The notes under the pieces: model-generated | Seen by the model: the letters and a program-made list of their open reading frames with translations, nothing else | The model's database searches: none | Told to the model about the DNA's origin: nothing | Program-made: the position numbers and the translations under genes | Assembly (NCBI GenBank): GCA_018664075.1 | Contig: JABJOY010000003.1 | Span: forward strand, 1 to 44,818 | Source: Porticoccaceae bacterium | GTDB taxonomy: Bacteria > Pseudomonadota > Gammaproteobacteria > Pseudomonadales > Porticoccaceae | DNA: 44,818 nt | Reading direction: 5' to 3' | Shown: positions 1 to 44,818 of the stretch, in pieces | Layout: each line of letters opens with the position of its first letter | Position numbering within the stretch: the first letter of the stretch is position 1

Positions 1-24
1 TCTAACCAGCTGAACTACCGGTCC
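1..24 (-). tRNA. tRNA-Asp, 5' part only (cut by window edge)
   Basis: On the minus strand the acceptor 5' strand GGACCGG is followed by TAGTTCAGCTGGTTAGA, the D-arm typical of gammaproteobacterial tRNA-Asp. The anticodon lies outside the window, so the Asp identity rests on D-arm resemblance and on the common Val-Asp tRNA pairing. It lies 17 nt downstream of the tRNA-Val CCA end in the same orientation, so the two are probably cotranscribed. Confidence 0.7.
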
Positions 25-41
25 GCGAAAGCATTTTCTCT

Positions 42-117
42 TGGTGGGTGGTACAGGGATTGAACCTGTGACCCTCGCCTTGTAAGGGCGATGCTCTACC
101 AGCTGAGCTAACCACCC
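42..117 (-). tRNA. tRNA-Val (anticodon UAC)
   Basis: A complete 76-nt cloverleaf is visible on the minus strand. The acceptor GGGTGGT pairs with ACCACCC, the D-arm is AGCTCAGCTGGTAGAGC, the anticodon stem CGCCC/GGGCG encloses the loop TTACAAG-type sequence with anticodon TAC, the T-arm contains GGTTCAATCCC, and CCA is encoded (42-44 as TGG on the plus strand). The sequence is close to the familiar valine tRNA of gammaproteobacteria. It reads away from queD. Confidence 0.97.
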
Positions 118-238
118 CCTGAGAGAGCGACGCATTCTACCTAACTGTAGGTCGCTGTCAAACATTTTCTGGCGCTATATACATATCAGTTTCGCAACCC
201 TAAAATAACGGCCTAAATAAGGGGTTTCCTGAGTAAAA

Positions 239-592
239 ATGCAGATTTATAAAGACTTTAGTATAGAAGCCGCCCATCGGTTGCCAAATGTTCCTGAGGG
301 ACATAAATGTGCGCGACTTCATGGTCATTCGTTTCAGGTCAGAATCTCTGTCGAGGGGCCTGTGGGTGAGCAAACCGGTTGGATAATGGACTTTGGCGAT
401 ATCAAAGGGGCATTTGCGCCGATTTATAATCAGTTAGACCACCATTACCTCAATGATGTGGAAGGGCTGGAGAATCCGACCAGTGAAAATCTCGCTCTGT
501 GGATTTGGCAGAAACTTAAACCCGCGCTGCCTGAGCTGTCCTGTGTGACTATCAAAGAAACCTGCACTAGTGGCTGCGTCTATAAGGGCTAA
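239..592 (+). CDS. queD: 6-carboxy-5,6,7,8-tetrahydropterin synthase QueD
   Basis: This 117-residue protein has the length and motifs of QueD, a cytoplasmic zinc enzyme of the PTPS family. It converts 7,8-dihydroneopterin triphosphate to 6-carboxytetrahydropterin on the route to preQ0 and queuosine. Visible residues are the zinc ligands His13, His28 and His30 (LHGHSF), the catalytic Cys24 (KCARLHGH), the Asp67-His68 pair in QLDHHYL, the substrate-binding PTSENLA segment and Glu107 in IKET. The short form with Cys four residues before HGH fits QueD better than eukaryotic-type PTPS. No other queuosine gene is present in the window. Its stop codon overlaps that of the converging MFS gene by a few bases (CTAA). 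Confidence 0.93.
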
Positions 593-1773
593 CCAGGGGG
601 CGCTTTTATTCGTTCCCAGATTAATATGCCCAGCATTAAGCCGATCGGTATAAAGCACCCCAGTAGTATTTGCTGCCAGCTCAGCAGGTAGATCGCCCAG
701 CCGGCGCTGAGAGCAGCAACGGCCTGAAACGAGAATATGGCGAAATCATTAACTCCCTGAGCTTTGAAGCGCTCATCTTCCCTGTGGGTACTGGGCAGTA
801 ATGAGGTGCCAGATACAAACAGGAAGTTCCAGCCTATGCCCAGCAGTACTAGCTGAATCAAGAAGCCGTTAACTGACACGTCAGCAAGGCCAATGACGAT
901 AGTGGCGCAGTAGCAAGTCAGGCCGACCAGCATCATGCCCCTTATGCTGAGATACTTAAATAGTACCGGTGCTATAAAAGAAGGCAGAAACATTGCGGCA
1001 ATATGACTTTGAATCACCCATTTTGTGTCTATAAGTGAATGCCCGTGAAAATGGTGCATGCTGATGGGGGTGCCTGTCATCACGAATGACATAATAATGT
1101 AGGCCACAGAGCCGCTGGCTAACGCCAGGCAAAATGAGGGCTTGCGCATCAATGCTAATGTTGATGAATTACTCTTAGTGGTTGTCGCTGTACCCATGCT
1201 GGATGGCTTTGCCAGACTGAGTATCAGTGCTGCCAGAATAATGCAGGCGGCACCCAGCAAAAATGATCCCTGATAGTCAACATCGGTTAACTGCTGGCCA
1301 GCAACCGCTATTTCCGGGCCTATGTAAGCGGCGATAATACCCCCGGCCATAACCATCGAGGCCGCTGTGGCGCTGTGGTCTACCCCCACAGATTCCATGG
1401 CAGCAAATCTGGTTTGCAGTATGGAGGCATTGCACAGACCGAACAGAAAGCTGGCAATGCAGAACAGGCTGAAGCTCTGCATCTGTAATGCCAGCATGGC
1501 GAGGCCGCAGGTGAGCGCACCAATCAGCATAGATAGCAGTAATGTGTTTTTTCTTCCCAGCACCTGCATACATTGGGTTACTGGGATCACTGTAATCGCG
1601 GTGCCCAGAATCATAATGGCAATAGGGGCTGTTGCCCATGAGGTTGAGGGCGCCAGTCCGGCCCCCACGAGAGAGCCCGCCAGCACCATAAGCGTAATTA
1701 TTGAACCTCCCAGTGCGCTGCTTATACTCAGTATGCAGACATTCTTGAAGCCTGGTGCGGATACGATGCTCAT
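589..1773 (-). CDS. MFS transporter, function unknown
   Basis: This 394-residue protein is almost entirely hydrophobic and has about twelve predicted membrane spans, a size normal for the major facilitator superfamily. The loop between spans 2 and 3 carries a Gly-Arg-Lys element (MQVLGRKN) like the superfamily motif. A short basic cytoplasmic linker ([14 protein letters not shown] region, about residues 188-205) separates the two six-helix halves. The fold suggests an inner-membrane drug- or metabolite-proton antiporter; nothing in the sequence or context gives the substrate. The ATG at 1773 has only a weak purine stretch upstream (AAAGAGA). It converges on queD and diverges from the acyl carrier protein gene. 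Confidence 0.8.
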
Positions 1774-1933
1774 GGGGCAGATCTCTTTGGTTGGTTGGTA
1801 GCCAATTATTTTGCGACCCGGCAGATTCTAGACTACTTTTATAGGGTGGGAAGCAGATATTGTATTTTAAATGCTGCTGGTCTATCAGGCTAAAGTAAAA
1901 TTCTGAAAATTATAAAATAAGAGACTAGAAATT

Positions 1934-2218
1934 ATGGACGATACCCATCAGTCATTAGTTGAAAAAACTGTTTGCGAATTTATCAGCAAAAACCCATCGG
2001 CAAAATCCTCCCCGGTTGATATCACATACAACCTTGCGGAACTCAATATCGACTCATTGGAAAAGCTATCTATAGGCATGGATCTTGAGGAGGAGTTTGC
2101 CATTGAGTTTAGCGACGAGGATATAGAGGCCTTTGCTACTGTCTCCGATATTGTTACGGCTGTTGATCTGGCAATTGCCGCAAAACCTGCGCCGATTGCT
2201 AGCATGCAAACCAGTTAA
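1934..2218 (+). CDS. Stand-alone acyl carrier protein
   Basis: This small acidic protein of 94 residues has the phosphopantetheine attachment motif IDSLEKL with Ser41, preceded by a short amphipathic helix and followed by the acidic recognition helix (MDLEEEFAIEFSDED). That is the pattern of type II acyl carrier proteins. The C-terminal tail (AIAAKPAPIASMQTS) is longer than in the housekeeping AcpP. It is not embedded in a fatty-acid or polyketide cluster, so it is more likely a secondary ACP than AcpP itself, and its partner enzymes are not in the window. An AT-rich region with TATAAAAT just upstream could serve as its promoter. Confidence 0.85.
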   Translation: MDDTHQSLVEKTVCEFISKNPSAKSSPVDITYNLAELNIDSLEKLSIGMDLEEEFAIEFSDEDIEAFATVSDIVTAVDLAIAAKPAPIASMQTS

Positions 2219-2348
2219 GGCAGGTTTTCTGCATGGTTAATGGCCTGTTGCGCGGTATCTCAGTGCCGCTCTAACGCTGACTACTGTATACTGCCGCGCT
2301 AACTTCAGCCCTGCGCTAGCAGTCTAATCCGGTCAGAGAATCATACAC

Positions 2349-3185
2349 ATGGTAGAAATTGGTACATTTAACCAGCTTCAGGTTGTAAAGCAGGTCGATT
2401 TTGGTGTCTATCTCGATGGCGGCGAGTTGGATACCATATTGCTGCCCCGGCGCTATGTACCAGAGGGCTGCGAGATTGGCGACTGGCTGGATGTATTCCT
2501 CTACTTTGATTCAGATGATCTGTTGATTGCCACCACCGAGAAGCCCAAGGTTCAGGTGGGCGACTGTGAAATGTTGACCGTTGTAGATATTAACCATGCC
2601 GGTGCATTTATGGACTGGGGTCTGACCAAAGATCTGTTAGTGCCATACAACGAGCAACAAAAGCCCATGGAAGTGGGTTATTCCTATGTGGTTCACGTGT
2701 TTCATGACCAAAATTCTGACCGCATTGCAGCCTCTACCAAGCTCAACCATCATCTTGATGAGGAAACCGTCTGGCTCAAGCCCCGCCAGCAAGTCAATTT
2801 GCTGATCGCAGGTCGTACCGATCTGGGTTACAAAGCTGTGATAGACAATAAGTACCTGGGCCTTTTATTCCGTGCCGATGCCTTTAGGCCACTCAAAATA
2901 GGTGAGCGGTTGCCTGGTTTTGTTAAAAATATCCGTGCCGATGGCAAGATAGACCTAGTGATTTCCCAGAGTACGCTGCAAGGAGACCATGATCTGGGTG
3001 AGCAAATTATTCGTCATTTGCAGGAGATGGGGGGTGAGTCGCAGGTTTCTGACAAAAGTGACCCTGAGGAGATTTATCGTCTGTTTAAGGTATCAAAGAA
3101 AAAGTATAAGCAAGCATTGGGCACTCTTTATAAGAGCAAACGCATCCTTATTGAGCCCGGCATAGTAAAACTTATCAATTCATAG
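2349..3185 (+). CDS. cvfB: CvfB-like S1 RNA-binding protein
   Basis: At 278 residues this matches the CvfB/YitL family in length and architecture: three successive S1-like OB folds followed by a winged-helix domain. The N-terminal OB fold is clear (GTFNQLQVVKQVDFGVYLD), the second contains GAFMDWGLTKDLLVP, and the third follows GYKAVIDNKYLGLLF. The C-terminal segment (about 225-278, EEIYRLFKVSKKKYKQALG) is the DNA/RNA-binding winged helix. Proteins of this family bind RNA and affect translation and virulence gene expression in Gram-positives; their role in gammaproteobacteria is poorly defined. It appears monocistronic. Confidence 0.85.
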   Translation: MVEIGTFNQLQVVKQVDFGVYLDGGELDTILLPRRYVPEGCEIGDWLDVFLYFDSDDLLIATTEKPKVQVGDCEMLTVVDINHAGAFMDWGLTKDLLVPYNEQQKPMEVGYSYVVHVFHDQNSDRIAASTKLNHHLDEETVWLKPRQQVNLLIAGRTDLGYKAVIDNKYLGLLFRADAFRPLKIGERLPGFVKNIRADGKIDLVISQSTLQGDHDLGEQIIRHLQEMGGESQVSDKSDPEEIYRLFKVSKKKYKQALGTLYKSKRILIEPGIVKLINS

Positions 3186-3536
3186 CCCCTTTTTGATACT
3201 TTTTATAAGCCCTATACCCTGAGTGCTATTTAAGGGTGCGAGTCATAATCTTGGGCTTTAGATCTTATTTAAAAATGCCTCGCAAGGCTACACGCCCCTA
3301 AATTCGGCTCTTCGTTGTGGTAACCTGTTTTTTCTTAGGTGTAGATACGTGCTTGCCATGGAAGCAAGTTGCCTCTTTTAATAAAGAAAACAAATAAATG
3401 GATTTAGTTTATTAATTTGTGTCTCTCGTACCACTGAGAGAACATCGGGCTGTAGTTATAACAAAAATTATCCGAGTTCCGTTACATTTTTTTGGCGCTG
3501 GGTAGATCAAGTAATTCATTTTTGGGGAAGTTAATT
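3186..3536. other. Intergenic region and leader of the TonB-dependent receptor gene
   Basis: About 350 nt with no convincing gene. It contains a small inverted repeat TCTCTC (3422-3427) / GAGAGA (3436-3441) and a second possible hairpin CTTGC...GCAAG near 3352-3370. These could form structures in the untranslated leader of the receptor mRNA. A good Shine-Dalgarno (GGGGA, 3524-3528) precedes the ATG at 3537. No known riboswitch or Fur box was recognised. Confidence 0.45.
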
Positions 3537-6359
3537 ATGTATAGAAATAATAAACTCAGTTTGGCTGTGTCTATGGCCATTGGAGTGTCGCTAGCGGGAA
3601 CCGCAAATGCGGAACTTGAAGAAGTGATAGTGACAGCTACTAAAACATCTGCCAGTACTCAGGATATCGCTGTAGCGGTCTCTGCAATTACGTCAGAAAA
3701 GCTCGACCAGTTAGGTGTGTCAAACTTTGAGGACTACCTGATTCAACTTCCCGGTGTTTCTGCTGGTGGTAGTGGACCCGGTCAGAACACGATTTATATT
3801 CGTGGTGTTGCGTCGACGACGCCAAACCTTACAACCGCTGGCGTAGCTGGACTGGCTCCCAACGTCGCGCTTTATCTAGACGAGCAGCCTCTTTCGCAAC
3901 CAGGACGTAACCTTGATGTTTATGCCGCTGATTTAAACCGCATTGAGGTACTGTCTGGACCACAGGGCACATTGTTTGGAGCAAGCTCGCAGGCTGGTAC
4001 TGTTCGCTTGATCACCAACAAGCCTGATCCCTCTGGTAGCTACGGCCGCATCAAGGTTGGCCTTTCTTCGACACAAGGTGGTGAGTCAAGCGATAGTGTA
4101 GAAGCCATGTTTAACCTACCTGTTAGCGATAAAGTTACACTGCGTGGTGTGGTTTATAGTGATAATCAGGGTGGTTATATTGATAACGTTCATGGAACTG
4201 TAAATGCGTTAGAAAGTGCACGTTTCCGTCCAGCGGGAACCATGAGGTCTAATGGCGTGGCAGTGTCCGATTTGCGCGGTGGCTTTAGTACTCAGGGCTA
4301 CATTGACTCGATTCAAGGCCTGTCATACCAAGAAGACCGAGTGCCTTTGGACGCTACAGACCCGAGTACTTATACCAATGTCACGTTTGAGGATGCCGAC
4401 AACAGCGACTTGGTAGAAGATAACTTCAACGACACCACATACGAAGGTGTGCGGTTGGGTGCACTGATTGATATCAATGAAGATTGGTCCTTACTGCTAG
4501 GATATGGTCATCAGGAATTAGATGTCGATGGTGTATTCCAGGCTGACCCTGGCTTGGGACCAGATAATCTTTCCGTTCAGAGGTATACCCCTGAGACGCT
4601 AGATGATTCGTTTGACAACTTCAACTGGAAGCTAGAGGGCCGCGTTGGTGAGCTGGATGTGGTTTATGCTGGAGCTTATACCAAGCGCGAAACCGATCAG
4701 GTGGTAGACTACACTGACTACCTCTTCGTGGGCCAGTACCTTCCTTACTATATATGTGACACGACTGTTACATACCCAGAGTATAACTACTACAACGCGC
4801 CGGGCACGGCCGCGGACGACGCCCTAGCCGTAGTTAATGGTGACGGAAAATTTGAGCCTTATGGGCCTTGTTACTCGCCGGATACCTATGTCACAAGCTA
4901 CAGCGAGACAGAGGTAAGTACTCATGAGCTCAGATTTACGACAGATCAGGACAAGTCAATAAGGGCCACTGGTGGTGTTTTCTACAGTGATCTGCAACTC
5001 GAGGAGCGGGTAGACTTTACCTACCCCAACGTGAACAAAGCTAACTTTTATGGCCACGACTATGATGGCTGGGGGCCAGTAGAAAACTTTGCATTTGACA
5101 ATGACTTTGCCTCAGTTGAAGGGGCTTTCCCTGTGGACACAGTTTTCAGGAATGATATCCAGCGAACCGATAAGCAGTATGGAGTTTTCGGTGAACTTAC
5201 CTTTGATTTAAATGATGAGTTTGCCCTCACGATAGGCGCTCGGTATTATGATGTGAAGGTTGACATGAAGGGAGATGCCAACGCGGCCTTTGGTAACTTC
5301 TACAGGGAAACTGATGTCAATGCGTTTGGAACAAACATCTCAGACCTTTATGACGGTGATGGTGAATACACTTTCATCAACGACAGTTTGGTGGACACTC
5401 ATATAACGTTCCAAGACGGCGTCACCTTTGATGAAGTGAAGACAGCGTTAAACGCTGTTGATGGTTTCAGCGTCGGTCGAGGAGCTTTTGCAAATGCGCC
5501 CAACGCAATCAGTGACGTTGAGATTCAGGGCATCCTTAATGCACTCAAGGCGCCAGATAAAGCGGAGACTAGCGGAACAATTTTCAAAGCCACTTTAAAC
5601 TGGACTCCCAGCGAGGACACTTTGTTTTACGGTACCTTCTCTGAAGGGTTCCGTCCCGGGTTGTTGAATCGTCCGGGTGGAGCATCGAATGGAGCAGGGT
5701 ACACAGTACCGTTTGAACTTATGACGGACGAAGTGACCAACCTTGAACTCGGTTGGAAGACTGACCTGCTTGATGGCCAGCTGAGATTTAACGGTAGTTT
5801 GTTCTTCGTTGAGATCGATAACCTGCAAACTACGATCTTCGATCCATCTATTGCTAACCTGTTCTTCTCGGATAATGCTGCGAATGCGGAAGTTACTGGT
5901 TTGGAAGGGGACTTTATCTGGGCGCCTGATTCTACTCCTGGGTTACAGATTAGTGGTGGATTCTCGTTCTTGGATTCAGAAATCACGAAGGTCCTGACAC
6001 CCTCCGACGACGTGCAGAAAGGCGATTCTCTGGCCTTTGCTCCAGAGTTCCAAGCTAACTTGCAGGCGCGTTATGAGTGGACTATGGCATCCGGCATGAC
6101 CGCTCATGTGATGCCGCATTTGGCACATTCTGATAAGTCCTATAGTGACATCATTCGCATGAATCGCGATGAGATCCAAGGTTGGACTATGGTCGGTTTG
6201 ACTGCAGGTATAACGAATGACACTTGGGGCATTGAAATGTTTATCGATAATCTGACCGATAAGCGAGCAGAGCTATCCAGGAACTATGTCAATGACAGAG
6301 AGCGTGTATCCTACGCAAGACCAAGAACTACGGGTGTGCGTTTGACCTACAACTTCTGA
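3537..6359 (+). CDS. TonB-dependent outer-membrane receptor
   Basis: This 940-residue outer-membrane receptor has a classical signal peptide (residues 1-25, ending GTANA), then a TonB-box-like stretch EEVIVTAT. A plug domain follows (about 40-165, with DYLIQLPGVSAGG, IYIRGVAS and VLSGPQGTLFGASSQAGTVRLIT), then a long 22-strand-type barrel ending in the aromatic terminus VRLTYNF. Such receptors import large or scarce substrates using TonB-ExbBD energy. The ATG at 3537 is preferred over the upstream TTG at 3492 because it has GGGGA nine bases upstream and starts directly at the signal peptide. Several barrel insertions are rich in Asp/Tyr, typical of marine carbohydrate- or peptide-type receptors, but the substrate is unknown. 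A strong terminator follows, and then a TPR-sulfotransferase gene. Confidence 0.93.
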   Translation: MYRNNKLSLAVSMAIGVSLAGTANAELEEVIVTATKTSASTQDIAVAVSAITSEKLDQLGVSNFEDYLIQLPGVSAGGSGPGQNTIYIRGVASTTPNLTTAGVAGLAPNVALYLDEQPLSQPGRNLDVYAADLNRIEVLSGPQGTLFGASSQAGTVRLITNKPDPSGSYGRIKVGLSSTQGGESSDSVEAMFNLPVSDKVTLRGVVYSDNQGGYIDNVHGTVNALESARFRPAGTMRSNGVAVSDLRGGFSTQGYIDSIQGLSYQEDRVPLDATDPSTYTNVTFEDADNSDLVEDNFNDTTYEGVRLGALIDINEDWSLLLGYGHQELDVDGVFQADPGLGPDNLSVQRYTPETLDDSFDNFNWKLEGRVGELDVVYAGAYTKRETDQVVDYTDYLFVGQYLPYYICDTTVTYPEYNYYNAPGTAADDALAVVNGDGKFEPYGPCYSPDTYVTSYSETEVSTHELRFTTDQDKSIRATGGVFYSDLQLEERVDFTYPNVNKANFYGHDYDGWGPVENFAFDNDFASVEGAFPVDTVFRNDIQRTDKQYGVFGELTFDLNDEFALTIGARYYDVKVDMKGDANAAFGNFYRETDVNAFGTNISDLYDGDGEYTFINDSLVDTHITFQDGVTFDEVKTALNAVDGFSVGRGAFANAPNAISDVEIQGILNALKAPDKAETSGTIFKATLNWTPSEDTLFYGTFSEGFRPGLLNRPGGASNGAGYTVPFELMTDEVTNLELGWKTDLLDGQLRFNGSLFFVEIDNLQTTIFDPSIANLFFSDNAANAEVTGLEGDFIWAPDSTPGLQISGGFSFLDSEITKVLTPSDDVQKGDSLAFAPEFQANLQARYEWTMASGMTAHVMPHLAHSDKSYSDIIRMNRDEIQGWTMVGLTAGITNDTWGIEMFIDNLTDKRAELSRNYVNDRERVSYARPRTTGVRLTYNF

Positions 6360-6383
6360 TTGATAGATACATTCGTTAAAACT

Positions 6384-6413
6384 AATATGCCCCTTTTAAG
6401 GGGCATATTTTTT
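6384..6413 (+). terminator. Rho-independent terminator after the TonB receptor gene
   Basis: A perfect inverted repeat, AATATGCCCCTT / AAGGGGCATATT with a 2-nt loop, is followed by a T-run. It starts 24 nt after the receptor stop codon. It overlaps the TTG at 6412, which argues that the next gene starts further downstream. Confidence 0.9.
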
Positions 6414-6429
6414 GCCAAGGGAAAATGTT

Positions 6430-8412
6430 TTGAATCAGCAACATAAGATTGAAATTGAGCAGTTAATGCGTGGCAAGCGGTTTGATAAGGCGCTTGAATG
6501 TTTGGTATCAATATTAAAAGGCGATGATAACAATTTCGAAGCGCTCTACTACAGCGCAGTCTGCCTAAGGTATCTCGGGCGGTTAGATGATGCGTTAGCA
6601 TCTCTTGAGGCACTGCGTAAAATTGCTCCAAACTTTGGCAGGGGACTTCAGGAGGAGGGTCACGTTCATAGAGACCGAGGTAATCTAAAACAGGCATTGC
6701 ATCTCTATACTCGCGCTACCTACGCCAACCCGTCTCTCTCTGGAAGTTGGAGAGGGCAGATTGAGATTTTACTTAAACAGAATCGAGAGGCTGAGGCTAT
6801 TCGTCTTAAGCCTCATTTGGAGCGCCTTGTTAAAATGCCCCCACCGTTAGTCGCAGTAATGGACTTGATTGCCCAGGGTAAGTTGGCTAACGCGGAGACT
6901 CTGTGCCGGGACTTTCTAAAACAAACTCCCCACCATGTTGAGGCAATGCGACTTTTGGCCGAGATAGGGATGAAACTGAATATACTTCACGATGCCGAGT
7001 TCTTATTGGAGAGCGCATTAAAATTAGAGCCCGATAATGAGCTTTTGCGCGTTGAATATATCGAGTGTTTGCGTAAGCGGCAAAAAATTGAGGCCGCCCA
7101 TAAAGAAGTCTTAACACTTTACAATGCAAATCCGGACAACCTGCATTTTGAGTCTTTGTATGCGGTCCTTTGCATGCAAATGGGGCTTTATGAAAAAGCC
7201 TTAGAGTTATTTGATAACGTGCTAGCAAAAGTGCCTCAAGATCCAGTCACGCTAACTTCAAAGGGACATGCGCTAAAAACTTGCGGTAACACCGACGATG
7301 CTATTGCATCCTACAGGCTGGCTACAAAGAGCAGCAGTGCCTATGGGGAAGCCTGGCATTCACTCGCCAATCTAAAAACCGTGAAGCTGGATGAAAATGA
7401 TGTAAGTAAAATGCTTGCTCAGATAAATGGCGATGACCTTAAGTTTATGGATAGGGTGTACATCAACTTTTCACTGGGCAAAGCATTTGAAGATGCCGAA
7501 GATTTCGATAGAGCTTTTTCCCACTATGCGGCTGGCAACAAGTCTAAAAAAGCTCAGAGCCGCTACGTTGCCGAAGAGATGACCGACGAATTTGAGCAGC
7601 AAAAAAAGCTTTTTAGCGACAAGTTTATTAAAAGTTTAAACGGCTGCGGCCACAGTGCGGCTGACCCTATTTTCATCGTCGGATTACCCCGAGCGGGATC
7701 GACTTTGCTCGAACAAATACTCTCGTCCCACAGCCAGGTTGACGGTACCCTTGAATTGCCCAATGTGTTAGCTCTGGTCAACGATCTGCGCAGAGGTGGC
7801 AATATGACTGGGGATAATCTCTATCCGGGAATCTTGGAGACCCTCGACGCTGAAAAATATGCTGAGTTTGGCGAAGCCTTTATCAGCGATACTCAGGTAC
7901 ATCGTCAGGAGGCCCCATTCTTTATTGATAAAATGCCCAATAATTTCAGGCATATTGGACTGATTAAGTTAATGTTGCCCAACGCCAAGATTATTGATGC
8001 AAGGCGTCACCCCATGGGCTGCTGCTTTAGTGGCTTTAAGCAGCTTTTTGCCGAGGGGCAGGCATTTTCTTATGATCTGGGTGATATTGGGCATTATTAT
8101 CGTGATTACGAAGCTTTGATGGATTTTTGGCAAACCGCATTTCCCGGCCAAATATTGCATGTACAGTATGAAGATGTGGTCAATGATTTTGAAACTCAGG
8201 TGCGCCGTCTACTTCACTATTGCGGCTTGCCCTTCGAAGAGGCTTGTTTAAGTTTTTATAAAACCGAGCGGGCTGTCCGAACGCCGTCCTCAGAGCAGGT
8301 GCGTCAACCAATATACCGAGGGGGCATTGATCAGTGGAAGAACTTTGAGTCTCATTTGGATCCTCTCAAAGATGCTCTTGGAGAAGTACTTCACAGGTAT
8401 CCAATGGATTAG
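6430..8412 (+). CDS. TPR-repeat sulfotransferase family protein
   Basis: This 660-residue protein has two parts. Residues 1 to about 370 are tetratricopeptide repeats (for example YYSAVCLRYLGRLDDALASL and LLRVEYIECLRKRQKIEAAH). The C-terminal part is a sulfotransferase domain with the 5'-phosphosulfate loop GLPRAGST at 418-425 and a 3'-phosphate-type element DARRHPMGCCFSGF. It should transfer a sulfuryl group from PAPS, with the TPR part selecting a protein or peptide acceptor; the acceptor is unknown. No signal peptide is present, so it is probably cytoplasmic. The start chosen is TTG 6430, which has AAGGGA eight bases upstream; the TTG at 6412 lies inside the terminator. Adjacency to TonB receptors is a pattern I know from marine gammaproteobacteria. 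The dpkA-like gene starts 44 nt downstream and may be cotranscribed. Confidence 0.88.
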   Translation: MNQQHKIEIEQLMRGKRFDKALECLVSILKGDDNNFEALYYSAVCLRYLGRLDDALASLEALRKIAPNFGRGLQEEGHVHRDRGNLKQALHLYTRATYANPSLSGSWRGQIEILLKQNREAEAIRLKPHLERLVKMPPPLVAVMDLIAQGKLANAETLCRDFLKQTPHHVEAMRLLAEIGMKLNILHDAEFLLESALKLEPDNELLRVEYIECLRKRQKIEAAHKEVLTLYNANPDNLHFESLYAVLCMQMGLYEKALELFDNVLAKVPQDPVTLTSKGHALKTCGNTDDAIASYRLATKSSSAYGEAWHSLANLKTVKLDENDVSKMLAQINGDDLKFMDRVYINFSLGKAFEDAEDFDRAFSHYAAGNKSKKAQSRYVAEEMTDEFEQQKKLFSDKFIKSLNGCGHSAADPIFIVGLPRAGSTLLEQILSSHSQVDGTLELPNVLALVNDLRRGGNMTGDNLYPGILETLDAEKYAEFGEAFISDTQVHRQEAPFFIDKMPNNFRHIGLIKLMLPNAKIIDARRHPMGCCFSGFKQLFAEGQAFSYDLGDIGHYYRDYEALMDFWQTAFPGQILHVQYEDVVNDFETQVRRLLHYCGLPFEEACLSFYKTERAVRTPSSEQVRQPIYRGGIDQWKNFESHLDPLKDALGEVLHRYPMD

Positions 8413-8456
8413 ATAGCTCGGCATAAAATAACAAGAATAAAAAAAGGGAGTAAAAA

Positions 8457-9476
8457 ATGGCTAATCAAATGATGACAGTTGCTGATATACATCAGCTGGT
8501 GATTGATTGTTTTACGGCAAATGGCTGTGACATTGACAATGCTGCCGCGTTGGCGAGAACAATTAGTTTCGCTGAGCGCGATGGCAGTGCATCTCATGGC
8601 TTGTTTCGACTGCCTGGCTATATTGCTTCGTTGCGCAGCGGTAAAGTAGATGGCTGCGCTCAGCCAACAGTAGAGCGTATATCACCGAGCGTTATCCGGG
8701 TAGATGGAAAGCGTGGTTACGCTCCTCTAGCTCTTGAGAGAGGCCGTGCTGCATTAATCGAAGCTGCCAAAGAAAATGGCATAGCCGCCATGGCACTAAT
8801 CAATGTCCACCACTTCGCCGCACTCTGGGTTGAAGTGGAGCCAATTGCCGAGGCTGGTTGTTGCGCCATGGCATTTACCACTTACAAACCGGCCGTGGTG
8901 CCCGCTGGTGCCAAGCAGCCGCTATTTGGTACCAATCCCATGTGCTTTGGTTGGCCCCGCGGTGATCAGCCGCCCATGGTCTTTGATCAGGCCTCTGCTT
9001 CTATGGCTCGTGGTGAAGTAATGATTGCTGCGCGGGATGGCCATGATGTGCCGCTGGGCACCGGAGTAGATGCCGATGGCAACCCAACCACAGAGCCACA
9101 AAAAATTATTGATGGTGGTGCTCTACTGCCATTTGGAGGTCATAAGGGCTCGACCATTGCCATGATGATAGAGCTTTTGGTGGCTGGCCTGACCGGGATG
9201 GACTTTAGCTTTGAAGCGCAAAAAAATGATAATAATGATGGTGGCCCACCCAATGGTGGTGAGTTTATGCTGGCCATAGATCCCAATCGCTTTGGTGATG
9301 CCGACAACTGGCTACAGCATTCAGAATCATTTTTAGAGCGCCTTGCTGGTATGGAAGGGGCCCATATGCCGGGCAATCGTCGCTATGCTAATCGTGCCAA
9401 GTCGGCGGCTGAGGGTATTGCTGTCAGTGATGCCTTGCTCGCTAGTTGCAGGGAGTTTCTCAAGCCCGCAGATTAA
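8457..9476 (+). CDS. dpkA: LDH2-family oxidoreductase, DpkA-like cyclic imine reductase
   Basis: This 339-residue NAD(P)H-dependent enzyme belongs to the LDH2/malate dehydrogenase superfamily. It shows the family Ser-His-Gly (S46-H47-G48 in SASHGLFRLPGY), HHFAALW, the cofactor-region segment KQPLFGTNPMCF, and LLPFGGHKGS. These segments resemble delta-1-piperideine-2-carboxylate/delta-1-pyrroline-2-carboxylate reductase (DpkA of Pseudomonas putida) more than malate or ureidoglycolate dehydrogenases; the comparison is from memory. DpkA reduces cyclic imino acids to L-pipecolate or L-proline in D-lysine, D-proline and trans-3-hydroxyproline use. A strong GGGAG precedes the ATG. It converges on a LysR gene six bases away. 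A related malate or lactate dehydrogenase activity cannot be excluded. Confidence 0.75.
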   Translation: MANQMMTVADIHQLVIDCFTANGCDIDNAAALARTISFAERDGSASHGLFRLPGYIASLRSGKVDGCAQPTVERISPSVIRVDGKRGYAPLALERGRAALIEAAKENGIAAMALINVHHFAALWVEVEPIAEAGCCAMAFTTYKPAVVPAGAKQPLFGTNPMCFGWPRGDQPPMVFDQASASMARGEVMIAARDGHDVPLGTGVDADGNPTTEPQKIIDGGALLPFGGHKGSTIAMMIELLVAGLTGMDFSFEAQKNDNNDGGPPNGGEFMLAIDPNRFGDADNWLQHSESFLERLAGMEGAHMPGNRRYANRAKSAAEGIAVSDALLASCREFLKPAD

Positions 9477-9482
9477 TCATGC

Positions 9483-10385
9483 CTATGAATGATTGGCCTC
9501 GTTAGTGCGCAGGGTCAAATTATGCTTTCTGATTTGGCTGGGGGTTTCGCGGATAATGGTTTCGATCATCGCTTCAGCGGCGGGGGAGACCGTCCAGCCT
9601 TTGCGGGTAATCAGATAAACTTCCCGCGCCTGGGTTGGCACCAGGGGTCTGGATATCAGATTGTTTGAAAAAGCGGGAATCGCCAGAGAAGGCAACACAG
9701 AAACTCCTAAGTTGGATCTGAGCATGGCCAGTAACGTGGTGATATTGGGGAAATCAAACTTGGAGTCGCCGAAGCTGGCGCGGCTGCGCAGGGTTTTGGT
9801 AATGCCGGTATCCAAAAAGGTCGTGTCTTCTAATTCATTGATTTTTACTGGACCAGTCTTTTTCGCCAGCTGATGATCAACATGGCAGATTAGCTCCAGT
9901 TTATCGGCGAACAAAGGTTTGAAATTTAACAGCTTGTTGGGTTTCCACAGGCTGGCGATACCAAAGTCTACCTCATTGCGCTCGACCCGCCGCTGCACAC
10001 CCTGGGAGCTGTCATCATCCAGATGCAGGTAAATACCAGGGTACTCGGCTGAGAAGGCTTTAATAATATCCGGCAGTAGATTGCTTGCCACTGAGGGTAC
10101 GATAGCCATACTCACATGGCCACTGCGGCGTTCTGCGGTGGCGCGCAAGTCATAAATGGCACTATCAAAGTCGCGCACCAGACGCTGGGCTATGGGAATA
10201 AAATTCTCTCCTTCTACTGTGGTGCTCACTTGCCTCGTCGTGCGCTCCAATAGCTTTAAGCCAATAAATTCTTCCAGCTGTTTGACGGCCAATGTGATGG
10301 CGGGCTGTGTGCGTGAGAGTTTTTCAGCAGCACCATTAAAGCTGCCCTCTTCGGCGACAGTCACAAAGGTGCGTAGATGTCTCAA
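9483..10385 (-). CDS. LysR-family transcriptional regulator
   Basis: About 300 residues, with an N-terminal winged helix-turn-helix (LRTFVTVAEEGSFNGAAEKL and TQPAITLAVKQLE) and the periplasmic-binding-like effector domain from about residue 90. It lies between a DpkA-like reductase (convergent) and an aldehyde dehydrogenase (divergent). By the usual LysR layout it most likely controls the divergent aldehyde dehydrogenase-dipeptidase genes. The start is odd: the only canonical codon near the family N-terminus is TTG at 10385, with no good Shine-Dalgarno. The frame is open for about 28 codons further upstream without ATG or GTG, so the true start may be a non-standard codon or lie upstream. Confidence 0.85.
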   Translation of the reverse strand: MRHLRTFVTVAEEGSFNGAAEKLSRTQPAITLAVKQLEEFIGLKLLERTTRQVSTTVEGENFIPIAQRLVRDFDSAIYDLRATAERRSGHVSMAIVPSVASNLLPDIIKAFSAEYPGIYLHLDDDSSQGVQRRVERNEVDFGIASLWKPNKLLNFKPLFADKLELICHVDHQLAKKTGPVKINELEDTTFLDTGITKTLRSRASFGDSKFDFPNITTLLAMLRSNLGVSVLPSLAIPAFSNNLISRPLVPTQAREVYLITRKGWTVSPAAEAMIETIIRETPSQIRKHNLTLRTNEANHS

Positions 10386-10569
10386 AGTTACATTTAAGTA
10401 TCTGATAATATTCTCTTTCTTGTAATTATTAGTAGCTTTGTTGATTTTTAGAATAAATTAATTATCCTTATAAATCTATATAAAGTTTTGATTGGATTTA
10501 TAGGTGCTTAGGGATAAAGATAGGGCGTTATGGCGTTAGTTAGCGCTAAAAATTACAGGCGGAGACAGT
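10386..10569. promoter_or_regulatory. Divergent promoter region between LysR and aldehyde dehydrogenase genes
   Basis: This AT-rich 184-nt region carries a perfect 10-nt palindrome TTAGCGCTAA at 10540-10549, close to the aldehyde dehydrogenase start and preceded by repeated GCGTTA elements. It is a plausible operator for the divergent LysR protein. GGCGGAG (10559-10565) is a good ribosome binding site for the ATG at 10570. Assigning the site to this regulator is inference from position. Confidence 0.4.
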
Positions 10570-12015
10570 ATGAGTCAGGATTTACACAACAATTATATTA
10601 ATGGCGAATGGGTCGGCAGTTCACAGGTCATTGAAAATATAAACCCCTCAGATACAAGCGATATAGTCGGCCGTTATGCCAAGGCCTCCAATAAGGACTG
10701 TCTGGCCGCTATCGGCGCGGCCAATGCTGCTTTTGACGGCTGGTCACAAAGTGCTCTGGAGCAGCGCAAAACCATACTCGATTTTATTGGTGCCGAACTT
10801 ATAGCCCGCAGCGGTGAAATTGGCGAGATTCTGGCCCGAGAGGAAGGGAAAACTCGTGCGGAAGGCGTGGGTGAAGTGTATCGCTCCGGACAGTTCTTTC
10901 AATATTACGGCGCTGAAGTCCTGCGCCTGATGGGTGAGAACACTCAGTCTGTGCGTCCCGGGGTGGATGTGGAAGTTCACCGGGAAGCTCTGGGTGTGAT
11001 TGGCATTGTTACACCCTGGAATTTCCCCATGGCTGTAGCGGCCTGGAAAGTGGCACCGGCGATAGCCTATGGCAATGCGGTAGTGCTCAAACCGGCCGAG
11101 TTGGTGCCGGGCAGTGCCTGGATACTGGCCGATATTATCAGTCGCAGCGGTCTGCCCGATGGTGTATTTAATCTGGTGATGGGCTCTGGTCGAGATGTGG
11201 GTGAGACTCTCTGTAAATCCCCGGACATTCAAGCTGTTACCTTTACGGGCTCTGTCGGAGTAGGTCGCCATATTGCCCGCAATGCGATTGATAATATGGC
11301 CCGCGTGCAGCTGGAGATGGGCAGTAAAAATGCTCTGGTAATCCTGGACGATGCCGATCTCGATACAGCAGTGCAATGTGCCGTGGCTGGCGCCTATTTT
11401 GGTACAGGACAGAAATGTACCGCCTCATCGCGAATTATTGTGCAGGCTGGTATTCATGATGAGTTTGTCGAGAAAATGACTGCCGCTGTAAGCAATCTGG
11501 TGGTAGGCCATGCTCTGGCCGAGGGTTCACAGATAGGCCCGGTGGTGGATGGACGTCAGCTACAGCAGAACCTTGACTATATGCAGATTGCCAGAGATGA
11601 AGGCGCCGAGCTGGTGCTGGGTGGCGAAGCTCTGACCATGGATACTACAGGTTTTTACATGTCTCCCGCACTGTTTGTGAATACCAATAACCAGATGCGC
11701 ATTAACCGCGAAGAGGTCTTTGGTCCTATTGCCTGTGTGATCAAGGTGGATAGCTATGAAGAGGCCCTGGAGGTCTCTAATGACTCAGACTTTGGTCTGA
11801 CCTCTGGGATCATTACCAATAGCCTGGCCAATGCCGGCCACTTTAAGCGCCACTCAAAGTCTGGCTGTGTGATGGTTAACCTGCCTACCGCAGGTACCGA
11901 TTACCATGTGCCCTTTGGCGGTCGTAAAAACTCAAGCTATGGCCCCCGCGAGCAAGGCCAGTATGCCCGTGAGTTCTACACTATTATCAAAACTAACTAC
12001 AGCAAGCCCTATTAA
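10570..12015 (+). CDS. Aldehyde dehydrogenase, alpha-ketoglutarate-semialdehyde-type (YcbD-like)
   Basis: This 481-residue NAD(P)-dependent aldehyde dehydrogenase has every catalytic element in place: the oxyanion Asn in TPWNFPMA, the Rossmann FTGSVGVG, the general base Glu249 (LEMGSKN) and the nucleophile Cys283 (GTGQKCTASSR). The C-terminus (PFGGRKNSSYGPREQG then EFYTIIKT) and the N-terminal NYINGEWV resemble the Bacillus YcbD/2,5-dioxovalerate dehydrogenase group, which oxidises alpha-ketoglutarate semialdehyde in glucarate or hydroxyproline pathways. Succinate or glutarate semialdehyde are alternatives. The M19 dipeptidase homologue starts 17 nt after its stop, so the two form an operon. 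With the DpkA-like gene nearby, breakdown of a cyclic amino acid or its betaine is a reasonable inference. Confidence 0.8.
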   Translation: MSQDLHNNYINGEWVGSSQVIENINPSDTSDIVGRYAKASNKDCLAAIGAANAAFDGWSQSALEQRKTILDFIGAELIARSGEIGEILAREEGKTRAEGVGEVYRSGQFFQYYGAEVLRLMGENTQSVRPGVDVEVHREALGVIGIVTPWNFPMAVAAWKVAPAIAYGNAVVLKPAELVPGSAWILADIISRSGLPDGVFNLVMGSGRDVGETLCKSPDIQAVTFTGSVGVGRHIARNAIDNMARVQLEMGSKNALVILDDADLDTAVQCAVAGAYFGTGQKCTASSRIIVQAGIHDEFVEKMTAAVSNLVVGHALAEGSQIGPVVDGRQLQQNLDYMQIARDEGAELVLGGEALTMDTTGFYMSPALFVNTNNQMRINREEVFGPIACVIKVDSYEEALEVSNDSDFGLTSGIITNSLANAGHFKRHSKSGCVMVNLPTAGTDYHVPFGGRKNSSYGPREQGQYAREFYTIIKTNYSKPY

Positions 12016-12032
12016 TTGCAATTCAGGATTAA

Positions 12033-13034
12033 GTGATGAACAGAGAGATGCTTCTTGTCGACGGGCTGCAATATGTTAATTGGAACCGCGACCTTTTCGA
12101 AAAGGCCCAGCGCAGTGGTTTAAGCGCCATTCATGTAACCATCGCATACTGGGAAAATATCCGCGAGACATTGGAGAATATAGGTAACTGGAATCGGCAT
12201 TTTATCAACCATGCTGATTTGATTATGCCGATTCATCAGGCTGCGGATATCCTTGAAGCCAAGCGTCTGGGCAAAGTGGGCATTATCTTTGGTTTCCAGA
12301 ACTGCTCTCCCATCGAAGACGATGTCAAAATGGTGCAGATTCTGCAACAGCTGGGGGTGCGTATTATGCAGCTCAGCTACAACAATCAGAGTCTGCTGGC
12401 CACCGGCTGTTATGAAGAGCAGGATGGCGGTATCACCAGATTTGGCCGCGAAGTGATAAAAGAGATGAACCGCGTCGGTATGATTATCGATATGTCCCAC
12501 AGTGCCGAAAAGTCGACTCTGGAAGCCATCGAGATTTCCGAACGACCGATTGCCATCACCCATGCCAATCCAAGCTTTTTTCACCCAGCACTGCGCAATA
12601 AATCTGATAAAGTGCTGCGTGCCATCGGTGAGTCAGAAGGTATGCTGGGCTTTAGCATGTATCCCTTCCATCTCAAAAATGGATCCGATTGTACCCTGCC
12701 TGAGTTCTGTCAGATGATTGCTCAAACTGCTGAGATTATTGGCGTGGATCGTATCGGCATTGGTTCCGATCTCTGTGAGAACTGGGACTATTCGATACTG
12801 GAGTGGATGCGCAGTGGCCGCTGGACCACTGGCATTGATCATGGTGAAGGCTCTGCGGCCAATCCCAGCTGGCCCCGTCAACCGAACTGGTTTGCCGGTT
12901 CAAAAGATATGCTGACAGTGGCACAGGGTCTCGAAGATGTGGGCTTTGCCAATGGAGATATTGAGAAAATTATGGGTCAAAACTGGTTGTCATTTTTTGA
13001 AAAATCTTTTCCGGGCGCGCCGCTAAGTTCTTAA
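12033..13034 (+). CDS. M19 (membrane dipeptidase) homologue lacking canonical metal ligands
   Basis: This 333-residue protein has the renal-dipeptidase TIM-barrel fold and the two downstream His ligands, His156 in IIDMSHS and His177 in AITHAN. The family's first metal-binding motif Asp-Gly-His-x-Asp is replaced by DGLQY (Leu12, Tyr14), and the bridging Glu of the Gly-x-Glu-Gly motif is replaced by Gln89 (GFQN). The same replacements (DGL...WNRELF and GFQN) occur, as I recall, in the P. aeruginosa dipeptidase homologue PA5396 beside the dimethylglycine demethylase genes, so this is a distinct subfamily tied to betaine catabolism rather than a decayed copy. Its reaction is unknown: perhaps a one-metal hydrolase or amide/lactam opener. 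No signal peptide is visible. It is coupled to the aldehyde dehydrogenase gene. Confidence 0.8.
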   Translation: MMNREMLLVDGLQYVNWNRDLFEKAQRSGLSAIHVTIAYWENIRETLENIGNWNRHFINHADLIMPIHQAADILEAKRLGKVGIIFGFQNCSPIEDDVKMVQILQQLGVRIMQLSYNNQSLLATGCYEEQDGGITRFGREVIKEMNRVGMIIDMSHSAEKSTLEAIEISERPIAITHANPSFFHPALRNKSDKVLRAIGESEGMLGFSMYPFHLKNGSDCTLPEFCQMIAQTAEIIGVDRIGIGSDLCENWDYSILEWMRSGRWTTGIDHGEGSAANPSWPRQPNWFAGSKDMLTVAQGLEDVGFANGDIEKIMGQNWLSFFEKSFPGAPLSS

Positions 13035-13077
13035 AGTCAGTTTATAAAATGGTTATAACAAAAGCCATTTAACAGCT

Positions 13078-13118
13078 AAAAACGACTATGTCGCAACCGA
13101 GTTTTCCATGTCGTTTTT
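13078..13118. terminator. Probable bidirectional hairpin terminator
   Basis: A perfect 9-nt inverted repeat AAAAACGAC (13078-13086) / GTCGTTTTT (13110-13118) flanks a 23-nt loop. A smaller AAATGG/CCATTT repeat (13047-13052, 13065-13070) lies just upstream. It follows the dipeptidase gene and may end the aldehyde dehydrogenase-dipeptidase transcript. The long loop makes the call moderate. Confidence 0.5.
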
Positions 13119-13210
13119 AATTAAGTCGCGGGGGATATCTAGGCCTAAAATAGCCGCAATTCCCAGCCCTAACCAGGTGCTGGAGACGGCTATTTTTACA
13201 GGTGTCGCCC

Positions 13211-14980
13211 GTGCATTCATCCTACAGATCAACTGCCAAGTCCAGTCTCAGTCAAAGTGCTGTATTGCCCATGCGGCCTGCCAGTCAGGTCATGCAGTTG
13301 AATCGTCTGGGTAGTTTTCATCAGTCTCGTCTGAGCTTTATGCGCACATTGGTACGCCGCATGGTGCAGGAAAACTGGCAGATCAACAGCACTGTTTTTG
13401 ATCTGGATACAGAGGGGTATGGCACTGCTGTCTATGAAGTCAAAGCCAAATATGGCACCTATAGCTATGTGCTGTTTTCCCATTACCTCGACCCTGAAAA
13501 CCGCAATGATCGAGTAATTGCCGACCAATGGGACCTGACCATGGCGCTCTGTGAGGGCTCAGTGGATGCCGAGCAGCTGGAGTTTCTGCGCAACAATGTA
13601 CCCAAGCAAGAAGCAGGGCGGGTTGATTCCCGGGTTTTTGTATTGTCCAGGGGCAACCGCAGTGGTCGTACCTTTGACTATGTGGTTGATCAACTGACCC
13701 AGGGCAGACAGCCAGATGTGGATGTCATTGCCGAAGTTGGCTATCTGTATCGCACCACCGCAGCCTATGGCAGTGGCAAATTGGGTATGGCCGACTGGGA
13801 AAAAGTTCGTACCAAACATCGGGATTTTGCTCGTCCTTTCGCCGCAGAAATGTTTACCTGCTTTATGTTGCGCCATTTTAGCCTTCAGCATGCTGACTAT
13901 ATCGCAGCCCAGCGTGCGCCAAAAACTGCAGTAAAGCTGGATGATGATATCAAGCGCTACTTTGGTATTGGCAACTCTACCGGCCTGGGTATGGCGCCAT
14001 TTTTAATTAATCATCCGCTGCTGATTAATCAATGGATTGAACAGCGTGAAACCGCATTGGCCAGAGCTATTATGGCTGGCAGAGAGGGGCTGGATACTGC
14101 CATCTTGGACAGGTTCGCCTCTGGCACTGCCAGAGTGATTCAACATCTGGGAGAGATCAGTACAGGTGACACCCAGCAAAATATCTCCAACGGTTTGGTG
14201 CGCGAAGAGCTGCAGGAGCTTGAGCATTGGTTGCGGGCTGAAGGCAAAAATATTATTGATAGCCATTACAGCTGGGCTGAATTAGTGCAGTACGCCGAGT
14301 GCAACTGGCATATTGAAACTCAGGAAGTGATCAATAGCATGTTGATTGAACTCTACCCAGAGTTGGTCGATGAGCTGGAAGAGATGATGGCCGTTGAAGA
14401 GGACCAGCATCTGGTGCCACAGATGTCGCTGGATGATCTAAAGGACCTTATCGAAGATAAATATGATTGGGCGCTGGCTATCGATTTTTCCCGGACTGAA
14501 TCCCAGGGTTCATTCTGGTATCGCTCGGAAGAAAAGATGGAGCCGCGACTGGGGCAGACCTATGTTGATATGGGTATGGAAAAGCAAATGCCACTGGCAA
14601 TCGGACGTATGGTGCGTGAGTGCTATGACGAAATTTGTATTTATATGACAGAGTTTCCACAGCAGGATGTTGCCCATTTTATTCTCCAGCAACCCAATTT
14701 CAGTGGTGCTATTTGCCGTATTCAAACCATGGCTCGCAGTCAATATGGTGATATTCGCGAGAACCTGGTGCACAGTGATGTACTGCCTATTCACCTGCTG
14801 CGCTGCAAGCTGTCATTCTTTGGTGTCAGCAAGTTTGATCCGCGCTCGCGCCTGTGGGTTCGCAATACTATGTTCCAGGGCGCACCGCTGATCAGCGACT
14901 TCGGCAAGCCTTTCTTTGATGACTGGCAGTTCCCCATTAAACCTGTGCTATCCAGTACTTCAGACTCTAGCGTCGGCTAA
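13211..14980 (+). CDS. Uncharacterised 589-residue cytoplasmic protein
   Basis: I do not recognise the family. The protein has no signal peptide or membrane span. It is mixed alpha/beta with an acidic middle (DELEEMMAVEEDQH near residues 390-403). Distinctive segments are RLSFMRTLVRRM, VFVLSRGNRSGRTFDY, GYLYRTTAAYGSGKLGMADW and RYFGIGNSTGLGMAPFLINHP; two glycine-rich loops (GSGKLG and GIGNSTGLG) could bind a phosphate or cofactor but match no motif I know. The start is uncertain: GTG 13211 has AGGTG at 13200-13204; GTG 13202 and ATGs at 13271 and 13292 are alternatives, and similarity-type sequence seems to begin near LNRLGSFHQSRLS. The next gene starts four bases after its stop, so the two are translationally coupled. 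It lies in a module with an aldehyde dehydrogenase and an M19 homologue, suggesting a catabolic enzyme. Confidence 0.85.
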   Translation: MHSSYRSTAKSSLSQSAVLPMRPASQVMQLNRLGSFHQSRLSFMRTLVRRMVQENWQINSTVFDLDTEGYGTAVYEVKAKYGTYSYVLFSHYLDPENRNDRVIADQWDLTMALCEGSVDAEQLEFLRNNVPKQEAGRVDSRVFVLSRGNRSGRTFDYVVDQLTQGRQPDVDVIAEVGYLYRTTAAYGSGKLGMADWEKVRTKHRDFARPFAAEMFTCFMLRHFSLQHADYIAAQRAPKTAVKLDDDIKRYFGIGNSTGLGMAPFLINHPLLINQWIEQRETALARAIMAGREGLDTAILDRFASGTARVIQHLGEISTGDTQQNISNGLVREELQELEHWLRAEGKNIIDSHYSWAELVQYAECNWHIETQEVINSMLIELYPELVDELEEMMAVEEDQHLVPQMSLDDLKDLIEDKYDWALAIDFSRTESQGSFWYRSEEKMEPRLGQTYVDMGMEKQMPLAIGRMVRECYDEICIYMTEFPQQDVAHFILQQPNFSGAICRIQTMARSQYGDIRENLVHSDVLPIHLLRCKLSFFGVSKFDPRSRLWVRNTMFQGAPLISDFGKPFFDDWQFPIKPVLSSTSDSSVG

Positions 14981-14984
14981 TATC

Positions 14985-15716
14985 ATGAGAGTCTCACGCA
15001 ATGAATTGACGGCTTCTCTAAAGAAGGCGTTTGAAGGCTTAGGCTTTTCTGTGGGTGACTATCAGGATGCTGCAGCTATGGTTATCTGGTCGGAGATGCA
15101 TGGTTTGAATGGTTTGCAGCAACTGCAGGATGCACTGCCTTCCCTTTATAGCTGTCTGTGCCTGCACGCAAAATTAATTAGAAATGATGACAACTATGCG
15201 CTGCTCAATGGTCAGAGTAGTTCTATATTGCTCTGCGGCAGCCAGACCGTCAGACTGGCCTGTGCTCTGGCGCGTCAGCAAGGCAGCGGTCAGGTGCAGC
15301 TGGATAACTGTCACAACCGCAGGTTTATAGCTCAGCGTCTGGTCAGCGCCGCGCAGTCGGATTCTGCACTGGTGGCTTATTGGGTTGAGGGAGATAGGGC
15401 TTTTAAACTCAGTGTAGAGTCAGGTGCAAAACAGCCGATCTATTCTGAATTTGCCTCAACAGCCATTAGTGCCGATCAGTCTCTAATGATTTTTGTCGGC
15501 AATGATTTGGCTGCTGTCGAAGCAAAGTTTTCTGCCGCCATAAATCCAGGTCCGCCAATCGAAACCACTTCACCTGACACCATGATTAATAGCTATAACG
15601 ATATGCTAGAGCAGGGAATCGAGATTGACGACAACCTGTGGCATGAGCTGGACAATCTGGTCGCCCGAGTCTTAGTGGAATCCACCGAAAGCTCCAGAGC
15701 AGGGGCAGGAGACTAA
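14985..15716 (+). CDS. Uncharacterised 243-residue protein with LDH2-like N-terminus
   Basis: The first 50 residues (VSRNELTASLKKAFEGLGFS, then DAAAMVIWSEMHGLNGL) follow the N-terminal helical pattern of LDH2-family dehydrogenases, but the catalytic Ser-His-Gly is replaced by Gly-Leu-Asn. The protein is also about 100 residues shorter than that family and lacks its cofactor-binding segments. The C-terminus (LVESTESSRAGAGD) recalls proteins I remember as DUF3726; this is unverified. It may be a structural or regulatory partner of the preceding 589-residue protein, to which it is tightly coupled (4-nt gap). ATG 14985 is chosen because upstream in-frame starts lie inside the preceding gene. No signal peptide. 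Confidence 0.8.
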   Translation: MRVSRNELTASLKKAFEGLGFSVGDYQDAAAMVIWSEMHGLNGLQQLQDALPSLYSCLCLHAKLIRNDDNYALLNGQSSSILLCGSQTVRLACALARQQGSGQVQLDNCHNRRFIAQRLVSAAQSDSALVAYWVEGDRAFKLSVESGAKQPIYSEFASTAISADQSLMIFVGNDLAAVEAKFSAAINPGPPIETTSPDTMINSYNDMLEQGIEIDDNLWHELDNLVARVLVESTESSRAGAGD

Positions 15717-15788
15717 CCTAATTTCGAAGCGCGATCTCTCTAGTCACTTCCCAGAAACACTTCGTCACGACCGTCATCATCGATTTTT

Positions 15789-16679
15789 TTAGTCTGCGAC
15801 TTCGGCTTGATTGATTAACCACTGCCGAAACTGCTCCACATGGGGTCGCACGGGCTTATTGGATGGGATCGCCGAAAAGAATGATTCAGACGTCTCGGTA
15901 GTCTGTGAAAAAGGCGTGATCAGACGACCATTATCCAGCATGGGACCAATCAGGGAAGTCCGGCTCAAAGCAACACCATGCCCCTGAGCTGCCATCTCCA
16001 TTGCCGTCATCAACGAATCAAAATGAATACCCTGAGAAGCATCAATACTGTGATAACCCAGCTGGTTGAGCCAATAGCCCCAGCCTTCCTCATAACCAAT
16101 CACATGGAGCAAACTGTAATTATCAAGATCCTCTGGACCTAACGGGGGCAACTGGTCATTCAGCAGCACCGGGCTACATACTGGAATAAGCTCATCCAAG
16201 GTTAAACGATCACTGGTAAAACCCGCCCAGACTCCTTTGCCATAGCGTATTTCAATATCCGCCTCTTTATCCTGGCCAGCAACCCAGATATTACTGGTAA
16301 AGCGCAGATCAATATCCGGATACTGGGCGCGAAAATCCGCCAGCCTCGGTGCCAGCCAGGTATTAAAAAATACCAGATTAACCCGCACCGTTAAGGTGTG
16401 ACTGCGCTCCTTGCCAAATACCTCATCAGTGACTAGCGCCAGTTTCTCAATCGACTCGCGCACGCCGGGGATATAGGCGCGGCCTGCATCGGTAAGCTCC
16501 AGCCCTCTGGGTAAGCGAATAAATAGTGCGCAACCCAGCTTGGTTTCCAGACCTTTAATTTGCTGGCTAACCGCAGCCTGAGTCATATGCAACTCCACTG
16601 CCGCCTGGGTAAAGTTCAGGTGGCGGGCAGAGGCTTCAAAAGAACGCAGCCAGTTTAGAGGTGGTAATCTTTTTTTCAT
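15789..16679 (-). CDS. LysR-family regulator (GcvA-like)
   Basis: This 296-residue LysR protein has the sequence style of the GcvA/AmpR branch: LNWLRSFEASARHLNFTQAA, then HMTQAAVSQQIKGLE, an effector domain beginning near TLTVRVNLVFFNTWLAPRL, and MAAQGHGVALSRTSL. It is the last gene of the dddT-dddB-dddC-iclR series, starting 24 nt after the IclR stop codon, so it is probably cotranscribed with the DMSP genes. DMSP clusters of Marinomonas type carry a LysR regulator, DddR; this protein or the IclR could fill that role. It converges on the 243-residue gene, 72 nt away. Confidence 0.87.
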   Translation of the reverse strand: MKKRLPPLNWLRSFEASARHLNFTQAAVELHMTQAAVSQQIKGLETKLGCALFIRLPRGLELTDAGRAYIPGVRESIEKLALVTDEVFGKERSHTLTVRVNLVFFNTWLAPRLADFRAQYPDIDLRFTSNIWVAGQDKEADIEIRYGKGVWAGFTSDRLTLDELIPVCSPVLLNDQLPPLGPEDLDNYSLLHVIGYEEGWGYWLNQLGYHSIDASQGIHFDSLMTAMEMAAQGHGVALSRTSLIGPMLDNGRLITPFSQTTETSESFFSAIPSNKPVRPHVEQFRQWLINQAEVAD

Positions 16680-16703
16680 GCTTACCTTATTATGACCGGT
16701 TAA

Positions 16704-17468
16704 TTATTCTGGGTTATCAATCAGCTGGCCGAGGCTTTTGGCGGCATTTTGCATTGTCGGTGCATAGCTGATCAGCTGTTCCAGACTCTTGCGCATCACC
16801 GGTGCATGGGTAAACAGACAGGCACAGAGTTTGCCGCTGCTATCTGTTACCGGCACCGCGCAGGCCACCATACCATCGACAAACTCCTCATTGTCTGTAC
16901 CCAGGCGACTTATTTTTATCCGCTGTAACTCGGTTTCCAACAGATCGGTATCAACAATGGTATTACGGGTGTACTGCATCAGGGGAAGTCGGCCAATAAT
17001 ACCTTGCCGTCGCTCTTTGGGCAGAGAACTGAGGTAGAGTTTGCCGCTGGCGGTACACCAGCTCGGCGTATGGCTGCCCACCTGCAGATGAATCTGCAGA
17101 GGCCAGTCAGACTGCACGCGATCGTAATAAACCATCTCGGTACCATTGGGTACAGCAATACCACAGGTCTCACCAATCTCCTCCGTCAGCTGCTGCAAAA
17201 TGGCTCGGCGCAATGCACTAAATCGCTCTGTATGCAGCACACCCCAGGCAATGCTGTGCATCTTATCGCTGGGAATAATCAGTCCGCGCATACTGGTCTG
17301 CACAAAGCCGTCAGACTCCAGTTGATTTAGCAGGCGATGAATACTGGGCTTGGGGATATTCAGCTGGCAGGCCAGATCAGCCGGCGACAATGGTCGCTCA
17401 GCTTTGGCAACTGCCTCGATTATCTGCATCACCCGGCTGACCGCCGAGCCTTTTTCCCTGATTGTCAT
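16704..17468 (-). CDS. IclR-family transcriptional regulator
   Basis: This 254-residue protein has an N-terminal winged helix-turn-helix (AVSRVMQIIEAVAKAERPLS, then IPKPSIHRLLNQLESDGFV) and a C-terminal IclR ligand domain with SWCTASGKLYLSSLP and VACAVPV. IclR proteins sense small carboxylates such as glyoxylate, pyruvate or aromatic acids. The start lies nine bases after the dddC stop codon, so it is in the ddd operon. A natural inference is that it responds to an intermediate such as 3-hydroxypropionate or malonate semialdehyde. The ligand is not shown by the sequence. Confidence 0.9.
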   Translation of the reverse strand: MTIREKGSAVSRVMQIIEAVAKAERPLSPADLACQLNIPKPSIHRLLNQLESDGFVQTSMRGLIIPSDKMHSIAWGVLHTERFSALRRAILQQLTEEIGETCGIAVPNGTEMVYYDRVQSDWPLQIHLQVGSHTPSWCTASGKLYLSSLPKERRQGIIGRLPLMQYTRNTIVDTDLLETELQRIKISRLGTDNEEFVDGMVACAVPVTDSSGKLCACLFTHAPVMRKSLEQLISYAPTMQNAAKSLGQLIDNPE

Positions 17469-17477
17469 GGTTTTAAT

Positions 17478-18974
17478 TTAGCTCATGGTTGGCATCGAGA
17501 ACTGGGCACCTTCACGAACACCAGCTGAAGGCCAGCGCTGAGTGATGGTTTTGCGCTTGGTATAAAAGCGCACAGCATCCGGGCCATAGGCATGGAGATC
17601 ACCAAATAATGAGCGCTTCCAGCCGCCAAAGCTGTGGTAGGCCACCGGGACAGGCAGAGGAATATTAATGCCCACCATGCCCACCTGAATATGGTCAGAG
17701 AAATAGCGCGCCGCTTCACCGTCTCTGGTAAAGATGCAGGTGCCATTGCCATATTCATGATTATCGATCAGATCCATGGCCGCCTGCATGGTATCCACTC
17801 GAATCACCTGCAAAACCGGGCCAAAGATTTCGGCATTGTAGGAATCCATCTCTGGGTTCACGCGGTCGATCAATGTGCCGCCCACATAGAAACCATTCTC
17901 ATAGCCATGAATGCTGGGGTTGCGACCGTCCACGACAATATCAGCCCCTTGCTGTTCGGCACTGTCGATATAGCCAAATACCTTTTGCTGATGTTGCTGG
18001 GTAATCACCGGGCCAAAGTCATTATCGGCATCATGACAGGGGCCAATCTTTAAGCCTTTCATGGCTTCCTGCATTTTGCTGACCAGAGCATCTGCCGCGG
18101 CATCGCCAACGGCTACTGCAACTGACAGGGCCATGCAGCGCTCGCCGGAAGAACCAAAGGCAGCGCCTAAAAGCTGGGCCACGGCATTATCCATATCCGC
18201 ATCGGGCATCACAATAGCGTGATTCTTGGCGCCACCCAGTGCCTGACAGCGCTTGCCGTTGGCACTGGCGGTGCTGTAGATATATTCCGCAATAGGCGTG
18301 GAACCTACAAAGCTCACGGCTTTAATGCGCTCATCATGGAGCAATGTATCAACCGCTTCCTTATCGCCATTGACCACATTCATCACGCCATCTGGCAATC
18401 CGGCTTCTTTCAGCAGTTCAGCAATAAACAATGTGGAAGTTGGGTCGCGCTCCGAGGGTTTCAGTACAAAGCAGTTGCCGCAGACGATGGCCATTGGGTA
18501 CATCCACAGAGGGACCATAGCCGGGAAATTAAATGGGGTAATACCTGCCACTACCCCAAGCGGTTGGAACTCGCTCCAGGAATCAATATTGGGCGCCACA
18601 TTTTTACTGTGCTCGCCTTTTAACAATTCCGGTGCGCAGCAGGCATATTCCACATTCTCAATGCCACGCTGCAATTCACCGGCGGCATCATGGCTGATCT
18701 TGCCATGCTCTTCGCCGATTAATGCACAGATTTTATCCGCGTTCTGTTCCAGCAGATCCTTAAATTTAAACATTACCCGGGCGCGTTTGATGGCTGGGGT
18801 ATTGCGCCATTCGGGGTAAGCTGCCTGGGCCGCCGCAATGGCTTCTTCCACTGTAGCCTTTGAAGCCAGGGCAACCTGTTTGCTCACTTCGCCGGTGGAG
18901 GGGTTGTAGACATCCTGAGTGCGCTCGCCCTCATTGGTTATCTGGCCGTTAATTAAATGTCCTACTACTGTCAT
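17478..18974 (-). CDS. dddC: DddC, CoA-acylating malonate/methylmalonate semialdehyde dehydrogenase
   Basis: This 498-residue enzyme of the MmsA type is recognised by the catalytic Cys280 in GERCMALSVAV, TPFNFPAMVPLWMYP, SFVGSTPIAEYIY and FFTRDG-like/FGDLHAYGPDAVRFYT C-terminal segments. MmsA enzymes oxidise semialdehydes to acyl-CoA with NAD and CoA. In DddD-type DMSP catabolism DddC converts malonate semialdehyde to acetyl-CoA. Its position just after the Fe-alcohol dehydrogenase and BCCT transporter genes, opposite dddD, supports dddC over mmsA of valine degradation: no mmsB or branched-chain genes are nearby. ATG 18974 is chosen over 19004 because GAGGA sits seven bases upstream. The gap from dddB is 23 nt. 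Confidence 0.87.
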   Translation of the reverse strand: MTVVGHLINGQITNEGERTQDVYNPSTGEVSKQVALASKATVEEAIAAAQAAYPEWRNTPAIKRARVMFKFKDLLEQNADKICALIGEEHGKISHDAAGELQRGIENVEYACCAPELLKGEHSKNVAPNIDSWSEFQPLGVVAGITPFNFPAMVPLWMYPMAIVCGNCFVLKPSERDPTSTLFIAELLKEAGLPDGVMNVVNGDKEAVDTLLHDERIKAVSFVGSTPIAEYIYSTASANGKRCQALGGAKNHAIVMPDADMDNAVAQLLGAAFGSSGERCMALSVAVAVGDAAADALVSKMQEAMKGLKIGPCHDADNDFGPVITQQHQQKVFGYIDSAEQQGADIVVDGRNPSIHGYENGFYVGGTLIDRVNPEMDSYNAEIFGPVLQVIRVDTMQAAMDLIDNHEYGNGTCIFTRDGEAARYFSDHIQVGMVGINIPLPVPVAYHSFGGWKRSLFGDLHAYGPDAVRFYTKRKTITQRWPSAGVREGAQFSMPTMS

Positions 18975-18997
18975 TTTGTTGTCCTCAAAAATTTGTT

Positions 18998-20155
18998 TTA
19001 CCAAAGCTTACGATAGATTTCGATAATCTCGTCGGCGCTAGGTACTCGCGGATTATTTCCCGGTGAGCCAGAAGCCAGAGCCTGCTCAGCCATCACCGGT
19101 AAGTTATTAAAAAAGTGGTCGCGATCAATACCAAACTGCTCGGGAGTGGGTACCTGCAGTTCTTCATTAATAGCGTAAAGCTCATCCATTAGCTTGCTGT
19201 TGGCAACAGCGTCGGTGTCATCTTCACTGGCCACACCCATAGCGCGAGCACAGTCTGCATAGCGCTCCGCCGCGGCGGGAATACTGTATTCAGTGACCAT
19301 GGGCAATAACATGGCATTGGAGAGGCCGTGGGGCACATGGTAGAAGGCGCCAATCGGACGTGACATACCGTGGACCAACGCCACTGAGGCATTGGAGAAC
19401 GCTACACCGGCCAGGGTTGCGCCCAGCATCATTTGTTCACGGGCACGTCGATCACTGCCATCGTGGAAAGCTTTGCGCAGATTAGGGGCAATCAGCTTCA
19501 TTGCCGCTATGGCCTGACTGTCGCTATAGAGGCTGGCTTTCTTGCTCACATAGGCTTCCATGGCATGAGTCAGGGCATCAATACCTGTGTCTGCAGTGGT
19601 TCTGGCGGGCAGGCTCAGGGTCAGGCTGTAATCTACCAGAGCCGCCGTGGGCATAAAACCAATGCCAACACAGAGCATTTTTTCGTCGTTGGTCTCATCG
19701 GTAATAATGGTCACCTTGGTGCATTCAGAGCCGGTGCCTGCAGTGGTGGGAATAGCAACAATGGGCAGCCCGGGCTCATTGACCACCCGGGGGAATTTAT
19801 AGTCACGCATGACGCCGCCGTATTTGCCCAGAATGGCAATGGCTTTGGCACTGTCAATGGGGCTGCCACCGCCAATGGCAATAATGCTGTCGTAATTGCC
19901 ATCCCGCACCTTATCCACACCTTCCTGAATAGAGCTAACGGTGGGCTCAGGCACAGTATTATCAAAGATATCTGAATCGATTGATGCGCCTTGTAGACTA
20001 TCCTGCAGAATGGCCACATAGCCCAGTTGCACCATCATTTTGTCAGTGACAATTAATGGCCGGTTACAGTCCAGACTGCGCAGGATATTACCCGCTTCTT
20101 TGCTGGCACCGGCACCTACTTGCATAATGCGCGGCAAAATTATTTGAGTCGACAT
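18998..20155 (-). CDS. dddB: DddB, iron-containing 3-hydroxypropionate dehydrogenase
   Basis: This 385-residue group III alcohol dehydrogenase has a complete metal site, Asp193, His197 (GIDALTHAMEAY), His262 (ALVHGMS) and His276 (HVPHGLSNA), with the same spacing as in the FucO family. The NAD-binding GGGSPIDSAK is at 95-104. In DMSP clusters of this type DddB oxidises 3-hydroxypropionate to malonate semialdehyde, which DddC then consumes. The assignment rests on the gene set dddT-dddB-dddC beside dddD; sequence alone would give only an Fe-dependent alcohol dehydrogenase. It is separated from dddT by two bases and from dddC by 23, so all three form one operon. Confidence 0.87.
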   Translation of the reverse strand: MSTQIILPRIMQVGAGASKEAGNILRSLDCNRPLIVTDKMMVQLGYVAILQDSLQGASIDSDIFDNTVPEPTVSSIQEGVDKVRDGNYDSIIAIGGGSPIDSAKAIAILGKYGGVMRDYKFPRVVNEPGLPIVAIPTTAGTGSECTKVTIITDETNDEKMLCVGIGFMPTAALVDYSLTLSLPARTTADTGIDALTHAMEAYVSKKASLYSDSQAIAAMKLIAPNLRKAFHDGSDRRAREQMMLGATLAGVAFSNASVALVHGMSRPIGAFYHVPHGLSNAMLLPMVTEYSIPAAAERYADCARAMGVASEDDTDAVANSKLMDELYAINEELQVPTPEQFGIDRDHFFNNLPVMAEQALASGSPGNNPRVPSADEIIEIYRKLW

Positions 20156-20157
20156 AA

Positions 20158-21714
20158 CTAGCCCTCTTGTTGCTGATTATTGTTATTAAGGGTTTGGCCT
20201 TCTTGATAAAGGGATTTGCCGAGACCATAGGTGGCCAGAAGCAGCACCACAGAAAAGGGCAGGGCTGCGGCAATGGAGGCGGTTTGTAATGCTTGCAAAC
20301 CACCCGCAAATAAAAGCACTGCAGCTACTGCGGCTATGGCGATACCCCAGAAAATACGCAGACGCGCTGATGGGTTGTTGTCACCCATGGCCACCAATGT
20401 GCAGATCACCAGAGTCGCACTGTCGGCTGAGGTAACAAAATAGGTGGCTAGCATTACCGTGCAGATGGTGGCCATCGCGCCGGTTAACCACAGGCCAAGA
20501 TCCATTAACTCAATGGTTTTAAATAATGCTGTGGTGTGGTCTGCATTGACCGCGGCGGCAACGCCACCATCGCCAAATAATTCTATGTGCATAGCTGTAT
20601 TGCCAAAAATGGTAATCCACAAAATGGTCAGTACAGTTGGTGCGCCCAGCACCCCTAAAAGAAACTCTCTGATAGTGCGGCCGCGGGAAATACGAGCAAT
20701 AAAAATACCGGTAAAAGGAGACCAGGCTATCCACCAGCCCCAGTAGAAGATCGTCCAATCGCTCTGCCATTGGCTGTGCTGCGCTGGTGCCAGCCAGGCG
20801 CCCAGGGCTGGTGCATTGGCTATATAGTCGAGGGTATTGCTGCCTAGAGAACTGACCAGATAGGCTGTTGGCCCAAAGATAAAAAACAGTGCCAATATAA
20901 GCATTGTCAGGCGCATATTCAGTTCGCTGAGGATACGAATACCGCGATTAATACCAGTCAATACCGAGACAGTAGCAACTATCGAAATTGCCCCTATCAG
21001 CACAATCTGAGTATTGATACTGATATCGATACCAATTAGATAGTTGATGCCGGCATTGATCTGCTGTGCGCCCATGCCCAATGAGGTGGCAATACCAAAT
21101 ACAGTGCCCAGTACCGCCAACAGATCGGCAGTATAGCCAATGGGTCCATAGATGCGATCGCCAAGTACCGGGTACAGTGCAGAGCGAATAGACAGGGGCA
21201 GACCTTTGCGATAACTGAAGTAGGCGAAGCACATACCTAAAATGGCATACAGAGCCCAGCCATGCAGCCCCCAGTGAAATATGGTGATGCGCATTGCTAC
21301 CTGAGCAGCCTCGGCTGTCATGGATTGGTCATCAGTTACAAACGGATTGCTCTGCAGATAGTACATGGGCTCGGCAATACTCCAGAACAGAATACCAATC
21401 CCAATGCCGGCACCAAACAACATTGAAAACCAGGCGAAATAGCCAAACTCCGGCCGATCAGTATCCGCGCCCAATCGAATCTTGCCATATTTGCTGAATA
21501 CCAAGACCAGTGCAACGGCGATATACAGATTCATCAGAGCGATGTAATACCAGCTCAATTCAGTGGCAATAAAGTCTCGTGCGGAGTTGTAAAGAGCATC
21601 TGCAACCTGGGGGCTCAGCAGGGTAAACAGCACAAAAGCACCTACTAAACCTGCTGAGCTAATGGCCATTATCGGATGAATACTTGCGAGAGGATTGATG
21701 CTTTGCTGCGACAT
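20158..21714 (-). CDS. dddT: DddT, BCCT-family DMSP/betaine transporter
   Basis: This 518-residue inner-membrane protein of the betaine-choline-carnitine transporter family has about twelve membrane spans. It shows the glycine-rich GAGIGIGILFWSIAEP element, LGMGAQQINAGINYL and the family signature GWWIAWSPFTGIFIARISRG. BCCT carriers import quaternary ammonium or tertiary sulfonium osmolytes, usually with sodium or proton. Lying at the head of the dddT-dddB-dddC operon and diverging from dddD, it is the expected DMSP importer, though glycine betaine, choline or carnitine could also be carried. There is no long cytoplasmic C-terminal osmosensing tail (the protein ends about 25 residues after the last span), so it looks like a nutrient importer. 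Confidence 0.88.
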   Translation of the reverse strand: MSQQSINPLASIHPIMAISSAGLVGAFVLFTLLSPQVADALYNSARDFIATELSWYYIALMNLYIAVALVLVFSKYGKIRLGADTDRPEFGYFAWFSMLFGAGIGIGILFWSIAEPMYYLQSNPFVTDDQSMTAEAAQVAMRITIFHWGLHGWALYAILGMCFAYFSYRKGLPLSIRSALYPVLGDRIYGPIGYTADLLAVLGTVFGIATSLGMGAQQINAGINYLIGIDISINTQIVLIGAISIVATVSVLTGINRGIRILSELNMRLTMLILALFFIFGPTAYLVSSLGSNTLDYIANAPALGAWLAPAQHSQWQSDWTIFYWGWWIAWSPFTGIFIARISRGRTIREFLLGVLGAPTVLTILWITIFGNTAMHIELFGDGGVAAAVNADHTTALFKTIELMDLGLWLTGAMATICTVMLATYFVTSADSATLVICTLVAMGDNNPSARLRIFWGIAIAAVAAVLLFAGGLQALQTASIAAALPFSVVLLLATYGLGKSLYQEGQTLNNNNQQQEG

Positions 21715-21921
21715 AAAATTTCTCTGAATATTGTTATTCTAATTTTATTTAAAACGATATGATTCGTATTGTTATCCAGTTAAGAGCTGTATGCAACCGT
21801 TAAATTTAGCCTTTTTGTAATCAATTTCTCAGCCATAAAAAAAACCATGCCTGAGGCGACTTTTTTGTTGCTGGCGCGATATTCGTTAGGTTTCTAACAT
21901 CCCGCTTAACAAAGACGGCTG
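21715..21921. promoter_or_regulatory. dddT-dddD divergent control region with operator-like dyads
   Basis: This 207-nt AT-rich region separates the divergent dddT and dddD genes. At 21753-21773 lies an imperfect 21-nt palindrome, with half-sites AACGATATGA and TCGTATTGTT around a central T; 16 of 20 arm positions are symmetric. At 21885-21898 is a perfect dyad GTTAG-GTTT-CTAAC, only 24 nt before the GTG at 21922, and GCCTGAGGC lies near 21849. These are plausible binding sites for the IclR and/or LysR proteins encoded in the operon. Which protein binds is not known. Confidence 0.5.
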
Positions 21922-24543
21922 GTGTTATTTATTGTGCAAAAACTAAATCAATTACCCCTCAAGGGGATTCGGGTGGTGGACTTTGGTCAGCAGATCGCTG
22001 GTCCCGCTGTGGCTATGGTGCTGGCAGATCTGGGCGCTACTGTGGTGCATATTGATCCGCCCACTGGCCCCCAGTGGCAGCATCAGGCCAATGCTATTTT
22101 AAACCGCAACAAAAGCTGTCTGTCTGTGGATCTTAAAACTCCAGAGGGCCTCGATCAGGCTATGGCACTAATTGCCCATGCTGATGTGGTGATTGAGTCT
22201 TTCCGTCCGGGGGTTATGCAGCGGTTGGGTATCGACTTTGCCCAGTTGCGAGAGACCAGCCCCGAGCTAGTCACATTGTCTGTGCCCGGCTTTGCCAGCA
22301 ATGACCAGCTGCGCAGTGAGTGGAAGGCCACTGAGGCTGTAGTGGCTGCCACCGCTGGTGCCTTTACCGATATGGGCTTTAACCGTGTGCTGATGGGTTT
22401 GAACCCCTGCTTCTCGCCATTGCCCCTAGCCTCTTCCTACACCATAACCATGGCATCCAGCGCTGTTGTTCTGGCCTTGCTGGCGCGGGAAAAGTCAGGC
22501 TGTGGTGACCATATAGAAGTACCAGTAATTGCAGCGATGATGGAGGGGCTGTCCTACAACTCCTATCAGGTTGCGGATTTGCCTGAGCGCTACAAGACCA
22601 TGCGTGAGTTAGAGATCGAGCGGCGGCAGGCTAACAATATTGATTTGGACCTTAGCTATACAGACCTGCAGGAATACCTCGACCCTTTCTACAGAACCTA
22701 TCAATGCGCCGATGGCCGCATGTTTTACATTGTGTGCCCGTCCCACCGCAATCACGCCCGTCGTTGCCTCGAGGTCTTGGGTCTGTATGAAGAGGTCATG
22801 GCCGAGGGCATGCCAGAGGTGACAGACCTGCACCTTCCAGTAACTGAGTGGGAGGGTGAAAGCTCTCTGGGTGTCTACCCATTACCCAAGCGCTGGGCCG
22901 ATATTATCTCGGCAAAGATAAAGCTGGTGATGCTGACCAGGACGTCCTCCGAATGGGGTAAAATTTTTGGTGAGGGCCAGATTCCCGGTGCTCCCCACCG
23001 CACAACTAAAGAATGGGTTAACAGCAAGCACTGCAATGATGCAGGACTGATTGTTGAAGTGAATGACCCAGAGTACGGTTTGATGAAACAGCCTGGTCCA
23101 GTGTCCTGGTTAGAAGAATCTGCGAGTCGCCTTTTGGCCCCCTCAGCCCGCAAATTTGTCTCCTTTAATCAGGCACTAGCCGAGCTGACTTCTGTGTCAG
23201 TTGCACCTTTGCCAGCTCCAGACCAACAGCAACAAAATAAAGGCTGGCTGGATGGCTTGCGGGTACTGGATCTAACCAATGTGATTGCCGGACCCCATTC
23301 CACTGCATTTCTCGGTCGCTTTGGCGCTGAGATAATCAAGGTTGAGCCTGTGGTGCCTATGTATGATCCGTTGATCGGAACATTGTTTGCCTTTCAGGCG
23401 GATATGGGCAAGAGCAGTGCCCTGATTGATATTAATACGGTGGAGGGTCGCGAGGCCTTTAATCGCCTGGTGCGTTCTGTGGATATGGTGGTTATTAATG
23501 CCCCGGAGCGGCAGATGAAGCCACTGGGCCTGGACCATGATGCACTGCAGGCGGTTAATCCAGGCGTGTTGTTCTGTCGTCTGGATTGTCTCGGTGGTCC
23601 GGTGCCTGCCCAGAAGACTAACTATATTGGCTATGACGATATTATTCAGGCCAACAGCGGTATTATGAGTCGTTTCGGTGGTGCCCAGACCCCAGAGGAA
23701 CATGCCCATTTGGGTACCCTGGATGTGAACTGTGGTTTTGCTGGTGGTCTGGCCATGGCTTTGGCGCTCTATCACAAAGCTAAAACTGGAGAGGTCAGTC
23801 GCGCCAGAACATCATTGTCCGCGGTGACCAATCTCGCCCAGCTGCCATTCTGTTTTGACTATGCAGGTCTTGAGGATTTCAATGAGCCCTCTGGCCGTCA
23901 TGCCATGGGCAACCATGAGTTATCCCATTTTTACCAGACTGCTGATGACTGGATTTTCCTCGATGCAGAGCAGGCGGATCTGCCGGCTCTGGAGAATATC
24001 CAGGGACTTCAGGGGATTACCACCACTGCAGATATTGGGGTGTTTTTAAACGTTGCTTTCCAGCAGGCTTCTTCCTCTGTGTGGATCGAGCGACTGTTGG
24101 CCGCAGATGTGGCCGCAGCGCAGCCCATTTCCATTGAGACCTTGCGCGAACAATATAGCCGCCTGGCCGATGGCACAGTGGGCACTGAGCTTGGTAGTTT
24201 TGCCTTCTCTGTTTATCCCCATCACCCGAGTGGGCATCAGCTCACCCAGATTGACCACTACGCGATTCGCCCCACCTGCGCGCGCATTGATGCGGTGAGT
24301 CCAACCGAGGCCCATGGCCATTCCACTAGAGAGATTCTGGCGGCGGTTAACTACAGCGACAAGCAGATTGAGTCTATGTTACAGCGCGGTATTGCCGGCC
24401 TAGCCTGGGGTAAAACCTATCTGCCAGGCGATTCACTAGGCCAGCCATTGCCAGAGCTAGATGGACTTTTCAGCGCAACGGATGCAGAGGCTGTAAGTTG
24501 GGTCGATACCGAGTCGACCGACGGAGATATCTTCATCACATAG
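21922..24543 (+). CDS. dddD: DddD, DMSP CoA-transferase/lyase (double CaiB domain)
   Basis: This 873-residue protein has two tandem type III CoA-transferase (CaiB/BaiF) domains. The first starts at LKGIRVVDFGQQIAGPAVAM, the second near residue 442 (WLDGLRVLDLTNVIAGPHST). This duplication and length are diagnostic of DddD, which attaches CoA to DMSP and releases DMS with 3-hydroxypropionyl-CoA. Asp601 in HLGTLDVNCGF is where the catalytic Asp of the second domain is expected (Asp602 in Halomonas DddD, from memory). The first domain has no such Asp in its equivalent loop, as is usual for DddD. Starts are GTG 21922 or GTG 21934, both with poor Shine-Dalgarno sites. The neighbours dddT, dddB and dddC confirm the role. 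Its last 87 nt overlap the antiparallel TraR/DksA gene. Confidence 0.92.
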   Translation: MLFIVQKLNQLPLKGIRVVDFGQQIAGPAVAMVLADLGATVVHIDPPTGPQWQHQANAILNRNKSCLSVDLKTPEGLDQAMALIAHADVVIESFRPGVMQRLGIDFAQLRETSPELVTLSVPGFASNDQLRSEWKATEAVVAATAGAFTDMGFNRVLMGLNPCFSPLPLASSYTITMASSAVVLALLAREKSGCGDHIEVPVIAAMMEGLSYNSYQVADLPERYKTMRELEIERRQANNIDLDLSYTDLQEYLDPFYRTYQCADGRMFYIVCPSHRNHARRCLEVLGLYEEVMAEGMPEVTDLHLPVTEWEGESSLGVYPLPKRWADIISAKIKLVMLTRTSSEWGKIFGEGQIPGAPHRTTKEWVNSKHCNDAGLIVEVNDPEYGLMKQPGPVSWLEESASRLLAPSARKFVSFNQALAELTSVSVAPLPAPDQQQQNKGWLDGLRVLDLTNVIAGPHSTAFLGRFGAEIIKVEPVVPMYDPLIGTLFAFQADMGKSSALIDINTVEGREAFNRLVRSVDMVVINAPERQMKPLGLDHDALQAVNPGVLFCRLDCLGGPVPAQKTNYIGYDDIIQANSGIMSRFGGAQTPEEHAHLGTLDVNCGFAGGLAMALALYHKAKTGEVSRARTSLSAVTNLAQLPFCFDYAGLEDFNEPSGRHAMGNHELSHFYQTADDWIFLDAEQADLPALENIQGLQGITTTADIGVFLNVAFQQASSSVWIERLLAADVAAAQPISIETLREQYSRLADGTVGTELGSFAFSVYPHHPSGHQLTQIDHYAIRPTCARIDAVSPTEAHGHSTREILAAVNYSDKQIESMLQRGIAGLAWGKTYLPGDSLGQPLPELDGLFSATDAEAVSWVDTESTDGDIFIT

Positions 24544-24801
24544 GTTGCAATAACCGTAGTCGCCAGCCTCAATGCGAGCCAGTGCGCCGCCGATTAGGCC
24601 CAGCTGTTGCTGGCGTCGGCGCGAGGCTTCCTGAGCCATCTGTGCCCCTTGCATAGCATCCATTCTTGATAGTCTGCCGACCGTGGATTGATCCAGTTCC
24701 ACCGGTTTGCAAGCCTCGGCGGACATGACTTCGAGATCCTGTAATTCTGTGCGCATTGCCAACAGGCGCAGACGGAAATCCTCTTGCGCGGCGGCGTCCA
24801 T
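24457..24801 (-). CDS. DksA/TraR-type C4 zinc-finger protein
   Basis: This 114-residue protein has a helical N-terminal part rich in Arg/Glu/Gln (about 1-78) and a C-terminal C4 zinc finger, YCNLCDEDI then CIRCAE, with the linker RLGIDPTYSL. That is the DksA/TraR family layout, shortened relative to DksA (about 150 residues). DksA-like proteins bind RNA polymerase through the secondary channel and act with ppGpp; short versions often accompany metabolic or phage loci. Acidic tip residues of the DksA type (Asp-x-x-Asp-Ala) are possibly represented by SRMDAMQGAQMA. Its ATG overlaps the LysR stop codon (TAATG), so it is the last gene of the sox operon. Its last 87 nt overlap dddD on the other strand. 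Confidence 0.85.
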   Translation of the reverse strand: MDAAAQEDFRLRLLAMRTELQDLEVMSAEACKPVELDQSTVGRLSRMDAMQGAQMAQEASRRRQQQLGLIGGALARIEAGDYGYCNLCDEDISVGRLGIDPTYSLCIRCAEKSI

Positions 24802-25778
24802 TAGATGCTCGGCATCTCGGTAATGGCGTAGGCCTGCTGGTCTAGCCAGGGAGCGATCTGGGTCAGCTGAGGCACTATTTCATCGCTGTAGATCGTGCGA
24901 CAGATATCGGCGATCTGGTCGGGCAAGGTACCCAGCTCCTTCTGTCGACAGAGCATGGTGAGATAGCGGGCATTGGCACCATTGGCCAGCTGCAATACTC
25001 GACAGCCCTGCAGTAGTTCCGGGTAGCGCACCATGCACAGACCAGTAGTAATGGCCCAGCCCTGTCCTGACTGGACGAAGCGCATCAATGTTTGAGTACT
25101 GTCCAGTTCAAACACGGTCTGCAATTCAACATTCAGTCGCCGGGCAATTAAATTGGTCAGGGCACCCAGTCGCGACTGTTTACTGTAATGGACAAAGGGC
25201 ACATTTTCGGCCAGCCAGGCTGGCGTTGCGGCACCGTCCTGGGCAAATTTCTCTGGCACGATCATAACAAAGGGATCGCGCAAAATAGGTCGACGCTCGA
25301 GCCATGGGTGTTCGTCAATAGGGTCGCTGGTTATCAGCAGATCGAGATTGCGATTGATAAGATCCTGGGACAGGGATGAACCCAGCCCGGTGCACAGGGC
25401 AAGCTTGGATACAAAGGGGTTTACCTGTTGCATAAACTGCAGCCCGGCAACATCACAAAATGAATCCACCATTCCAACATTGAGTGGCAGCAGTCCACCA
25501 CGGGCAGTCATGCGCACATGTGCCAGCATCCGCTGGGTATCATTGATAATCTGGAAGGCGTAATCCCTGAGAACCTGACCACTGGGTGTCAGCTTAATAG
25601 GGCGTGAGCGAGTTACCACTAGCTGGGTTTCAGTCTGGCTCTCTAGCTGCTTGATAGTTTGGGATACAGCGGACTGGGTGATCCCCAGGCGCTCGGCAGC
25701 CTGGGTCAATGTCTCTGCTTCGGCAACCGCTGAAAAAACTCGCAGGGCGCCGATTTCAATATTTTTATGAGTCTTCAT
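24801..25778 (-). CDS. LysR-family regulator at the end of the sox operon
   Basis: This 325-residue LysR protein starts MKTHKNIEIGALRVFSAVAE, with the DNA-binding helix-turn-helix LTQAAERLGITQSAVSQTIKQL and an effector domain beginning near LPLNVGMVDSFCDVAG. The open frame extends upstream to 25901, overlapping soxG, but ATG 25778 is where LysR family proteins begin and leaves a 35-nt gap to soxG. Encoded downstream of soxG and coupled to the TraR-like gene, it may autoregulate the sarcosine oxidase operon. This differs from Pseudomonas, where AraC-type proteins (GbdR, SouR) control sox genes. It might instead act on the neighbouring ddd genes. Confidence 0.88.
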   Translation of the reverse strand: MKTHKNIEIGALRVFSAVAEAETLTQAAERLGITQSAVSQTIKQLESQTETQLVVTRSRPIKLTPSGQVLRDYAFQIINDTQRMLAHVRMTARGGLLPLNVGMVDSFCDVAGLQFMQQVNPFVSKLALCTGLGSSLSQDLINRNLDLLITSDPIDEHPWLERRPILRDPFVMIVPEKFAQDGAATPAWLAENVPFVHYSKQSRLGALTNLIARRLNVELQTVFELDSTQTLMRFVQSGQGWAITTGLCMVRYPELLQGCRVLQLANGANARYLTMLCRQKELGTLPDQIADICRTIYSDEIVPQLTQIAPWLDQQAYAITEMPSI

Positions 25779-25813
25779 AACATCGCAGTATAAGCGATGA
25801 AAAAGATAAAGCG

Positions 25814-26515
25814 TTACTCGACTGCGGCAAGGCTTCTTATGGCTGCGACACCAATGGTCACACCCTGATGCTCTTCCATTGCATCCAGCAGGCAGTCCCA
25901 CAGAAATTCTGTAGAGGCAACATCACTAAAAACATAGAAGCAGGGGGTGGTGCCCAGATCATGGCGCACAATCACGGTATTGATTTTGGCCACCGATGTC
26001 TGGGCAATCTGGCCCTGGGCAAACTTGTGGGTACGCAGATCAACACCACAGATTTTTGAGAACATCTCTGGAGCCAGAAGACCTGTAACCGCCAGCCAGC
26101 AATGGCTATCCGCTCTGGGCAATGAATAGGTTTGCGCAGGCAGATCCTGTTGATTGAGCCTGGTTATCAGACTGGAATCAGCCTCTACATCAGAGACAAT
26201 CAATAACTCCTGATGGGACAGTTTGGCGACCAGTGATCCATCAGCTTGAGTGACAGCTGTATTGGGTTGCTCGGGCAATTGCACTGCCTGGCTTGCCGCC
26301 CAATGGGGCGCTTCGGGACCTTTAAACCCGGTGCGGGGCAATGTGGACAGATCCGCAAGACCAAGGCTGATTGCCAGTCTGGGCTCCATGCTGGTATTGC
26401 CGTACCTGCTGACCAGCAAGGCGTCGCCAACCATTTCAAACTGAGCATTGAGGGCCTGGTGGCGGCGATATAAAGGGCTGCGTCTGGCCGTCTGATCAGG
26501 TGTTAATTCAGTCAT
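25814..26515 (-). CDS. soxG: Sarcosine oxidase gamma subunit SoxG
   Basis: This 233-residue protein is slightly longer than most SoxG proteins (about 200). The recognised pattern is an N-terminal RRSPLYRRHQALNAQF, a central segment ending in LPRADSHCWLAVTGLLAPEMFSKICGVDLR, and a C-terminal VASTEFLWDCLLDAME. SoxG is the structural gamma subunit of heterotetrameric sarcosine oxidase and shares the GcvT fold. It starts two bases after the soxA stop codon, in the conserved order soxB-soxD-soxA-soxG. No catalytic residues are assigned to this subunit. Confidence 0.9.
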   Translation of the reverse strand: MTELTPDQTARRSPLYRRHQALNAQFEMVGDALLVSRYGNTSMEPRLAISLGLADLSTLPRTGFKGPEAPHWAASQAVQLPEQPNTAVTQADGSLVAKLSHQELLIVSDVEADSSLITRLNQQDLPAQTYSLPRADSHCWLAVTGLLAPEMFSKICGVDLRTHKFAQGQIAQTSVAKINTVIVRHDLGTTPCFYVFSDVASTEFLWDCLLDAMEEHQGVTIGVAAIRSLAAVE

Positions 26516-26517
26516 GG

Positions 26518-29439
26518 CTAAAGCTCCTGGCGCAAAGTATCTGGGTCATAAAAGGGCAGAGGCACCACATCGGCGGTGACCAAAACACCGCCGTCGGATT
26601 TGATCATAATCTGTCTGCTATCTGCGGTACTCTCTTCAACACTGCCCTCAAGATCTTGGGGCTGCACATAGGCCAAGCCAATAGGCTTGCCCAATGTGGG
26701 GGAATAGTTGCACGAGGTAACACGGCCAGTCATCTGCTCGCCATCAAGCACCAGTTGGCTCTCTTTGGGAATAGGTGCCTTGCTGTCATTGATAACAAAA
26801 CCGACCAGGCTTCTGCTGGCTGGTTTCTTTTCCAGTTCGCTAATTGTGCGGCCACCGACAAAGAAGGGTTTTTTCCGCGAGACAGCCCAGCCCATCTGCA
26901 CTTCCATGGGGTTGGACATGGCATCTGTGTCCTGGCCAATAATAATATGGCCCTTTTCCAGGCGCAGAACTCGCTGTGCTTCAATGCCAAAGGGCTGGAT
27001 ATTTTCCGACTGGCCCGCCGCTAGCAGCGCATCCCAAAGTGCCTCGCCATATTGCTGGGGTACATGTACCTCATAACCCAGTTCACCGACAAAACCGACG
27101 CGAATAACCCGCGCCGCTATGCCTGCCACATTGCCTTCCCGCACACCCATGTAGGGAAAGTCCTTGGCCGAGAGATCAATATCTGAACAGACTTTGGCCA
27201 ACACCTGCCTTGCTTTCGGACCGGCAATATTAACGCCGCAGTAGGCGGAGGTGACATTGGCAATATCCACATCCAGACGCCATTGGGCATTCCACTTGAG
27301 CATATTCTGATAGACCCGATCGACACCACCAGTGGTGGCAGTGACGTAATAATGCTGGTCGCTAAACCGGCAGGCCACACCATCATCAATAACCACACCG
27401 GCTTCATTGGTCAGCAGGGCATAGCGGGCCCGGCCCACTGGCTGTTTTACAAAACCAAAGGTATAGAAACGGTTGAGAAATTCACCGGCATCCGGGCCGC
27501 GCACTTCAAGGCCACCCAGAGTCGAAACATCCACCAGTCCCACATTGTTGCGTACATTTCGCACTTCCCGGTTGATACAGTTATCTCGGTCGGCGGCCTC
27601 ACCGTAAAAAGCAGGGCGATACCAAGCACCAGCTTGAAGCATCTGAGCACCAGCCTCCAGATGACGATAATGCATATTGCTGCGCCGCGCCGGATAAAAA
27701 CTGCGTCCGGCACTATGGCCCAGATGTTCAGGGGCAAATGGAGGGCGAGCCGTGGTAACACCGGTCTCTGCAACGGTGCGGTTGGTGGCTGCGGCAACTA
27801 ATCTGGCCGCGGCCAGTGCTGAATGACGGCCCTGAGAGGGACCCATGCCGCAGGTGGAGTAGCGTTTAACCAACTGGATATGCTCATAGCCATCCCGGGT
27901 TGCATTAACAATATCTGCAATGGTGAGATCCTCGTCAAAGTCGACAAATTCCTTGCCTTTGGGATGGGCGAAAATGGGCCAGCTGTGATTGGGGCTGTTT
28001 TTTTCCCTGGCTAGGGGCGCTGGTACTTCTGCCTGGCTCAGACCCAGACTGTTGGTGGCGATACAGGCTGCTCTTGCCCCTTCTGCAAGGCAGGCTCCCA
28101 GATCCCAGTGGCTATTTACCGAACCGGCAATTTGCAGGCCATCCGGTAAATTGCTCAGGGTAAACATTGCCGATTTGTCGTCGTAGCTAAGCTGCCCGCC
28201 AGCCTGACAGGCAAGTTGATAGGTGGGGGTGTAACCCACAGCCATGCACAGTAAATCGCAGTTAATGGTTTCACCATTGTCAGCGCAGATCCCGGGGCTG
28301 ACAATCTCTCGAATCTCCACAGCGCTAAGATGATTTTTACGCTGCTTTGCGCCATACACTGCATAGCCAGTTTTAATGGTAATGCCGCGCTTTTTGGCTG
28401 CTTTGATCAATGGGCTGGCCTTGGGTTTGTCACGCAGATCGACAATAGCCCTAACGCTGACACCGGCATCCAGCAGATCCAGTGCATTGGCGTAGCCATC
28501 GTTATTACCAGTTACAACCACGGCGGTCTTGCCCGGGCGCACAGCATAGAGATGAATCAGGCGCTGGGCAGCGCTGCTCATCATAACGCCGGGAAGATCA
28601 TTGTTATGAAACACAGCCTGTTGCTCCAGCGCGCCGGTGCAGAGGATGGTCTGTTTGGCGCGTACCTTGTACAGACGCTTGCCGCAGATAATTGGCAGCC
28701 AGTTGTCGGCAAACCAGGCGTTGACCACCGCATTGGTCATGCAGGTGATATTGCCGTTGTCGGTGACTTCCTGTACTAGCTGATCGCGAACCTCAGTGCC
28801 AATGGTGCCTTCGGCATCAAAACGGGCATAGTTCAGGGAGCCACCCAGACTTGGATTCTCATCCACCAGCAAGACCTCACAGCCATCGAGTGCGGCTGTC
28901 AGGGCTGCTTGCAAACCAGCTGGGCCTGCGCCCACTACAACCACATCGTAGAACTTGTACTGCTTGTCATAGTAGTCGGGCTCCAACTGCTGATTGATAA
29001 TGCCGAGGCCAGCTTTTTTGCGAATCAATGGCGCCCATTTTTCCCAAATGCCTCTGGGTTTGAAAAAGGCCTTGTAATAAAAGCCGACTGGCAGAAATCT
29101 GGAGAACAGCCCCAGTAATGAGCCGCGATCATGTTCCAGGCTGCCGCTGTAATTTTGGCCCATTACAAAAAGCCCCGGACTGATTGTTTCACGGTCTGCC
29201 AGAGCATTGGGGTTGGAGGGTAACTGGACCATGGTATTGGCATCCTGGCCGGCCATGGTTAGTGCTGCCCGTGGGCGATGATATTTAAAAGACCGGCTCA
29301 ATAACCAGTGCTCATTGGCCGCCAGTGCGCTGGCGATGCTGTCGCCAGCAAAGCCCTGGTAAGACTTGTTTTCAAAGCTGAAATCGATGGGCTGCTCGCG
29401 GTCGATCAATGAACCATAGGGGGCTGCTAGTCGCTTCAT
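26518..29439 (-). CDS. soxA: Sarcosine oxidase alpha subunit SoxA
   Basis: This 973-residue protein has the domain order of the TSOX alpha chain. An N-terminal ferredoxin-like fold (1 to about 95; SFKYHRPRAALTMAG) comes first. A pyridine-nucleotide disulfide oxidoreductase-type domain follows, with the dinucleotide motif VVVVGAGPAGLQAA near 165-178. A linker domain contains RYSTCGMGPSQGRHS near residue 530. The last part is a C-terminal GcvT-type folate-binding domain (about 590 on, ending FYDPDTLRQEL). The subunit oxidises sarcosine with SoxB and passes the methyl group as 5,10-methylene-THF. Its ATG overlaps the soxD stop codon (ATGA). The GcvT part could be mistaken for DmdA, but it is fused to the NAD/FAD half, and the four sox genes are in order. 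Confidence 0.93.
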   Translation of the reverse strand: MKRLAAPYGSLIDREQPIDFSFENKSYQGFAGDSIASALAANEHWLLSRSFKYHRPRAALTMAGQDANTMVQLPSNPNALADRETISPGLFVMGQNYSGSLEHDRGSLLGLFSRFLPVGFYYKAFFKPRGIWEKWAPLIRKKAGLGIINQQLEPDYYDKQYKFYDVVVVGAGPAGLQAALTAALDGCEVLLVDENPSLGGSLNYARFDAEGTIGTEVRDQLVQEVTDNGNITCMTNAVVNAWFADNWLPIICGKRLYKVRAKQTILCTGALEQQAVFHNNDLPGVMMSSAAQRLIHLYAVRPGKTAVVVTGNNDGYANALDLLDAGVSVRAIVDLRDKPKASPLIKAAKKRGITIKTGYAVYGAKQRKNHLSAVEIREIVSPGICADNGETINCDLLCMAVGYTPTYQLACQAGGQLSYDDKSAMFTLSNLPDGLQIAGSVNSHWDLGACLAEGARAACIATNSLGLSQAEVPAPLAREKNSPNHSWPIFAHPKGKEFVDFDEDLTIADIVNATRDGYEHIQLVKRYSTCGMGPSQGRHSALAAARLVAAATNRTVAETGVTTARPPFAPEHLGHSAGRSFYPARRSNMHYRHLEAGAQMLQAGAWYRPAFYGEAADRDNCINREVRNVRNNVGLVDVSTLGGLEVRGPDAGEFLNRFYTFGFVKQPVGRARYALLTNEAGVVIDDGVACRFSDQHYYVTATTGGVDRVYQNMLKWNAQWRLDVDIANVTSAYCGVNIAGPKARQVLAKVCSDIDLSAKDFPYMGVREGNVAGIAARVIRVGFVGELGYEVHVPQQYGEALWDALLAAGQSENIQPFGIEAQRVLRLEKGHIIIGQDTDAMSNPMEVQMGWAVSRKKPFFVGGRTISELEKKPASRSLVGFVINDSKAPIPKESQLVLDGEQMTGRVTSCNYSPTLGKPIGLAYVQPQDLEGSVEESTADSRQIMIKSDGGVLVTADVVPLPFYDPDTLRQEL

Positions 29440-29726
29440 TGCTGGTTCTCCGCAAAATCAATGCGCTGGTTAAAGATTTCGCTGGCCTCAAAGGTGCGAA
29501 TAACCTGATCTGTAATGGTGTTGCGCTCGGCTAAAAACCAGAACGAGCTGGCGGTATGACACCACCATTCGGTAACAACACCAGCGGCATTGTCATGGAA
29601 AAACACATGCTCAGCCCATTGCCTTGAGTCAGTGCTGTTGGGGTCTGGCATAGGGTGGTATTCACCACCATAGGTAAATTCGGAAATGTTGCGTTGGCCA
29701 TTGAGAGGGCAGGTTAATAGTTTCAT
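29436..29726 (-). CDS. soxD: Sarcosine oxidase delta subunit SoxD
   Basis: This 96-residue protein begins MKLLTCPLNGQRNISEFTYGGEY, the standard start of SoxD, and continues with the conserved WWCHTASSFWFLAERNT. SoxD is the small zinc-binding subunit; Cys6, His and Cys residues (TCPLNG and WWCHTASS) are the likely metal ligands. The open frame begins at 29741, overlapping the soxB stop codon, but ATG 29726 is preferred because GGGAG lies six bases upstream and the family N-terminus starts there. The last bases overlap soxA (ATGA). Confidence 0.92.
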   Translation of the reverse strand: MKLLTCPLNGQRNISEFTYGGEYHPMPDPNSTDSRQWAEHVFFHDNAAGVVTEWWCHTASSFWFLAERNTITDQVIRTFEASEIFNQRIDFAENQQ

Positions 29727-29737
29727 TGGCATCTCCC

Positions 29738-30979
29738 TCAATGGCTGGCGGCGGTGGCGCCGGCTTCGTTAATTTGTTCGTAGTTATAAAAGCGTTCGAG
29801 GGCAAAGGGCTTGATAATCTCTGGTACCTTTTTGGTGGCGACCAGTTCGGCCATGGTCACACCACAGATGGGTGTTGCCTTAAAGCCCCAGGTGCCCCAG
29901 CCTGCATCCAGGTAGTAATTCTCGACGGGACTGAGACCCATAATTGGACTGTAGTCCGGGGTCATATCAGTGGTGCCGGCCCATTGGCGCAGCATTCGCG
30001 CCTGGGCTAAAAACGGGAAAAGCTCCATAGCAGCTGCACTTAAAGATTCCCGCTGATCCAATGTCGCTCTGGTGTGATACAGAGGGTAGGGGTCCGAGCC
30101 GCCGCCAATAACAAATTCCCCTCTGGATGTCTGATGCACATAGACATGTACATGGGGTGAGCTGACATGGGGAGTGAGTATGGGCTTGTAGGGCTGTGTC
30201 ACCATCGCCTGTAATGGGTAGCAATGGATGGGCAGCGGAATACCGGCCTTTTTTGCCACCACTGAACTGGCTCCGGCTACGGCCTGCACCACGGCGCCAC
30301 ATTCAACCCGGCCGCGATTGGTTTTCAATGCAGTCACCCGGCCTTTATCAATCTCAACATCCTCAACTTCGGTCAGTTGGTGCAATTCTACGCCGCGCTC
30401 ACAGGCGCCTTTGGCATAGCCCCAGGCGACTGCATCATGACGGGCTGTCGCGCCATCTGCGTGCCACAGGCCAGCCATAATCGGGAAGCGTGAGTCCTCG
30501 GACATATTGAGGTTGGGCACCAGGTCGGCAATGGTCTGACGATCCACAAGTTCCGAGCGCACACCCATATGCTGGTTGACTTCAGCGCGCCAGCGAAAGC
30601 TACGAACGGCAGCATCGCTGTGCGCCAATGTCAGCTGGCCGCGATTTTCCATCATGACATTGTAGTTAAATTCATTGCTCAGATTGTTGTACAGTTTGAC
30701 TGATTCGCGGTAGAAGCTGACGCCCTCTTCAGTCAGGTAGTTGGAGCGGATAACGGCGGTATTGCGCGCTGTGTTGCCGCCACCCAGATAGCTTTTTTCC
30801 AGTACAGCAACATTGGTAATGCCGTGGTATTTGGCAAGGTTGTAGGCAATGGCGGTGCCATGCCCGCCAGCGCCGATAATAACCACATCGTAGTGCTTTT
30901 TGAGTTCTGTGGCTGGGGTGAAATGATGTTGCGCCGGATACTCATTGCTGAGGCCGTACTTTAAAAGCCCAAATGGCAT
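29738..30979 (-). CDS. soxB: Sarcosine oxidase beta subunit SoxB
   Basis: This 413-residue flavoprotein of the DAO family has the dinucleotide motif VVIIGAGGHGTAIAYNLAKY near residues 34-53. It also has GGGNTARNTAVIRSNY and the C-terminal FAD element YYLDAGWGTWGFKATPI. His181 in TARHDAVAWGYA is where the covalent FMN attachment His of heterotetrameric sarcosine oxidases is expected; the alignment is from memory. It catalyses oxidative demethylation of sarcosine to glycine, with the methyl group going to folate through SoxA. It starts 24 nt after purU. The order purU-soxBDAG makes N-methylglycine or a related N-methyl amino acid the substrate. Confidence 0.94.
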   Translation of the reverse strand: MPFGLLKYGLSNEYPAQHHFTPATELKKHYDVVIIGAGGHGTAIAYNLAKYHGITNVAVLEKSYLGGGNTARNTAVIRSNYLTEEGVSFYRESVKLYNNLSNEFNYNVMMENRGQLTLAHSDAAVRSFRWRAEVNQHMGVRSELVDRQTIADLVPNLNMSEDSRFPIMAGLWHADGATARHDAVAWGYAKGACERGVELHQLTEVEDVEIDKGRVTALKTNRGRVECGAVVQAVAGASSVVAKKAGIPLPIHCYPLQAMVTQPYKPILTPHVSSPHVHVYVHQTSRGEFVIGGGSDPYPLYHTRATLDQRESLSAAAMELFPFLAQARMLRQWAGTTDMTPDYSPIMGLSPVENYYLDAGWGTWGFKATPICGVTMAELVATKKVPEIIKPFALERFYNYEQINEAGATAASH

Positions 30980-31003
30980 AACTCTCCCCTAAGAAAATAG
31001 CTG

Positions 31004-31882
31004 CTAGCTGCCTAAAAACACAACCGTTTTATTGCCGTCCAAAAATACTCTGCGCTCAATGTGATATTTCACCGCTTTTGCCAGCGCCATACATTCATTG
31101 TCACGACCCACCTGCACCAAATGGTTGGGGCCATAATTGTGGTCCACTCTGGTTAGCATCTGCTCAATAATTGGCCCTTCATCGAGATCAGAGGTCACAT
31201 AATGGGCTGTGGCACCAATCACTTTTACCCCGCGATCATAGGCCTGGTGATAGGGCTTGGCGCCCTTGAAGCCGGGTAGAAACGAATGGTGAATGTTGAT
31301 GCAGCGACCGGATAGCTGCTCAGTCAAATTATTCGATAGAATCTGCATATAGCGGGCCAGAATCACAAGCTCAGTGCCTGTCTCATCAACAATTTCCATC
31401 AGTCGCTGTTCCTGCTGAACCTTGGTATCTTTGCTTACCGGCAGGTGAATAAACCGAATGCCTTCGCGCTCAACCATGGGGCGCAGATCCTGATGGTTGG
31501 ACACCACCGCGGTGACCTCCATATTAAACTCGCCCTTGCGGCGGCGATACAGCAGGTCATCCAGACAATGGTCGTACTTGGAGACCATTAAGATGGTTTT
31601 AACTGCGACTGATGGATCGTGAAACTGCCAGTCCATCGCGAACTTATCCGAGACCGAGGCAAACTCTTCACCCATAACCTCTATAGCTGGAGACTGTTCC
31701 TGGCGGCGAAAAACCGCACGCATAAAGAATTTGTCCGTCGACTCATCATCAAATTGTTCAAGGGCACAAATATAGCAGTCCCGGTCGGCGAGAAAACTGG
31801 TGACTGCGGCAACGACGCCACTGCCAGCGCGGCAGCTGCCGGTAAAAATATAGTTGTTAGCCTCTTGGGGCATTGTGGTCAT
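31004..31882 (-). CDS. purU: Formyltetrahydrofolate deformylase PurU
   Basis: This 292-residue protein has an N-terminal ACT domain (about 10-90) and a C-terminal formyl-transferase domain. The catalytic segment CINIHHSFLPGFKGAKPYHQAY has Asn and His residues, and the downstream YVTSDLDEGPI carries the catalytic Asp. It hydrolyses 10-formyl-THF to formate and THF. As first gene of the purU-soxBDAG operon it drains the one-carbon units that sarcosine oxidase loads onto folate; the same pairing is known in Pseudomonas. The ATG at 31882 has AGGCG seven bases upstream. The promoter should lie in 31883-32050. Confidence 0.95.
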   Translation of the reverse strand: MTTMPQEANNYIFTGSCRAGSGVVAAVTSFLADRDCYICALEQFDDESTDKFFMRAVFRRQEQSPAIEVMGEEFASVSDKFAMDWQFHDPSVAVKTILMVSKYDHCLDDLLYRRRKGEFNMEVTAVVSNHQDLRPMVEREGIRFIHLPVSKDTKVQQEQRLMEIVDETGTELVILARYMQILSNNLTEQLSGRCINIHHSFLPGFKGAKPYHQAYDRGVKVIGATAHYVTSDLDEGPIIEQMLTRVDHNYGPNHLVQVGRDNECMALAKAVKYHIERRVFLDGNKTVVFLGS

Positions 31883-32239
31883 GTTTATCGCCTGATTATC
31901 ATTGTAAAACTGCGATTATAAGCCAAGCCTAAGCATTTAGGGTGGCTCGAGGCTACTTTCGGCTCGCATAATGCAGGCTCTGATGCCGAGGGGTCAATAA
32001 CTGTAATGCACCGTTAGTAACACTACTGATGGGCTGCAAATCTGCTTATTGTTGAAGTATACAAGCCTGGATAAAACTCACACTGAAGAGGAACTGCGCG
32101 CTTTGATGTCCTATCACGAGGTTGAGGGCAGCTACTTAAACCGTATCAGAAAATGCATTGGAACCCGCACTGGCATTATTATTTGCTAACTATCTGGATA
32201 TTCGTCGCTAGACATTGCATTATTCCCGCCATGGGAATA
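31883..32239. other. Intergenic region upstream of purU and the lysozyme-like lipoprotein
   Basis: About 357 nt between the divergent purU and lipoprotein genes. It must hold the purU-sox promoter. I saw no clear sigma-70 pair or strong dyad. A short open frame (32049-32189) fills part of it and is listed separately. Confidence 0.4.
32049..32189 (+). CDS. Possible small protein or gene remnant
   Basis: This 46-codon open frame (TTG start) encodes a hydrophilic, charged peptide with SLDKTHTEEELRALMS and YHEVEGSYLNRIRK followed by KCIGTRTGIIIC. Its composition looks coding rather than random, and an internal ATG lies at 32106. It has no good Shine-Dalgarno and no recognised family. It could be a real small gene, the tail of a decayed gene, or chance. 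Confidence 0.25.
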   Translation: MLKYTSLDKTHTEEELRALMSYHEVEGSYLNRIRKCIGTRTGIIIC

Positions 32240-32836
32240 ATGCGTCTGATAATCTTGATCTTCGCCCTCGTGCTCTCTGGCTGTGCTACCTATAAGCCCA
32301 GCCAGGTGGACGATGTCTGTCGTATTTTTTGGGGTGAAACCGATTGGTACAAAGATGCCCGCAAAGCGAACAAGCGGTGGGGAACACCAATCGGCGTGAT
32401 GATGGCGATCATCAAACAGGAATCTACCTTTCGTGCCGATGTAAGGCCGGAGCGCCCCAAATTTTTGTTTATCCCGCTGCCGCGAAAATCCTCGGCCTAT
32501 GGCTATGCCCAGGCTCAGGACCCCGCCTGGAATGACTATCGCAAAGCGACGGGCAACTGGAGCCACGACCGAGACGATTTTGGCGATGCGATTAACTTTG
32601 TTGGCTGGTATACCAACACCTCCAACAAGCGTCTGGGAATTTCTAAATGGGATCCCTACAAACAGTATCTTGCTTACCATGAAGGCTGGGGCGGATATTC
32701 AAGAGGTTCGTTCAACAAGAAGCCACAGCTGCTTAAAGTAGCAAAAAAGGTCAAACGCCAGGCCGAGATCTACGGGACGCAGCTCAACAAGTGCAGTGGC
32801 AAACTGGATCGGGCGGTCAAAGGCTGGTTCTTTTAG
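32240..32836 (+). CDS. Lipoprotein with lysozyme-like (SLT) transglycosylase domain
   Basis: This 198-residue protein has a lipoprotein signal peptide (LVLSGC, lipidated Cys15) followed by a compact lysozyme-like domain. The catalytic Glu61 is in IIKQESTF, and the characteristic AYGYAQAQD follows after an inserted proline/arginine-rich loop. Lytic transglycosylases of this fold cleave peptidoglycan in the periplasm. The protein is short compared with MltC/Slt and has a basic C-terminus. ATG 32240 is chosen because it begins the lipoprotein signal directly; the open frame extends to 32153. It stands alone between the sox operon and the monooxygenase gene. Confidence 0.85.
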   Translation: MRLIILIFALVLSGCATYKPSQVDDVCRIFWGETDWYKDARKANKRWGTPIGVMMAIIKQESTFRADVRPERPKFLFIPLPRKSSAYGYAQAQDPAWNDYRKATGNWSHDRDDFGDAINFVGWYTNTSNKRLGISKWDPYKQYLAYHEGWGGYSRGSFNKKPQLLKVAKKVKRQAEIYGTQLNKCSGKLDRAVKGWFF

Positions 32837-32911
32837 GGCTGTCGCGCCGGAGACATCGCATTACTGCTGCGTTGCGTAAACTACTATAATAAAAATAATT
32901 GCGAGACCGCT

Positions 32912-34378
32912 ATGTCCCAGAATCATTTTGATGTTGTTATTATCGGCGCCGGCCTTTCCGGCATTGGTGCTGCCTGTCATTTGCAGCGCAATAGTCCCAA
33001 TAAGAGCTACGCTATTCTGGAAAGCCGCGAGGCAATGGGTGGCACCTGGGACCTGTTTCGCTACCCGGGTATTAGATCGGATTCCGATATGCACACCCTT
33101 GGTTACAGCTTTAAACCATGGAAACATGAACGCGCTATCGCCGATGGCCCTGCCATTCTGGACTATATCCAAGAGACTGCGAAGGACTATGATGTTGAAC
33201 GGCATATCCGCTATAACCAGCAGGTTACTAAAATTGCCTGGGATAGCGATAATGCCACATGGACATTGCGTATTGAGCAAGAGGGCAAGCGGGCCAGCAA
33301 AATTACCTGTAACTTTATCTACAGTTGCACCGGCTACTACCGCTACGACAAAGGCTATACTCCGGACTTCCCGGGTTCAGACCAGTTTAAAGGAGAGCTG
33401 ATACATCCCCAGCACTGGCCTGAAGATCTGGACTATGCAGATAAAAAAGTTGTTGTGATAGGCAGTGGTGCAACGGCGATCACTGTGGTGCCAGAAATGG
33501 CCAAAACCGCGCAACATGTGACCATGCTACAGCGGTCGCCCACCTATGTAGTCTCTCGTCCGGGCAAAGATCCCTTTGCGCGCCGTATGGACCGATGGCT
33601 GCCATCAAAATTGGCCTATCTGGTTACCCGTTGGAAAAATGTCACCATGCAGGCGCTCATATTTCAGTACAGCCGTCGCCGCCCACAAAAAATGAAAGAG
33701 TTTTTGCTGGCCCTGACTCGCAGAGAGCTGAAGGGAAAGGTGGATGTTAACAAGCATTTTAATCCTAAGTATAACCCCTGGGATCAACGTCTCTGTCTGG
33801 TGCCGGATAGTGATCTGTTCAGGTCATTGCGCAAAGGTACATCTTCTGTAGTCACCGATCAGATCAAAACCTTTACCAAGACTGGTATTAAACTGGAGTC
33901 AGGTGAGCTTTTAAAGGCTGATATTGTAGTCAGTGCCACAGGTCTGGAGTTGCTGGCAATGGGCGGCATGGAGATCGTCGTTGATGGCAAAAAGATTTCC
34001 CTGCCGGATACAGTTGGCTACCGGGGCATGATGCTGAGTGATGTGCCTAACTTTGTATTGGCTGCGGGCTACACCAACGCCTCATGGACATTGAAATGTG
34101 ATCTGACCAGTGAATATGTGTGCCGCATGCTCAACCATATGGATCGCACCGGCTACCAGTTCTGTGTAGCGCGCACCCAGAATCCGGATATGGACCGGGT
34201 GGCATTTCTGGATCTGGCCTCAGGCTATGTGGATCGCGCCATTGATAATTTTCCCAAGCAGGGCACCAGCTCTCCCTGGCGGCTTTATCAGAATTATCTG
34301 CTGGACTTGCTTAGCCTGCGCTTCGGTTCAATGAGGGACAAGGAGCTGGAATATGGGCGGGTTAAAACCCAGTCCTAA
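32912..34378 (+). CDS. Flavin-containing Baeyer-Villiger type monooxygenase
   Basis: This 488-residue class B flavoprotein monooxygenase has an N-terminal FAD motif VVIIGAGLSGIGAA. The Baeyer-Villiger fingerprint Phe-x-Gly-x3-His-x3-Trp-Pro is at residues 159-170 (FKGELIHPQHWP), and the NADPH motif VVVIGSGATAI follows. GGTWDLFRYPGIRSDSDM is typical of this family. Such enzymes insert oxygen into ketones or oxidise heteroatoms (N or S) using NADPH and oxygen. The substrate is unknown. A DMS- or N-oxidising role is tempting beside ddd and sox genes, but the fingerprint favours ketones. TATAAT at 32885-32890 could be the -10 element. Its stop overlaps the converging lactonase gene by four bases. 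Confidence 0.9.
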   Translation: MSQNHFDVVIIGAGLSGIGAACHLQRNSPNKSYAILESREAMGGTWDLFRYPGIRSDSDMHTLGYSFKPWKHERAIADGPAILDYIQETAKDYDVERHIRYNQQVTKIAWDSDNATWTLRIEQEGKRASKITCNFIYSCTGYYRYDKGYTPDFPGSDQFKGELIHPQHWPEDLDYADKKVVVIGSGATAITVVPEMAKTAQHVTMLQRSPTYVVSRPGKDPFARRMDRWLPSKLAYLVTRWKNVTMQALIFQYSRRRPQKMKEFLLALTRRELKGKVDVNKHFNPKYNPWDQRLCLVPDSDLFRSLRKGTSSVVTDQIKTFTKTGIKLESGELLKADIVVSATGLELLAMGGMEIVVDGKKISLPDTVGYRGMMLSDVPNFVLAAGYTNASWTLKCDLTSEYVCRMLNHMDRTGYQFCVARTQNPDMDRVAFLDLASGYVDRAIDNFPKQGTSSPWRLYQNYLLDLLSLRFGSMRDKELEYGRVKTQS

Positions 34379-35559
34379 AATGGAAAGCCCTGAACATTCA
34401 ATTTAGCCGTATAAATCCCCGCCTTTAAACAGGGACTATCTCCGCACAAGCGAGGCTTATCCCCGTCCATAGGGTCAGTTAAACCTGTGACAAACAGAGT
34501 CTTCCCATCCTCTCCACCAAAGGCAACATTGGTCACAATATGTATGCCCTCGACGTTTAACTGGCCCACCACTTTATGCTGCTTGTCCAAGATCACAATT
34601 ACCTGGCCGTCGTGTCTGGTTGGCTGTTCAACTGTGGTCGTTGCATAAATATTACCACTGCAATCTTTGCCTAATCCATCAATGGGTGATGTCAGTAATT
34701 TCTGTGGATTCGATACTTCGCCAGCCGTTAAATCAAATACCCATAGCCCCTGCAGGCCACCGACAATCAGTTGCTGTTGATCCAGTGATAATGCAATGCC
34801 ATTCGGCTTGTCAGCCAGTGCTGGTACAAGGTCAGTAACAGCGGTGGCAGTGACTTTACCCTTTGGGCTGACCCGGTAAATTCGTTGTCCCGGCTCTATA
34901 GAGCCGGGTTGTCCGCCACCCTGAATGCTGCTCGGATCAATATTTGAGGGGGTGTTCCAATTGGGGTCAGTGAAATAAATCGTATTATCTTGGGCAGCCG
35001 TTAAGTCATTGGGGGAGTTAAATCGTTTGCCATTGTAAGTGCTCGCAATTGCTGTGATCTGTTTGCTTTGCCAATCAATAGAAGACAGTGATCCGTCAAG
35101 CTGCCGAGCGGCCAATAAATTACCCTGACTGTCCACAGCCAGACCATTGCTGCCTGCAACAGTATCTTTCATCCACAGCTTTGGTTGCTCCCCCTGAACC
35201 CAACGCCATATTGTGGTTTGGTTGCTTAGTACAAAGCCATTTTCATCTGGCTGCTGTGACCCCATATTTGAGTAATACAGGGCACCATCATGCCATAGAG
35301 GACCTTCAATATTATTGAACCCCTGATACATTAGAGGAATATTTTGTTCACGTTTAAGCTGGATATTGCTTAGGTCTAATTTTATGTTTTGTGAAGCTGC
35401 AGAACAGTATTTAGCATTGAAAGCAGCAGCGGAGGTCAGCTGCTTGATACCCTCAGGTGATTTCACTTCAGAGCATGCAGTCCCCAGCATGCTCAGACAA
35501 ACTGCAGCGACAAGAGAGGTTTTTCTAGATAGAGTTTCACTCTGCAATAACAGGGGCAT
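34375..35559 (-). CDS. Secreted SMP-30/gluconolactonase-like protein
   Basis: This 394-residue beta-propeller has an N-terminal signal peptide and Cys29 in MLGTACSEV. The lipobox is imperfect (Gly at -3), so it may be a lipoprotein or a soluble periplasmic protein. Metal-ligand positions of the SMP-30 family are present: Glu85 (NIEGPLWHDG), Asn in RFNSPNDLTAA, and KPNGIALSLD. Members hydrolyse sugar lactones such as glucono-1,5-lactone to gluconate. It is the last gene of the GH3-gntP-lacI operon, and its product would feed the permease and kinase. It starts 40 nt after lacI. Confidence 0.82.
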   Translation of the reverse strand: MPLLLQSETLSRKTSLVAAVCLSMLGTACSEVKSPEGIKQLTSAAAFNAKYCSAASQNIKLDLSNIQLKREQNIPLMYQGFNNIEGPLWHDGALYYSNMGSQQPDENGFVLSNQTTIWRWVQGEQPKLWMKDTVAGSNGLAVDSQGNLLAARQLDGSLSSIDWQSKQITAIASTYNGKRFNSPNDLTAAQDNTIYFTDPNWNTPSNIDPSSIQGGGQPGSIEPGQRIYRVSPKGKVTATAVTDLVPALADKPNGIALSLDQQQLIVGGLQGLWVFDLTAGEVSNPQKLLTSPIDGLGKDCSGNIYATTTVEQPTRHDGQVIVILDKQHKVVGQLNVEGIHIVTNVAFGGEDGKTLFVTGLTDPMDGDKPRLCGDSPCLKAGIYTAKLNVQGFPF

Positions 35560-35599
35560 CTTGATTATTTTCCAGTTAATTGATTTTTTTGGTTTGTAG

Positions 35600-36637
35600 T
35601 TATCTTGTTGATTTTCGGGTTACTAACTCAAAACCTGTATTGATATAGTTTGCTATTGGTGTGGTCTTGTCACCGGGGGAGGTTATTTTTTCAAAAATAA
35701 CCTCCATAGCCTTACTGCCCATGTTGTATCGATTAACTCGCACTGTGGAGAGTGCAGGTTCAGCATAGGCGGCCATTTCAATATCATTAAAGCCACAGAT
35801 ACCAAATTTTTCTGGTACCTTGAGCTGCATTTTTTTGCTCTCGTGTAAGACACCTAGTGCCAGATCGTCGTTACAGCAAAATACCGCATCACAGTCGCCT
35901 TTGGTTATAGTCATCAGCTCTCTGAACAATAAGGCACCTTTAGAGACAGAGGATGGCTCGGGGGTAGTTATAACCCTTGTCTTATCCAGGCTGTTTGCTG
36001 CTGATAAAACATGCTCAAACCCGGCTAGTCGCTCGCAGGTTCTGCGGTCCATACGGGCGCCGATAAAACCAATTTTGCTGTAGGACTTATCCAGTAATAA
36101 CTGAGCCACAGCGGCTCCCGCATCAAAATGTGAAAACCCTACATTGATATCAATTGGGTTATCCACTTCACCCATAATCTGAACCACAGGTACAGCAGAC
36201 GCTTGTAACATTGCTTTGGCGGCAGTGGTTTGTTCGCCGCCTGTGATAATTAAACCCTCGGGAGACTGGCCCAGTAAGGTGCGGATGGCGCGCTCTTCCT
36301 CGGCGGCAGAATAATGTGTGTTAAACAGCAGTACCTGGTAATTGGCCGGGGTGGCAATATCATAAATACCACGCAGTACATCGTTAAATACCACATTGGA
36401 TAACGAGGGGATCAGCACGCCAATTAACTTTGATTTTGAAGATGCCAGCACACTAGCCGAGCGATTAGGGATATAGCCCAGCTCGGCAATGGCCGCTTCT
36501 ACTTTCTCGCGGACATTGGCCCGCACGCCGTCATAACCATTGACCACTCGGGATACGGTGATGGGACTAACATCAGCCTTTGCCGCGACATCTTTTAGGG
36601 TAAGGCGCTTACCGCTGTGACTGTCATTGTTTGCCAT
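35600..36637 (-). CDS. LacI-family repressor of the gluconate/beta-glucoside locus
   Basis: This 345-residue LacI/GalR protein has its helix-turn-helix and hinge at residues 12-33 (LTLKDVAAKADVSPITVSRVVN), followed by NRSASVLASSKSKLIGVLIP and a sugar-binding core. The N-terminal style resembles gluconate-responsive GntR of Gram-negatives. It is encoded within the operon it probably controls (gap to gntP 18 nt). The likely target is the palindrome in the divergent GH3/gntK promoter region; gluconate or 6-phosphogluconate is the likely inducer by analogy. Confidence 0.9.
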   Translation of the reverse strand: MANNDSHSGKRLTLKDVAAKADVSPITVSRVVNGYDGVRANVREKVEAAIAELGYIPNRSASVLASSKSKLIGVLIPSLSNVVFNDVLRGIYDIATPANYQVLLFNTHYSAAEEERAIRTLLGQSPEGLIITGGEQTTAAKAMLQASAVPVVQIMGEVDNPIDINVGFSHFDAGAAVAQLLLDKSYSKIGFIGARMDRRTCERLAGFEHVLSAANSLDKTRVITTPEPSSVSKGALLFRELMTITKGDCDAVFCCNDDLALGVLHESKKMQLKVPEKFGICGFNDIEMAAYAEPALSTVRVNRYNMGSKAMEVIFEKITSPGDKTTPIANYINTGFELVTRKSTR

Positions 36638-36655
36638 AGGACTATGATTACATAT

Positions 36656-37993
36656 TTACAAAAACAGGGATATCAGCAGACAGCTGGCCAGTCCGACCAG
36701 AGAGATTAATGTTGTCATAACTGTCCATGTTTTTAAGGTGTTTGTTTCACTCATACCGAGATAGCGACTGACCAGCCAAAACCCGGAGTCATTGACATGG
36801 GAGAGTATGGTTGCCCCAGATGAAATAGCAATAACCAGCAAACCCAAACTGGGTGCCGAGATTGGCTGTAATTGTAATATAGGAGCCATTAATCCCGCGC
36901 CTGTGATCATGGCAACTGTTGCCGAACCCTGGGCAATGCGCGTAATGGCCGCAATTAAAAAACCCAAAATAAATACAGAGAACTGAGCTTCAATAAATAC
37001 CGAGGCCAGCATTTGGCCCACACCAGAATCAATCAGTACCTGTTTAAACGCACCGCCCGCACCTGTGATTAAAATAACAATACCCGCAGGCTCTAACCCT
37101 TTGTTGGCAATATTTAACAATGACTCTTTGTCCAGATCACATTTGGTATGGGCTATCAACAGGGCAAGAATAGTGGCGATGGATAGTGCTACAAATGGAT
37201 GACCTAAAAAGCGGATAGCTGTGAGTAAAGGGCTGCTTTGGGCTAGTACAAAAGGTGCGGTTGTCGCCAACATAATCAGCAACAATGGCAGCAAAATAAT
37301 AGAGGAAACCCAGGCAAAACTCGGTGAGGAAACATCTGATGTAATGGGATTATTGCGATGGGCCTCTGGAACCGCAACAAAAATTTTATTGGCGACAAAT
37401 TGTCCAAACCAGGGTCCTGCAATAATCATGGCAGGTATGCCAGTTAAAGCACCAAACAGAATAACCCAGCCCAGGTCGGCATTAATTAATTCAGCCACGG
37501 CGATAGGGCCAGGAGTAGGCGGGATAAAACTATGGGTAATCGCCAGTCCCGCTAAAAGCGGAATAGCGTAGTACAACAAAGAGCGACCAGAGCGATTAGC
37601 CAGGCCATATAGCAGTGGCGCCAGAATAATAAATGCCACATCAAAAAATACCGGGATGGCGACAACAAAACCGGTCACCCCAAGGCTCCACTGGGTTTTC
37701 TCTGGGCCAAAGGTGCGTATTAAACTGTCAGCAATGCGTTCGATGCCACCGGAGCTCTCTAAGATTTGACCAAGAATAGCCCCCAGACCCACAACAATTG
37801 CCACAAAGCCCAGAGTGCCGCCCATACCATTTTTGATTGAATCTATAACCTGGGTTGGTTCCAAACCTGACAGGAGGCCAACGCTTAAGCTGGCAACCAG
37901 CAGAGCCAGAAATGCTGGTAATCGCAGTGCGATCACCAAAAAAAGCAACAGGGCAATGCCCGCACCAGCCACAAAAAATAAACTTAAATCCAT
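36656..37993 (-). CDS. GntP-family gluconate permease
   Basis: This 445-residue membrane protein has about 12-14 spans and the GntP family hallmarks ITHSFIPPTPGPIAVAELI and NDSGFWLVSRY near the C-terminus. Members carry gluconate, idonate or other sugar acids with protons. Next to a lactonase and a gluconate kinase, gluconate is the likely substrate. It lies 32 nt downstream of the GH3 gene in one operon. Confidence 0.9.
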   Translation of the reverse strand: MDLSLFFVAGAGIALLLFLVIALRLPAFLALLVASLSVGLLSGLEPTQVIDSIKNGMGGTLGFVAIVVGLGAILGQILESSGGIERIADSLIRTFGPEKTQWSLGVTGFVVAIPVFFDVAFIILAPLLYGLANRSGRSLLYYAIPLLAGLAITHSFIPPTPGPIAVAELINADLGWVILFGALTGIPAMIIAGPWFGQFVANKIFVAVPEAHRNNPITSDVSSPSFAWVSSIILLPLLLIMLATTAPFVLAQSSPLLTAIRFLGHPFVALSIATILALLIAHTKCDLDKESLLNIANKGLEPAGIVILITGAGGAFKQVLIDSGVGQMLASVFIEAQFSVFILGFLIAAITRIAQGSATVAMITGAGLMAPILQLQPISAPSLGLLVIAISSGATILSHVNDSGFWLVSRYLGMSETNTLKTWTVMTTLISLVGLASCLLISLFL

Positions 37994-38025
37994 ATCAATT
38001 CCCCGAAGAACGCAAGATTGAACGC

Positions 38026-40287
38026 TTAGTTTTGAGCACTAATGGTTGCGACTTTTAGCCGGTCACCAATAATAATTTCAAATTCACCTGGCTCGACAAC
38101 TGAATTCATGCGCCGGTCTAATAGTGCAAAGTCTTTGTTGGCAATGGTGAAGCTCAGGGTCTGCTTCTCGCCGCGCTTCAAATGCACCCGTTTAAATGCC
38201 ACCAGTTTTCTCACCGGTGTGGTCACTGTGCTGACTTTGTCATTAATATAAATCATCACCACTTCATCGCCGTCCATATCGCCGGTGTTGGTTATATCAA
38301 CACTGAGGTTGAGACTGTCAGTGGTGGATATGGTCTCTGGCAGGCTTAGATTGCTGTAATCAAATGTGGTGTAAGAGAGTCCGTAACCGAAGTAGTACAG
38401 TGGCTTTCGGCTGCTCAAATAAAACCCGCCGCGGTGGAATGCTGAAGGTTTATGGTTGTAAAAGCTCTGCAGATGGCCAACGGACCGGGGCACTGTAATA
38501 GGCAGTTTGCCGCCTGGGTTTATCTTGCCCACTAGGGTTTCGGCGATAGCTTGCCCACCAAACATGCCCGGCTCCCAAGCTTCGACAATAGCATCGGCAT
38601 TTTCAGCTAACCACTCCGACGCAATAGGGCCACCATTGACCAGTACAACAACTAATTTGGCACCGCTGGCTTTAATTTTCTCAAGCAATTCAATCTGATT
38701 GCCAATCAGGTTTAAGGTTGGGCGGTCGACATTCTCGGCACTGGTTTTGTTTTTATCAAAGCGCAGTGAGTTTTCACCCATAACAGCAATAACCACATCT
38801 GCTCGTTTGGCTAACTTGCCCACTTTGGATAATTCTGTAGGTGAAATTACATCATGTCGGGCAATGGCGACATGATCAATTTTAGTGCCTTGGGCATATT
38901 GCTCTTTAACCCCTTCCAGCAAAGTAATAACATTATTGTCTGGCTGCACCCGTGCCCATTCTCCCAGAAGTGCCTGATGGTCAGCATTGGGGCCTGTGAT
39001 CAGGATACGGTCGATATCCTGCTGAATTGGCAATACGCCATTGTTTTTCAGCAGTACCATGGACTTTTGCGCGGTTTTTAATGCCAGCTCAAGATGGCTT
39101 TCCTTAAGCAATGTATCTGCAACCGTCTGTTTATCTGTGTAACGGTTTTCGAACAGTCCCAATTGAAATTTAGAGTAGAGAATTTTGCTGACAGCATGGT
39201 CAATGCGGCTTACTGGTATTTCACCGTTTTCCACCAGATCTTTAACATTGTCGAAAAAACCAGGACCCTGCATATGCACATCCATACCGGCCAGCACAGC
39301 AACCTTGTCTGCCTCTCGCTCTGAGTCAACAATTCTGTGGGCACTTTCCAGACGTTGAATATCCATCCAGTCACTGACGTAAAACCCTTCGAAGCCCCAT
39401 TCATCACGAATCAAGTCAGTTAAATATTCCTCATGGGCATGCGCGGGAATGCCGTTGATTTCGTTGTGGGCAGGCATAATGGTGTAGACACCATTGTCGA
39501 TTGAACCAACAAAGGGCGGGAAAAATATTTCATGCAAAGTGCGCTCGGAAACATCTGCTGGCGCGCCATTGACACCATTATAGGCAATGCCTCCACCTAC
39601 AAAGTGCTTGGCAGATGCCAATACGTTGGTCGATAAGCTAAAGTCGCTACCCTGATAACCTCGCACCATGGCATTGCCCATTTCGGTGACCAGGTAGGGG
39701 TCTTCGCCAAAGGTTTCGCCAATGCGACCCCAGCGTGAATCTCGCACAACTTCAATATTGGGAGAGTAGGCCCAATGAAATCCTGTGGCGCGCATTTCAT
39801 GGGCGGTATATTCAGCCATTAACTCGGCCAGCTCAGGTTCAAATGATGCGGCCAGGCCAATTTGCGTGGCATAGATGGTGGTGGGGCCCATATACATACC
39901 ATGGCCATGGATTGCGTCCGTGGCGATAAGTAGTGGAATTTTAAGTCGTGATTCCTCTGCCAGGCTCTGCAATATATTGGCTTCCTGATAGGTAGAGACC
40001 TTCAAAAACGAGCCAATCTTGCCCTCTTTAATTAACCCTGCTCTGTCACCCAGTGCCAGGGTGTAATCTGATTTAGTGTCTTTGCTATCAAAGTCGATAT
40101 CTGAGGCTTCACCGACAAATTGGCACATCTGACCAATTTTTTCATCCAGAGTCATTTGATTCATTAACAGCTCAACGCGCTTGTCCGAGGTTAGGCTGGT
40201 ATCCAGATAGGATGCTGTTGCGGCTAGGCCGTCCATTGAGATAAACAGAAACGCTGAGAGGGTCAGCCTTTGAATAGCAGAAGTCAT
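38026..40287 (-). CDS. Periplasmic GH3 beta-glucosidase
   Basis: This 753-residue glycoside hydrolase of family 3 has a signal peptide (about 1-24, ending near LAATA), the (beta/alpha)8 domain with LLIATDAIHGHG and SAKHFVGGG, and the catalytic nucleophile Asp306 in GFYVSDWMD. An alpha/beta sandwich domain (about 390-600, with VVIAVMGENS) and a C-terminal fibronectin III-like domain (NTGDMDGDEVVMIYIND) follow. The layout matches BglX-type enzymes that release glucose from cellobiose or laminarin oligosaccharides in the periplasm. Glucose could be oxidised to gluconolactone by a membrane dehydrogenase encoded elsewhere. It heads the operon and diverges from gntK. Confidence 0.92.
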   Translation of the reverse strand: MTSAIQRLTLSAFLFISMDGLAATASYLDTSLTSDKRVELLMNQMTLDEKIGQMCQFVGEASDIDFDSKDTKSDYTLALGDRAGLIKEGKIGSFLKVSTYQEANILQSLAEESRLKIPLLIATDAIHGHGMYMGPTTIYATQIGLAASFEPELAELMAEYTAHEMRATGFHWAYSPNIEVVRDSRWGRIGETFGEDPYLVTEMGNAMVRGYQGSDFSLSTNVLASAKHFVGGGIAYNGVNGAPADVSERTLHEIFFPPFVGSIDNGVYTIMPAHNEINGIPAHAHEEYLTDLIRDEWGFEGFYVSDWMDIQRLESAHRIVDSEREADKVAVLAGMDVHMQGPGFFDNVKDLVENGEIPVSRIDHAVSKILYSKFQLGLFENRYTDKQTVADTLLKESHLELALKTAQKSMVLLKNNGVLPIQQDIDRILITGPNADHQALLGEWARVQPDNNVITLLEGVKEQYAQGTKIDHVAIARHDVISPTELSKVGKLAKRADVVIAVMGENSLRFDKNKTSAENVDRPTLNLIGNQIELLEKIKASGAKLVVVLVNGGPIASEWLAENADAIVEAWEPGMFGGQAIAETLVGKINPGGKLPITVPRSVGHLQSFYNHKPSAFHRGGFYLSSRKPLYYFGYGLSYTTFDYSNLSLPETISTTDSLNLSVDITNTGDMDGDEVVMIYINDKVSTVTTPVRKLVAFKRVHLKRGEKQTLSFTIANKDFALLDRRMNSVVEPGEFEIIIGDRLKVATISAQN

Positions 40288-40337
40288 AAAAATCCCTTGT
40301 TTATATAGGTTTTGCGCTGATTTCTTTGTGGTAAATT

Positions 40338-40370
40338 TTTATACAGTGAACAATTGGTTGCGCAATCATT
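40338..40370 (-). promoter_or_regulatory. Promoter of the GH3 operon with overlapping LacI-type operator
   Basis: A palindrome at 40353-40370 fits the LacI-family consensus TG-N4-CG-N4-CA (TGGTTGCGCAATCA) around a perfect TTGCGCAA core; 14 of 18 positions are symmetric. On the minus strand TTGCGC (40365-40360) is 16 nt from TATAAA (40343-40338), a plausible -35/-10 pair for the GH3 gene. The operator therefore covers the -35, as expected for repression. The site is shared with the divergent gntK. Confidence 0.7.
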
Positions 40371-40476
40371 TTATGTAACAATAACGCCGTTTACAACTAT
40401 TCTGCTAATCCCGTAGATATTTAGATTTATTGGGCGCTTGAAGAAGCTAAAACAATACATTTGCCAGGAACCTGAG

Positions 40477-41052
40477 ATGTCGTTATCAGAAAAAGCGCTT
40501 GAGTCGAGATCGCAACCCCTGCTGCTTGTGGTTATGGGTGTATCGGGAACAGGCAAGTCGACATTGGCTAACGAATTTGCAAGACAGTCTGGATTTATCT
40601 ATCTAGACGCTGACAGTCTGCACAGTGAAAATGCTATTGAGCAAATGTCCCGTGGTATTCCGCTGACTGACGGACAGCGCGGGCCCTGGATACAGCGTAT
40701 ATACCGACAACTCTGTGAATATCAGGCACAAAACAAAAGCTGCATTCTGGCTTACTCCGGGTTGAAGCAACAGCACAGAAAAGTGATATTTAGTGCCTAT
40801 AGGGACAGGGCAGGAGTGTTATTGCATGGAGAGCAAGGGCTTATCATTGAGCGGTTGGCAAAGCGAAGTGACCACTTTATGTCGCCACAACTACTTGGAA
40901 GCCAAATTGCTGAAATGGAACCCTTTGATCAACAGGTGCCATTATTAAAGCTCGATTTGGCTGGTAGCGTAGAGCAGTTGCTCTTGCAGATGCTAAGCTT
41001 TACAGCTTCATTGGAAAACAGCCAGCCCTGTCCATCCAATTCAACAGAGTAA
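40477..41052 (+). CDS. gntK: Gluconate kinase
   Basis: This 191-residue small P-loop kinase has the Walker A GVSGTGKS at residues 21-28, the acidic DADSLHS, LTDGQRGPWIQR and LAYSGLKQQHR, all hallmarks of the GntK family. It phosphorylates gluconate to 6-phosphogluconate in the cytoplasm. ATG 40477 with AGGAA upstream is preferred to TTG 40438. It is divergent from the GH3-gntP-lacI-lactonase operon, so lactonase, permease and kinase form one route from glucose-derived lactone to 6-phosphogluconate. The C-terminus (SLENSQPCPSNSTE) is slightly longer than usual. Confidence 0.92.
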   Translation: MSLSEKALESRSQPLLLVVMGVSGTGKSTLANEFARQSGFIYLDADSLHSENAIEQMSRGIPLTDGQRGPWIQRIYRQLCEYQAQNKSCILAYSGLKQQHRKVIFSAYRDRAGVLLHGEQGLIIERLAKRSDHFMSPQLLGSQIAEMEPFDQQVPLLKLDLAGSVEQLLLQMLSFTASLENSQPCPSNSTE

Positions 41053-41232
41053 ATGTGCAGCGTCAGAAATCCAGTTTATCAATGGCGTGGCGCAACGTAT
41101 CGATCAAAACCATTCAAGTGGCTACGGGTAAAGAGGCCTTGTTGTGAATGGTGATAAAACTAAGTTTTCCGAAGTAGCGCTGCCGTATAGATTGAGCTGA
41201 TATTGTTTATCTGGCGAAGAAATGCTGTTGTC

Positions 41233-41261
41233 ACAATATTGTAATAAAAGTGCTATACAAT
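41233..41261 (+). promoter_or_regulatory. Possible extended -10 promoter of the small secreted protein
   Basis: TGCTATACAAT (41251-41261) looks like an extended -10 element. A perfect palindrome ACAATATTGT (41233-41242) sits just upstream and could be an operator. A usable -35 at normal spacing is not evident. Confidence 0.35.
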
Positions 41262-41296
41262 AGTGGATTTTTTTAAAATTAATGTACGGAGCAGTT

Positions 41297-41584
41297 ATGA
41301 AGAATGTAGTAATGAGCAGTTTGATTTTGTTGATGGTATTACCGGCCATGAGTTTTGCATCATCCTGGGCGCCAGTCGAAGAGGGCGTGGCAGTCAGCGG
41401 TAAGGTTCATGCGATTAAAAAGTCGAAAAAATATCGAAGTGTCGAGAAATGTCGCGCCTATGCTGAGACCAAGTCAGTTGTTGTTGCATTTACCCTGGAT
41501 GCAAACAAAGGAACTTGCTCTACCTATACTTCCGTTAGAAGTCGCCCTGCTAAAGAGGGTGCGATATCTCAGGTTAAAGGTTAG
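41297..41584 (+). CDS. Small secreted protein of unknown function
   Basis: This 95-residue protein has a clear signal peptide (MKNVVMSSLILLMVLPAMSFA, cleavage probably after residue 21) and a basic mature part of about 74 residues. The mature part has two cysteines (EKCRAYAETK and KGTCSTYT) that could form one disulfide. The ATG at 41297 has GGAG six bases upstream; the ATG at 41282 lacks one. I do not recognise the family; the Cys...VAF...Cys spacing vaguely recalls PAN-like domains. It is followed by a strong terminator and stands alone. Confidence 0.75.
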   Translation: MKNVVMSSLILLMVLPAMSFASSWAPVEEGVAVSGKVHAIKKSKKYRSVEKCRAYAETKSVVVAFTLDANKGTCSTYTSVRSRPAKEGAISQVKG

Positions 41585-41680
41585 ACCTTTGCGGTTGCCG
41601 ACGTTCTAACCCGCCTTGCTGCGCAATCGGAGCTCGGATCAATCAGGGGCTTGAATCAGGCCTTCGGCGTAACAAATATA

Positions 41681-41708
41681 AAAAAACCCCAGCTGTGCTG
41701 GGGTTTTT
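41681..41708. terminator. Strong bidirectional terminator
   Basis: The stem ACCCCAGC / GCTGGGGT has a TGT loop, a run of A on the left and of T on the right. It can end the small secreted gene (plus strand) and lies just downstream of the minus-strand tRNA 3' fragment, so it may be the original tRNA terminator. Confidence 0.9.
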
Positions 41709-41713
41709 GTGTT

Positions 41714-41739
41714 TGGCGCACCCGGAGGGATTCGAACCT
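41714..41739 (-). other. tRNA 3'-end fragment, probable attachment-site (att) scar
   Basis: Read on the minus strand this is GGTTCGAATCCC then TCCGGGTGCGCCA: a T-loop, acceptor 3' strand and encoded CCA resembling the 3' end of a tRNA-Arg. No D-arm, anticodon arm or 5' acceptor strand lies upstream, and the 5' side of the T-stem no longer pairs, so it is only a fragment. A 3'-end tRNA copy is what remains at the far end of an element inserted by a tyrosine integrase. Confidence 0.75.
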
Positions 41740-41769
41740 TATCTCTCGATCCACAAAGCCAGTTTCTCT

Positions 41770-41849
41770 GTACACATTGCTATCATTGACGTATACACTT
41801 CCGTTGTCAATCACTTTAAAATAGCAATTGTGTGTACGTTTGTGTGTAC
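41770..41849. repeat. Nested inverted and direct repeats beside the tRNA fragment
   Basis: GTACACATTGCTAT (41770-41783) is inverted as ATAGCAATTGTGTGTAC (41821-41837), which has three extra bases. Inside, ATTGAC (41785-41790) is inverted as GTCAAT (41806-41811). TTGTGTGTAC occurs twice in direct orientation (41828-41837 and 41840-41849, 12-nt period), and GTATACACTT / GTACACTTT are related. Such clusters next to a tRNA-derived core resemble integrase arm-type or excisionase binding sites. Confidence 0.6.
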
Positions 41850-41993
41850 ACTTTATGGAAAATAAAGAGCAGGGGGACTACCTAGAGGAGGCGGGGGAGT
41901 CTGCTGAGTGCTTGTGATTGTTACTGTATCTGGGGAGATACAAAGTAGGCTGATGTCAAAAAGCTGCTGATTAGGCAGTAGCTATACTAAGAC

Positions 41994-42018
41994 ACAAAAA
42001 AACCCTGCGTTAACAGGG
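41994..42018 (-). terminator. Hairpin terminator, minus strand
   Basis: On the minus strand CCCTG-TTAACG-CAGGG is followed by a run of seven to eight T. No gene immediately upstream on that strand explains it; the lipoprotein gene ends about 530 nt away. Confidence 0.6.
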
Positions 42019-42143
42019 CTTCTTCGGAGAGATACAACTGATCATGTTTTAGGGGGAGAAGCATTCACGCTTTCTAAGACAGCTATGTGATGGAAAGTTC
42101 ATTTCGGTCTGAATCTTTCTACTCCTACATTACTTGTACTTAA

Positions 42144-42278
42144 TCAGAATACCCATCAGCACACGACGCCATAGCTGTTCAGCAGCAACATCAGCATTGG
42201 GCTAAGGAAGTAATGCTAGAGACTTGGCAGGAGCATTTGGGCGGTGTGGGGACTATGGTGAAGGTGGATTTGCCTTGA
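42144..42278 (+). pseudogene. Possible 3' remnant of a decayed gene
   Basis: A 44-codon open stretch without a start codon reads SEYPSAHDAIAVQQQHQHWA, then KEVMLETWQEHLGGVGTMVK and VDLP before TGA. Its amino-acid composition looks like real protein, and it directly follows a stop codon in frame. It is too short to identify; it may be a relic of an element gene. Confidence 0.25.
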
Positions 42279-42442
42279 TCGTTAGCACCTCTTAGTCAGC
42301 ACTTAATTTTAATCAAAGAACCCAAATAACAAGAGAATTAGAATATCTAAATACCTTCCATAGTACCGTCCATGGGATCATTTGCTAGGCGAGTCTTTTC
42401 ATTCACGTGCTTTAAAAAATGAAGCCCCCAAGAAGAAAAAAA

Positions 42443-42466
42443 CCCCAGATTGACTGGGATCTTTTT
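42443..42466. terminator. Terminator downstream of the surface lipoprotein gene
   Basis: The stem CCCAG-ATTGA-CTGGG has an A-run on the left and ATCTTTTT on the right. It lies about 80 nt past the 3' end of the minus-strand lipoprotein gene and fits as its terminator (A-run becomes T-run on that strand). Confidence 0.75.
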
Positions 42467-42548
42467 AATCCAACATTCAGTGACTCACACATTGCTACGG
42501 TAAATAATTGCTGAAATTGAAAGCAATGAAAAGTGAGTCAGGCAATGA

Positions 42549-44447
42549 TCAGTCGTCTAAAAACTCTTCATAAGGAAATTCTGGATCGCCAGCTTGTTCC
42601 AACATAAAGTCAACAAATACCCGAGAGGCAAAGATCGCATAGTCAACGTTCCCTGTAAATGCATAGGTCAACTTATAGCCCGAGGGTGCAAAGCTACCAC
42701 TATAGATACCATCTTCATCTTCTCCTAGCAAATTAGGTGCCTGACCAAAAATCAAGTACGGGTCTCTCTCGTCCGGATTGTTCACCCTGAGAACTACAGG
42801 CGTTCGAGTCTTCAAAATGGTCTCACTTCCAACTTCCTCAACAGTAAATGGTAGCGTTTCAGTGGTATCAGCGTCGGCCCACACAAATCCAACATTGCAA
42901 TCTCTGTCAGATGCATCAGCCCACTCGATTAAGCCAGAGCGATCCTCGGTATCATATGACTTGATGCGAAACGCAGTATTACAATCGTCGCCCTTAGACG
43001 CATACCTATTGGGTTCGCCTAGGAATCCATCAATAAATCCTTGGATAGTCTGGTCTTCATTTGCGTAAGCTGCGAGGTAGCCGCCCCAGCCATCGCCACC
43101 CCATAAGATGTACTCCCCACCAAATTCATTTTCTGCGATTGTTAGAGAAGCATCATAAACAAACGAATCAGAGGGGAGATCAGCTAATGGATCACACCCT
43201 TCCAAAACACCGCCTTGGCCATCAGAACAGAAATCAGGAACGATGTCTCTGACCTGCTTACCTGAAACATCTTTTCTTATAAAACAAATTTCGCTAGACG
43301 GTTCAATAATGCCAGTTTCATAGAATATTGCGCAGTTTTCAGATATTTTTGTTCCAGTGCTTTCGAGATCTGAAGTCAGAGTCCATTTGCCGGTGTCAGC
43401 GATACGATACTCAACATCATCATCCCAATCTATCGGAACCCAGGTGTCTGCGCGGGGACCGTCATAGACTAGCATTGCTACCCTTTCGTTACCCGCTGAG
43501 GTAATATTCACTAACTGACCTTCCACCGCATCTGGGAAGTACACGAACTCCATTTCCAAACCTTCACGATATTCTATGCTACCGCCTTCATCAATTTCGT
43601 TACCGCCTTCAGATAAGATGATTAAGTTACCCTCTTTTATTTCTTGAATGAGACTCACAACCTCACCATCACCCGATTTTGATGCCGCCACTATATTATT
43701 GATTTGACCAGTTACAACGGTTGTCACTTCCATAGCCACATCCTCGATGGCAAGACTTATCGACGATCCGGAAGCAATTAAGTCAGAGGTTATGCTCTTT
43801 GCTGTTTGTACAGACGCCTTTGAGATTTGTGCTGACGTAAGCTCTGAAGTTGCAGGGTTTTTAGTTATCGCATCTTTTGCCACCGCTAACACCTCAGCAA
43901 CAAAAGTAGCTGTTGCTTGGAGGTCGGTATCTTCATTGGCTACAAAATCATTGCCCAATAGACTGTCACTTTCATCTATGTTGAGCATTAACTTGACTGA
44001 TTTCTCAGCTTCCTCTGGCGTCAATTGCCCTGCTGAAGATTGAATTTCTTGAGACACTAATGTTGTTAGAGGCGTTACGACTTCAGGATGCGCAGCAGGC
44101 GCCAACATGCTGTAAGGTTTGTCGACAACGCCAAGATCCTCATCAACCGCTCCAATCGGGATATCAGCAAGAATTTGAATACCTTCTGGGATCGTCCCCT
44201 CATAGGTAAACGTGTAAGAGCCACCCGCACCTGAAAGTGCACTTGGCTCATCAGGATCGCAGGTATAGTTATTATTTAAATCCAAACACACTGTTGCGCC
44301 TGAAATATAGCCATCGATTACTTTACCCGTTAACTCAGACTCAGTCGCTACAAGAGCTTCTTCAGTCCCTATACTACTGCTTCCACCACCACCGCCACAT
44401 CCGGCAAGAAAGATACTCATAAAAGCTACAAGAAATAATTGAAACAT
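42549..44447 (-). CDS. Large secreted lipoprotein, CGGGGG type, function unknown
   Basis: This 632-residue lipoprotein has lipobox LAGC with Cys17 followed by five Gly and three Ser, the usual start of surface-exposed lipoproteins in marine gammaproteobacteria. Residues about 38-85 form an Asp/Asn-rich carboxypeptidase-regulatory-like or calcium-binding unit (VIDGYISGATVCLDLNNNYT), and residues about 110-260 are helical. The C-terminal 350 residues are Asp/Glu/Trp-rich beta-type sequence with several Cys pairs (for example DDCNTAFRIKSYD and DRDCNVGFVW). The protein is very acidic. No catalytic motif is recognised; adhesion or binding is a guess. It lies on the putative island and is AT-rich relative to the 1-41 kb genes. 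Confidence 0.88.
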   Translation of the reverse strand: MFQLFLVAFMSIFLAGCGGGGGSSSIGTEEALVATESELTGKVIDGYISGATVCLDLNNNYTCDPDEPSALSGAGGSYTFTYEGTIPEGIQILADIPIGAVDEDLGVVDKPYSMLAPAAHPEVVTPLTTLVSQEIQSSAGQLTPEEAEKSVKLMLNIDESDSLLGNDFVANEDTDLQATATFVAEVLAVAKDAITKNPATSELTSAQISKASVQTAKSITSDLIASGSSISLAIEDVAMEVTTVVTGQINNIVAASKSGDGEVVSLIQEIKEGNLIILSEGGNEIDEGGSIEYREGLEMEFVYFPDAVEGQLVNITSAGNERVAMLVYDGPRADTWVPIDWDDDVEYRIADTGKWTLTSDLESTGTKISENCAIFYETGIIEPSSEICFIRKDVSGKQVRDIVPDFCSDGQGGVLEGCDPLADLPSDSFVYDASLTIAENEFGGEYILWGGDGWGGYLAAYANEDQTIQGFIDGFLGEPNRYASKGDDCNTAFRIKSYDTEDRSGLIEWADASDRDCNVGFVWADADTTETLPFTVEEVGSETILKTRTPVVLRVNNPDERDPYLIFGQAPNLLGEDEDGIYSGSFAPSGYKLTYAFTGNVDYAIFASRVFVDFMLEQAGDPEFPYEEFLDD

Positions 44448-44818
44448 TTGGACACCTATATATTTAAAATTTGGGCAAATCAGCGCTATGCATGATCGGA
44501 TATCGAGCGCACGGTTTCAGAATACAGTAGTAGTTTTTAATTTAAAAGGGAGTTTTGAAATCAGCCAACTTTGTGTCTGTGCAGGAACTGAAACAATCAC
44601 GAGAACTCAGCAGCCTCACCCGCCCCTATGGAAGTGCCCCCCTTGATCGTTAATCTATTGATTACAAAATCGTCAGCTATGTATTTTGGATATTAGTTTT
44701 AATCAGCAATAAATTAATGTCTTGTATACACATTATCGATTGGACAATATCTATTCCTTGTAGTATTTTGAAGCTCGCTATACGCGGATGGGAAACAAGC
44801 GACAAATAATATCACCAA
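44448..44818. other. Non-coding right edge
   Basis: About 370 AT-rich nt upstream of the lipoprotein gene, presumably including its promoter. Only short frames are seen, for example a stretch ending near 44654 with ELKQSRELSSLTRPYGSAPL and DR before a stop. The 12-nt string CCTTGATCGTTA at 44641-44652 also occurs at 42273-42284. No gene can be supported. Confidence 0.5.

Follow-up and report, generated by a model that had tools for sequence, protein, structure and literature searches.

The gene module at 8457-15716 of the window (the whole stretch of DNA analysed, 44,818 nucleotides in length) is best explained as a pathway for the catabolism of homarine (N-methylpicolinate betaine), probably the published hom operon, and we put the probability of this reading at roughly 0.7. 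Homarine is favoured because the Ldh_2-family enzyme of the module is close to delta1-piperideine-2-carboxylate reductase, because the module adjoins genes of the N-methylglutamate dehydrogenase (Mgd) clade both in Ruegeria TM1040 and in Phaeobacter, and because Mgd is said, in the accessible part of PMC13390433, to participate in homarine catabolism. The first-pass annotation had proposed an osmolyte pathway with homarine as one named candidate, and these three lines of evidence support it. The proline betaine and hydroxyproline betaine that it had also named gave way to homarine, and no sign of either was seen.

The window comes from a marine SAR92-type bacterium. An open reading frame check and sequence searches against Pfam, NCBIfam and PDB confirmed the plus-strand quartet described earlier within 10570-15716, which consists of genes for an aldehyde dehydrogenase (10570-12015), an M19 protein (12033-13034), a protein of no known family, hereafter the orphan (13211-14980), and a DUF3726 protein (14985-15716). 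Their tight spacing in pairs was also found as described, with gaps of 17 bp between the aldehyde dehydrogenase and M19 genes and 4 bp between the orphan and DUF3726 genes. The M19-orphan gap is 176 bp, and several relatives hold a BCCT transporter gene there, unlike the window module. All four genes thus exist as described, but they make up only part of the unit, which also takes in a divergent LysR gene and, beyond it, the plus-strand Ldh_2 gene (8457-9476). Co-occurrence was counted at 40 phylum-sampled loci, at 41 loci from a genome-contig search, and in a genus set of 36 orphan-bearing and 14 orphan-free genomes. The Ldh_2 gene (at least 78% identity) was carried by 33 of the 36 orphan-bearing but by none of the 14 orphan-free genomes, and is therefore assigned to the unit. 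Two SAR92 records that carry no MAG label, H231 (L006) and H921 (L012), are among those with the module. The two flanking LysR genes reported previously are both present on the minus strand. The one divergent from the aldehyde dehydrogenase gene (9483-10385; Pfam HTH_1 and LysR_substrate) has counterparts at 21/40 phylum-sampled loci and 31/41 loci from the genome-contig search, and it is likely the regulator of the module (a candidate HomR). The right-hand, GcvA-like LysR gene (15789-16679) is probably not a member, because loci L017, L019-L022 and L042 are without it and all keep the module.

The aldehyde dehydrogenase (481 aa; Pfam Aldedh) kept C283, E249 and N151, which we take to be its active-site residues, in at least 97% of 69 alignment rows. 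It had been assigned to the YcbD/KGSADH type; it is indeed KGSADH-like, but it scored far below the curated NCBIfam equivalog cut-offs for alpha-ketoglutaric semialdehyde dehydrogenase (498.6 against 750 bits for NF052305 and 480.1 against 770 bits for NF042993). Canonical Peptidase M19 dipeptidases have a binuclear metal site with an HxD motif on strand 1 and a bridging glutamate. The 333-aa M19 protein of the window belongs to the Pfam family (Peptidase_M19, E 2e-75), but HxD is gone and the position of the bridging glutamate is occupied by glutamine, whereas two histidines and the strand-8 aspartate (H156, H177 and D246), presumably metal ligands, were retained in at least 97% of 100 rows. 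Thus, the absence of canonical metal ligands noted at first is only partial, and, as judged from these residues, the protein is not a canonical dipeptidase. Its best PDB match, 2i5g (E 4e-69), likewise lacks HxD and differs in being labelled there as an amidohydrolase only. We regard the M19 protein as a candidate N-formyl (amide) hydrolase.

The orphan is 589 aa long if translation begins at the GTG of 13211, and other starts would shorten it to as little as about 569 aa; it had no match in Pfam, NCBIfam or PDB sequences. Its AlphaFold2 model (pLDDT 77.9) gave no Foldseek match against the PDB at E 0.001 and nothing over Z 5.0 in VIA-align, so membership in a known fold was rejected, which does not by itself make the fold novel. 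Many positions are conserved in at least 97% of 106 rows; a single histidine (H268) is among them, and metal-binding residues were therefore discarded as a proposal. The conserved stretches near 187-194, 437-445 and 543-550 lie where the model pLDDT is below 50. The DUF3726 protein (243 aa) matched its Pfam family (PF12525) with E 2e-14 on the open reading frame from 14916, scoring 53.5 bits against a gathering cut-off of 22.1. According to a confident model (pLDDT 90.7; Z 15.7-20.1 to Ldh_2 folds), it has a shortened Ldh_2 fold. The likeness to LDH2 seen earlier was therefore correct, but the protein is not a fragment, because its family is conserved and its structure was modelled with confidence. 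In Mesorhizobium it is fused to the orphan, and it is likely a partner subunit of the latter. A literature search on DUF3726 found no paper.

The Ldh_2 protein (Pfam E 2e-100; 336.5 bits against a cut-off of 38.8) had its best PDB match in the delta1-piperideine-2-carboxylate reductase DpkA (1wtj, E 9e-93; runner-up 1.6e-39), with 47% identity across 323 positions. The Ldh_2 protein of Ruegeria TM1040 is only 38% identical to that of the window. In TM1040 and Phaeobacter the SoxB next to the module is 69-70% identical to an Aminobacter SoxB encoded beside glnT and glutamate-synthase-like genes, and shares a clade with it (100/100); in TM1040 a helix-turn-helix gene lies between the Mgd-clade genes and the module (TM1040_RS02315-02345). 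The window enzyme is predicted to form N-methyl-L-glutamate through reduction of a C=N intermediate.

In the window, a Sox-like set occupies 25814-30979 on the minus strand and encodes SoxB-like (29738-30979), SoxD-like (29436-29741, between soxB and soxA), SoxA-like (26518-29439) and SoxG-like (25814-26515) subunits; purU (31004-31882, minus strand) encodes a formyltetrahydrofolate deformylase for one-carbon disposal (TIGR00655, 321.8 bits, cut-off 285.95). The Sox-like genes had been taken for sarcosine genes. A Sox-like set is indeed there, but the sarcosine oxidase label is doubtful, given that SoxA and SoxB scored below the NCBIfam cut-offs (885.3 against 1164 bits for TIGR01372 and 463.7 against 529.45 bits for TIGR01373) and that in the tree SoxB branched apart from the clade that holds 2gag and the genome's second SoxB copy. 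The SoxG-like protein had no NCBIfam match at 1e-20. The window SoxB is 42% identical to the glnT-linked Aminobacter SoxB and stands in a separate clade (100/100). The tree position thus suggests a third clade of N-methyl amino acid dehydrogenases that is neither sarcosine oxidase nor Mgd; the long branches of the tree (L115, L116, 2gag) make placements inside the Mgd/sarcosine-oxidase half less sure. In two gammaproteobacterial MAGs (L035 and L037) sox-like genes follow in line after the core, with SoxB 80% identical to that of the window, SoxD 64% (L035), SoxA 61% and SoxG 48% (both L037); these loci lack the window-type aldehyde dehydrogenase, and their Ldh_2 is only 34-35% identical. The window-type SoxB was found in 34/36 orphan-bearing and 1/14 other genus genomes. 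We do not accept this pattern as proof of module membership for the set, since a SoxB of the sarcosine oxidase clade (41-47% identity) tracks the orphan almost equally (32/36 and 2/14), and both types may merely follow genome size and ancestry. The set could possibly act like Mgd; we regard it as a candidate N-methylglutamate dehydrogenase, which may provide the last step of the pathway.

The computed results, namely the gene content, the conserved association of the genes, the family assignments and the fold of the DUF3726 protein, lead us to infer the following route. Homarine would be imported by a BCCT transporter, as carried inside the module by several relatives. The orphan, a candidate ring-activating or ring-opening enzyme, together with its DUF3726 partner would activate the pyridinium ring and open it between C5 and C6, giving an N-formyl-N-methyl semialdehyde. 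The aldehyde dehydrogenase would convert the aldehyde to the carboxylate, the M19 protein would cleave the N-formyl amide with release of formate, and the DpkA-like enzyme would reduce the C=N compound to N-methyl-L-glutamate. Finally, the SoxBDAG-like complex would demethylate N-methylglutamate to glutamate, with PurU taking the one-carbon unit. The order of the steps between ring opening and C=N reduction is a chemical proposal, in which homarine less ring carbon 6 gives the carbon skeleton of N-methylglutamate. A Pfam scan of seven proteins revealed no oxygenase domain, and ring opening is for this reason placed on a protein of unknown fold; as the orphan matches nothing, it may be a novel type of oxygenase. 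We entertain only tentatively, and with some doubt, the bolder combination in which M19, orphan and DUF3726 form a new system, lacking any recognisable oxygenase and perhaps with a new fold, for opening rings of the N-methylpyridinium type, and the third-clade SoxBDAG replaces Mgd in SAR92.

The spread of the core bears on the choice of substrate. M19, orphan and DUF3726 genes recur together widely (M19 at 37 of the 40 phylum-sampled loci), so the expected association of the orphan proteins with this M19 was recovered, and their homologues do not lie mostly in unrelated neighbourhoods. The association with the dehydrogenase recurs as well but is less frequent (20/40), and Ldh_2 was present at 11/40 loci; many loci keep the core alone, with other partners. 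The core could accordingly be a general set of enzymes for various substrates, with something else again as the substrate in the window. In Sinorhizobium meliloti a distant orphan-M19 cluster, on replicons of pSymB size, adjoins an ABC importer, an aminotransferase and a succinate-semialdehyde dehydrogenase, and at L104 other open reading frames adjoin the core, which fits such versatility. However, Sox- or Mgd-type genes adjoin the core whether the set is complete (TM1040, Phaeobacter, L096) or lacks this aldehyde dehydrogenase (L035, L037 and, by gene type only, L124 and L128), which suggests an N-methyl amino acid in each case; none were seen beside the core at the Vibrio and Pseudomonas loci. 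We therefore consider a different substrate unlikely.

Another pyridinium betaine, chiefly trigonelline (N-methylnicotinate), could be broken down by like chemistry; it belongs to the same chemical class and uses the same transporter type as homarine. The core genes also occur in soil and plant-associated bacteria, for which trigonelline would matter, since higher plants accumulate it, as stated in the accessible part of PMC8269262. The same portion of that paper has the known route begin with the TgnA/TgnB oxygenase, whereas Pfam found no such domain in the module proteins. According to the available text of PMC4207669, S. meliloti lacking pSymA cannot grow on trigonelline, so a cluster on a pSymB-size replicon would be insufficient for its use; in the parts of the literature on the rhizobial trc genes that were accessible, no gene assignment was found. 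In addition, on chemical grounds the carbon of trigonelline offers no simple path to N-methylglutamate, and this substrate is quite improbable. A saturated N-methylated ring (N-methylpipecolate, hygric acid or proline betaine), which would suit a DpkA-like enzyme acting on piperideine or pyrroline carboxylate, is very unlikely, given that the Pfam scan of the seven proteins brought up no Rieske-type demethylase, that such a ring should need neither a large unknown enzyme nor an amide hydrolase, and that the module-mgd adjacency indicates N-methylglutamate.

Homarine is an osmolyte with a pyridine ring that occurs in marine plankton and in marine animals. As a solute of marine plankton it can make up as much as 0.25% of particulate carbon, the value given in the authors' correction (PMC10134881). 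For Ruegeria pomeroyi as an organism, the accessible part of PMC12817926 describes rapid removal of homarine from diatom medium; the statement in PMC8269262 on its growth on homarine was retracted by the authors' correction (PMC10134881) and forms no part of the evidence here. Once the genes for homarine use are known, its turnover can be read from genomes, and the case offers a concrete, testable relabelling of genes that currently bear the names sarcosine oxidase, hypothetical protein or membrane dipeptidase. The proposed replacement of Mgd by the third-clade dehydrogenase, the DUF3726 fold and the spread of the core to a haloarchaeal plasmid and to Sinorhizobium are testable; if the bolder combination holds, the core on that plasmid and on the pSymB-size replicon would mark a whole class of hitherto unrecognised betaine pathways.

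The natural substrates of DpkA are delta1-piperideine-2-carboxylate and delta1-pyrroline-2-carboxylate. The same enzyme converts a keto acid and methylamine to an N-methyl amino acid (PMC8070496, accessible part). The window enzyme shares its family but differs in operon context, and its substrate is deduced. With MgdABCD the Sox-like set shares the four-subunit layout, differing in clade. The available portion of PMC13390433 places mgdABCD of R. pomeroyi next to tmaR, which encodes an AraC regulator. We also compared the module with other pyridine carboxylate pathways. The TgnABCDE pathway of Acinetobacter baylyi, which has an N-methylated pyridine carboxylate as its substrate, includes aldehyde and N-formyl amide steps, as would the route proposed here; the module has no recognisable oxygenase, uses other enzyme families and would yield N-methylglutamate. 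The homarine operon homABCDER, which Ferrer-Gonzalez et al. are said to have described (Nat Microbiol 2026), reportedly comprises five catabolic genes and a regulator and occurs in Rhodobacterales and SAR11-like genomes. Our search of the homarine literature found no paper recognisable from its accessible text as giving the hom gene list. By gene count only, the window with its five catabolic genes and a LysR gene resembles that operon. The core occurs in Rhodobacterales and in single-contig alphaproteobacteria that we call SAR11-like solely from their size of 1.2-1.3 Mb and their local GC of 28-30%, and the adjacency of module and Mgd in TM1040 and Phaeobacter matches Mgd as the downstream step (PMC13390433, accessible part). 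The window module contrasts with that operon in its Ldh_2 gene beyond the LysR gene, in the lack of BCCT, and in a nearby dehydrogenase from outside the Mgd clade.

The four plus-strand genes claimed by the first-pass annotation were all present at their positions; the finding was real but had been described too small. The module is better drawn as a unit spanning 8457-15716, which comprises, in order, an Ldh_2 reductase gene (8457-9476), a divergent LysR gene (9483-10385), a KGSADH-like aldehyde dehydrogenase gene (ALDH, 10570-12015), an M19 gene (12033-13034), an orphan (13211-14980) and a DUF3726 gene (14985-15716). The host genome consists of 104 contigs (2.06 Mb), and the nearest relatives of the orphan protein (85-91% identity) come from Porticoccaceae, SAR92 and Pseudomonadales genomes, so the host is likely a marine gammaproteobacterium of the SAR92 type. 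Directly before the Ldh_2 gene lie genes for a TonB-dependent receptor and a TPR/sulfotransferase-like protein (3492-8412), possibly providing outer-membrane uptake of the module's substrate. The TPR/sulfotransferase gene was present on 18 of the 21 loci with a window-type Ldh_2 (at least 57%), and two of the three others begin at the Ldh_2 gene. Between the module and a set of SoxBDAG-like genes (25814-30979, minus strand), family matches revealed a DMSP-type cluster (15789-24543) with DddD-, DddB- and DddC-like, BCCT and IclR genes. On loci L014, L019-L022 and L042, DddC and DddB are kept, DddD and BCCT are absent, and LysR and Sox genes follow.

The orphan protein served as the query for neighbourhood comparison and gave 41 related loci in the genome collection, besides matches in 38 of 397 phylum-sampled genomes, in 53 of 385 genomes from the class of genome G264 and in 168 plasmid records. 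Loci were fetched with up to about 8 kb per side, some stopping at contig edges, and genes were detected by bit-score cut-offs fixed in the script. Across the collection loci, 40 phylum-sampled loci and 18 hand-chosen loci (which are no sample), respectively, M19 of the module type was detected on 40/41, 37/40 and 16/18, DUF3726 on 39/41, 34/40 and 14/18, ALDH on 35/41, 20/40 and 7/18, and Ldh_2 on 24/41, 11/40 and 5/18. M19 lay at most 400 bp from the orphan on the same strand on 26/41, 20/40 and 12/18 loci; on the remaining ones a BCCT gene separated the two or the M19 gene was inverted. The grouping exceeds chance, and these counts, together with the spacing and orientation of M19 and the orphan, define a core of M19-orphan-DUF3726 with ALDH, Ldh_2, LysR and BCCT as frequent companions. 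Thus, the neighbourhood check proposed earlier confirmed the recurrence of the orphan and DUF3726 with the M19 subfamily, whereas recurrence with ALDH held for the collection and was less frequent elsewhere. On one locus from a genome bin (L034, 8001-9699) the orphan gene is broken into three ORF pieces between seemingly intact neighbours, reflecting decay or an assembly error. Another (L104, 5596-9623) combines the core with other genes, among them an acyl-CoA-dehydrogenase-like ORF recognised by eye, and lacks an ALDH of the module type; this arrangement, found in some alphaproteobacterial genomes, is perhaps a paralogous pathway.

The core extends well beyond the genus. It is carried by two single-contig genomes, G665 (1.2 Mb, local GC 0.30) and G748 (1.3 Mb, 0.28), which by these two signs alone are SAR11-like; a SoxA-like sequence lies nearby on locus L124, and SoxB, SoxD and SoxA on L128. 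In Sinorhizobium meliloti (L142, 7941-11387) the orphan (28% identity), a DUF3726-like gene and M19 (41%) stand in a row, neighboured by an IclR gene, an ABC importer, an aminotransferase and a succinate-semialdehyde dehydrogenase. On a haloarchaeal plasmid of Natrinema versiforme (L143, 8088-10618), the orphan (33% identity to that of the window) and a DUF3726-like protein are flanked by ALDH and BCCT; M19 was not found on the fetched stretch. This 317-residue neighbour matches the DUF3726 alignment profile and, judged from its length, may be an Ldh_2/DUF3726 intermediate.

Homarine, an option already named in the first-pass annotation, is the best-supported substrate. By the chemistry that we infer for the steps from ring opening to N-methylglutamate, homarine without ring carbon 6 would be an N-methylglutamate skeleton. 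After ring opening the route would have to oxidise an aldehyde, hydrolyse an amide and reduce a C=N bond, and the module encodes members of the enzyme families for all three reactions. In the alignments, ALDH retained the active-site residues Cys283, Glu249 and Asn151, and M19 lacked HxD and carried Gln at the bridging Glu position, the remaining ligands being retained, so that the M19 metal site is incomplete. The closest solved relative of Ldh_2 was delta1-piperideine-2-carboxylate reductase (E 9e-93; runner-up 1.6e-39), and the same holds for the Ldh_2 of Ruegeria TM1040 (E 5e-53), which is only 38% identical to that of the window. According to PMC8070496, DpkA forms N-methylphenylalanine from phenylpyruvate and methylamine. 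The DUF3726 model (pLDDT 90.7) aligned to Ldh_2 enzymes over approximately residues 1-230, with Z 15.7-20.1 against 15 Ldh_2 entries and 4.7 for the next match, and the protein is about 90-115 residues shorter than the matched enzymes. The orphan is the candidate for ring opening solely by elimination; it had no hit among Pfam, NCBIfam and PDB sequences, and its predicted model gave no PDB fold match at E 0.001. In Mesorhizobium a single 814-residue ORF comprises the orphan and DUF3726, which argues for a complex of the two proteins.

In TM1040 and Phaeobacter inhibens the gene order is soxBDAG-type genes, a helix-turn-helix gene, LysR, ALDH, M19, BCCT, orphan and DUF3726, followed in TM1040 by Ldh. 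SoxB of both strains grouped with Aminobacter SoxB (support 100/100), which adjoins glnT and glutamate-synthase-like genes and is, from this context, an N-methylglutamate dehydrogenase (Mgd). According to PMC13390433, the AraC-type tmaR adjoins mgdABCD in R. pomeroyi and Mgd has a role in homarine catabolism. On loci of two gammaproteobacterial MAGs, L035 and L037, Ldh_2-like, M19, orphan, DUF3726 and soxB genes stand in a row, followed by soxD at the contig end in L035 and by soxA and soxG in L037; no window-type ALDH was seen on either. Their SoxB is 80% identical to that of the window (L037 SoxA 61%, SoxG 48%) and falls into the same clade, which is distinct from both the Mgd and the 2gag (sarcosine oxidase) clades. 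The window Sox set itself lies 10 kb from the module. The host's second SoxB (L118, 3640-5007) belongs to the sarcosine oxidase clade (62% identity to 2gag), and the corresponding region of the relative G011 (L119) contains a DMGDH-length ORF (839 aa) and ORFs read by eye as corrinoid-type genes; by association, the window set is therefore the stronger candidate to act on N-methylglutamate. Its clade is not bound to homarine throughout, since other members adjoin purU and folD or importers of amino acids and have no module next to them.

Among 50 genomes of the genus, including that of the window, 36 carried the orphan. Window-type SoxB (at least 86% identity) was present in 34 of these (in two pieces in G003) and in 1 of the 14 others, DddD (at least 73%), whose gene lies in the stretch separating module and Sox set, in 26/36 and 1/14, and Ldh_2 (at least 78%) in 33/36 and 0/14; the Fisher values against the orphan (P = 4e-9, 6e-5 and 7e-10, respectively) carry less weight given that bins are incomplete, ancestry is shared and genomes are small. 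The sarcosine-oxidase-clade SoxB (41-47% identity) showed nearly the same pattern (32/36 and 2/14), so the co-occurrence is not specific to the window Sox set. Its useful residue is that Ldh_2 occurs among these genomes only together with the orphan. Two orphan copies were found in G044 and in G011 (L043 and G011:C2:1535-3292), each G011 contig carrying its own DddD and SoxB.

The operon corresponding to this module has probably been published already as homABCDER, and the novelty is therefore modest. What is new in comparison is the possible replacement of the dehydrogenase and the wider spread of the core.
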